A stretch of 37,787 bases of DNA from Thermoanaerobaculia bacterium (lineage in GTDB: Bacteria; Acidobacteriota; Thermoanaerobaculia; Multivoradales; J023). A program made the position numbers and the translations under genes. Below are positions 1 through 37,787 of the stretch, piece after piece. The stretch lies in assembly GCA_028066595.1 (NCBI GenBank), contig JALCBJ010000065.1, positions 1 to 37,787 on the forward strand, given 5' to 3'. Under the pieces are notes generated by a model. The model searched no databases and was not told where the DNA came from. It saw only the letters and a program-made list of their open reading frames with translations. Every line of letters begins with the position of its first letter. Positions within the stretch are counted from its first letter, which is position 1.

Positions 1-53
1 TCCTTGAGCGAACCGCAAATGTCGCACGAACTTGTCAATCGGCACACTAGTCG

Positions 54-740
54 TCATTCCCGACGGAGCCAACCCGCCAGGCTGAGTCGCTCCCGATGGG
101 TCGGGCGGACCTCGTGCTCGATGCGATCTGAGAGGAATGCGACGAAGGTACCGAACTCGGGAAGCACGAGGATCTCGTTTTCCTCACCGTCCTCATCGGG
201 TGGCTCGAAGATGCAGAGCTCTCCGCCATCGTGGCCCTGCCAGTCCTCGTTGAGATAGAGCAAGCAGCTCACGAGGCGATGCGGTTGTTGCTGGAATTGA
301 TCCAGATGACGGGCGTAGCAGGCACCCGCCGGATAGATCGCGAAACGTGCCTCGAATCCGTGGAGGGGGAGAAACAGCTCGCGCGCAAGCTGGTGACGAA
401 TATCCCCGATGAAATCCAGATAGCGACGTTGTAGAGCGGTCGGGGCCGCCGGGTCGAGACAGAGGACATGGCCGGCACGGATCTCGGTACCGAGATCGAC
501 GCCTCGACTGATCCCAGCCTGACCAAACTCGCCGTCAGGCCAGGCATCTCGCGCTTCGGCGGTCAGCGCTCGCAGATAGTCCTCGTCGAACAGCCCTCGT
601 CGAATCGTGAATCCGCGATCTGCCAGATCGTCTACGATTTCTGTAGTCTGGACCCGTGGCAGATCCGAGCACGAGGCGAGTGGGGCGGTCGCGTGCACGG
701 TGGGCTTGGACATCTCTTCACTGCGGCGGATCATCTCCAC
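54..740 (-). CDS. 2-oxoglutarate/Fe(II)-dependent oxygenase (prolyl-4-hydroxylase-like)
   Basis: Predicted to be a soluble 2OG-Fe(II) oxygenase of the prolyl-4-hydroxylase/SM-20 type, which hydroxylates a substrate while decarboxylating 2-oxoglutarate. About 228 residues, a normal length for the family. The HxD pair of the iron triad is visible at His145 and Asp147 in the ARHLDQF segment. The distal His lies in RIEHEV near the C-terminus, and the 2OG-binding Arg follows in RERLSLAGW. YLNEDW and GGELCIFEP are the usual family strands between them. The 740 start is GTG; an in-frame ATG at 734 is equally possible, and a third ATG follows at 713. A sigma70-like promoter (751-779) would start the transcript only a few bases upstream, so the leader would be very short. 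Not coupled to the ECF operon, from which it is separated by a hairpin. The substrate (protein, small molecule or peptide) cannot be deduced. Confidence 0.85.
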   Translation of the reverse strand: MEMIRRSEEMSKPTVHATAPLASCSDLPRVQTTEIVDDLADRGFTIRRGLFDEDYLRALTAEARDAWPDGEFGQAGISRGVDLGTEIRAGHVLCLDPAAPTALQRRYLDFIGDIRHQLARELFLPLHGFEARFAIYPAGACYARHLDQFQQQPHRLVSCLLYLNEDWQGHDGGELCIFEPPDEDGEENEILVLPEFGTFVAFLSDRIEHEVRPTHRERLSLAGWLRRE

Positions 741-750
741 CTACGAACGA

Positions 751-779
751 ATCATGAGGTCTTGCTCGCGTGGCGTCAA
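751..779 (-). promoter_or_regulatory. Putative sigma70 promoter of the 2OG oxygenase gene
   Basis: Read on the minus strand, TTGACG (774-779) is followed after 17 bases by CATGAT (751-756). This matches the -35 consensus at 5 of 6 positions and the -10 at 4 of 6. The expected start of transcription is near 744, almost at the GTG/ATG start codons. Confidence 0.45.
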
Positions 780-797
780 GGCCTTTACCAACGCGAA

Positions 798-819
798 GCG
801 CCGTCCCCAGGGACGGCGC
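798..819 (-). terminator. Hairpin after the ECF operon
   Basis: Perfect 10-bp inverted repeat, GCGCCGTCCC then CA then GGGACGGCGC. It lies 27 bases past the stop of the TM2-like gene and before the oxygenase promoter. On the minus strand it is followed by TTCGCGTT rather than a clean U-tract, so it may be a weak terminator or an mRNA-end stabiliser. Confidence 0.45.
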
Positions 820-845
820 ACGCGAGCAGCGGAGTGCAGGGCGGG

Positions 846-1457
846 TCAGTACGGTTCGCCGGCTGCGTCCGATTTCTTTTCGTTCCAAGATTGGTAGATC
901 AACCAGCCACCGATGGCCAACAGGATGAGGTACCAGTGTTCTAGTAACGCCGACAGATCGACGTCGAAGAACTGATGGAGGAGCCCGTAGAAGCCGATGA
1001 CGAACAGCGCGATTCCAGCGGCGAGACCACCGGCGCTCTGTCGGCTGGCGACCAGGTCATCTTGCTCGTCCCAGCCCCAGTTGATGAGTGTGGCCTGGCG
1101 GTAGCCGTCGAAGATGTTGAACAGCCAGGTGAAGAGCAGCGAAGGGACGAGCAGCGCGAGGGGTTCGTCGTTGCGACTATGTCCCACCTCGACTGCGGCA
1201 TAGAAGATGCTCACGATGAGCAAGAAGAAGACGAAGCCGCGGGCGTACAGTCCGTTGTATATATTGCCTAGTCCTGGGAACAGACCAAGGAATGCCGCGA
1301 GCAGGGGGCTCTTGGCCGGCGCTTCGCGGTGCTCACGGCGGGGCCGACGACGGCGTGGCGCAGCAGGGGGAGGTGGAGCGGTCGGAACGTCTTCGTAGTC
1401 GACGTTCTCGTGAGCGGCCTCGGCTGACTCGTGGGCTTCGTTTTTATCGGTCATCAT
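846..1457 (-). CDS. TM2-like multi-span membrane protein, last gene of ECF operon
   Basis: A 203-residue membrane protein of unknown function. Residues 1-60 are a charged and proline-rich cytoplasmic tail (runs of P, then R-rich). A helix follows with FPGLGNIYNGLYARG, which resembles the TM2 domain signature (small-residue turn, Y-x-G). Further hydrophobic segments follow: FVFFLLIVSIFYAAVEVG, LALLVPSLLFTWLFNIFDGY, LAAGIALFVIGFYGLL and WYLILLAIGGWLIYQSW. The start was placed at the tandem ATG-ATG (1457/1454) because GAGGAGG lies just upstream; the open frame extends further but the extra N-terminus is not protein-like. The start lies inside the 3' end of the preceding gene (14-bp overlap), which indicates coupled translation with the sigma operon. 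It could sense or respond to envelope state, but nothing proves that. Confidence 0.75.
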   Translation of the reverse strand: MMTDKNEAHESAEAAHENVDYEDVPTAPPPPAAPRRRRPRREHREAPAKSPLLAAFLGLFPGLGNIYNGLYARGFVFFLLIVSIFYAAVEVGHSRNDEPLALLVPSLLFTWLFNIFDGYRQATLINWGWDEQDDLVASRQSAGGLAAGIALFVIGFYGLLHQFFDVDLSALLEHWYLILLAIGGWLIYQSWNEKKSDAAGEPY

Positions 1458-2256
1458 GGACCTCCTCGGGCGACGGATCGCCTGGGTTTGTAGGGTTGCT
1501 CTCCAATTCCTTCGGGGCAAATTCTTTGACCGATCCCTCGACCTGAGGTGCGAGGCCGGTCGACACCAAGGACCATGCCGTGCCCACGTCACGGACGGCT
1601 CGTCCGCTCCAGGCCTCGGCCTGGGCACCGAGTGCCACGGCGCGGGATCGCACGAGTCCATAGCCGATGTGTAGCTCTGTGCGCGCGTCCGACCAGGCGC
1701 CGCCCAGACCTTCGCCTGCACGTTGTGCCCAGTGGCTCGATCGGGCGTGGATCGTGGTCGGTGCATCGAGCAAGCCGGCAACGGCATCATCCGTGCCGAG
1801 GGTGAACGCAAAGGCGAGGAGCCAGCAAGCGACAGCGGCCCAGCGGGTCTCCGTGACCCAGCGGATCCGCCAGCTGCGCCGCCCAGGTTGGATCATGGTG
1901 CGGCGTACCGCGTGCAGGCGCTCCGTCAGAGCCTCGGGCAGTGGCAGTCGACTGCGTGCGTCTCGAATGACTGCGGCCAACAACCGGACGACGGTAGCGC
2001 GGATCGGCGACGTGTGCAGGGTGGCCGGGTCTAGATTCTCATCCGTCCGAGCCGCCAGAGCGGCAGCGTAGAGACGGTCGATCTCCTGTTCCTCGGCCTG
2101 AGTCGAGTCCAACACCGGGATTGCCAGCAATCGGGCGCGCAGAGACTCCGGCATCGGACGTACTGGGTCGCGCAGCAGCCGGCCAGTTTCCTTTTGCGCC
2201 TCATCGGGTAGCGCGGCGGTTCCTATTTCCTGAGACTTATCGAAGGAGCGGCTCAT
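1444..2256 (-). CDS. Single-span membrane protein, probable regulator of the ECF sigma factor
   Basis: A 270-residue protein encoded directly behind the ECF sigma gene, whose TGA stop overlaps this ATG (ATGA at 2253-2256). GGAGGAGG precedes the start. The cytoplasmic N-half is charged and helical and contains the RLLAIPVLDS and PLPEALTERLHAVRR stretches. One membrane segment, WAAVACWLLAFAFTLGT, lies near residue 145. The C-terminal part would be periplasmic and ends in a P/E/D-rich tail. Position and topology are those of an anti-sigma factor, but I see no zinc-binding HxxxCxxC of the ZAS class, so the family is unrecognised and the anti-sigma role is inference from operon context. The stop overlaps the start of the TM2-like gene. 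Confidence 0.7.
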   Translation of the reverse strand: MSRSFDKSQEIGTAALPDEAQKETGRLLRDPVRPMPESLRARLLAIPVLDSTQAEEQEIDRLYAAALAARTDENLDPATLHTSPIRATVVRLLAAVIRDARSRLPLPEALTERLHAVRRTMIQPGRRSWRIRWVTETRWAAVACWLLAFAFTLGTDDAVAGLLDAPTTIHARSSHWAQRAGEGLGGAWSDARTELHIGYGLVRSRAVALGAQAEAWSGRAVRDVGTAWSLVSTGLAPQVEGSVKEFAPKELESNPTNPGDPSPEEVHDDR

Positions 2257-2867
2257 CGTGCGGCCTCCTCCCTGGGAGATCTGTCTGTGCCGTGGGTTTC
2301 CTGCAGCTTCGATTCGATGCGCTGGAAGAGTTCCCGTCGAGCTCGGTTCAGTCGCGACTTGACGGTGCCCAGCGGGACCTCGAGAAACGCCGCGGCTTCG
2401 TCGTAGGACCAACCCTGAAGATCGCAGAGTGCGATGATCGTGGCTTGGCCCTCGGACATATCGGCCAGCGTTCGATGTACCAGCTGCCGGCGATGGGCCA
2501 GCCAGGTTTCCTGGTGAGGGTCGTCGTCCGACGGCAGGAACTGCAACGGCTCCTCCGAAACCTCTGACTGCACCCTGCGTCGGTGGTGGCGGAAATAGTC
2601 GATGCACGCGTTGCGCGACAGCCGGAGCGCCCAGCCGACAAACGGGACATCGCCGCGATAGCGGCCAAGGTTCTGGTAGAGCTTGAGGAAGACATCTTGT
2701 GCCAGCTCTTCCGCTTCACCAGAATTGCCGGCGAAGCGGTACGCGAGGTTGTAGATCCTCTCTCCGAAGCGGGCCACGATCTCTTCCCAGGCCTGCGCGT
2801 CAGCGCGGGCTGCCCGGCGGGCCAGGAGCAGGTCAGGATTGGTAGTGATCGTGGCGTCGTGTCCCAT
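2253..2867 (-). CDS. ECF-type RNA polymerase sigma factor
   Basis: A 204-residue sigma-70 family factor of the extracytoplasmic function group. Region 2 spans roughly residues 20-90: EEIVARFGERIYNLAYRFAGN, then EAEELAQDVFLKLYQNLGRY and the -10-recognition stretch FVGWALRLSRNACIDYFR. Region 4 is the C-terminal helix-turn-helix with GWSYDEAAAFLEVPLGTVKSRLNRARRE. No extra domains. The start at 2867 (MGHDATITT) has GAGGTCGAG immediately upstream; the frame extends to 2996 but the added sequence has no family similarity. First gene of a three-gene operon with two membrane proteins. A GAACC-N16-CGTCTA element just upstream suggests autoregulation. Confidence 0.92.
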   Translation of the reverse strand: MGHDATITTNPDLLLARRAARADAQAWEEIVARFGERIYNLAYRFAGNSGEAEELAQDVFLKLYQNLGRYRGDVPFVGWALRLSRNACIDYFRHHRRRVQSEVSEEPLQFLPSDDDPHQETWLAHRRQLVHRTLADMSEGQATIIALCDLQGWSYDEAAAFLEVPLGTVKSRLNRARRELFQRIESKLQETHGTDRSPREEAAR

Positions 2868-3262
2868 CTCGACCTCGTAGACGGAGGTTGCGAGAAAAAG
2901 GTTCGGTGGATTCCTGAAGATTTTCCGGAGTCCGGAGCTCGATGCTGTCATGGTCGCCGGCGAAGTCGAATCGAGCCGCGAAATCGCACGGAACATTAGA
3001 CACCGTCCGTCACAGGATCAGCGATCGCCCAGCCGAGGGCGTGCTAGTGTCCTGCGAGCTTGTTCACCCCATCGTCAGGAGGGGGCATGGGTATGCCATC
3101 GGGCTTCGAAGTTCTGATCATCGCATCCGGCTCTGCCGGATGGTCTATCGCCGGTCACGCAACTTCGATGCACCTGTCGCGGGACGTCGAATCGGTCCTG
3201 GAGGGACCGGAGCCCACGGGCCGGGAAGTCGATCCCGGTGTCAGCACTTCCTGCCGTCGAGG
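2868..3262. other. Intergenic region between sigma operon and alkA
   Basis: 395 bases between divergent genes. It holds the candidate ECF promoter next to the sigma gene. The remainder is open in several frames, but none of these translations resembles a protein family. Part of it may belong to the alkA N-terminus, whose start is uncertain. No RNA gene was recognised. Confidence 0.5.
2878..2904 (-). promoter_or_regulatory. Candidate ECF autoregulatory promoter
   Basis: On the minus strand, GAACC (2900-2904) is followed after 16 bases by CGTCTA (2878-2883). This matches the GAAC...CGTC spacing typical of ECF-dependent promoters. The predicted start (about 2871) is only a few bases before the sigma ATG, so the transcript would be almost leaderless. 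Confidence 0.4.
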
Positions 3263-4153
3263 TTGACGTTGTACTTCGCAGTCGACCTCCCGCCCTGGCT
3301 GCAGCTCGAGCGACTGAAGACCTATCTCGGCCGCGATCCGCACAGCCCAACCCAAACCATCGAAGGTGATCGGTTTCGGTTTGCAATGGAGCACGAGGAG
3401 TGTCTCGCCGTCGTGTCGGCGGAGCTGCTTCTAGAGGAGGCGCGCTGTACGGTGGATACAGTGGACGGCGAGCCGAAAGGCGGCTGGAAGGCGCCGGCTC
3501 GCGACCGTTTGCATAGGTTGCTGGGCTTGCATGTCGATCCGCGCCCCTTCGAAGATGCCCTGGCCGGTACTGGACACGAACGGCTGGTCAACGGTCGGCT
3601 CGGTCTGACCATCCCACAGACTCACGACCTGCTGGATGGGCTCATCTGGGTGATCGTCGGGCAGCAGGTGAGCCTGGCGGTTGCCTTCGCGCTGCGCCAG
3701 CGGATCGCAGAGACATTCGGCCGCCGCGTAACTCCAGAGTTTGCACTCTGGCCGACCTTGGAGACGATTGCCGCCCTCGACTACGCCGACCTCGGACGCA
3801 TCGGGTTCTCTCGGCGCAAGGCCGAGTATCTCGTCGACCTGGCCCGCGCGGTAGTGGATGGAGCCTTGGATCTCGCACTGTTGCAGAAGGCGCCACCGGA
3901 CGAGGTGGAGAGTACATTGCTCTCGATCCGTGGCTTTGGTCCCTGGTCGGTGCACTATTTGATGATGCGCGCCTTCGGTTTCCCAGATTGTGTTCCTGTG
4001 GGTGACGTGGCACTGGCGAAGAGTCTGGCGGAGTACTTTGCGCTCGACGAACGCCCGGCGAAGGGCGGGGTACTGGAGCTGATGTCGGTCTTCGCACCCC
4101 ATCGCAGCCTGGCGACGTTCCACCTTTGGAGCCGCTTGGCAGATGTCGGGTAG
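3263..4153 (+). CDS. alkA: DNA-3-methyladenine glycosylase II (AlkA family)
   Basis: Base-excision repair glycosylase that removes alkylated bases. The N-terminal part is AlkA_N-like (LYFAVDLPPW near residue 3, then EGDRFRFAMEHEECLAVV). The HhH-GPD domain follows: IWVIVGQQVSLAVAFALR, then the helix-hairpin-helix LLSIRGFGPWSVHYLMMRAFG. The catalytic Asp is Asp248 in PVGDVAL, counted from this start. The C-terminal segment LATFHLWSRL is the typical AlkA end. No convincing ATG precedes the conserved region. I chose the in-frame TTG at 3263, giving 296 residues, close to E. coli AlkA at 282. The frame is open back to 2942 (another ATG at 3137), but that extension is not similar to the Ada regulatory domain or anything else I know. 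The product is confident; the start is not. Confidence 0.85.
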   Translation: MTLYFAVDLPPWLQLERLKTYLGRDPHSPTQTIEGDRFRFAMEHEECLAVVSAELLLEEARCTVDTVDGEPKGGWKAPARDRLHRLLGLHVDPRPFEDALAGTGHERLVNGRLGLTIPQTHDLLDGLIWVIVGQQVSLAVAFALRQRIAETFGRRVTPEFALWPTLETIAALDYADLGRIGFSRRKAEYLVDLARAVVDGALDLALLQKAPPDEVESTLLSIRGFGPWSVHYLMMRAFGFPDCVPVGDVALAKSLAEYFALDERPAKGGVLELMSVFAPHRSLATFHLWSRLADVG

Positions 4154-4295
4154 GGCGGCTGAGCAGCTCGCGGGATGGCCCATGAGGTCAGAACGCGCCG
4201 GCGACCGGAGTCTGAACAGAGGTCGGTAAGCGTCGGCTTTCTAGGCGTCATGACTGATACGCTGCCGGCCCAGCCGGCGGCCTACTCGACCTGTC

Positions 4296-6122
4296 ATGAA
4301 CAAGCTCAAGTCCCTTCTGCCCTATTTCCGGCCGTATCGGAGACGGTTGGGTGCGGGCATCCTGTGTATTTTCACGACCGCTGGACTCGGTCTCGTGGCA
4401 CCTCAGATCGTCGGTTCGGCCATTGACGCCATCCGGCGCGACGTGTCCCAGGGTGCGCTCCTTCAGTACGCCGGATTGCTAGTGGGTGTCACCGCTGTGG
4501 CGGGCAGCTTCAGCTTCCTGCAACGCTATCTCTTGGTGTCCATGAGCCGGAACATCGAGTACGACCTGCTGCACGACTTCTACGACCATCTACAGAAGTT
4601 GCCGGCCAGCTTCTTTCAGGAAAATCCTGTCGGCGATCTGATGGCTCGAGCCACGAACGATGTCGGTGCGGTACGCATGGTGTGCGGGCCGGCGATCATG
4701 TACAGCACCAATACGCTGGTGGTGGGGCTCGGGGCTGCGTTCTTCATGCTCAGAATCCATGTGGGACTGACGCTCTTGGCCCTGATCTCACTTCCTGCGG
4801 TGGCGGTGATCACCAAGGTGTTCGGCCAGAAGATCCACCAGCTCTTCGAGGTCGTCCAGGAGCGTTATGGCGACCTATCATCCAAGGTACAGGAGAATCT
4901 GTCGGGAGCCAGGGTCGTGCGGGCCTACGTACGAGAAGACGCGGAACGGCGCGAGTTCCGCGAACAGAACCGTACCTACGTCGACAGCAACCGTCACTTG
5001 ATCCGTTGGAACGCCGTGTTCCAACCGTTGATCCAGACCACGGTCGGCATAGGATTCGCGGTGGTCTTGTGGTTTGGCGTTCACCTCATTCTGAACGGCC
5101 AGATCACCGTCGGCGAATACGTCACGTTCAATCTCTTCCTGGGCAAGATGGTGTGGCCGATGATCGCCATTGGTTGGGTGATCAACCTGGCGCAGCGAGC
5201 CGCCGCGTCTATGGGCCGTCTGCAAGCGATCTTCGACACCGAGCCCGCGATCCGTGATCGCCTCGCCGCCGATGGCTCGTCACCTCTCGCTCCCCCTCGA
5301 CTGGACGGTGCGATCCGCTTTCGCGATCTGACCTTCACGTACCAGACGACCGTACCGGAGCAGGCGGGGCGGTTGGAAGGGGGCGATGTGGGCCCGGCAC
5401 TGAGGAACGTCGATCTGGAGATTCCAGCCGGCCGCACTGTCGCCATCGTCGGCCGCACCGGTTCGGGTAAGAGCACCTTACTTCAACTCGTACCTCGACT
5501 GCTGGAACCTCCCGAAGGGAGCCTCGAAGTCGACGGCCACGACGTCCATCGCTTGCGTCTCGACGCGCTGCGCGGTGCCATCGCCATGGTGCCACAGGAG
5601 ACCTTTCTCTTTTCCGCCAGCGTGCGGCACAACATTGCCTTCGGTCGCCCCGATCTGAGGAACCACGACACCGAAGAAGCGTCTCGCAAAGCCGACGAAG
5701 AGATCCGCCGCGCCGCTACCCTGGCCGGACTCGATGCAGATCTCGAGGGTTTCCCCCAGGGACTCGACACACTGGTGGGCGAGCGTGGGATCACCCTGTC
5801 GGGAGGCCAGAAGCAGCGCGTTGCCCTGGCCCGAGCGATTCTCTGCGATCCGCAGATTCTGCTGTTAGACGACTGCTTGTCGGCTGTCGATGCGCAGACG
5901 GAGGAGCAGATCCTGGACAACCTGCGTACCGTCTTTCCGGGACGCACCGTGCTGCTCGCCTCTCACCGCATCGCTGCAGCTCGCCTGGCGGACCGCATCG
6001 TGGTCCTCGAACGTGGCCAAGTGACCGCGGAGGGAAGCCACGAAGAACTCGTCGCGGCGGGTGGTCTCTACTCGGAGCTCCACGAACGGCAGCGTCTGGA
6101 AGATCAGCTGGCGGCCGTCTGA
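4296..6122 (+). CDS. ABC exporter half-transporter (YheI/BmrC-like)
   Basis: A 608-residue fusion of a six-helix transmembrane domain (about residues 1-310) with a nucleotide-binding domain (about 330-600). This is the usual build of type IV ABC exporters for lipids, drugs or peptides. Walker A is G386-RTGSGKST, the signature LSGGQ is at 501-505, and Walker B ends in LLLDD at Asp525. The residue after it is Asp526 where most exporters have the catalytic Glu, followed by CLSAVD. This is seen in one subunit of heterodimeric exporters such as BmrC (YheI) and TM287. No partner half-transporter gene lies in the window, and there is no N-terminal C39 peptidase domain. It ends 14 bp before the convergent pqqD1 gene, so export of the RiPP product is possible but unproven. 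Confidence 0.88.
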   Translation: MNKLKSLLPYFRPYRRRLGAGILCIFTTAGLGLVAPQIVGSAIDAIRRDVSQGALLQYAGLLVGVTAVAGSFSFLQRYLLVSMSRNIEYDLLHDFYDHLQKLPASFFQENPVGDLMARATNDVGAVRMVCGPAIMYSTNTLVVGLGAAFFMLRIHVGLTLLALISLPAVAVITKVFGQKIHQLFEVVQERYGDLSSKVQENLSGARVVRAYVREDAERREFREQNRTYVDSNRHLIRWNAVFQPLIQTTVGIGFAVVLWFGVHLILNGQITVGEYVTFNLFLGKMVWPMIAIGWVINLAQRAAASMGRLQAIFDTEPAIRDRLAADGSSPLAPPRLDGAIRFRDLTFTYQTTVPEQAGRLEGGDVGPALRNVDLEIPAGRTVAIVGRTGSGKSTLLQLVPRLLEPPEGSLEVDGHDVHRLRLDALRGAIAMVPQETFLFSASVRHNIAFGRPDLRNHDTEEASRKADEEIRRAATLAGLDADLEGFPQGLDTLVGERGITLSGGQKQRVALARAILCDPQILLLDDCLSAVDAQTEEQILDNLRTVFPGRTVLLASHRIAAARLADRIVVLERGQVTAEGSHEELVAAGGLYSELHERQRLEDQLAAV

Positions 6123-6136
6123 GAGCCTCCGAAGGC

Positions 6137-6460
6137 CTACACTTCGGTTTCCAAGACGGCCGGCTCCACCGACTCGGTGGCTTCGAGTACCGCTTGCTCC
6201 ACCAATTCGGCTAGAAACGCCTCGACGTCTTTCCGTACCGTTTCGGGGTCGCCTTCGGTCTCGAGCGTCAAGGTCTCGACGATGTCCTCAGGCTTCTGGC
6301 CGGCCTCGACGAGCTCGAGAATCCGCGTGCCGGTCGGATTGAGACCCATGACCTGGCTTCCCGCGAGCTGCAGGACCACGGCTTCGTCACCGACCACTCG
6401 AAAGCGTATGTCTTCGCGAAGACGGTAGTGCCGCTTCACGACAGTCGTTCCCCGCGACAT
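6137..6460 (-). CDS. PqqD-like RRE peptide chaperone of cassette 1
   Basis: A 107-residue PqqD-family protein. The core is winged-helix/RRE-like: HYRLREDIRFRVVGDEAVVLQL, then the hallmark GSQVMGLNPTGTRILELVEAGQKPEDIVETL and the helix VRKDVEAFLAELVEQAVL. PqqD-type RRE (RiPP recognition element) domains hold the leader peptide and present it to the maturase. A Glu/Val-rich C-terminal tail extends past the domain. Its ATG is only 11 bp from the ATG of the divergent kinase gene, so its promoter must lie within the kinase coding sequence or the mRNA must be almost leaderless. The partners in the cassette are the kinase, rSAM1 and precursor 1. Confidence 0.85.
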   Translation of the reverse strand: MSRGTTVVKRHYRLREDIRFRVVGDEAVVLQLAGSQVMGLNPTGTRILELVEAGQKPEDIVETLTLETEGDPETVRKDVEAFLAELVEQAVLEATESVEPAVLETEV

Positions 6461-6465
6461 ACACT
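6435..6465 (+). promoter_or_regulatory. Putative leaderless promoter of the cassette-1 kinase
   Basis: TTCACG (6435-6440), 19-base spacer, TACACT (6460-6465). The last base of the -10 lies 7 bases before the A of the ATG at 6472, so transcription would begin at the start codon. The element sits inside the first codons of the divergent pqqD gene. Confidence 0.4.
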
Positions 6466-6471
6466 GTGCCT

Positions 6472-7407
6472 ATGGTTTCCCAAACGCCCGGGGCAGAAAA
6501 GAATGCTGCCTTTGCGTCCCGTTTCCTCGTCGATCCGGAGCGATTTCCCAAGTTGGACGCGGGGGAAGGCTGGGGAGACGAAGCGCTGGGACTCGGCTTC
6601 CTCGGCGGGCCGTACGCGTTTCTGGGACTGTCTTCGCAGCAGTTGCGTCAGGCGCGGGGTCGTTTCGGCCACCTGTGTCTGGAGCAGATCCCTCTGGGGG
6701 CTGTCGAGCTGCAGGTGTTTCGCGCGACGCGGCATGACTTTCATCGCATCACGGAAGTCGGATGGGAGTACTCCCTCGATCTGCGGTACGAGCCACGACG
6801 TGTCGATCTGGCGGGCATGGAGTTGATGGCCAGTCTGTACTGGGAAGAGGAGCTCCGGTCCGCGCTCTGGACTTGGTCCGAAGGTGGCGAGACATTCCTC
6901 GGTGCTCTCGAGAACGCGTTTCGCGCCGTGGTGGCATACCGACTTGCCGAGAGTCACGGTGTGCTCCTGCACAGCGCCGCCGTCCTCGACCGGGGAAGGG
7001 TACATGTCTTTCTCGGCCGTTCGGGCGCCGGCAAGACCACGATCTCTCGTTTGAGTCACGCGAGCGGCCGACAGGTTCTTTCCGACGACCTCAACGCGTT
7101 GCTCGTCCGCGACGGTCGAGCCATCGTCTGCCAGATGCCCTTTGCCGGCGACTTCGGTCAGCAAACCGCGGTGAGGGGAGAGTTTCCCCTGGCGGGTTTG
7201 TATGGCATTGCGCACGGCGACGTGGAAGCCTTGACAGATATGTCGCGTGCCGCGGGTCTGGGCTTGCTGATGTCGTGCGCGACGGCGGTCGGCAGCGACC
7301 CTCATCGCTGCGAGCCCGTGATCGATACGCTCACCGGCCTCGCGGAGACCATTCCGGTACGGAGACTGACGTTCTCGCGTAGCGGTGATCCCTGGTCGGT
7401 ACTGTAG
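6472..7407 (+). CDS. HPr-kinase-like peptide kinase of cassette 1
   Basis: A 311-residue protein with an HprK/PEPCK-like P-loop kinase domain in its C-terminal half. Seen: LLHSAAVL, P-loop G182-RSGAGKTT, LSDDLNALL (the acidic pair after the P-loop), MPFAGDF (equivalent to the GTPW-x-GE motif of relatives), and a C-terminal helix and strand ETIPVRRLTF. The N-terminal half is an uncharacterised alpha/beta region. Relatives in lasso-peptide clusters (PadeK, ThcoK) phosphorylate the C-terminal Ser of the precursor; others accompany PqqD proteins. It lacks the DRTK-like N-terminal domain of true HprK, so it is not a carbon-catabolite enzyme. The start is ATG 6472; GTG 6466 is also in frame. Its last 106 bp overlap the 3' end of rSAM1 on the other strand. 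Confidence 0.8.
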   Translation: MVSQTPGAEKNAAFASRFLVDPERFPKLDAGEGWGDEALGLGFLGGPYAFLGLSSQQLRQARGRFGHLCLEQIPLGAVELQVFRATRHDFHRITEVGWEYSLDLRYEPRRVDLAGMELMASLYWEEELRSALWTWSEGGETFLGALENAFRAVVAYRLAESHGVLLHSAAVLDRGRVHVFLGRSGAGKTTISRLSHASGRQVLSDDLNALLVRDGRAIVCQMPFAGDFGQQTAVRGEFPLAGLYGIAHGDVEALTDMSRAAGLGLLMSCATAVGSDPHRCEPVIDTLTGLAETIPVRRLTFSRSGDPWSVL

Positions 7408-8501
7408 AGATCGGCGTCAGCCGTCGCAGCGCGCCGCAACTCGACCCGTTCCAGCGCCTCCGGATAGAGCGTGTCGGCTCGCCCCGTGCGGACCGCGGCC
7501 TGGCCGGGACAGAAGGAGGCCAAGCCCGCCTCCTGGCCCAATACGACCAGGGAGCTACGCGCGGCGGCGTTTTCACGGCGTACGTCGCGAAGAGCTCCTA
7601 TTCCATGCCAGATGTCGGAGACCGACTGCCGATGCAGGTCGCCGACAGGCCTGCGCCACTGAACGCACGGGTATACCTTGCCGAAGGGGTCGATGGTCAA
7701 GGAGTTGGTTCCCGCGCCGCAGTACCCGCCGCTGGCTGGAGCTGCGGCTACCTGGTCTCCTTCCCGGGCGGGTGGAGGAGAAGGTGTCTCGGCTTGGCCC
7801 GCCGCGTAGCGTTGGGCGCGCCGTTGCTGCAATCGAAACAGCCTCGTCAGTCCGCTCCGCGACGGAGCGATAGTCAGAGGAGAGCGATCTCCATCGTCGC
7901 GCGGCGTGACCTCCGGGTCGAACTGCAGTGGCAGACCCAACCCGTCAGCGAGGTCGAACATCGCTTCGATCTCGTCCTCGTTCCAACAGGTGAGAGTGCT
8001 GTTGATCTTCAGACGAAGTCCTAGTTTCTGCATCTCCACCAGGTTGTCCAGCAGGCGCCGAAAGCTGCCCTGAACACGCGTTTGTCGCTCGTGGGTCTCG
8101 GCTGTCGCGCCATGGAGGCTGACCTCGACGATCATCGGGTCCACCTCGTCTCGGAGACGTCGTGCCAGATGGCCGTGCAAGGCATGGCCGTTGCTCTTGA
8201 CGCGAACCGCAAATCGCAGCTCCCGTGCGCGTCGTCCCAATTCGAAGAAGTACGGGGAAGCCAGTGGCTCGCCGCCTGTGAGTATCAAGTGGAGGACGCC
8301 GAGTTCCTGTAGCTCGTCGAGAAGCTCCGAGTACCTGTCCAGGGACAGCGTCTTCCCGCGAAGGTCGAGGTCGTTGTAACAGAAGAAGCAGTCCAAGTTG
8401 CATCGATAGGTGAGCTCTAGCATCACCGAGAACAGGACGTTCCCCTCCCTCGTCCGTTGAATCACGTCACCGTAGGACGTAGCGCTCCCGCCCGATGTCA
8501 C
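7302..8501 (-). CDS. Radical SAM/SPASM-like peptide maturase of cassette 1
   Basis: A 399-residue radical SAM enzyme. The [4Fe-4S]/SAM motif C34-NLDC38-FFC41 follows the typical LELTYR strand. TGGEPLASPYFF is the SAM-binding GGE motif, and VEVSLHGATAETHE and INSTLTC are core strands of the barrel. A C-terminal auxiliary region begins at GYCGAGTNSLTIDPFGKVYPC (Cys261, Cys279) and then has only Cys331 in SFCPG. The CxxC...CxxxC part of a full SPASM domain is missing, so it probably binds one auxiliary cluster or an incomplete one. The GTG start overlaps the precursor-1 stop (GTGA at 8498-8501). Likely to install thioether, C-C or epimer modifications on precursor 1. The last 35 codons overlap the convergent kinase gene. 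Confidence 0.88.
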   Translation of the reverse strand: MTSGGSATSYGDVIQRTREGNVLFSVMLELTYRCNLDCFFCYNDLDLRGKTLSLDRYSELLDELQELGVLHLILTGGEPLASPYFFELGRRARELRFAVRVKSNGHALHGHLARRLRDEVDPMIVEVSLHGATAETHERQTRVQGSFRRLLDNLVEMQKLGLRLKINSTLTCWNEDEIEAMFDLADGLGLPLQFDPEVTPRDDGDRSPLTIAPSRSGLTRLFRLQQRRAQRYAAGQAETPSPPPAREGDQVAAAPASGGYCGAGTNSLTIDPFGKVYPCVQWRRPVGDLHRQSVSDIWHGIGALRDVRRENAAARSSLVVLGQEAGLASFCPGQAAVRTGRADTLYPEALERVELRRAATADADLYSTDQGSPLRENVSLRTGMVSARPVSVSITGSQR

Positions 8502-8710
8502 GACGAGATGGGTCCAGACGAGCAGGTTACGGGATTTGCCTTGGCAGGCGGCGAGCAGACCGTGGCGAAGCTTTCCATCGGCTCGACGAAGACGATCCGC
8601 GGAGGTTCATAGACCTGGGTCCCGCCCTGAGACCTCCCGGATGTACGCGCCGAGGCCGAAGATCCTCTGACGGATGCCGCAGGTGCGGAGGATGGGCGTA
8701 CGGGCCTCAT
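8498..8710 (-). CDS. Candidate RiPP precursor peptide 1 (YEPP leader motif)
   Basis: Encodes 70 residues between the C25 peptidase and rSAM1, with 4-bp overlaps on both sides (ATGA at 8707-8710, GTGA at 8498-8501). The supported part starts at Tyr34: Y-E-P-P-R-I, then VFVEPMESFATVC (Cys52), SPPAKANPVTC (Cys63) and the end SSGPISS. YxxP followed by a hydrophobic residue is the leader element bound by RRE domains in lasso systems. Precursor 2 shares YEPP, a Cys about 18-20 residues later, and a C-terminal Ser. Residues 1-33 are S/R/A-rich with poor third-base GC. The +1 frame over the same bases (8607-8723, GTG start) looks more like coding sequence, so a one-base frameshift near 8610 is possible. 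Too small for most gene callers. Confidence 0.65.
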   Translation of the reverse strand: MRPVRPSSAPAASVRGSSASARTSGRSQGGTQVYEPPRIVFVEPMESFATVCSPPAKANPVTCSSGPISS

Positions 8711-11700
8711 TCTTCGTTGTCACCGGTCGGTGGATCGGGATGAGTCGGTTCCAGAGCATCGAAGCGGAAGATCGTGGCCGAGTCACCGAGCAACACATAG
8801 GTACCGAGCGGACCGATAGGCGATCCAGATGCCGCCACGTCCGCCTTGACTTCGTGGATCAGATCACCGAGACGTTGCCTGCGCAGACCCGAGCGGTCTC
8901 GCCACGGTGCTCGCCGGGACAAGTCTCCGGGTTGGAGCAGCCGACGGTGAAAGCGCTCGCCGAGCGCGCGGGATGCCTGATGGGCCTCCGGTGCGGTCGG
9001 CGACCATACCGCCACCGCGCCGCTGTTTTCTAACGTGACGAGACCGGCACCCAGGCTCGGAAAGCCGGGCACTTCGAATCGGTTCATCAAGCAGGTCAGA
9101 CCCGTTATTACGGTGGCGGGTCCGTCGATCGACCCCAGATCGGCCAGCTCGAGGAGGCGGTCGTCGGACCACACATCGCTGCCACCATGACCGTAGTAGT
9201 TGGCGAGGGCCGTGCCAGACGCGAGCTGATCGAAGAGACGGGCCCGGAGACGGTCGCGGCCGAGCTCCTCGAGGTCGAGTTCGAGAACGGACGCGGATCC
9301 TTGCCACAAGGTTCCGAGTCGTAGGCTCTCGTGCCGAAAGTCGATCTCTTCGCTTGGACGGCCTGCATCGGAGATCAGCAAGACTCCGGAGCTCGGTCCG
9401 CCGGACTCGTAGGCGATGAGCTTGTCGACGAAGGCGTCCAGCTCGGTCATCGTCGCCGCGGGAATTCGGCCCACTGCCAAGTCCGCCAAGCCATCCCGAT
9501 CGAGGTCGACGAACGCATCGTCCGACGCGAAGAGTCCGCTCTCCGTCGCGACCAGCAGCGGCGGCATGAGGTTGGTCGCGCCACCCAACAGGTTGCGGTA
9601 GTCGTAGGTGCCGAGGCCCACGAGAGTCAGGTACTGTGGACCTCGGGGCCATCTGGCTTCGGCCGCGGTGAGGAAGTCCCGGATCGCACGGGGATCGAAG
9701 ACGCCATGGGCGTACTCGTTTATGACCTCGTCGAGCAGGACTCGGCGCGACCTGATGCCGGTGGCGTTGCGATGATCGACCAAGCGGTCGGCCGCGGCCG
9801 CGAGCTCCTGCGGTGCCAAGACGATGTGCTGTGCGGGCTGCGACAGTAGGTGGGGTCGACCGTACGGCAGAACAGATGCCGGCTCGAGAAGGGCCGTAGG
9901 GCCGACCGCTACGTAGGGACCGCTCGTCGTGGGCGCGAAGCTGACCGGCCCGACGAACTGGCCGACGATGTCGACGTGCACGGGGCGCTTCGGGTCGGAG
10001 ATCTCCAGGATACGAGGTGGTGCGGAGAAGTCCTCGAGGGTGACCACAGCGTTGCCGCCCGCGGTGAATTGGAGCTGATCCTCTTCCGCGCGGTAGTGCC
10101 GTGGATACCGGATCTCGAAACCGTCGACGAAGATGAAACTGCTCCCTCCGCCATCCGGCGGCAGAGCAACGACCTCGATTTGATTGACCGTGGGGGCCGG
10201 GGCGCTGAGGAGCAGACCGTCCGGGATCCTCAGCTCGACGTCTCGGATGCTACCGGTCCAGGTATCGGTGCCGAGTAGTGAGCCGTTGAGATAGATCTCG
10301 ACTTCGTGGACGCCGCCAGGTCCGCTGATGCCGGAGCCCAGCAAAGAGATGCGGAACTGTCCTTTCCCGACCACGGCGTCGCTGACCAGGAACTCGGTCT
10401 GCCAGCGATCGAAGCCGGAGAAACCGGCGATGAGGCCGGTCCAGAACCAATAGTCCGATTCGGGATCCAGAGCCAGGACGAGCGGCGCAGTGACGTCTTC
10501 TTCGTAGCGACGCTGCGCAGTATAGGTCGCAGTCGGATCCGGCACTGCCGGTAGCGTCCTTGTGTTACGCATTCTGAGACCAGGCCCGAGGCGCAAGCGA
10601 TAGACGTTGTCGAGCGTGTAGAGACTGTCGATGGCCTCGCCGTAGAACAGGATGCCAGACGGCACTGATGGGTCGTCGGGAGTCCAGGCCACCGACTGGC
10701 CGAGATTTGTCAGCTCCAGCCTTCCCGATGCTATGGCGGCATCGATACGTACGCGGGGCACTCCGAATGCCGCCGCGAGTTCGGAACTCGCAAGTCGATA
10801 CAGACCAGTTTCCCGAAGAGTGATCTCCAGCCCGTCCACCGTGCCGGTGGCAGCCAGACCGGACGTCTGCGCCCCGGGATCGCGTGTTGTTGCGATCGAA
10901 CCACGGACCGGGTCCGCGACGTAGTGCGAGGTCTTCGCGATTCGTTCCAGCCCCATGCTTGCGGCCTGCGAAGCGTCGGGTCGGGCGACGAATGGGCCGA
11001 AGCGCGAGGCGCTGCTGCGGCGATCGATCTCGAACAACACATACCTATCGCCGGGGCGTCCGTCTGGATCGGATACTCGATAGGTCCCGCCTTGAGGGGC
11101 ATCGAACAGCGCCGGAACTGCCCGTTCCGTGACCGGTGTCCAATCGGATCCTGCCGTTCCGACATGGCTCGGTGCGCGCCACAGTTCGTATGCCATCGAG
11201 CCGGCTTCGGACGAGGTCCGCCATTCGACGACCAGTCCACCCGCCGACCCAGGATCGAAGTATGTAGTGAAGTTCTCCAGCTTGACGTAGGTGAGCGCAT
11301 TCTCTTCGACCTGCAACTCGCAGAGTGGGCCGAGAGTATGTGTGGCGCCGGTGAGCTGTGCTCCCGAACACGTAGGCGAGGCACCGCTACAGGTCTCGTC
11401 CACGTAGGTGGCCTCGGTTCCATCGGAGGAGGGTGTCCCCGTGACGTCGAGCACCTGACCGTCCGAGGTGGGAGTCACGTCGACCTCGTACGACAGGATC
11501 TCCGTGTCCCCGGCTGCCACCGTGCCCGGATTCCATTCGACGTCTCCGGTTCCGCCGATCGACGGCTCCGAGGTTACGGTCCCCTGGCTCACCTGATCGT
11601 TTCCTGCGTAGACCACGCCGCTACCGGGCACGTTGGCTACCACCAGATTAGAGCCGGAAAAGGTGAGGGAGTGGTCGGTGGGGTTGACCAGCCGAACCGT

Positions 11701-13488
11701 GACGGTGAAGGTCGAGGTCTGGCCGGTATCTGGTGGGTTCGGGCCGTCGTCGTGACGGACGAACTGTTCGAGATAGGGCTTGTCGGGCGCGTCGCCACCG
11801 TCCGTCGGTAGGTAGAGACGGAAAGCGTTGGTCTCGGGCTGACTGTCCGGATCTGGACCCGGGCCCTGATCGTCTTCGAGGTAGATCTGGGCATAGTTGC
11901 CGGACGATCCGGGACCCGAGATCTCCAGGTCGAGGTCCCAGATCCCGTAGCTCTGGGTGTTGGCGACAGACTCCGTGAACGCCGGAACGGTGTTGCTCTC
12001 CCAGACATCGTTGCCCGAAAGATCGGCGTCGGGCACGGTATCGTGCGCCGCACCGCCGCTGGGCAGAAAGAACTCCATCGACCCCTGGTTTCCTGTATTG
12101 CCGGCATCCCAGTCGAAATCGATGGCGGCGAAGTCGCAGCCCGAAGTGATGTACGGATGGTGGGTATAGCTTCGCGTGCCCGAGGAACCACCATTGTTGT
12201 TGGTTCCGTAGGTCTGGAAGCTCTGAGCGTAGACGTTCAGCTCGGTGCCCCCTGCTCCCGGAGTGCCGTCATGGGCACGGATGCCGATGGCGTTGACGTC
12301 GTCACCGGTGGTGGCGGACTGGTCGACCCGCAGTTCCCAATGCCCGGGCGTCGCGTCTTCGGTCGGGTCTTCTGCCTTGAGCGCTAGTGTGATGGCTCGC
12401 CATTGCTCACCGCCTCCGCTGAGGTCGAAGTCGGCGGCTCCGGTAGCTCCGGCCGACGTTTGGGTGGCATCGGCGATCCCGTGACTGACCGTTCCTCCCC
12501 CGGGCCCGCTCTCGGCGTTCAGGCGCCCGGTATGCCCGGTGGGATATGGCGTTCCGCTGAGATCGTCGTCGTCGGCCGCGTACATCCGTACCAGCATCGT
12601 GTTGGGCACGGTCGTCGTCACGCTGGGTGCCGACGGCGTATCGTTGTTTCCGGTGTTCGTTCCAGAGACGTCGATCGGGCTGCTGGTGTCGACCCCGGAG
12701 TAGCAGGCGACGGCCGCGACGACTTCTTGTCCCCCGGTCCAGGTGAAGGTCACGGTGGCGGAACCGGTGACGTCGGAGGCCACGGCAGTACGGCGAAAGA
12801 CCTCGAGCCGCGCCGAGCCGCCGCTGGCGTTTCCTTGGTTGATGAGGGTCCAGCCGCTCGGTGTACCGACGTTGGGACTTCCATCGGTGGCCACACTGGC
12901 TAACAGGAGATCGCCTGTAGCGCACGGTGAGCCGGGGATCGTCACCGAGATCGACGTCACATTACTCGATTGCGTCGCGGAATTCAGAGCCTCGAAGGCC
13001 GGTGGGGTCCTGGGATCGTCGCTATCGTAGAAGGTCAACCATGCGTTGTCGCCACCGGTGGGTAGGGTGGCGGATCCGGTGGTGAACTGCGTCCCTTGCA
13101 CGGTACCGAATGGGTCGCGCAGGCTGTAGTCGGCCGTGGTGCCACCTGAGCGCTGCTCGTCGCGATTGGCCGCCGCCTCGCCGACGCCGGCCACCACGTC
13201 GCCATCGAAGATGTCGATGACCAAACGGGAGAGACCAGGCGGTACCTCGATGAAGTAGGCGTAGTAGGTCTCAAGGCCCCCCGCATCGGTGACAAAGTCG
13301 CCATGAGACCGCGGTGCGCCGTCTCCTTGGATCGGAAGGAGCTCAGTGGTTCCAGTGCTACCAGCCCACAGGGGAGCGCCCGACAGGAGCGCGGTCAAGA
13401 TCCAGGACAGTGTCCGAACTCGTGAAGAGCACAACCCGACCGAGAGACTCGTCGAACCGTTTCGATGCGCTGGCGCGTCCTGTTTCAT
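8707..13488 (-). CDS. Giant secreted C25 (gingipain/PorU-type) cysteine peptidase of cassette 1
   Basis: A 1593-residue exported protein. The signal peptide is near residues 25-45 (LSWILTALLSGAPLWAG). The N-terminal beta-rich region is interrupted by a module with TPSGWTLINQG at about 165-375. A DUF11-like domain lies near 590-690 (STFTVTVRLVNPT). A fibronectin-like GGLVVEWRTSSEAGSMAYELWR domain near 750-830 is shared with the C25 protein of cassette 2. The C25 catalytic domain is about 1219-1545: THHALLG-like LTLVGLGTYDYRN, the Asp-rich DLDRDGLADLAVGRIP, catalytic His1434 in NYYGHGG and Cys1466 in LTCLMNR. The 32-residue spacing is as in gingipains, so the dyad looks intact. It is first in an operon with precursor 1 and rSAM1, which makes it a candidate leader protease or effector acting outside the inner membrane. 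No clear Shine-Dalgarno precedes the ATG. Confidence 0.85.
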   Translation of the reverse strand: MKQDAPAHRNGSTSLSVGLCSSRVRTLSWILTALLSGAPLWAGSTGTTELLPIQGDGAPRSHGDFVTDAGGLETYYAYFIEVPPGLSRLVIDIFDGDVVAGVGEAAANRDEQRSGGTTADYSLRDPFGTVQGTQFTTGSATLPTGGDNAWLTFYDSDDPRTPPAFEALNSATQSSNVTSISVTIPGSPCATGDLLLASVATDGSPNVGTPSGWTLINQGNASGGSARLEVFRRTAVASDVTGSATVTFTWTGGQEVVAAVACYSGVDTSSPIDVSGTNTGNNDTPSAPSVTTTVPNTMLVRMYAADDDDLSGTPYPTGHTGRLNAESGPGGGTVSHGIADATQTSAGATGAADFDLSGGGEQWRAITLALKAEDPTEDATPGHWELRVDQSATTGDDVNAIGIRAHDGTPGAGGTELNVYAQSFQTYGTNNNGGSSGTRSYTHHPYITSGCDFAAIDFDWDAGNTGNQGSMEFFLPSGGAAHDTVPDADLSGNDVWESNTVPAFTESVANTQSYGIWDLDLEISGPGSSGNYAQIYLEDDQGPGPDPDSQPETNAFRLYLPTDGGDAPDKPYLEQFVRHDDGPNPPDTGQTSTFTVTVRLVNPTDHSLTFSGSNLVVANVPGSGVVYAGNDQVSQGTVTSEPSIGGTGDVEWNPGTVAAGDTEILSYEVDVTPTSDGQVLDVTGTPSSDGTEATYVDETCSGASPTCSGAQLTGATHTLGPLCELQVEENALTYVKLENFTTYFDPGSAGGLVVEWRTSSEAGSMAYELWRAPSHVGTAGSDWTPVTERAVPALFDAPQGGTYRVSDPDGRPGDRYVLFEIDRRSSASRFGPFVARPDASQAASMGLERIAKTSHYVADPVRGSIATTRDPGAQTSGLAATGTVDGLEITLRETGLYRLASSELAAAFGVPRVRIDAAIASGRLELTNLGQSVAWTPDDPSVPSGILFYGEAIDSLYTLDNVYRLRLGPGLRMRNTRTLPAVPDPTATYTAQRRYEEDVTAPLVLALDPESDYWFWTGLIAGFSGFDRWQTEFLVSDAVVGKGQFRISLLGSGISGPGGVHEVEIYLNGSLLGTDTWTGSIRDVELRIPDGLLLSAPAPTVNQIEVVALPPDGGGSSFIFVDGFEIRYPRHYRAEEDQLQFTAGGNAVVTLEDFSAPPRILEISDPKRPVHVDIVGQFVGPVSFAPTTSGPYVAVGPTALLEPASVLPYGRPHLLSQPAQHIVLAPQELAAAADRLVDHRNATGIRSRRVLLDEVINEYAHGVFDPRAIRDFLTAAEARWPRGPQYLTLVGLGTYDYRNLLGGATNLMPPLLVATESGLFASDDAFVDLDRDGLADLAVGRIPAATMTELDAFVDKLIAYESGGPSSGVLLISDAGRPSEEIDFRHESLRLGTLWQGSASVLELDLEELGRDRLRARLFDQLASGTALANYYGHGGSDVWSDDRLLELADLGSIDGPATVITGLTCLMNRFEVPGFPSLGAGLVTLENSGAVAVWSPTAPEAHQASRALGERFHRRLLQPGDLSRRAPWRDRSGLRRQRLGDLIHEVKADVAASGSPIGPLGTYVLLGDSATIFRFDALEPTHPDPPTGDNEE

Positions 13489-13628
13489 CGGAGCAGATCC
13501 GTAGCCGATGGTCTCTGCCCGAAGCGTCGCCGGAGTTGACGGCTTTTCGGTCTGCTCACACCTTCGCTGAAGCGTCCCCCCAGAGGAAGCGTCCGCTCGA
13601 TCCGAGGGCAGCCGAAGGGAGAGACAGT

Positions 13629-13652
13629 TGCATCACTAGACCGAGTGATGCA
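13629..13652. promoter_or_regulatory. Palindrome upstream of the cassette-1 C25 gene
   Basis: TGCATCACT, six-base spacer AGACCG, AGTGATGCA: a perfect 9-bp inverted repeat. It lies about 140 bp before the ATG and about 65 bp downstream of the predicted transcription start. It could be a repressor operator or an RNA hairpin in the 5' leader. Confidence 0.4.
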
Positions 13653-13722
13653 GGCGTGTAAAGGCGGCTCGGCACCCCTCGACCTTCGGCTGGCGAGGCC
13701 GAGTCCACGCCAGAGATTTGTG

Positions 13723-13750
13723 ATTTTACCATACGGCCCGCCTCGTCCAA
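13723..13750 (-). promoter_or_regulatory. Putative promoter of cassette-1 C25-precursor-rSAM operon
   Basis: On the minus strand, TTGGAC (13745-13750), 16-base spacer, TAAAAT (13723-13728; 5 of 6 to TATAAT). The AT-rich -10 stands out in a GC-rich region. The predicted start near 13716 would give a leader of about 228 bases before the ATG at 13488. Confidence 0.4.
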
Positions 13751-13903
13751 ATGTCGATGGCGCAAGGCCTTTGTCGGCTCCGGTCACCGGCGTGCGGCGT
13801 ATGGACACGGTAGCTGAGGTTGGCACCCCAAAGGATCGTAGGTGCGATCGGGCCATGTCGTCGCCTCCATGAGAGTCTCTCGGTCGAAGACTCGGAATCA
13901 AAG

Positions 13904-13997
13904 GCCCCCTGGGTGGGTGGTCGGTTACTTCGGCACTCGCGTCGATACGGGCGTTGAACTCTGCGGCCGTCGCAATTTCCGAACACTCCCAGGGGGC
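13904..13997. repeat. 94-bp element with 10-bp terminal inverted repeats
   Basis: GCCCCCTGGG (13904-13913) and its exact complement CCCAGGGGGC (13988-13997) enclose 74 bases. On the minus strand the closing arm is followed by CTTTGATTC, so it might fold into a large stem that ends the cassette-2 transcript or forms a structured RNA. Confidence 0.35.
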
Positions 13998-14078
13998 GTA
14001 TTCAGACTAGATCCAAAGGTATCGAGATGCCGTAGGATCCGCGCGGCTCCTGTTGTAGGACGACAGCGCCGGAAATCG

Positions 14079-15008
14079 TCAGATGCCGGTGCGGTCGTCC
14101 GACCGTAGTTCTCTCAGGAGATCGACGAGCAGAGCAGCTGCGTCCTGATTGGGCCGAAAACGCAACAGGAACGCAGGTACCTGCGAGACCAGGTTGCCGA
14201 GAGTTTCGAGCACGCGCGCCGCTCTTCCGGGGTCGTACCAGGGCACAGAGGCTGTCGGCAGAATCCGGTGAAGTGCCTCCGCTCTACCCATCGGATCGAG
14301 GACCTCGTGTTGGTCATGCTCGAGGAATACGAGACCGACGAGTAAAGCACTCTCAGGGGAGGCGATACGTCCTTCTCCGGCCCAGGGAGTGCCCCAGGCC
14401 TTCCATGCTTCCGCGGTGTGCGCGGAAGACCGCCCGGAAGGCCTTGCGATCAGGATGCGATCGTCGCTCAGGCCCAGAAGATCCGGGTCCGCTCGACGAA
14501 GTAGTCGTGAGATCGTGGTCTTGCCGGCTCCCGATACGCCCGCCACCACGAGGGCTCGACCTTCGTGAGCCCACCCGGCGGAATGCAGGACCAGACCATC
14601 GAGAGGCGCCAGCATGTGGATCGCCAACAACTGGTCGAGGGGATAGCAGAGCGGCGTGGCAATGGTCTTCCGCTCGGCGTCGATCAGGTGGTTGCCGGGC
14701 GCGATAGAGATCTCGTCGTCAGCTACCGTGGCCCGCCACAGGAAAGAGCCCCGGGGGTCCGGCAACGTCCAGCGTACGCACCCCGAGGCGCCGGTCTCGA
14801 GCTGCCACCCGCTGGTAGCCAGGGCCAGATCCCAAGCGGAACGGGGATCGTCGGGTGGATCGACGTCGACTCGCAGGGGGACGACGAACTCGGCGGGGGT
14901 GCTGGCGGACAGAAACGGCTGTGCCAAGGGATCCGGGTCGCGTTCGATTCGCCAACCGCTTGGAGCGGTGACCTCGAAACGCAGCGGCCCGATCTGTCTT
15001 GAGGTCAC
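14079..15008 (-). CDS. HPr-kinase-like peptide kinase of cassette 2
   Basis: A 309-residue paralogue of the cassette-1 kinase. The N-terminal half is a beta-rich uncharacterised region (RFEVTAPSGWRIERDPDP). The kinase half shows VLHSAGWAHEGRALVV, P-loop G157-VSGAGKTT, LSDDRIL, GTPWAGEG and SVPWYDP, matching HprK-related kinases of RiPP clusters more closely than kinase 1 does. Predicted to transfer phosphate from ATP to a Ser/Thr or Ser carboxyl-terminal residue of the peptide, by analogy to PadeK/ThcoK. The GTG start overlaps the PqqD2 stop (GTGA at 15005-15008), so it is translationally coupled as the last gene of the five-gene operon. Distinct from HprK, which needs an N-terminal domain absent here. 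Confidence 0.82.
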   Translation of the reverse strand: MTSRQIGPLRFEVTAPSGWRIERDPDPLAQPFLSASTPAEFVVPLRVDVDPPDDPRSAWDLALATSGWQLETGASGCVRWTLPDPRGSFLWRATVADDEISIAPGNHLIDAERKTIATPLCYPLDQLLAIHMLAPLDGLVLHSAGWAHEGRALVVAGVSGAGKTTISRLLRRADPDLLGLSDDRILIARPSGRSSAHTAEAWKAWGTPWAGEGRIASPESALLVGLVFLEHDQHEVLDPMGRAEALHRILPTASVPWYDPGRAARVLETLGNLVSQVPAFLLRFRPNQDAAALLVDLLRELRSDDRTGI

Positions 15009-15283
15009 GCGTCGTCTACGAGAAGACCGCAGTCTCTAAATTGCTCGAGCAATGCAGCGACATCCTCCGCAGCCCGATCTCGCTCTACCTCGAACTCGGC
15101 GACTACTGCATCGACCAAGCTTCGCTCCGTCGTCCCATCTTCGAGCCGTTCCCAGACGAAGGCTGCGACTTCGTTGAGCGCGAAGATCTCCATCTGTTCG
15201 GCCACGAAGCCGCGGAGCGGTACCAACAGGGTCTCATCGAGGATCCTTCTCGTAGCGACGTCTGGAGTACGTCTTTCCGTCAC
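15005..15283 (-). CDS. PqqD-like RRE protein of cassette 2
   Basis: A 92-residue PqqD-family protein. Visible core: VATRRILDETLLVPLRGFVAEQMEIFALNEVAAFVWERL (beta hairpin, then helix), DGTTERSLVDAVVAEFEV and the C-terminal helix AAEDVAALLEQFRDCGLL. This is the arrangement of RRE domains that bind leader peptides. It is the normal length for PqqD and lacks the acidic tail of the cassette-1 paralogue. The GTG start overlaps the stop of precursor 2 (GTGA at 15280-15283) and its stop overlaps the kinase start, so precursor, chaperone and kinase are made together. The obvious binding site on the peptide is the YEPP motif. Confidence 0.85.
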   Translation of the reverse strand: MTERRTPDVATRRILDETLLVPLRGFVAEQMEIFALNEVAAFVWERLEDGTTERSLVDAVVAEFEVERDRAAEDVAALLEQFRDCGLLVDDA

Positions 15284-15462
15284 GAGCCCGGTTGGTTACA
15301 AGGCACGGCATCACAGGTCGCCCCGAAGGGCCCCGGGCCTGCACCCAGTTTGCATCCGACCGAAAGGACCTCCTCGGCTCGTAGGCTGATGCGCCGTACG
15401 ACCGGAGGTTCGTATTTTCGTTTGTGTTCCGCGAGAGAGCGCTGAGTTGTTCTTGAATCCAT
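15280..15462 (-). CDS. Candidate RiPP precursor peptide 2 (YEPP leader motif)
   Basis: A 60-residue peptide. The leader is basic and polar up to Lys16. It is followed by Y17-E-P-P-V-V, RRISLRAEEVLSVGC (Cys37), then a Gly/Pro-rich core KLGAGPGPFGATC (Cys50), DAVPC (Cys55) and the end NQPGS. The length, YxxP-hydrophobic leader motif, EE-hydrophobic stretch just before the first Cys, and three core Cys are typical of radical-SAM RiPP precursors. It lies 15 bp after the rSAM2 stop and overlaps the PqqD2 start (GTGA). Core residues available for modification include Cys37, Cys50, Cys55 and several Gly, Pro and Phe. The C-terminal Ser60 is a possible kinase target. ATG is the start; a strong Shine-Dalgarno is not visible. 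Confidence 0.8.
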   Translation of the reverse strand: MDSRTTQRSLAEHKRKYEPPVVRRISLRAEEVLSVGCKLGAGPGPFGATCDAVPCNQPGS

Positions 15463-15477
15463 GGAACTTTATCTGTT

Positions 15478-16695
15478 TCAATCGCCGCAGCCGCAGGAAC
15501 TTCCGCAGCCGGTGTTAGTCGTATTCGAGAGGATGGTAAAGCGTGAGCGACGTTGGGCAGGGCTGGGTTCTTCCGCACCGGCGCCGGCTCTTTGCAGAGC
15601 GGCTTCGATCGAAAGGCCTTCGCGCAGGCCCGTGAGCGTATTCCAACGGATGTTCGTCGTTGCACAGACGTAGTCCGACTTGACGTCTTCGGCCCCGTTC
15701 TCCTGGTAGTTGAAGGCGGGACAGCCGGTGCAGGCGCTCCGCATCTCGCAACTATTGCAGCCGTAGTCGGCGCGTGGCGTGTTGCCGCGGAGGCGCCCCA
15801 ACTCGTCCTCCCACAGCTCACCGAAGCTGCGTCCTTCGGTGGGGTACTGATACTGCGTGGTCATGAGGCAGGGGGACGCATTGCCGAATGGGTCGACGTA
15901 GAAGTTCGTGACGCCGGCGCCACAAACGTAAGTGGTCTCGGCCGGCGGCAGGTCCTGACGCGCTTCGATGTAGGACTGCCAGCTTTCGACCCGCGAAGGA
16001 TCTTCGAGAAGTTCCTGGCGGACCGCCGTTTCGGGACTGACCCGGAGACCCAGCACCGAGTCGTCGCGATCGGGCAAGCAGGGAAAGATCGCCGAATCGA
16101 GACGGAATGACACGCCGAAGTCCTCCGCGATGGACCGCATGAGACTGATCTCATGACGGTTCGGTTCCATCAGTACGGTCTTGAGCGCTACCCGGATCCC
16201 GCCGTCGAGGAGCCGCTGGATTCCGGCCAGAGCGCGGGGGAACGAACCCGGAATTCGCGTGATCGCTTCGTAGGTTTCGGCAGTACCGCCGTAGATACTG
16301 ACTTCGACCACGTACGGTGGTAGCTCGCGAAACAGCTCGACGATCGCGTCGCTGGCCAGAATGCCGTCGCAGAAAATCGTCACGATCAGGCCGCGTTCCC
16401 GCGCGTGGCGATAGATCTCGGGAAAGTCCTTGCGCACCATCGGATCGCCGCCGGTGATGAGCAAGTACAAGCATCCTGCCTCGACCATCTCATCGATCAG
16501 GCTGAGAACTCGGTCGGTGGACATCTCCATCGAGCGTTTGGCGCGCTGATCTTCTTGGGGGCCGAGATAGCAGTGGACGCACTTCAGGTTGCAGCGGCTC
16601 GTGAGCTCCAGGATTCCGGAGACCGGTACCCGCTCGCGGGCGAGCCGGTCTCTGAATTCCTTCATCCAGACTGCATCGTCGTGTCCCAGGTTCAC
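15478..16695 (-). CDS. Radical SAM/SPASM peptide maturase of cassette 2
   Basis: A 405-residue radical SAM enzyme with a full-looking SPASM domain. SAM cluster motif C35-NLKC39-VHC42 after LELTSR; TGGDPMVRKDFPE (here GGD rather than GGE); VEVSIYGGTAETYE. SPASM starts at Cys258 (CGAGVTNFYVDPFGNASPC) and continues with GCNSCEMRSACTGCPAFNY and SDYVC. This gives enough cysteines for two auxiliary [4Fe-4S] clusters. The extreme C-terminus (last about 20 residues) is an odd Cys/Gly tail ending GCGSSCGCGD (Cys397, 401, 403). The start was set at GTG 16695 because it overlaps the stop of the upstream C25 gene (GTGA at 16692-16695); the frame extends upstream only inside that gene. Expected to modify precursor 2, encoded 15 bp downstream. 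Confidence 0.9.
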   Translation of the reverse strand: MNLGHDDAVWMKEFRDRLARERVPVSGILELTSRCNLKCVHCYLGPQEDQRAKRSMEMSTDRVLSLIDEMVEAGCLYLLITGGDPMVRKDFPEIYRHARERGLIVTIFCDGILASDAIVELFRELPPYVVEVSIYGGTAETYEAITRIPGSFPRALAGIQRLLDGGIRVALKTVLMEPNRHEISLMRSIAEDFGVSFRLDSAIFPCLPDRDDSVLGLRVSPETAVRQELLEDPSRVESWQSYIEARQDLPPAETTYVCGAGVTNFYVDPFGNASPCLMTTQYQYPTEGRSFGELWEDELGRLRGNTPRADYGCNSCEMRSACTGCPAFNYQENGAEDVKSDYVCATTNIRWNTLTGLREGLSIEAALQRAGAGAEEPSPAQRRSRFTILSNTTNTGCGSSCGCGD

Positions 16696-19600
16696 GGCGT
16701 GTCTCCCGGCTGGTAGGGCAGCGCCGGATCGCCGACGAGGGCGACGGTGCGCGCTGCGGCCGGATCGCCACCGGCCGCTACCCACTCTCTCACGCTACGT
16801 AGTAGTGCGGCGCCGATCGTGGTGTCATCGGCGTCCGGCCGGAAGTAGCGAGTCATGAGGCCGACACCTTCTGCATTGAATTGCAGCGCCGTCGGTGAGA
16901 TGACCGCGATGGCTCCGCCGCTGCTGCCGAGCAGCAGTTCCTCGGTCAGGCTCTCGAAGCCTGGCAGATCGGTGCGGCCGACGTTGCACGTCATGGCAGC
17001 GACCACAGGTCGCTCGAAGCCGTTGGTGAGCGTCGCCACATCCGACGAGGTCAGCAGCCCTTCGCTGGTAAGGCGGTCGATCCCACCGTGGCCGAGGAAC
17101 GCGACGTAGCCCGCGCCATCGCTGAGGGCGCCGAGCAAGGCCTCGCGTGCCGGCTCTTGAGCCAGTCGGGAAAGGTCTACCTCGAAGGACGTCCACTGCT
17201 TCGGAGCGTTGCTCTGTACGAGGTCGAGATCGCTCGGGAACTCACCTCCAGCATCCGGATCGTCGGCGACCCACAGAGCGGTGGAGCGCCAGGCGCCTGC
17301 GGTGGTCTCTCGGGAAGTGAGGTTGGCGACATAGTCCTCTGCCTCGTCGAGGAAACGCACGGGAATCACACCGAGGGCGAGATCTGAGACGCCGTCTCCA
17401 TCGGTGTCCGCGAGCCTCTGCGCCGAGGGCACGAGGCCGTTCTCCGTGGCGACCATGGGGATGTGAATCAAGTTCTCTCCGACTCCCAGATTGTCCCGGT
17501 AGTCGAACGAACCGTCACCCAACAAAGCCACGTGGGTAGGAGCCGGATCCCAGTGGTCAACAGCCCAGGTCAGCAGACGCTGCACGGCGAGCGGGTCGTC
17601 AGCTCCGTAAGAGAATTCGTCATAGATGTCTTCGATCGGTACGACCCTGGTTGCGAATCCCGAGCTGGCGCGGAGGGCGGCCAGCTGCGTTGCCGCGCTT
17701 TCCAGTCCAGCTCCCGAAACGACCAGGTAGGTCGCGCCCTGGTCACTGGATCGCAAGCTCGAGCTGTAGTCTGGCTCGACCGCTTGGGGCACCGTCGCGG
17801 CGCTGGTGTGGGTGACGAATAGGCTCTTGACGCCATCTGGGACCTCGACGTTACCGTCGGTGATCACGAGTCGTCGTGGTTGATCGGGTCGGGTGCGATC
17901 GAACGCGACCGAATCGGGCTGCAGACCGTCCAGAGCGTACCGGCCAGCCGTCGTTCTGAAGGCGTCGAGGCGATCCCCGATCAGCTCGGCCCGGCGGTCG
18001 TACTCGATCTCGACCCGGTCGAGGTAGAAGATCGCGAAGTCCACCCCCGGGGGCTGGTCGGGAGTGATCGTCACCGTGGTGGAACCTTCACCAACCAGGC
18101 TCGCGGACATCGTGAAGGTGCCGGTGGCGGTCTCCGATCCATCCCACGACACGACGCCGAGCTCGGTGCCACCGACACTGACGCGTGCACGATGGTCGAT
18201 CGGGGCAGTCGTCTCCGAGAATCCCTGGAAGAAGACCCGCAAGGTGACATCGCCGGATCCCGTCGGAGCGGGTGTGGCGATACCAACGCTCTTGGCCTCT
18301 CCGCCGGCTTGATACACCTCCCAATGCCAGAAGTCGGCATCGGGATCGGTAGCCACGGCGGTCACCGGATAGACATCCAACTCGGCTGCGACGAGAGCCC
18401 GTAGTGCCGCAACTCCGCCGCCTCCGCTACCACCGCCGCCCCACCGGGAGACGTCGCCGGTTTCGAAGCCGTCGGCGAAGATGAGTGAACCGATGGCGGG
18501 GACGGCTGAGATCTCGGTTTGCGGACCGAACCGCACCTGCACCACATCACTGGACGAGTAGATCGACTCCGACGACCGCGCCAGGAACAACAGGTCGGAA
18601 CCATCGGCCATCCAACCGACCGGCTGACCTTGTCGCCTGAGCTCGAGGCCGCCGGCCGCGATCGCGGCTTGGAGCTCCGAGACGGGTCGTGACATCGCCG
18701 TCGCCAGGTCTGCAGCGGTGACGCGGATCAAGCCGTCGCCACGGGTGACGATACGAGCGGCGTCTGCGGACGCCTTGGCAGCCTTTTCGGACGAGCGATC
18801 CGTTTCGACCCCGGCGCGACGCCCCGAAGGAGCGAGGTGCGGAGAGGCGGCGAATGAGGTGTCGCTCAGCAGCTTGTCGTCAACGGTGGGGAGGGAGCCG
18901 AGATCGGCCGAATAAGTCGGGCCCAGGAGCCGACCGCTTCCATCGACCAGGCGCTCGACGATTTGATATTCGACCCAGCCGCCACCCGGATTCGGATCGA
19001 CGAGGTGGTAGCGACCGCCCTGCGGGTAGTGGAGGAGAGCCGTTACGGTACCCCTACCGACCTGATGCCACTCGCGCTCCCCCTGGTGGCGTCGGAAGAC
19101 GTCGAAACCGGCCGTGCCGATCTCGGATGCAGTCTCCCAACGCAGGACCACTCGATTGCCTACCCGCCGGACGTCGAAGCTGGCCAGAACCGCATCGGTG
19201 AGGGCCGGAAGTAGATTGATCGCACTGACCGAGTCGTTGTCGCCAGTGTTGGCCGACTCGGCGGTGAGGGTCACGAGATCGCGATAGGTGGTCTGACTGG
19301 GATCGGTGGCACGGCGTAGCTCGTAGGCGACCTGACTTCCGCCAGCGACGACGACCTCGGGCAAGCCGTCGCCGTCCGGGTCGTTGGCACCGCCGACTCC
19401 GCCCAAGATGAAGTCCCAATCGCCGTCTCCGTCGGTGTCACTGGCGAGAAGAGTGTCGGGCGTGCCGTCGCTGTTCGTGTCGACCCATAGCTCCGTCGGG
19501 TGGAGGAACGGATCGAGGCCGAAGAAGGCGCTTGGGCCGACGGAGAGCTCGAACGTGTCGGACGCCGAGCCCTGGTTGAAGAGCGTACCCGGGAAGATCG

Positions 19601-22600
19601 CGGTGTCGCCGCCCTGGACCAGGCGTGTGCCGCCGCCGGCGAGATCGTGGGTCGACGGCAAGACCACCGTCGTCGTATCGCTCGCACCGTCGAAGACGTC
19701 GGGGTCGCCCTGCTGCACTGCGTTCACTACCGTGACCACGGTGTCGCCCTGCAGAGCCGAGGGTGGCGAATCCACGAGAACGAAGAACTGCTGCGAGGCG
19801 CCGTCGGGCAAGTTGGCGGTATTGCTGATCTGCAGATCGACGCCAGGAGTGAAGACTCCGTCGAAGTTGGTGTCGCCGAAGACCGAAGCCGACCAGCCGG
19901 GTGGATTCGCCGCGCCGCCCATGACGTTGACCGCCGTCAGATCGAAGGTGGCATTGCCGCCCGTGTTGTTGACGACGTAATGTGAGTAGGCGATCGCACC
20001 ATCGACCGTGACCACGCCGGAGTTGTCCGGCAGCAGGACCACCGGTCCGACGTCACTGACGTCCACCACTTCGATCTCGTCGGTGGAAAAGTCCGACAAG
20101 CCCGGATTGAGGTCGGAGGTGCCGATCAAGCGGACGCTCTCCTGGGTGCCCAGCGGCGTACCCGCGGGTACCGTGACCCGCAGGTCGTATTGCACTCGGT
20201 CACCGGGTGCGATGGCTCCGGTGTTGATGGGTCCTCCGACGTCCCAGGTACCATCGCCGGTCAGATCGATAGCCAGCACCGCGCCGGTGGTTGGATCGAG
20301 CAGCTCGACCTGCCAGCCGAGTTCGCTGTCTACGACGATGGTGTACGAGTCGTCGGTATTCCCTGTGTTGACGATGTCGTGAGCGAAGGTGAGGGTCTGA
20401 TCGGTGGGGAAGAGCGCTTCGGCAAAGCCTGCGTTGTTGTACTCGACCACCAGTCCGAGATGGACGACGTCGTCTGTCGCGGTGGCTTGCAGTGGCGCAC
20501 CGAGCTCGACACTGTCCACCGTCGCAGTGTTGACGATCTGCGAGATCGAAGTGCTGATGTTTGCGTCGACGGTGACCTGGAAGGTGACGACCAATGATTC
20601 GTCTGCTGCCAGATCGACGTCGAAGCCCGGTGGCTCGATCAAGGCCGGAGGGGCGCCGGTGGCGCCCAGAGGTGTGGAGCTTGCCGTTACGTCCACGCCA
20701 GTGAAGTCGACTCCCTGGACCCAGGCTGGGAAAACAGATCCGGAGTTGGCGCGGGTTAGAGCGACGTTGGTGTTCGTCGTGTACTGGGCCGCGATGATTG
20801 CGTCGTCCCATGCCTGTTGGTTCGTGAAGTCGTTGACGTCGTGCGCGTTGAAGACCACGGCGAATCGCTTCGTCGCGTTCGTCGCCGCGTCGACGGTGAC
20901 GTTGACCGTGGTCGCGCCGAAGTCGCCGTCGGGCTTGAAGCGGTAGTCGACGGCCAGGTCCGGATGGGTCATCGTCCAGACCTCGACACTCTTGGTCGTT
21001 GGGGCCTCGGCACCCACCGCGACAGTCGTTTCCGAGGCGTTCTGCGTGACGCCGTTGCCGAGGGTGATGGCGAAACGACCCTCTTGCGTCTCGTTATCGC
21101 TACCGTGGCCGGTTCCCCAAACCCAAGTGTTGTCTCGGTCTACGGACGTGCCCAGTGCCGCGGTGTTGTATTCACCAGCTGCGTTGATGCCGTCGCCGGA
21201 ATTGGTTCCCGTGACCTGAACCCGATTCACGTCCCATTCACTGCCCCATTGGACGACCATCACGGTGCTCTCGGCGTCGTCGCGATTGGAGCCGCCACCA
21301 TTGCGAGTCCAGTTGATCGTGTTCGTTCCGGAGGGGAAGAGGCGAACGTGGCAGCTGGGGAATTCGCCGATGTCGTCGCCGCTGGCGTCTACCTGGCAGC
21401 CGGCGCCTTCCGGTCCACCGAGGAGCAAGATCTGATCGATATTGGCGCCCCAACCGGTCGCCGACGTGGTCGAGCCCGTCGTGGCGGTGCCGGTGTGGGT
21501 CGCGACCTCGACGCTCAGAAGCTCGAATCCTCGGGTCGTGCAATTGGACAGACACTCCACTACGGTGGCGATACCGGTCCAGGTGCTGGAGGCGTCTTCG
21601 CGGGCGAAGTCGAGCTCGTCCGCTGCACCTGTAGCAGCCAGATCGCCGGTGCCGAAGGGATCGGCGACCAGAGCGGCGTAGTGGGCCGCAGGTTCGTTGT
21701 TGTCGTCGCCTGCCGAGCCTCGCAGCATGACGAAGTACTCTGCGGCGAGGTCTTGATCGAGGGTGATCGTTGCCGTCGTATCGGGAATGTCGAGCACATA
21801 CTCGCGGGTGCGGAACACCTCGGTGGCGGGGCTCTGCAGCGTGGCGGAGCCGCTCGCCGGAACGTAGGTCGTGCCGGTGGGCAGCAGGTCGTCCAGATCG
21901 ATGTTGTTCTGGGTGATCCCGCTCGTGTTGTCGACCGTGATGGTGTAGGTCACGACCTGCCCGGGAGAGACCTGTCCACCTGCATCCGAGACCTTGTCGA
22001 TCACCAGGTCCGGCGGATCGTAGCCCACCGGGTTCGTGGGGTTCGCACCGGCGACGAGGGCCGCCGTCACCAGCGGCTGGTTGGCCGTCGTGAGAACCGC
22101 GCCGGAGGGGAAGTCGGGGTCGTCTTCGCGCACGTCGATGGTGGCTTGGTTGCCGGGGACCACGGCAAACGGCAGCACCCAGTCGCCGTTGGCGTCGGTG
22201 ACCACAGTAAAGGTCGAGGGACCACTCCCCTCGTCGTAGGTGACGTCGACGCTGATGTTCGGGATTCCTCCCTCACCTGGATCGAGGACGCCGTCGGCAT
22301 CGAGGTCCAAGAAGACGGTGCCGCTGAGAGTCGCTGTGGTGCCGGCGAGAATCGGCAGCTGGATGAGGTTGGTATCGGTCGGTGGGACCTCAGTCGAGGT
22401 CACCGTCGCCTGGTTGGGCAGGAACTGGCCGCCGGTGCCGGGATTGACCGTCACCTCGAAGCGGAACGTTGCGGACTCGCCCGGGCCCAGAAGAGGTCCG
22501 ACGACCAGCTGTACCCGTGTCGGACCCGCCAGCAGCGTGCCGGCGTCGGCGTCAGCGGCGTCCGTGACGGCAGCGAACGGCTGAGCGTTACGACGCCAGG

Positions 22601-25547
22601 TCATCGAGTCGGGAACATACGTGGAGTTGGTGGCGATCGGATCGATGATCGTGACGTTGCTCGCCGAGGCGGAACCCGGATTGGTGACGACGATCTCCCA
22701 CGGCACGGTTTCGCCGGGGTGGAGGGGACCGGCCGGACCCGACTTGACCGCGACGATGGAAGGCGCTGAGATCGGGGTCTCGACCTCATTCGAGAGCAAG
22801 GCAGGGGTCTGGACGCTGCCGTAGCTCGCCTGGTTGACGATGACGTCACCTGCCGATGCCGTCGGATTGATCTGCACGTCGAAGCTGAGCGCGAAGGGAC
22901 CCGTCATCGCAGTTACTGTGGGTGCGGTGAACTGAATCGAGTTCGAGCCGGAGAGGAATGTGCCGCTGAAAGGCCCGCTTACGACGATCGATCCGGGCAC
23001 GAACGTCGTATCCGCGGGAATCGCGTCGAGGATCACGACGCTGGTTTCGTCGGTGACCCCGTTGTTCGACACCTGGAGCGTGTAGGTCAGGATCGAGCCC
23101 GGCTGAGCAAGGCCTGCTCCTCCGACGGCGACGGATTTGGAAATCGAGGCGTCGGTGCGCGCGACATCAGCAAGTGCGGTCGGCCGGAAGACCGAGCCGT
23201 TGAGCGTTCCCTGCCCCTCGGCCTCGTTCGTCAGAACGCCGATGGGACCGGCGGGAATGTTGATCTGGTAGGAGATCGTGATCCGTTGATTGATCGGCAG
23301 GGTATCGGGCGAGAACACCCAGGAAAGCCGATCGCGGCCGGTGGTCGGATCGGTCGCGCACGACGGATCGCTTGTGTCTTGGGAAAAGTTCGGGTAGGTG
23401 ACGAGCGAGGAGCCAGGGACGAAATCGGCACAGACGACACCGGTCGGAAGCAGATCCGTAGCGCTGACCACCGTCAGATCTCCGACATCGCCGGAGTCGA
23501 GCGTGACCGTGTACGTGACCAGACCACCCGTCGTCGGCACCGAGACAGGGTCTGCGATCTTGTCGATCAGCAGGACCGCCTCGATGTTGGCTTGGAAGAC
23601 GGTATAACCGGTATCAAGGATCGGGTCTCCGCCTATGGCCTGGTCGGTATCCTGGCCCCAGGAAAGCGCCACCGGCTTGTCGGCGACGACGATCGTTCCA
23701 GTGTTGTCATAGTCGGTGTAATCGTAGATACGGAGCGCGCGCAGCTCGTTGACGATGTAGGTCGTGGCGTCCGGGCCGACGGTCCAGCCAGGTGGCGTTG
23801 GCGTCGGAGTCGCATTGGCGGGATCGGGAACGTCGTCGCTATTGGTGTCGATGACGTCGAAAACCCCGTCCGCATCGAGATCTACTCGCACTCTCGTATT
23901 GTTCTGAGTGGCTGCGACGAAGACCGGGGATCGATTGATCGAGTCGCATACGTTCTCGATGACCGGTGGGGGATCGCAATCGGGATCGTTGGCAGCACGC
24001 GCCGCGGGCAGCGATTGGGCCACTGGATCGTTGACACCCGGAGCGAACGAGACGGTGTAGGTGTCCTGAAGGAATTTGGTGGCGATCCAGGAGTGGCCCC
24101 AGTCATTCGCCGGGCTCTGAGAGTCGTAGGAGCTGACTCCCCAGAACAGTCGGTTGCTCGTCAGGCGTACGGTAGAGCCGGTCGGTACGGCGCGACCCAC
24201 CTCGTCTTGGTAGTTGACCGCTTGCCCCGCCGGGATGTTGATGGTGCTCGTACCAACGGTATCCGTCGCGGAGACACTCACGGCGTTGAACTGATCGGGA
24301 TTGATGATGAAGAGGTTGAGCGGACGATTCCCTTGGAGCGCCGGGTCGTCTCCAGGTGCCGAAGTGACGTAGTCGGTGCCGTGGAGCACATCCGGGAGGA
24401 GTAGGTAGAACCGCGTCGAGAACGTACCGTCGCCGCCCGTCAGCACCATGCCCGAGACGGGGGCGCTGGTCGACACCTTGGTGCCGGCGTCGATGGTGCT
24501 GGCGATGGCAGGAATGGCCGTACTGTCGATGAAACCGCGCGAGCTGTAGTGCTGCCCTTCGTCGAGAGTGAAGTTGACGATGCCTGAAGACGGGCTGTTG
24601 ATCGAGACGTTGGTGCCGTCTTCATACGACACTAGCTGGAGGAACGCGTACTTCAACGACTCCGTCGTCGTGTTGTCGCCGGCGTACAGGTCGTCTCCGA
24701 TGGGGATGGTGTAGGAGACGGCGTTCTCGACGGCCTCCCGTGGAATGACCTCGCTAGCGCCACCGATGAACGGCGACAGCGGATTCTGGGAGTGCACCAG
24801 CGAGATGGGGCCACCACTGGTCAGCAGGCGATCGGCACCGTCATAGCGGATGTCGGCGGGGTTGCGCGGCAGCGGAACCGAGCATCGACGATCAGCCGGT
24901 GCAGCCGGGATGGCGACCGCGCAAGCAGTGCCGGCGGTGGGCACCGGCTGGCGAGCGATGCAAGGCGCGACGCCGCAGGTAGGCAGGCTCTGATTGGAGT
25001 TGAAGGTGAGCTCTGTACCTTTGAAGAGGGTGTCGGGCGTCGGCCCTACGCAACTGACGGCCGGATCGGTCGAGAAATCACAGGCTTGACCGTTGGCAAC
25101 GTTGCCGTCTCCAAGAACCAAAGTCGTCGCCTGTACCGGATTCAGGATGTCGGCCTCGAAACCGTCCTCCCAGTGGTCGTAGATGACCACCTGGGAGTCC
25201 GCAGAGGCGGTCAGCGTCACGACGGAATTCATCGCCGAAAGGAATCCGGCGCCGATGTCGAACGAGGTTGCAGTTTCGGCGGCTGCAATGGTCTGCAACA
25301 TGTCCCAGACATGCTCTTCGTTGCCGACGATCCGAAAGTCTTGGTAGCCCGTTGGTACGGACGCTGCTCGCAGCGAATCCGCGACGAGGCCGAACAACAT
25401 GGCGCACGCCGTGAAACAGATCAGGCCTCGTAGGCGCGAGCCGGGTTGCAGGAATGTCTTACCAAGCAGGAACGACCGTCGCCAAGTCGTCGACTCTGGC
25501 GTGGTTGGGGTCCCCCTTCGGAGCGAATCGATATCAGTCTGGGCCAT
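16692..25547 (-). CDS. Giant secreted C25 cysteine peptidase with DUF11/SdrD-B repeats, cassette 2
   Basis: A 2951-residue exported protein, first gene of the cassette-2 operon. A long N-terminus precedes the hydrophobic signal segment GLICFTACAMLFGLVADS (about 40-60). Residues about 65-620 form an IgGFc-binding-like region (TATSFDIGAGFLSAMNS; YDHWEDGFEADI). DUF11-type repeats follow (ITYTVTLDSGDVGD-like, ILTYTLQVSNNG, VPWEIVVTNPGS). An SdrD-B-like module has GTVFLDLDADGVLDPGEGG, then more beta domains. A fibronectin-like domain VVLRWETASEIGTAGFDVFR is shared with the other C25 protein. An inserted DGFETGDVSRW plus Gly/Ser linker lies at 2359-2369. The C25 domain is about 2600-2935, with His2820 in FLGHGG and Cys2854 in AMTCNVGR. 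GGAGG precedes the ATG. Likely surface-exposed; could process the RiPP or other surface proteins. Confidence 0.86.
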   Translation of the reverse strand: MAQTDIDSLRRGTPTTPESTTWRRSFLLGKTFLQPGSRLRGLICFTACAMLFGLVADSLRAASVPTGYQDFRIVGNEEHVWDMLQTIAAAETATSFDIGAGFLSAMNSVVTLTASADSQVVIYDHWEDGFEADILNPVQATTLVLGDGNVANGQACDFSTDPAVSCVGPTPDTLFKGTELTFNSNQSLPTCGVAPCIARQPVPTAGTACAVAIPAAPADRRCSVPLPRNPADIRYDGADRLLTSGGPISLVHSQNPLSPFIGGASEVIPREAVENAVSYTIPIGDDLYAGDNTTTESLKYAFLQLVSYEDGTNVSINSPSSGIVNFTLDEGQHYSSRGFIDSTAIPAIASTIDAGTKVSTSAPVSGMVLTGGDGTFSTRFYLLLPDVLHGTDYVTSAPGDDPALQGNRPLNLFIINPDQFNAVSVSATDTVGTSTINIPAGQAVNYQDEVGRAVPTGSTVRLTSNRLFWGVSSYDSQSPANDWGHSWIATKFLQDTYTVSFAPGVNDPVAQSLPAARAANDPDCDPPPVIENVCDSINRSPVFVAATQNNTRVRVDLDADGVFDVIDTNSDDVPDPANATPTPTPPGWTVGPDATTYIVNELRALRIYDYTDYDNTGTIVVADKPVALSWGQDTDQAIGGDPILDTGYTVFQANIEAVLLIDKIADPVSVPTTGGLVTYTVTLDSGDVGDLTVVSATDLLPTGVVCADFVPGSSLVTYPNFSQDTSDPSCATDPTTGRDRLSWVFSPDTLPINQRITISYQINIPAGPIGVLTNEAEGQGTLNGSVFRPTALADVARTDASISKSVAVGGAGLAQPGSILTYTLQVSNNGVTDETSVVILDAIPADTTFVPGSIVVSGPFSGTFLSGSNSIQFTAPTVTAMTGPFALSFDVQINPTASAGDVIVNQASYGSVQTPALLSNEVETPISAPSIVAVKSGPAGPLHPGETVPWEIVVTNPGSASASNVTIIDPIATNSTYVPDSMTWRRNAQPFAAVTDAADADAGTLLAGPTRVQLVVGPLLGPGESATFRFEVTVNPGTGGQFLPNQATVTSTEVPPTDTNLIQLPILAGTTATLSGTVFLDLDADGVLDPGEGGIPNISVDVTYDEGSGPSTFTVVTDANGDWVLPFAVVPGNQATIDVREDDPDFPSGAVLTTANQPLVTAALVAGANPTNPVGYDPPDLVIDKVSDAGGQVSPGQVVTYTITVDNTSGITQNNIDLDDLLPTGTTYVPASGSATLQSPATEVFRTREYVLDIPDTTATITLDQDLAAEYFVMLRGSAGDDNNEPAAHYAALVADPFGTGDLAATGAADELDFAREDASSTWTGIATVVECLSNCTTRGFELLSVEVATHTGTATTGSTTSATGWGANIDQILLLGGPEGAGCQVDASGDDIGEFPSCHVRLFPSGTNTINWTRNGGGSNRDDAESTVMVVQWGSEWDVNRVQVTGTNSGDGINAAGEYNTAALGTSVDRDNTWVWGTGHGSDNETQEGRFAITLGNGVTQNASETTVAVGAEAPTTKSVEVWTMTHPDLAVDYRFKPDGDFGATTVNVTVDAATNATKRFAVVFNAHDVNDFTNQQAWDDAIIAAQYTTNTNVALTRANSGSVFPAWVQGVDFTGVDVTASSTPLGATGAPPALIEPPGFDVDLAADESLVVTFQVTVDANISTSISQIVNTATVDSVELGAPLQATATDDVVHLGLVVEYNNAGFAEALFPTDQTLTFAHDIVNTGNTDDSYTIVVDSELGWQVELLDPTTGAVLAIDLTGDGTWDVGGPINTGAIAPGDRVQYDLRVTVPAGTPLGTQESVRLIGTSDLNPGLSDFSTDEIEVVDVSDVGPVVLLPDNSGVVTVDGAIAYSHYVVNNTGGNATFDLTAVNVMGGAANPPGWSASVFGDTNFDGVFTPGVDLQISNTANLPDGASQQFFVLVDSPPSALQGDTVVTVVNAVQQGDPDVFDGASDTTTVVLPSTHDLAGGGTRLVQGGDTAIFPGTLFNQGSASDTFELSVGPSAFFGLDPFLHPTELWVDTNSDGTPDTLLASDTDGDGDWDFILGGVGGANDPDGDGLPEVVVAGGSQVAYELRRATDPSQTTYRDLVTLTAESANTGDNDSVSAINLLPALTDAVLASFDVRRVGNRVVLRWETASEIGTAGFDVFRRHQGEREWHQVGRGTVTALLHYPQGGRYHLVDPNPGGGWVEYQIVERLVDGSGRLLGPTYSADLGSLPTVDDKLLSDTSFAASPHLAPSGRRAGVETDRSSEKAAKASADAARIVTRGDGLIRVTAADLATAMSRPVSELQAAIAAGGLELRRQGQPVGWMADGSDLLFLARSSESIYSSSDVVQVRFGPQTEISAVPAIGSLIFADGFETGDVSRWGGGGSGGGGVAALRALVAAELDVYPVTAVATDPDADFWHWEVYQAGGEAKSVGIATPAPTGSGDVTLRVFFQGFSETTAPIDHRARVSVGGTELGVVSWDGSETATGTFTMSASLVGEGSTTVTITPDQPPGVDFAIFYLDRVEIEYDRRAELIGDRLDAFRTTAGRYALDGLQPDSVAFDRTRPDQPRRLVITDGNVEVPDGVKSLFVTHTSAATVPQAVEPDYSSSLRSSDQGATYLVVSGAGLESAATQLAALRASSGFATRVVPIEDIYDEFSYGADDPLAVQRLLTWAVDHWDPAPTHVALLGDGSFDYRDNLGVGENLIHIPMVATENGLVPSAQRLADTDGDGVSDLALGVIPVRFLDEAEDYVANLTSRETTAGAWRSTALWVADDPDAGGEFPSDLDLVQSNAPKQWTSFEVDLSRLAQEPAREALLGALSDGAGYVAFLGHGGIDRLTSEGLLTSSDVATLTNGFERPVVAAMTCNVGRTDLPGFESLTEELLLGSSGGAIAVISPTALQFNAEGVGLMTRYFRPDADDTTIGAALLRSVREWVAAGGDPAAARTVALVGDPALPYQPGDTP
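18441..18473 (-). other. DGFETGDVSRW motif inside the C25 peptidase
   Basis: Encodes Asp2359-Trp2369. It is followed by a Gly/Ser-rich linker and sits in a stretch that otherwise aligns by eye with the cassette-1 peptidase, where it is absent. The same pattern ends the 1931-residue repeat protein at 36738-36770. Confidence 0.6.
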
Positions 25548-26009
25548 GATGCCTCCGGAATGTCCTCGATCGAGCGGCGCGGCGCTGGTCTAGGTACACA
25601 AACTCCGAGTAGCTGGGGGGCTACGGTTGGCAGTGATTCCTTCGACGTCGAGCGTCGGGGTTCTGCAACTTGTCGTTTGGTTGATGTTCCCGACGGCACG
25701 GGCCCTTGCTAGGGGGCTGCAAGCGGCTCCTACACCCAATGGAGACCTACCGAACAGGTCGGTATGGCACGCGCCTCAGCGTATCTTAACACGAAAGAGC
25801 CGAACAACACGTGAAACTACTTGGGAATACTCGGTTCGTTTCTCCGAACAGGGTGGGTCCTCGCAGACTTCTCCTGCAGTGACGGTGCTAGCTTCCAAGC
25901 CGTTTGTGCAGGCCCTTGGTTGGGTGCTGGCGGCGAGTCGACCCTCGGCACCGGCGGGCCGGAGCAATCCGTCGGATCGCTCGGCAGACCCTGGGGTACG
26001 ATCCCGCGT
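25548..26009. other. Divergent intergenic region, C25 gene 2 / sulfatase
   Basis: 462 bases with no credible gene; the sulfatase frame is open to 25821 but its extra N-terminus precedes a clear lipoprotein signal. GGAGG lies just before the C25 start. A TAAGAT hexamer near 25788 on the minus strand is a weak -10 candidate. An imperfect ACCGACC/GGTAGGT hairpin lies near 25745-25763. Confidence 0.45.
25997..26002 (+). promoter_or_regulatory. Possible -10 element of the sulfatase gene
   Basis: TACGAT ends 7 bases before position 26009, one base upstream of the ATG at 26010. If used, the mRNA would be leaderless. No good -35 hexamer is present at 16-18 bases, so this is tentative. Confidence 0.3.
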
Positions 26010-27479
26010 ATGTCGCCCCGGCTGTCACGTTCTTGGTTGTTGCCGCTCCTGCTTCCGCTGGCTTTCGTCGGTTGCCAACCCACCGCGCCACAGAACGCGG
26101 ATCCGAGCGAGGGCCCACGACATCTGGTGATGGTGTCCCTCGATACCTTCCGCGCTGACCACCTTCGACCGGAACTGACACCTCGCCTCGCTTCGCTCGC
26201 CGAGGAAGCAGTGCGTTTCGACGATTTCGTCAACGCGACCCCGTCGACCCTGGCGTCACACACCTCGCTTTTCTCGGGCCTTCATCCGCACCACCATGGC
26301 GTCGCTTCGAACGGTTGGATCGTGCCGCAAGAGGTCGAGACCTTGGCGGAGGTGCTGCAGGTTGCCGGATTTCATACTGCTGGCTTCGTCGGCTCCTTCG
26401 CACTTCACAGCCGTTTCGGCGTCGACCAGGGATTCTCCCATTGGGACCAACGTTTCGACCAAGCTATCGGTATCGATGCCGTGGACCAGAGCCAGCGCCG
26501 GGCCGACCGAGTGATCGAAGCGGTGCTCGCGTACCTCGAGTCGTCACCGGCACTGGAAGCAGAGCGCCTATTCCTCTTCGTTCACGTCTTCGACACCCAC
26601 TACCCTTACGATCCGCCTTCGCAGGAGGCAGATGCCGCGAGCTCGATCCCATTTGTCGACTGGACCGAAGACGAGCGGGCCCGAGCCCAGGCGATTGAAG
26701 GCGAATCGTCGGAGGAACTGGCACGGCGCTACGCTGGGGAGGCGGCCTACATCGACCGGCAAATCGGCCGGCTGATGGACGGCTTGCGGCAGCGGGGCAT
26801 CTTGGACGATGCCGTGCTAGCCGTGGTGTCGGATCACGGAGAAGCGCTGTGGCAGCACGGTGAGCGCTGGCACGCTACGGAGGTCTATCAGAGCACGGTG
26901 GACGGCATCTTCTTTGCGCGCCTGCCCGGAGGTGAGGCGGCAGGTCCCGTGGACGGAGTTACAGGGACGATCGACGTGATGCCGACTGTCCTCCGTGCGC
27001 TTCGACTACCGATGCCCGACGTGCTGGACGGCGAGGCCTTCGACCTTCAGGCGCCGAGGGTCGCGACCAGGGTCGACCGGGCACGCTTCAGTCAGGCCAC
27101 CAGCGGCCATGTCGACGTGGCGGAGTCCGAAGAGCCCGGGGCCTGGGCCAACCTTCAATTTCCCCGGATGGTGCGCCGGGGACGATGGAAGATGATCCAG
27201 TGGCCGACGTCCGGCCGTGAGGCGTTGTTTGATCTCGATGAGGATCCCGGCGAACGAAGAGATCTGTTGCAAGGTCCCACAACCGCCGAGGTTGACTCGA
27301 GCGAACTGCGACATCTTCTCGAAGACTGGGCCAACTCGGCCGATCCCCTGCCCAGTCATTTCGACCGCGAGTTCGAGCTCGACACACGCCGCCAGCTCTG
27401 CGCTCTCGGATATGTTCCGTGCCCAGATGAGAGCGAAGGAAAAAAAGGGGCCCCGGAAGACCCGGGGCCTATCCCGTAG
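26010..27479 (+). CDS. Sulfatase-fold lipoprotein hydrolase
   Basis: A 489-residue lipoprotein. The start MSPRLSRSW leads a signal peptide with lipobox AFVGC (Cys22). The alkaline-phosphatase/sulfatase fold is shown by VMVSLDTFRADHLRP (first metal site), TPSTLASHTSLFSGLHPHHHG (nucleophile loop), FVHVFDTHYPYDPP, YIDRQIGRL and VVSDHGEALWQHGE (second metal site), and the family ending RRQLCALGYV. The nucleophile position has Thr/Ser and no C-x-P-x-R, so it is not a formylglycine sulfatase. It may hydrolyse phosphate or sulfate esters or transfer phospho-groups. The frame opens at 25821 but the extra residues lack a signal. The last 13 codons (GKKGAPEDPGPIP) coincide with a minus-strand terminator hairpin. 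Confidence 0.85.
   Translation: MSPRLSRSWLLPLLLPLAFVGCQPTAPQNADPSEGPRHLVMVSLDTFRADHLRPELTPRLASLAEEAVRFDDFVNATPSTLASHTSLFSGLHPHHHGVASNGWIVPQEVETLAEVLQVAGFHTAGFVGSFALHSRFGVDQGFSHWDQRFDQAIGIDAVDQSQRRADRVIEAVLAYLESSPALEAERLFLFVHVFDTHYPYDPPSQEADAASSIPFVDWTEDERARAQAIEGESSEELARRYAGEAAYIDRQIGRLMDGLRQRGILDDAVLAVVSDHGEALWQHGERWHATEVYQSTVDGIFFARLPGGEAAGPVDGVTGTIDVMPTVLRALRLPMPDVLDGEAFDLQAPRVATRVDRARFSQATSGHVDVAESEEPGAWANLQFPRMVRRGRWKMIQWPTSGREALFDLDEDPGERRDLLQGPTTAEVDSSELRHLLEDWANSADPLPSHFDREFELDTRRQLCALGYVPCPDESEGKKGAPEDPGPIP
27440..27469 (-). terminator. Intrinsic terminator of the oxidoreductase operon, within the sulfatase 3' end
   Basis: On the minus strand, GGCCCCGG, five-base loop, CCGGGGCC, two C, then seven T: a strong stem and U-tract. 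It lies about 210 bases downstream of the polyferredoxin stop (27680) and is embedded in the last codons of the convergent sulfatase gene. Confidence 0.75.
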
Positions 27480-27590
27480 TCCCTCAATCGGCCGTCAGCG
27501 GGAACCGACGGTCTGTCGAGGCTCTGTTGTCTGAGTGAGTAATCTGGTTGAGCCGATGCTGGGCTCTCTTTCGGCTCGTTGTACCCCTCG

Positions 27591-27605
27591 ATGCTATCGT
27601 AGCAT
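27591..27605. repeat. Small inverted repeat between convergent genes
   Basis: ATGCTA, TCG, TAGCAT: a 6-bp stem in the 200-bp gap between the sulfatase and polyferredoxin genes. It may be an mRNA hairpin; nothing else was recognised in this gap. Confidence 0.3.
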
Positions 27606-27679
27606 ATTCTGAAAGACAGTGGGGCGACACCAGTGCCGGCTCGTCGAAGGAATGTACTGCCAGGCCGAGGCTGTGACCT

Positions 27680-29254
27680 TCAGGCGACGTCGATGCGGCC
27701 CTGCCCGATCTGTACCAACGACACCTCGTTGAGTCGTCCGGCCAGGGGTCCGTTCTCCAGCCGCAAGACACCGCGCGGACATACCTGCGAGCAGACTCCG
27801 CAGCCGACACACGAGGCGCGGACGATGTTCTGGCCACGCTGGGCGTACCAGCGGACGTCGATGCCCATCTCGCAGTAGGTGGAGCAATTACCGCAGCTGA
27901 TGCATTGACCGCCGTTGGTGGTGATGCGGAAGCGACTCTGGAACCGCTGGACGAGTCCGAGAATCGCTGCCAGCGGGCAGCCGAAGCGACACCACACACG
28001 GTTGCCCATGAACGGGTAGAAACCCGTGCCGACGACGCCCGCGAAGATGGAGCCGATGAGGAAGCCGTACCAGCTGCGGATCTTCCAGCTTTCGAAACCG
28101 AGGGGTGAGAAGGGCGTTTCGGTGAAGAAGTCGTACATCACAGCGCCGGTCATCACCACCGCAAAGACCAGCACGCCATGCACCAGCCATCGCTCGATGC
28201 GCCATGCCTTGAGGCTCTTGTCGGAGAGCTGTCGGTAGGGGTCGCCGAGAGTCTCCGCGAGGCCACCACAGCCGCAGACCCAGGAGCAATACCAACGCTT
28301 GCCCACGAACGCGGCCAGGGCGGGCACGACGAGGAACGAGAGGCCGATGCCCCAGAGAAGGAGCGCCCAGCCAACGGTGCCCGACTCGCTGAGGTACTTC
28401 ACGTTGTAGTCGGTGAAGAATCCGTAGTTCAACGGCCAAGCGTTCTTCAGGTCCATGGACGGAACCTGGAGCGCCTGCATGAGCTCTGGGATCAAGAATG
28501 CGAAGCCGAGCTGAAAGAACGAGATCGAGGCGGTCCGGACCAGATGGTAGCGACTGTGTCGGTAGTGGATGGCGAAGCGAACAGCCATCACCAACACACA
28601 GAAAGTGTAGAGGAGGCCGTAGAAGAACCACCGATCTGCTGGTTGCCCTCGGAGCGCCTGCGCGATGGGATCGGCGAGGCGGATCCAGTTCACCACGTAG
28701 TAGGGATGAAAATAGAGGAAAACATAGAAACCGATGAAGGCGCTTCCTGTGACGATGCCGAGCCAACCCCGGAACTTCATCGAGGAGAACGTGATTCCGT
28801 CGTTCTTCATGCCGGGCAACGTCGTGAGAAGGCGTGGCAAGAAGTAGAGCAAGCTGCCCAGCGTGCCGAGGCCGAACGTAAGCCAGAACACGAGGCTCGT
28901 GTTGTCCTTCACGCCGCCTCGGGCCGCGGCGTCGACGACCGCAGTGAAGAACGGGTCTTCGTTCCACGATTCCACCGGTGAGCCCTGCTCCGCGGCGGCG
29001 ACGGCTTTCGCCTTGACGTCACCAACGAAGGCGACGACGAAGTCGTATTCCTTGCCTTCGAGATCCCGGAGCTCCTGGAGAAAGGCCTGGTTGTAGATCG
29101 TTCCAGAGTCGCCGAGTTGCTGGATGGCATCGCCCGTCAACTGATAGCTGCCCATACCCAAAGCTGCGACGTAGACCGCCAACGCGACGAGGAACAAGAG
29201 CAATCCGGCCTGGGAGACGCGGTGCCACAGGGTGGATTCTGCCGCCCCGCTCAT
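27680..29254 (-). CDS. NosR/CcoG-like polyferredoxin membrane protein
   Basis: A 524-residue integral membrane iron-sulfur protein. A signal-anchor-like N-terminal helix (GLLLFLVALAVYVAALGMG) is followed by a short extracytoplasmic segment and several membrane spans. Two membrane-embedded Cys motifs follow, C323-SWVC327-GC329-G and C422-RFGC426-P, as in NosR/RdxA-type proteins. Two ferredoxin [4Fe-4S] sites close the protein: C451-ISC-GNC-STYC461 and C482-VGC-GVC-SQVC492-P. It probably carries electrons across the membrane between a cytoplasmic donor and an unknown acceptor. The ATG overlaps the stop of the FAD oxidoreductase (ATGA at 29251-29254), so that enzyme is the likely partner. The FMN-binding domain typical of NosR is not evident. 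Confidence 0.85.
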   Translation of the reverse strand: MSGAAESTLWHRVSQAGLLLFLVALAVYVAALGMGSYQLTGDAIQQLGDSGTIYNQAFLQELRDLEGKEYDFVVAFVGDVKAKAVAAAEQGSPVESWNEDPFFTAVVDAAARGGVKDNTSLVFWLTFGLGTLGSLLYFLPRLLTTLPGMKNDGITFSSMKFRGWLGIVTGSAFIGFYVFLYFHPYYVVNWIRLADPIAQALRGQPADRWFFYGLLYTFCVLVMAVRFAIHYRHSRYHLVRTASISFFQLGFAFLIPELMQALQVPSMDLKNAWPLNYGFFTDYNVKYLSESGTVGWALLLWGIGLSFLVVPALAAFVGKRWYCSWVCGCGGLAETLGDPYRQLSDKSLKAWRIERWLVHGVLVFAVVMTGAVMYDFFTETPFSPLGFESWKIRSWYGFLIGSIFAGVVGTGFYPFMGNRVWCRFGCPLAAILGLVQRFQSRFRITTNGGQCISCGNCSTYCEMGIDVRWYAQRGQNIVRASCVGCGVCSQVCPRGVLRLENGPLAGRLNEVSLVQIGQGRIDVA

Positions 29255-30657
29255 GCCGCGCCTACCGTCTCGGCACTAGAGCTCGCTCCACCGAACAGCA
29301 CCGATGGTTTGCGCAGCTGCCACCAGCCTGCCAGACCGCGTTTCTTCCGCAAGGCGACGGCGCGATCCGGATAACGCTCGTTGAACTGCCGAACCAACTC
29401 CTGCTCGTGCTGAGCGTAGAACTCCGGATCGAAGTTCGCAGCGCCCAGATTCTCTAGAACATAGGGCAGGTCCCGGCCCTCGGTGATCCATTGATGGCAT
29501 GTCTCGTGACGGTAGCGGACTCCCATCAGGTTGAATCCGAGGATCCTGAGATCTTCTTCGCGGTACTGGAGGCGGATGGAACGCATGCCATCGGCGTGTT
29601 CCCAGTACAGCGATGCTTCTCCGTCCCCCGGTTGAGCCGTGATCTTGCCGTAGACCTGATATTCGATATCCATGAACTTGGCCGAGTTGAACCAGAGACC
29701 GGGGTCGTAAGGTGTGGACTCTCCGCAGATGGTGCGCGCCACGGTCTGCCCCATACGTCGGCCGACGTACCACAGCGCCTCCACCGGTCGCCTGCCCGGC
29801 GCGGGCTCGCGGACCTGAGCGCAATCGCCGATCGCGTAGACGTCGGGTACGCTGGTTCGTAGATGGTCATCCACCAGGATCCCGCGTTCGATCTCCAATC
29901 CGGCTCCATCTACGTCACGCAGAAAGTCCACGTTGGGGCTGACACCGACCGTGAGGCCCAGGAAACCGCACGAGATCTCGTCCCCAGTGCCCTTGACGAA
30001 GGCTGCGCGGACTCGGCCGTTGCCGTCATCTTCGATGCGCTCCAGCTCCGTTGCGAGTCGGAGATCGACGCCGTGTTCTGCGATGTGCCGTCCGACCATC
30101 TCGGCCTCTTCAGGTGGGAAGACGAAGTCCATCCACTTCTTCTCGCGCACGAGGAAGGTCACCGGAATTTCGCGCGACCGGAGCATCTCGACCATCTCGA
30201 TGCCGATGAGACCTCCGCCGACGACCAAAGCACGGTCGATGCCGCGGGTGGATTCCTCCATGGTCGAGAGGTCCTGGAGACCGTAGAGTCCCTGTACGCC
30301 GTCGAGGTCTTGGCCGGGCCAGCCGAATTTGTTCGACTTCGATCCGGTGGCGAGGATCAGGACATCGTAGGCAACCGAGCCACCGTTGGCCAGGTGGAGG
30401 AGCTTCGCGCCGGGGTCGAGTTGGCGTACCCAAGCACGTAGCAGACGGATGCGGTTCTTTTCCCAGAACCAGTCCTCGTAAGGCTTTGTATTCTCATAGG
30501 TCATGTGACCCATGTAGATGTACATGAGGGCGGTCCGCGAGAAGAAGTGATCCGACTCACCGGAGATCACCAGGATCTCGTCGTCAGATCGCTTGCGGAT
30601 TTCCCGCGCGGCCGTGATGCCGGCGATTCCGTTCCCTAAGACGACGATTTTGGGCAT
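29251..30657 (-). CDS. FAD/NAD(P)-dependent pyridine nucleotide oxidoreductase
   Basis: A 468-residue flavoenzyme. FAD-binding VVLGNGIAGITAAREI at residues 4-19; LILATGSKSN; NAD(P)-binding ALVVGGGLIGIEMVEML near 145; VYAIGDCAQV, the C-terminal FAD motif, near 275. It resembles NADH:acceptor enzymes of the nitrite-reductase/NADH-oxidase family but lacks their redox-active disulfide near the flavin. The C-terminal part (YRHETCHQWI, then NFDPEFYAQHEQELVRQF) is unusual and may dock the partner. First gene of a two-gene operon with the polyferredoxin; AAGGAG lies about 11 bases before the ATG. Likely feeds electrons from NAD(P)H to the membrane iron-sulfur protein. Confidence 0.88.
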   Translation of the reverse strand: MPKIVVLGNGIAGITAAREIRKRSDDEILVISGESDHFFSRTALMYIYMGHMTYENTKPYEDWFWEKNRIRLLRAWVRQLDPGAKLLHLANGGSVAYDVLILATGSKSNKFGWPGQDLDGVQGLYGLQDLSTMEESTRGIDRALVVGGGLIGIEMVEMLRSREIPVTFLVREKKWMDFVFPPEEAEMVGRHIAEHGVDLRLATELERIEDDGNGRVRAAFVKGTGDEISCGFLGLTVGVSPNVDFLRDVDGAGLEIERGILVDDHLRTSVPDVYAIGDCAQVREPAPGRRPVEALWYVGRRMGQTVARTICGESTPYDPGLWFNSAKFMDIEYQVYGKITAQPGDGEASLYWEHADGMRSIRLQYREEDLRILGFNLMGVRYRHETCHQWITEGRDLPYVLENLGAANFDPEFYAQHEQELVRQFNERYPDRAVALRKKRGLAGWWQLRKPSVLFGGASSSAETVGAA

Positions 30658-30992
30658 GGGTGAACGGCTCCTTCCCTGAGCTCGGGATCGTTTCCGTCCA
30701 GTCTACGCAGCGCAGCGGGAAGCCGGTTTGGATCTCGAACGTCAGAGCCTGAGATCGGGCCGACGTGGTGAGGTCAGCCGGCAGTAAGCTCGACCTCGTG
30801 GGAGCGAGGGGGATTGTTTGATAGCGTCGGGTATGCTTGGCTAGATAGATAAGCCTCGCCCCTGAGCGGTTTCAGAATTAGACTTGCCTCAGTCGATCAG
30901 CAAACAGTTGATCACTTGCTCCTGGCCCGGGTCGACCGACTTCGTTGCCCCCGTTCCGGCTCGACGGCTCCCAGTTCAACGAGAGGTTTCCC
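30658..30992. other. Divergent intergenic region, oxidoreductase / repeat protein
   Basis: 335 bases. Left part: leader of the oxidoreductase with its Shine-Dalgarno and a possible minus-strand -10 TAGACT at 30700-30705. Right part: a candidate promoter (30818-30847) and GAGAGG before the repeat-protein ATG. No gene was recognised. Confidence 0.5.
30818..30847 (+). promoter_or_regulatory. Candidate promoter of the repeat-protein operon
   Basis: TTGATA (5 of 6 to the -35 consensus), 18-base spacer, TAGATA. It lies in the only AT-rich patch of the region, about 145 bases before the ATG. Confidence 0.35.
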
Positions 30993-33900
30993 ATGGCGTC
31001 TTCGTCCACTCCGTCGCGACTTATTGCCCGTTTCCTCTTGGCCGGTGTGGTCTGGCTGTTGGCGGCCGCGTTGGCTCAGGCACAGCCTACGCTTTCCAAG
31101 GTCTTTACTCCGAGCACGATCGGGCCGGGTAGCGTCAGCCGAATTACGTTCACGATCACCAACGGTAGCGGTGCGCCGGTCACATCGTTGGCCTTCACGG
31201 ACACTTTGCCGGCCGCCGTCACCATTGCCGATCCCTCAGCTGTCTTCACGTCATGTGACCTCGGCGTCAGCGGCACTCTGACGGCACCGGACGGTGGTTC
31301 GACGATCACCTTGAGCGATGCTCAGATCGGTGCGTTCCAGTCCTGTACGGTCACGGTGGACGTCACATCGAGCACCGCAGGGATGCACACCAACCCCGCG
31401 GTTACGCTGTCGTCGAGCGCCGGGAGCAGCATGAGCCTCCCCATCGATCTGACAGTGGCCACGGATCGTCCAGGATTCAGCAAATCTTTCTCGCCTTCCT
31501 CGGTGCCGCTGGGCGGGCGCAGCACCTTGACACTGACCGTCGACAACTCGCTGAACGCTTCCGACCTGTCGAGCCTCGTTTTCACCGATGTGTTTCCGCC
31601 GGGTATGTTGATCGCGGACCCTGCGAACGCGTCGACCACCTGTGCCGGACCCAATCCGATGTTCACGGCGGTCGCCGGCACCAACACCGTCGCTTTCCAG
31701 TCGTTCGGGCTCCTCTTTCCCGGATTCGAAGTGATGCTCGCGGGAGAGACGTGCACAACTACGGTCGACGTCGTCGCCGACATCAACGGAATGCTCGACA
31801 ACGTGACCAGCGAGTTGACGACGAACGTCGGCAGCTCGGGTCGGGCGAGCGACACTCTGGGCGTGACGGTGACGACCTTGGCGATCGAGAAAGACTTCTC
31901 GGACGACCCCATACCGCCCGGCGCGACTGTCACGCTCGACTTCGTCATCCACAACTTTGACCGCGACTTCTCCGCGACCGGGGTGGCGTTTACCGACGAT
32001 CTCAATGCGGCACTCACCGGACTGACCTTCGACAGCCTGACCTCGAATACCTGTGGTGGTTCGGTCATCGGGGTTGGAACCACGACACTGGGACTGACGG
32101 GCGGCACGGTAGCGGCGCAGGGATCCTGCGCGATCCAGGCCACCCTGACGGTACCGCCGACTGCGCTTCCCGGGGCCTATGTCAACACGACGGGCGCGGT
32201 CACCGGCACGATCGACGGCTCGCCGACGGTTGGCAACATGGCATCGGACACTCTCTTCGTCGAGCCGGCACCGGTTTTGACCAAGACGTTCATCGGAGAC
32301 CCGGTCAACCCGGGAGATACCGTCGTCCTGGAGTTCACCGTCACCAACACCAGCGCCACGTCCAGTGCCACGGACATCGCCTTCACTGATCCGTTGCCGA
32401 ATGTCCTGCCGACGGCATCGATGCCCCTCCTGGCGGATGGCTGCTGTGGTGCCGGTTCCACTTGCACCTACAGTCCCCTCGTCATTGTTCCGCCGCCGTC
32501 GGACACGATTCTTGCGATGGTGACGATCTCCGGTGGCACCCTGGAACCAGCAGGAATGCCTGGAGATTCCTGCACATTCTCGGTCACCCTCGACGTGACC
32601 CCAGCCGCGCCTCCGGGACTCTTCTTGAATACTACGAGCGAGATCACGGCTACGGTCGACGGTGCGACCCGCACCGGAGAGCCGGCGACCGACACGCTGG
32701 AGATCGTGGCGGCTCCGAAGCTGTTCAAGGAGTTCTCCGACGATCCGGTAGCTCCGGGCGACACTGTGACGCTCGAGTTCACCCTGACCCATCCCGCCGA
32801 CGCGCCGGGCGCAGCCACAAATATCACGTTCACCGACGACCTGGCTCCGGTAGTCGCCGGGATGACGGCCAACCTGCCGCCGTCGCCCGACCCGCCGTGC
32901 GGAGCCGGCTCGAGCCTCACCGGCTCGGTAGGCGATACGCTTCTGACCTTGATGGGCGGCAGCCTGTTGCCGGGAGAGGACTGTACGTTCTCTGTCACCC
33001 TCGATGTCCCCGTAGGTGCTGCGGCGGGTACCTTCACCAACACGACCAGTGGCGTAGCCGCCACGGTCTCGGGCGTCGCGGCGACCTCTGCCCCAGCCTC
33101 CGACGACCTCACGGTGACCGGCCTGACTCTGGTCAAGGAGTTCATCGACGATCCGATCCTTCCGGGCGAGATGGTGACGCTCCGGTTCACTCTGGAGAAC
33201 ATCAGTCCGACGGACGATGCCACGAGCATCAGCTTCACCGACGACCTGGCGTCCTTGCTCCCAGGGGTGCCCGACGTCACGATCGCGACTGCACTGCCGC
33301 TACCTGCATGTGGCGGAACACTGTCCACTCTAGGTGGGATCTTTCTGCTCTATTCCGGCGGCTCGGTGTCACAAGGTGATCCACCTTGCAGCTTCGACGT
33401 GGTTCTGAACGTCCCTGCAAGCACCAACGACGGCTCGTATAGCAATACCACCGGCAGCCTGACCGCGGTCATCGGCGGATCTGTGGTCGTACTCGATCCA
33501 GCTACCGACTTTCTGACCGTTGCTTCGGATTTCTTGACGTTGTCCAAGGAGTTCACCGACGATCCTGTAGCCCCGGGTGACTCGGTCAACCTTCGTTTCA
33601 CGTTGACCAATCTCGACGGCGCACAGAGCGCCTCCGCGATCACGTTCACGGATTCCCTCGACGCCGTGCTCCCGGGTTTGGTGGCGAGCGGGCTGCCCTT
33701 TGCCGCCTGCGGCGGCACCGTAGACGGCGTTCCCGACGCCGGCACGATCTCCTTCTCCGGCGGTAGCCTCGGGCCGGGTGCCACTTGCGATTTCGATGTG
33801 TCGGTCGACGTTCCAGCAGCAGCCTTGGCGGGCGACTACGGCAATCTGAGCAGCGACGTGACCGGCACCATCAACGGTTTCCCGGTACATGGGGATCCAG

Positions 33901-36788
33901 CGAGCGACACCTTGACGGTGCTCAACTTGCTCGACTTCAGCAAGTCGTTCGACGGTCCCACCACAGGGGCCGGTATGGCGACTCTCACCTTCACGATCAC
34001 CAACCCGGGAGCGGATACGGCCACCGGCTTCTTCTTCAGTGACGATCTGGATTCCGTGATCCCTGGCTTGATCGCTACGTCTCTTCCCACGACTCCATGT
34101 GGAGCAGGTTCGTCGCTGACAGGCATCTCGTTCCTCTCCTTCTCGGGTGGTGAGCTTCCGCCCATGGGTGGGATGTGTTCCTTCGACGTGGAGGTGCTGG
34201 TACCAGCGAGCGCTACGGCGGGAACGTTCCCCAACGTCACCAGCCCACTTTTCGTCGACGGCCTCGAGGTCGCCCCGCCAGCGACGGCCGACCTCACCAT
34301 CGAACCGCCGCCGGCCTTCGACAAGGCGTTCGCACCGAACGCCGTCGGCCTGGGATTCACGTCGGTCTTGACCTTCACGATCGACAACACGGCGAGCAGC
34401 CTGGCCGCTACGGATCTCGACTTCACCGACAACCTGCCCGCGGGCATGGTAGTCGCCACGCCATCCAATGCGTCGACCACGTGCGCCGGCGGCACGCTGA
34501 CAGCCGTGGCCGGCAGTGGTGTCGTTACCTACACAGGAGGCACGGTCGGTGCCGGCGCGACCTGCACGGTGCAGGTCGACGTGTTGACCACAGCGACGGG
34601 CTTCCTGAACAACACCAGTGGAGACTTGACCTCGTCTTCGGGCAACAGCGGTACCGCCCAGGCTACGCTGGCGGTGGATCCGCAGCCCGGCTTCAGCAAG
34701 AGCTTCTCGCCGGACATGATCGCGATCGGTGGCGTCAGCACGCTGACCTTCACGATCTCGAATAGCGCGGCAACGTCGGCAGCTACGAACCTCGATTTCA
34801 CCGACAACCTGCCCGCCAATGTGGTCGTAGCGACGCCATCCAATGCGTCGACAACGTGCACCGGTGGAACGCTCACCGCGGCCGACGGTTCCGGTGTGAT
34901 CACCTACACCGGAGGATCGGTCGATCCGTTCTCCAACTGTACGGTGCAGGTCGACGTCACCAGTAGCACCGTGGGGCAGCACATGAACGTCTCGGGCGCT
35001 CTGACTTCGTCGCTGGGCAACAGCGGCACCGCCAGCGATACGCTGACGGTGAATCCTCCTCCGGGATTCAGCAAGAGCTTCGCGCCGAATCCGAGCATCA
35101 TCGGTGGCGTCGTGACGCTGACGTTCACCGTTGATAACACCGCTTCGACCGCGTCGGCGGCCAGCCTCGCGTTCACCGACAATTTGCCGGCGGCTCTCGT
35201 GGTCGCCACACCGGCGAACGAGATCAACAGTTGTGGTGGCACGGTGACGGCGGTTTCTGGAACCGGCACGATCTCCTTGGTCGGTGGTACGGCGGGTGCG
35301 AGTTCGCTGTGCACCCTCAGTGTCGACGTCGTCAGCTCCGCAGATGGGGATCATGTCAATACGACCGGCGATCTCACCTCTTCCCTGGGATCGAGCGGCA
35401 CCGCCTCGGACACGTTGCGGGTCAATCCACCACCGGGATTCAGCAAGGCCTTCGTACCGTCCGACCTGCCCGTCTCCACCGTAGGAACGTTGGTCTTCTC
35501 GATCAACAACACATCGTCCACAGCCGACGCAACCGACCTCGACTTCACCGACAATCTGCCGGCCGACGTGCTGGTGGCCGATCCGGCAAATGTGGTCAAC
35601 GACTGTTCGGGCGGCATCGTGACGGCGGTCGCGGGTACCGGTGTGATTTCCTACACCGGTGGCACGGTGCTGGCGGGCCAGAGCTGCACGATCAGCGTCG
35701 ACATCACGAGCGACGAGCTCGGGTCGTACGACAACCTCACCGGTGACTTGACTTCGTCCCTCGGGAACAGCGGCACGGCAGCTGCAACGCTCAACGTGGT
35801 CGATTTGGAATCGCCGGCGGTGACGGCGGTCGCGACCGTCAACGGCCCACTCGCCGCCTGCGACGACCTGCGTCTGCCCGTATCTTCTATCCAGGTGACG
35901 ATCGAAGACAACGGTACCCCGATCATCGGCGCGGACGACCCGGCCAGCTATTTCTTGGTCGGTAGCGGACCGGATGGTGATTTCGACACTGCGGACTGTG
36001 CAGGCGGTGTCGCCGGCGACGACCAGGAGGTCGTGGTCCAGGGTGTGAACTTGGACGCCAGCGAGCCGCTTGCGGTGATGGCCGATGTGTCCGTAGCCGA
36101 CGTGCAGGGACTGGCCGCTGGCCTCTATCGCTTCTTCGTCTGCGGAACGATCGAAGACAGCGCGGGCAATATGCTCGACGGAGGCGACTTCGAAGTGTCG
36201 TTCTTCCGTTCCAACCCGTTGAACCTGTTCGCCAACGGCCACTTCGACGACTGTCCTTCGACCGTCGATCCTTGGACGCCAACGACCACCGCACCCAACG
36301 TGGTGCAGACAGGCGTCGCCGGCACCGACGATTTCGCAAGCTCGCCGCTATCGGCGTCGGCACACTTCCTCCATACGGACCTGGAGGCGAGCAGCATCGC
36401 TCAGTGTGTGCCGGTGACTGCCGAAGCTCTCTATGATCTGGAGAGCTGGCTCCGCTACGACGCTGCGACCGGCGCTCTGGCAACGTATGTTCAGACCTGC
36501 GAGTTCTTCGATGCAGTAGGTTGCTCCGGAACGTCTGTCGGGACAACCTCCATCGCGTCGCTGTTGGAAGACATTGGTGCAACCTGGGAATTCTCCGAAA
36601 CGACCTTCCACACACCTGCCGGCGCCGTATCGGCGATGTGTGCCTTCGAAGTCGGCGCGATCGGTAACGATCCGGCCTTCAACCTCTACATCGATGGTCT
36701 CTTCCTGGGTGGTAGCAACAATCCGGAGATCTTCAGCGATGGCTTCGAGTCGGGCAACACCTCAGCTTGGTCATCCACCGTCCCATGA
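30993..36788 (+). CDS. Giant secreted protein with 12 DUF11-like repeats and DGFESG C-terminal tail
   Basis: A 1931-residue exported protein. The signal peptide is RFLLAGVVWLLAAALAQAQ, cut near residue 28. Twelve repeats of about 120-130 residues follow, each starting with an F/L-x-K-x-F strand and containing L-x-F-x-(I/V)-x-N and FTD-x-LP. Two subtypes are visible: the K-x-F-x-DDP-x-x-PG type (repeats 3-7) and the FSKSF-x-P type (1-2 and 8-12). An Ig-like domain (VTAVATVNGPLAACDD) and a C-terminal beta module (NLFANGHFDDCPS) come next. The protein ends in IFSDGFESGNTSAWSSTVP. No enzymatic domain is visible; probably a surface or matrix protein. ATG 30993 was chosen for its signal peptide and GAGAGG. 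The small anchor-tailed gene follows after 22 bp. Confidence 0.85.
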   Translation: MASSSTPSRLIARFLLAGVVWLLAAALAQAQPTLSKVFTPSTIGPGSVSRITFTITNGSGAPVTSLAFTDTLPAAVTIADPSAVFTSCDLGVSGTLTAPDGGSTITLSDAQIGAFQSCTVTVDVTSSTAGMHTNPAVTLSSSAGSSMSLPIDLTVATDRPGFSKSFSPSSVPLGGRSTLTLTVDNSLNASDLSSLVFTDVFPPGMLIADPANASTTCAGPNPMFTAVAGTNTVAFQSFGLLFPGFEVMLAGETCTTTVDVVADINGMLDNVTSELTTNVGSSGRASDTLGVTVTTLAIEKDFSDDPIPPGATVTLDFVIHNFDRDFSATGVAFTDDLNAALTGLTFDSLTSNTCGGSVIGVGTTTLGLTGGTVAAQGSCAIQATLTVPPTALPGAYVNTTGAVTGTIDGSPTVGNMASDTLFVEPAPVLTKTFIGDPVNPGDTVVLEFTVTNTSATSSATDIAFTDPLPNVLPTASMPLLADGCCGAGSTCTYSPLVIVPPPSDTILAMVTISGGTLEPAGMPGDSCTFSVTLDVTPAAPPGLFLNTTSEITATVDGATRTGEPATDTLEIVAAPKLFKEFSDDPVAPGDTVTLEFTLTHPADAPGAATNITFTDDLAPVVAGMTANLPPSPDPPCGAGSSLTGSVGDTLLTLMGGSLLPGEDCTFSVTLDVPVGAAAGTFTNTTSGVAATVSGVAATSAPASDDLTVTGLTLVKEFIDDPILPGEMVTLRFTLENISPTDDATSISFTDDLASLLPGVPDVTIATALPLPACGGTLSTLGGIFLLYSGGSVSQGDPPCSFDVVLNVPASTNDGSYSNTTGSLTAVIGGSVVVLDPATDFLTVASDFLTLSKEFTDDPVAPGDSVNLRFTLTNLDGAQSASAITFTDSLDAVLPGLVASGLPFAACGGTVDGVPDAGTISFSGGSLGPGATCDFDVSVDVPAAALAGDYGNLSSDVTGTINGFPVHGDPASDTLTVLNLLDFSKSFDGPTTGAGMATLTFTITNPGADTATGFFFSDDLDSVIPGLIATSLPTTPCGAGSSLTGISFLSFSGGELPPMGGMCSFDVEVLVPASATAGTFPNVTSPLFVDGLEVAPPATADLTIEPPPAFDKAFAPNAVGLGFTSVLTFTIDNTASSLAATDLDFTDNLPAGMVVATPSNASTTCAGGTLTAVAGSGVVTYTGGTVGAGATCTVQVDVLTTATGFLNNTSGDLTSSSGNSGTAQATLAVDPQPGFSKSFSPDMIAIGGVSTLTFTISNSAATSAATNLDFTDNLPANVVVATPSNASTTCTGGTLTAADGSGVITYTGGSVDPFSNCTVQVDVTSSTVGQHMNVSGALTSSLGNSGTASDTLTVNPPPGFSKSFAPNPSIIGGVVTLTFTVDNTASTASAASLAFTDNLPAALVVATPANEINSCGGTVTAVSGTGTISLVGGTAGASSLCTLSVDVVSSADGDHVNTTGDLTSSLGSSGTASDTLRVNPPPGFSKAFVPSDLPVSTVGTLVFSINNTSSTADATDLDFTDNLPADVLVADPANVVNDCSGGIVTAVAGTGVISYTGGTVLAGQSCTISVDITSDELGSYDNLTGDLTSSLGNSGTAAATLNVVDLESPAVTAVATVNGPLAACDDLRLPVSSIQVTIEDNGTPIIGADDPASYFLVGSGPDGDFDTADCAGGVAGDDQEVVVQGVNLDASEPLAVMADVSVADVQGLAAGLYRFFVCGTIEDSAGNMLDGGDFEVSFFRSNPLNLFANGHFDDCPSTVDPWTPTTTAPNVVQTGVAGTDDFASSPLSASAHFLHTDLEASSIAQCVPVTAEALYDLESWLRYDAATGALATYVQTCEFFDAVGCSGTSVGTTSIASLLEDIGATWEFSETTFHTPAGAVSAMCAFEVGAIGNDPAFNLYIDGLFLGGSNNPEIFSDGFESGNTSAWSSTVP
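34314..35810 (+). repeat. Four tandem 372-375-bp coding repeats
   Basis: Repeats 9-12 of the giant protein begin at 34314, 34689, 35064 and 35436. They share long identical stretches, for example CCATCCAATGCGTCGAC in repeats 9 and 10. This suggests recent duplication or gene conversion. Confidence 0.7.
36738..36770 (+). other. DGFESGNTSAW C-terminal motif
   Basis: Encodes Asp1916-Trp1926, five residues before the end of the giant repeat protein. The same pattern occurs inside the cassette-2 C25 peptidase. It may be a sorting or processing tag. Confidence 0.6.
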
Positions 36789-36810
36789 GTGCTTCAGGAG
36801 ATTTGCTTTC

Positions 36811-37641
36811 ATGTCGCGACTGAACGTTGCCGTACCCAAGATCCAGCGCTGGATCGCTGCAGGACCTGGTCTCGCCTCCCTAGCAGCCTTGCTGCTGCTC
36901 GTATCTGTTCCAGTGGCCGCGTCGGAACCGGGTCTTGGTTCCATCGAGCTGACACCGATCATCGACGATCCGGCTCCACCGCTCCCGGATCCAGGCACAT
37001 TCCCTGTGCAGCTGGTCCTGGACGATGATGTGGCGGAGGGTGCGTTCGGCTTCGTTGGCGGCGCCGCACGGCAGTTTCTTTGGTTCAATCAGTTCGCCGA
37101 TCCCGGCCCTTTCTCTCTGGAGGAGATCTGGGTGCTGTTTCCCAACGGCACCGACATCGGGGTCGGTGACAGCGTCCAGCTTGCCGTGTTCGTCGACCCC
37201 GACGGAGATCCCACCAATGGCGCCCAGCTCCTGGGCACGTACGACGAAGTGGTGCAGACGGTCGACGGCACGACGTTCTCCGTCTATCCGTTGCCTACCA
37301 ACCTGCTGAAGTCGACGCCTGGAGATGTGTTGATCGGTGTGGTCAACCGGTACTTCATGACCGGCGTCGACCCCCCGCCGACACTTCCTGCCGCCTTCGA
37401 TAGCACGACATTTCAGAACCGGTCGTTTTTTGCGCTGTGGGCTGGCGATCCACCGAATCCTCCGGATCTGGACACGGCGGATAGCATCGACTCTCATTCC
37501 GGTGCCTCTGAGGGTAACTTCATGATCCGCGGTTTCGGCACATCACAAGCGATTCCCGTACCCTCCCAGAGCACTGCAGGGCTGGCGATCCTGGCGACCC
37601 TTCTCGCGTTGGCCGGGGCCGCCTTGATCGTCCGAAGGTAG
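36811..37641 (+). CDS. Secreted protein with IPTL-CTERM-like sorting tail
   Basis: A 276-residue exported protein of unknown function. Signal peptide: LASLAALLLLVSVPVAASE. The mature part is Asp/Pro-rich, with DDDVAEGAFGFVGGAARQFLWFNQF, a region LEEIWVLFPNGTDIGVGD, and LAVFVDPDGDPTNGAQLLGTYD, which looks like a beta-sandwich domain. The C-terminus is IPVPSQSTAGLAILATLLALAGAALIVRR: an I-P motif, a single membrane helix and a basic end, as in IPTL-CTERM sorting signals. AGGAG lies upstream of the ATG, 22 bp after the giant repeat protein, so the two are probably co-transcribed. The frame extends upstream within the neighbouring gene but lacks a signal peptide there. Confidence 0.78.
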   Translation: MSRLNVAVPKIQRWIAAGPGLASLAALLLLVSVPVAASEPGLGSIELTPIIDDPAPPLPDPGTFPVQLVLDDDVAEGAFGFVGGAARQFLWFNQFADPGPFSLEEIWVLFPNGTDIGVGDSVQLAVFVDPDGDPTNGAQLLGTYDEVVQTVDGTTFSVYPLPTNLLKSTPGDVLIGVVNRYFMTGVDPPPTLPAAFDSTTFQNRSFFALWAGDPPNPPDLDTADSIDSHSGASEGNFMIRGFGTSQAIPVPSQSTAGLAILATLLALAGAALIVRR

Positions 37642-37713
37642 ACGCGCACCTCGGATTGGGGAGTGTCGAGGCTCGGCCTTTGGCCGGCCTCACCGCGATC
37701 CGGTGGATTCTGT

Positions 37714-37771
37714 TGCGGAATCGCCGGGCCTAGACGATTCGATGCGGAATCGTCAGGACCTGACGATTCGA
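37714..37771. repeat. Two tandem 29-bp imperfect palindromes
   Basis: Units 37714-37742 and 37743-37771 both read TGCGGAATCG at the left and GACGATTCGA at the right, differing only in the centre. The second holds a perfect 11-bp inverted repeat (37747-37757 and 37759-37769) around a single A. It follows the last gene by about 70 bp, so it may act as a terminator or be a REP-like element; the window ends soon after. Confidence 0.6.
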
Positions 37772-37787
37772 ATCAACCGAGCCCTAG

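Follow-up and report, generated by a model that had tools for sequence, protein, structure and literature searches.

Putative RRE-guided precursor peptides with three conserved cysteines adjoin radical-SAM and HPr-kinase-like genes in Acidobacteriota

The window analysed here, a stretch of 37,787 nucleotides, carries on its minus strand a 60-aa precursor peptide gene (MDSRTTQRSLAEHKRKYEPPVVRRISLRAEEVLSVGCKLGAGPGPFGATCDAVPCNQPGS; 15280..15462) with an ATG start and a TGA stop. The gene order on this strand is a giant C25 protein, a radical-SAM (rSAM)/SPASM maturase (15478..16695), the precursor, a PqqD-type discrete RRE (15005..15283; PF05402, 2.2e-18) and an HPr-kinase-like protein (14079..15008). 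The RRE gene starts with a GTG at 15283 that overlaps the precursor TGA as GTGA. Start/stop overlaps of the same form join the C25 gene to the rSAM gene and the RRE gene to the HPr-kinase-like gene, whose GTG start overlaps the RRE stop. From the sequence, the likely rSAM start is the GTG at 16695 that overlaps the C25 stop; searches with this protein used 15478-16698. Because the precursor lies 15 nt from the rSAM stop (15478) and overlaps the RRE gene, translational coupling is plausible. The initial annotation had described an ORF at 15280-15462 with Cys37, Cys50, Cys55 and one Phe, translated in a coupled manner between maturase and RRE genes. All of these residues are present, the Phe being Phe46, and the gene is placed as described. 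Its identity as a precursor and its partnership with the RRE and the rSAM protein are supported by a short ORF adjoining rSAM/SPASM and PqqD genes and by a conserved leader motif. The features expected of a RiPP precursor that works with a discrete RRE and a SPASM rSAM enzyme were found in the window peptide and in its family.

A precursor search of 59 genomes gave three matches, G000 (the window's own genome), G003 and G006; the one other genome of the window's genus had no match. Profile searches covered 396 genomes of the phylum Acidobacteriota, where a three-sequence profile matched 31/396 at E 1e-3 and a 29-sequence profile 38/396 at E 1e-4. An rSAM scan of genome contigs led, among the best 80 of 126 matches, to L041 (Thermoanaerobaculales), L042 and L043, each with a precursor. 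At least one Nitrospirae MAG (L042) and one Deltaproteobacteria MAG (L043) outside Acidobacteriota carry the gene. No known family name fits the peptide, as Pfam and NCBIfam gave no convincing match in 29 precursors and the best E values (0.034 and 0.084, respectively) are at chance level. In G003 and G006 the orthologues occupy an unchanged position among the neighbouring genes. These two differ at 31/177 bases with dN 0.043 and dS 0.98, indicating purifying selection, and both findings speak against a chance ORF; G003/G006 is the pair used, dS between the window and L039 not being computable.

In an alignment of 29 sequences (A3), Y17, P20, C37 (15352..15354, minus strand), K38 and C50 (15313..15315, minus strand) are invariant. 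L27, E31, C55 (15298..15300, minus strand; 90% or more) and S60 are nearly so. The wider set comprised 51 loci, each with one precursor match whose E value was 1e-5 or lower. L223 was left out of C-terminal counts since its contig ends inside the peptide, leaving 50 complete members. These 50 share ancestry, and the profile by which the rest were detected was built from 29 of them, so family counts are not independent draws. Cys-Lys occurs in 48/50 complete precursors. From the first conserved Cys onward there are three core Cys in 47/50, four in 2 and two in 1. The initial proposal that the Cys residues are likely modification sites is supported. A TGA noted inside the G390:C96 frame was considered as a selenocysteine codon and rejected, because this stop precedes the start codon and is not in the core.

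A recurring set of genes surrounds the precursors. Within 2 kb of the 50 precursors, some of whose loci are cut by contig ends, lie rSAM genes in 44 cases, HPr-kinase-like genes in 44, both in 42 and PqqD genes in 39. S26-like peptidase genes are within 2 kb of 23/50 and within 5 kb of 33/50; C25 genes are within 2 kb of 13/50 and within 8 kb of 25/50. One locus, L177 (G086), had no match at all in the cassette scan and its row was dropped. No HPr-kinase-like gene lies within 2 kb at L165, L211, L221, L222, L224 and L225, and no rSAM gene at L211, L215, L217, L221, L222 and L225. L215 nonetheless has PqqD, HPr-kinase-like and C25 genes beside its precursor. Since each is absent within 2 kb of 6/50 precursors, neither the rSAM nor the HPr-kinase-like gene is an obligate companion of the peptide. 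The HPr-kinase-like partner, the C-terminal Ser/Thr and this wider conserved gene set went beyond the initial annotation. Three orphan precursors, L221:7969-8160, L222:7591-7779 and L225:3798-3986, are of a WxxP...RPEExVLLACK type with Ser as last residue; around them, no rSAM, PqqD or HPr-kinase-like match was found in 12-16 kb.

The window leader contains YEPP at residues 17-20 (15403..15414, minus strand), the predicted RRE-binding YxxP motif. A [Y/W]xxP motif is present in 51/51 precursors, with Y in 47/51, W in 4/51 and P at +3 in every case (YxxP 46 and WxxP 4 among the 50 complete members). Discrete RREs bind [Y/W]xxP leaders, according to the available text of two papers (PMC13381572; PMC12710340). 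Judging from motif and from homology, the PqqD-type protein, a discrete RRE, would bind Y17-x-x-P20 and present the peptide. Glu is found at Y/W+14 in 44/51 precursors and lacking in 7/51, and the residue after it is mostly Ala (28) or Val (9) among the 51. In linear polyphosphorylated peptides (LPP; Popov et al., Nat Commun 2026, PMC13381572), the available text describes cleavage by a SpI-like peptidase at a distance of 16 residues from the Tyr, Y(-16), and a Glu at -2. Because E at Y/W+14 matches the register of LPP E(-2), with the cut after -1, cleavage is predicted after EEV32. The predicted leader is thus residues 1-32 (15367..15462, minus strand) and the predicted core residues 33-60 (LSVGCKLGAGPGPFGATCDAVPCNQPGS; 15283..15366, minus strand). 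The 'EE-hydrophobic' leader end proposed at the outset agrees with this register. The first Cys sits one residue further on in 8/51 members, in which the leader register may therefore differ.

An S26/SipW-like serine peptidase, where present, would make this cut. One Ser, one His and one Gly-Asp are invariant in 19 S26-like proteins. In the L041 protein the spacing between the Ser and the His is 39, equal to that between S29 and H68 of LppS in the available text of PMC13381572, and the invariant Asp follows the His by 15 residues, versus 25 for D93 and H68 of LppS. The S26 profile had no match in the window genome or its cassette, an empty result that carries little weight.

The maturase of the window matches PF04055 (1.1e-20) and, below its cut-off, SPASM (0.0085). 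Seven SPASM-type Cys are invariant in 19 rSAM sequences. The nearest PDB relative of the rSAM profile by sequence is SkfB (1.7e-28), followed by PqqE; SkfB is a thioether former in the available text of PMC8326336. The best fold matches are SuiB (Z 24.4; 4.1 A over 319 residues), anSME (23.4), SkfB (23.4) and 5why (22.9). 5why, with a title on sactipeptide thioether formation, and 5wgg are also close to the rSAM protein by fold. Because SuiB, anSME, SkfB and 5why score close together, fold does not discriminate the chemistry. Thioethers are favoured by the Cys pattern and the sequence of the enzyme, not by its fold. Against curated sactipeptide models (bits/cut-off, among the best 25 of 75 families) the window rSAM scored 94.7/625 for StsB, 65.1/300 for SkfB and 57.5/850 for AlbA, and neither it nor the 29 precursors reached the cut-offs of curated sactipeptide or ranthipeptide models. 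The most likely reaction of the SPASM rSAM enzyme on the Gly/Pro/Ala-rich core would be the formation of thioethers that join Cys to other residues, with up to three cross-links at -2 Da each.

We asked whether the enzyme might instead make C-C or C-O cross-links of the streptide/cyclophane type, leaving the Cys for other uses, for example disulfide formation once exported. SuiB, which forms a C-C bond, ranks first by structure, though close to anSME and SkfB. RiPPs of this kind often use aromatic residues, yet 21/50 cores have no F, W or Y. Phe46 was considered as a conserved acceptor and rejected, as it is not conserved in A3. Furthermore, no core residues other than Lys38 and the last Ser are as well conserved in A3 as the Cys. 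This alternative is unlikely, and the initial suggestion of C-C cross-linking to an aromatic residue is weakened accordingly.

The window rSAM protein ends in a flexible Cys-rich tail, GCGSSCGCGD (15478-15520), and 13 other loci have tails like GCGTGGCGSCS. A three-Cys tail is present in 14/44 frames with a recognisable SPASM motif, five frames lacking that motif having been set aside, and is absent in the relatives L039, L040 and L041. The string 'SRFTILSN', which occurs in the window tail and again on the opposite strand of L008, is not backed by matching DNA and was taken as chance.

The HPr-kinase-like protein of the window has no Pfam match above a cut-off, and its three NCBIfam matches are all below cut-offs. 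At E 1e-3, HprK_rel_B matches 17/18 proteins of this type and hpr-ser 8/18. H142, G157, S159, G160, G162, K163, D182 and R184 are invariant in 18 sequences, which keep the His, the P-loop GxSGxGK and the Asp-x-Arg motif. The structural model (pLDDT 89.4) matches the HPr kinase/phosphorylase 1kkl_A with Z 11.4 (3.3 A over 128 residues), and PEPCK structures rank above or level with it (Z up to 12.6). HPr kinase and PEPCK share a fold. By its His, P-loop and Asp motifs and its modelled fold, the protein has the HPr kinase/phosphorylase fold.

The predicted target of this enzyme is the C-terminal Ser60 (15283..15285, minus strand). The last precursor residue is Ser in 48/50 and Thr in 2/50. Ser or Thr is thus last in 50/50 precursors versus 21/209 frames of five other gene families at the same loci (rSAM 4/55, HPr-kinase-like 7/48, PqqD 6/47, C25 0/25, S26 4/34). 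Paeninodin and pseudomycoidin, phosphorylated lasso peptides, combine an HPr kinase homologue, a C-terminal Ser and a discrete RRE in the available text of PMC8498205. As in paeninodin, the HPr-kinase-like enzyme would phosphorylate Ser60 (+80 Da, possibly repeated). The two Thr-ended precursors, L165:4513-4686 and L216:8458-8622, both come from genome G425, and L165 has no HPr-kinase-like match in 13 kb around its precursor.

The kinase-like protein could also act on another substrate or regulate, with the C-terminal Ser kept for export or processing, for example. Ser or Thr is likewise the last residue of the 6/50 precursors that have no HPr-kinase-like gene within 2 kb, some cassettes adjoin SLBB/Wzz polysaccharide export genes, and the LPP kinase targets Ser3 of its peptide in the available text of PMC13381572. 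Conversely, the 44/50 precursors with such a gene within 2 kb mostly have it less than 500 bases away, and the conservation of Ser/Thr in 50/50 and the paeninodin precedent (PMC8498205, available text) also speak for a peptide substrate. We regard this alternative as rather doubtful. Phosphorylation of Ser60 remains the preferred reading, against which stands the LPP kinase that modifies Ser3 and rejects Thr, given two members here that end in Thr.

The upstream neighbour of the rSAM gene encodes a 2951-aa protein (16692..25547, minus strand) that combines DUF11 domains with a gingipain-type C25 peptidase domain at its C-terminus (PF01364, 6.6e-57). One His (GHG) and one Cys are invariant in 13 C25 domains. 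A C25 gene lies within 2 kb of 13/17 members of the G-C-K type versus 0/34 others (Fisher p 5e-9, uncorrected for relatedness; the pattern catches L216 through a later Cys). The window belongs to this C25-linked subclass, in which the secreted-looking protease may act outside the cell. Together, the C25 and S26-like partners suggest export. This argues against the peptide being a metal-binding or cofactor precursor of the PQQ or mycofactocin kind rather than a cross-linked secreted peptide. Such cofactors use a core Tyr, Glu or Val-Tyr, none of which is conserved in A3. Mycofactocin maturase and PqqE models do match the rSAM protein below their cut-offs (among the best 25 of 75 families), and the Cys-rich tail of the maturase itself also speaks for such a precursor, but a metal-binding or cofactor role is quite improbable.

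A sibling cassette occupies 4296-13488 of the window. It consists of an ABC exporter (4296-6122, plus strand), a PqqD-like match (6173-6442, minus), an HPr-kinase-like ORF (6466-7407, plus), an rSAM/SPASM gene (7302-8501, minus), a precursor-like ORF with the C-terminal CSSGPISS (8498-8710, minus) and a second C25 giant (8707-13488, minus). Peptides resembling its precursor occur at L012 and L013.

For the chemistry and biological role of the family, we infer an RRE-guided RiPP with rSAM-cross-linked Cys, probably thioethers, a phosphorylated C-terminal Ser and a leader cut after EEV32, a reading to which we give a probability of roughly 0.6. From the LPP and paeninodin precedents and the motif register, the predicted order is RRE binding, rSAM cross-linking, Ser60 phosphorylation and leader removal. 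More tentatively, at somewhat less than even odds, the family may form a RiPP class not described before, one that recurs in Acidobacteriota and is present in single Nitrospirae and Deltaproteobacteria MAGs. Its products would carry rSAM thioether rings on three conserved Cys and a phosphorylated, perhaps also glycosylated, C-terminal Ser, and a SpI-like peptidase would release them. For the G-C-K subclass, a C25 protease that is secreted and dedicated to the peptide would cleave or use it outside the cell.

A description of this gene set was not found in the open-licence PMC papers searched. Among the papers listed, none was found with an HPr-type kinase and a rSAM maturase on one precursor, and no paper combines HPr kinase, radical SAM, PqqD and RiPP; one paper pairs HPr kinase, radical SAM and precursor, and its sole HPr kinase passage concerns lasso peptides. 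The same literature gave nothing on peptidase C25 with radical SAM, nor on the precursor motif strings. PMC10885120 contains no occurrence of C25, gingipain, clostripain, C11 or signal peptidase, and the LPP paper (PMC13381572) none of 'radical SAM' or 'Acidobacter'.

Several known systems share parts of the cassette. The SynChlorMet models (NCBIfam TIGR04248-04251) for PqqD (ScmD), HPr-kinase-like (ScmC) and SPASM rSAM (ScmE/F) proteins match weakly; window proteins score, in bits/cut-off among the best 25 of 75 families, 19.2/125 for ScmC, 29/100 for ScmD, 83.6/400 for ScmE and 82.5/400 for ScmF. The SynChlorMet cassette also has two rSAM models, whereas the window cassette has one rSAM gene. 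A paper on SynChlorMet was not found in the open-licence PMC literature. Because its proteins fall below these cut-offs, the cassette was not filed as Scm. Sactipeptides and ranthipeptides, in the available text of PMC8326336, share with the family a SPASM rSAM enzyme, several core Cys and possible thioethers, but differ in the HPr-kinase-like and S26-like partners found here. The C-terminal Ser with an HPr kinase homologue, as in paeninodin, is found in the precursor family. However, a macrolactam cyclase (Asn-synthetase-like) and a B2 peptidase had no Pfam match in 19 window translations, a subset of the ORFs, so the system was not filed as lasso. The rSAM enzyme stands in place of the cyclase in these 19 translations. 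Pseudomycoidin also involves a nucleotidyltransferase (PMC8498205, available text).

The likeness to LPP, which the available text of PMC13381572 describes as restricted to Bacillota, extends further. Both have the YxxP leader, E at Y+14, a discrete RRE and an HprK-like kinase. A SpI/SipW-like peptidase is common to both at the family level; the window has the RRE and kinase as in LPP, and no S26-like match in its cassette or genome. L161 has an NTP_transf_5 gene (L161:5590-6816), and genes for polysaccharide export lie near the cassettes of L159, L161 and L171 (SLBB/Poly_export at L159:9869-12466; Wzz at L171:13022-15442 and L161:13724-15913). This is LPP-like, as LPP and paeninodin are also near capsular polysaccharide loci in the available text of PMC13381572. 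Unlike LPP, the family has a SPASM rSAM enzyme, three Cys, a C-terminal Ser/Thr and C25 proteins. Of the LPP motif YxxPxVLxHQxIxFETxxS it shares YxxP and E(+14) but not HQ and FET. The LPP kinase target is core Ser3, where Thr is not accepted (PMC13381572, available text), whereas the predicted core +3 is Ser in 2/51 members and Val35 in the window. Because the motif and Ser3 both differ, the family was not filed as LPP.

Few characterised RiPPs are known from Acidobacteriota. Among RiPPs there are already examples of radical-SAM cross-linking and, separately, of Ser phosphorylation at the C-terminus. If both act on one peptide, the product would be of a new kind in Acidobacteriota and would connect radical chemistry and giant C25 proteases with processing of the LPP type. 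The system comes closest to LPP-like processing to which a radical-SAM maturase has been added.
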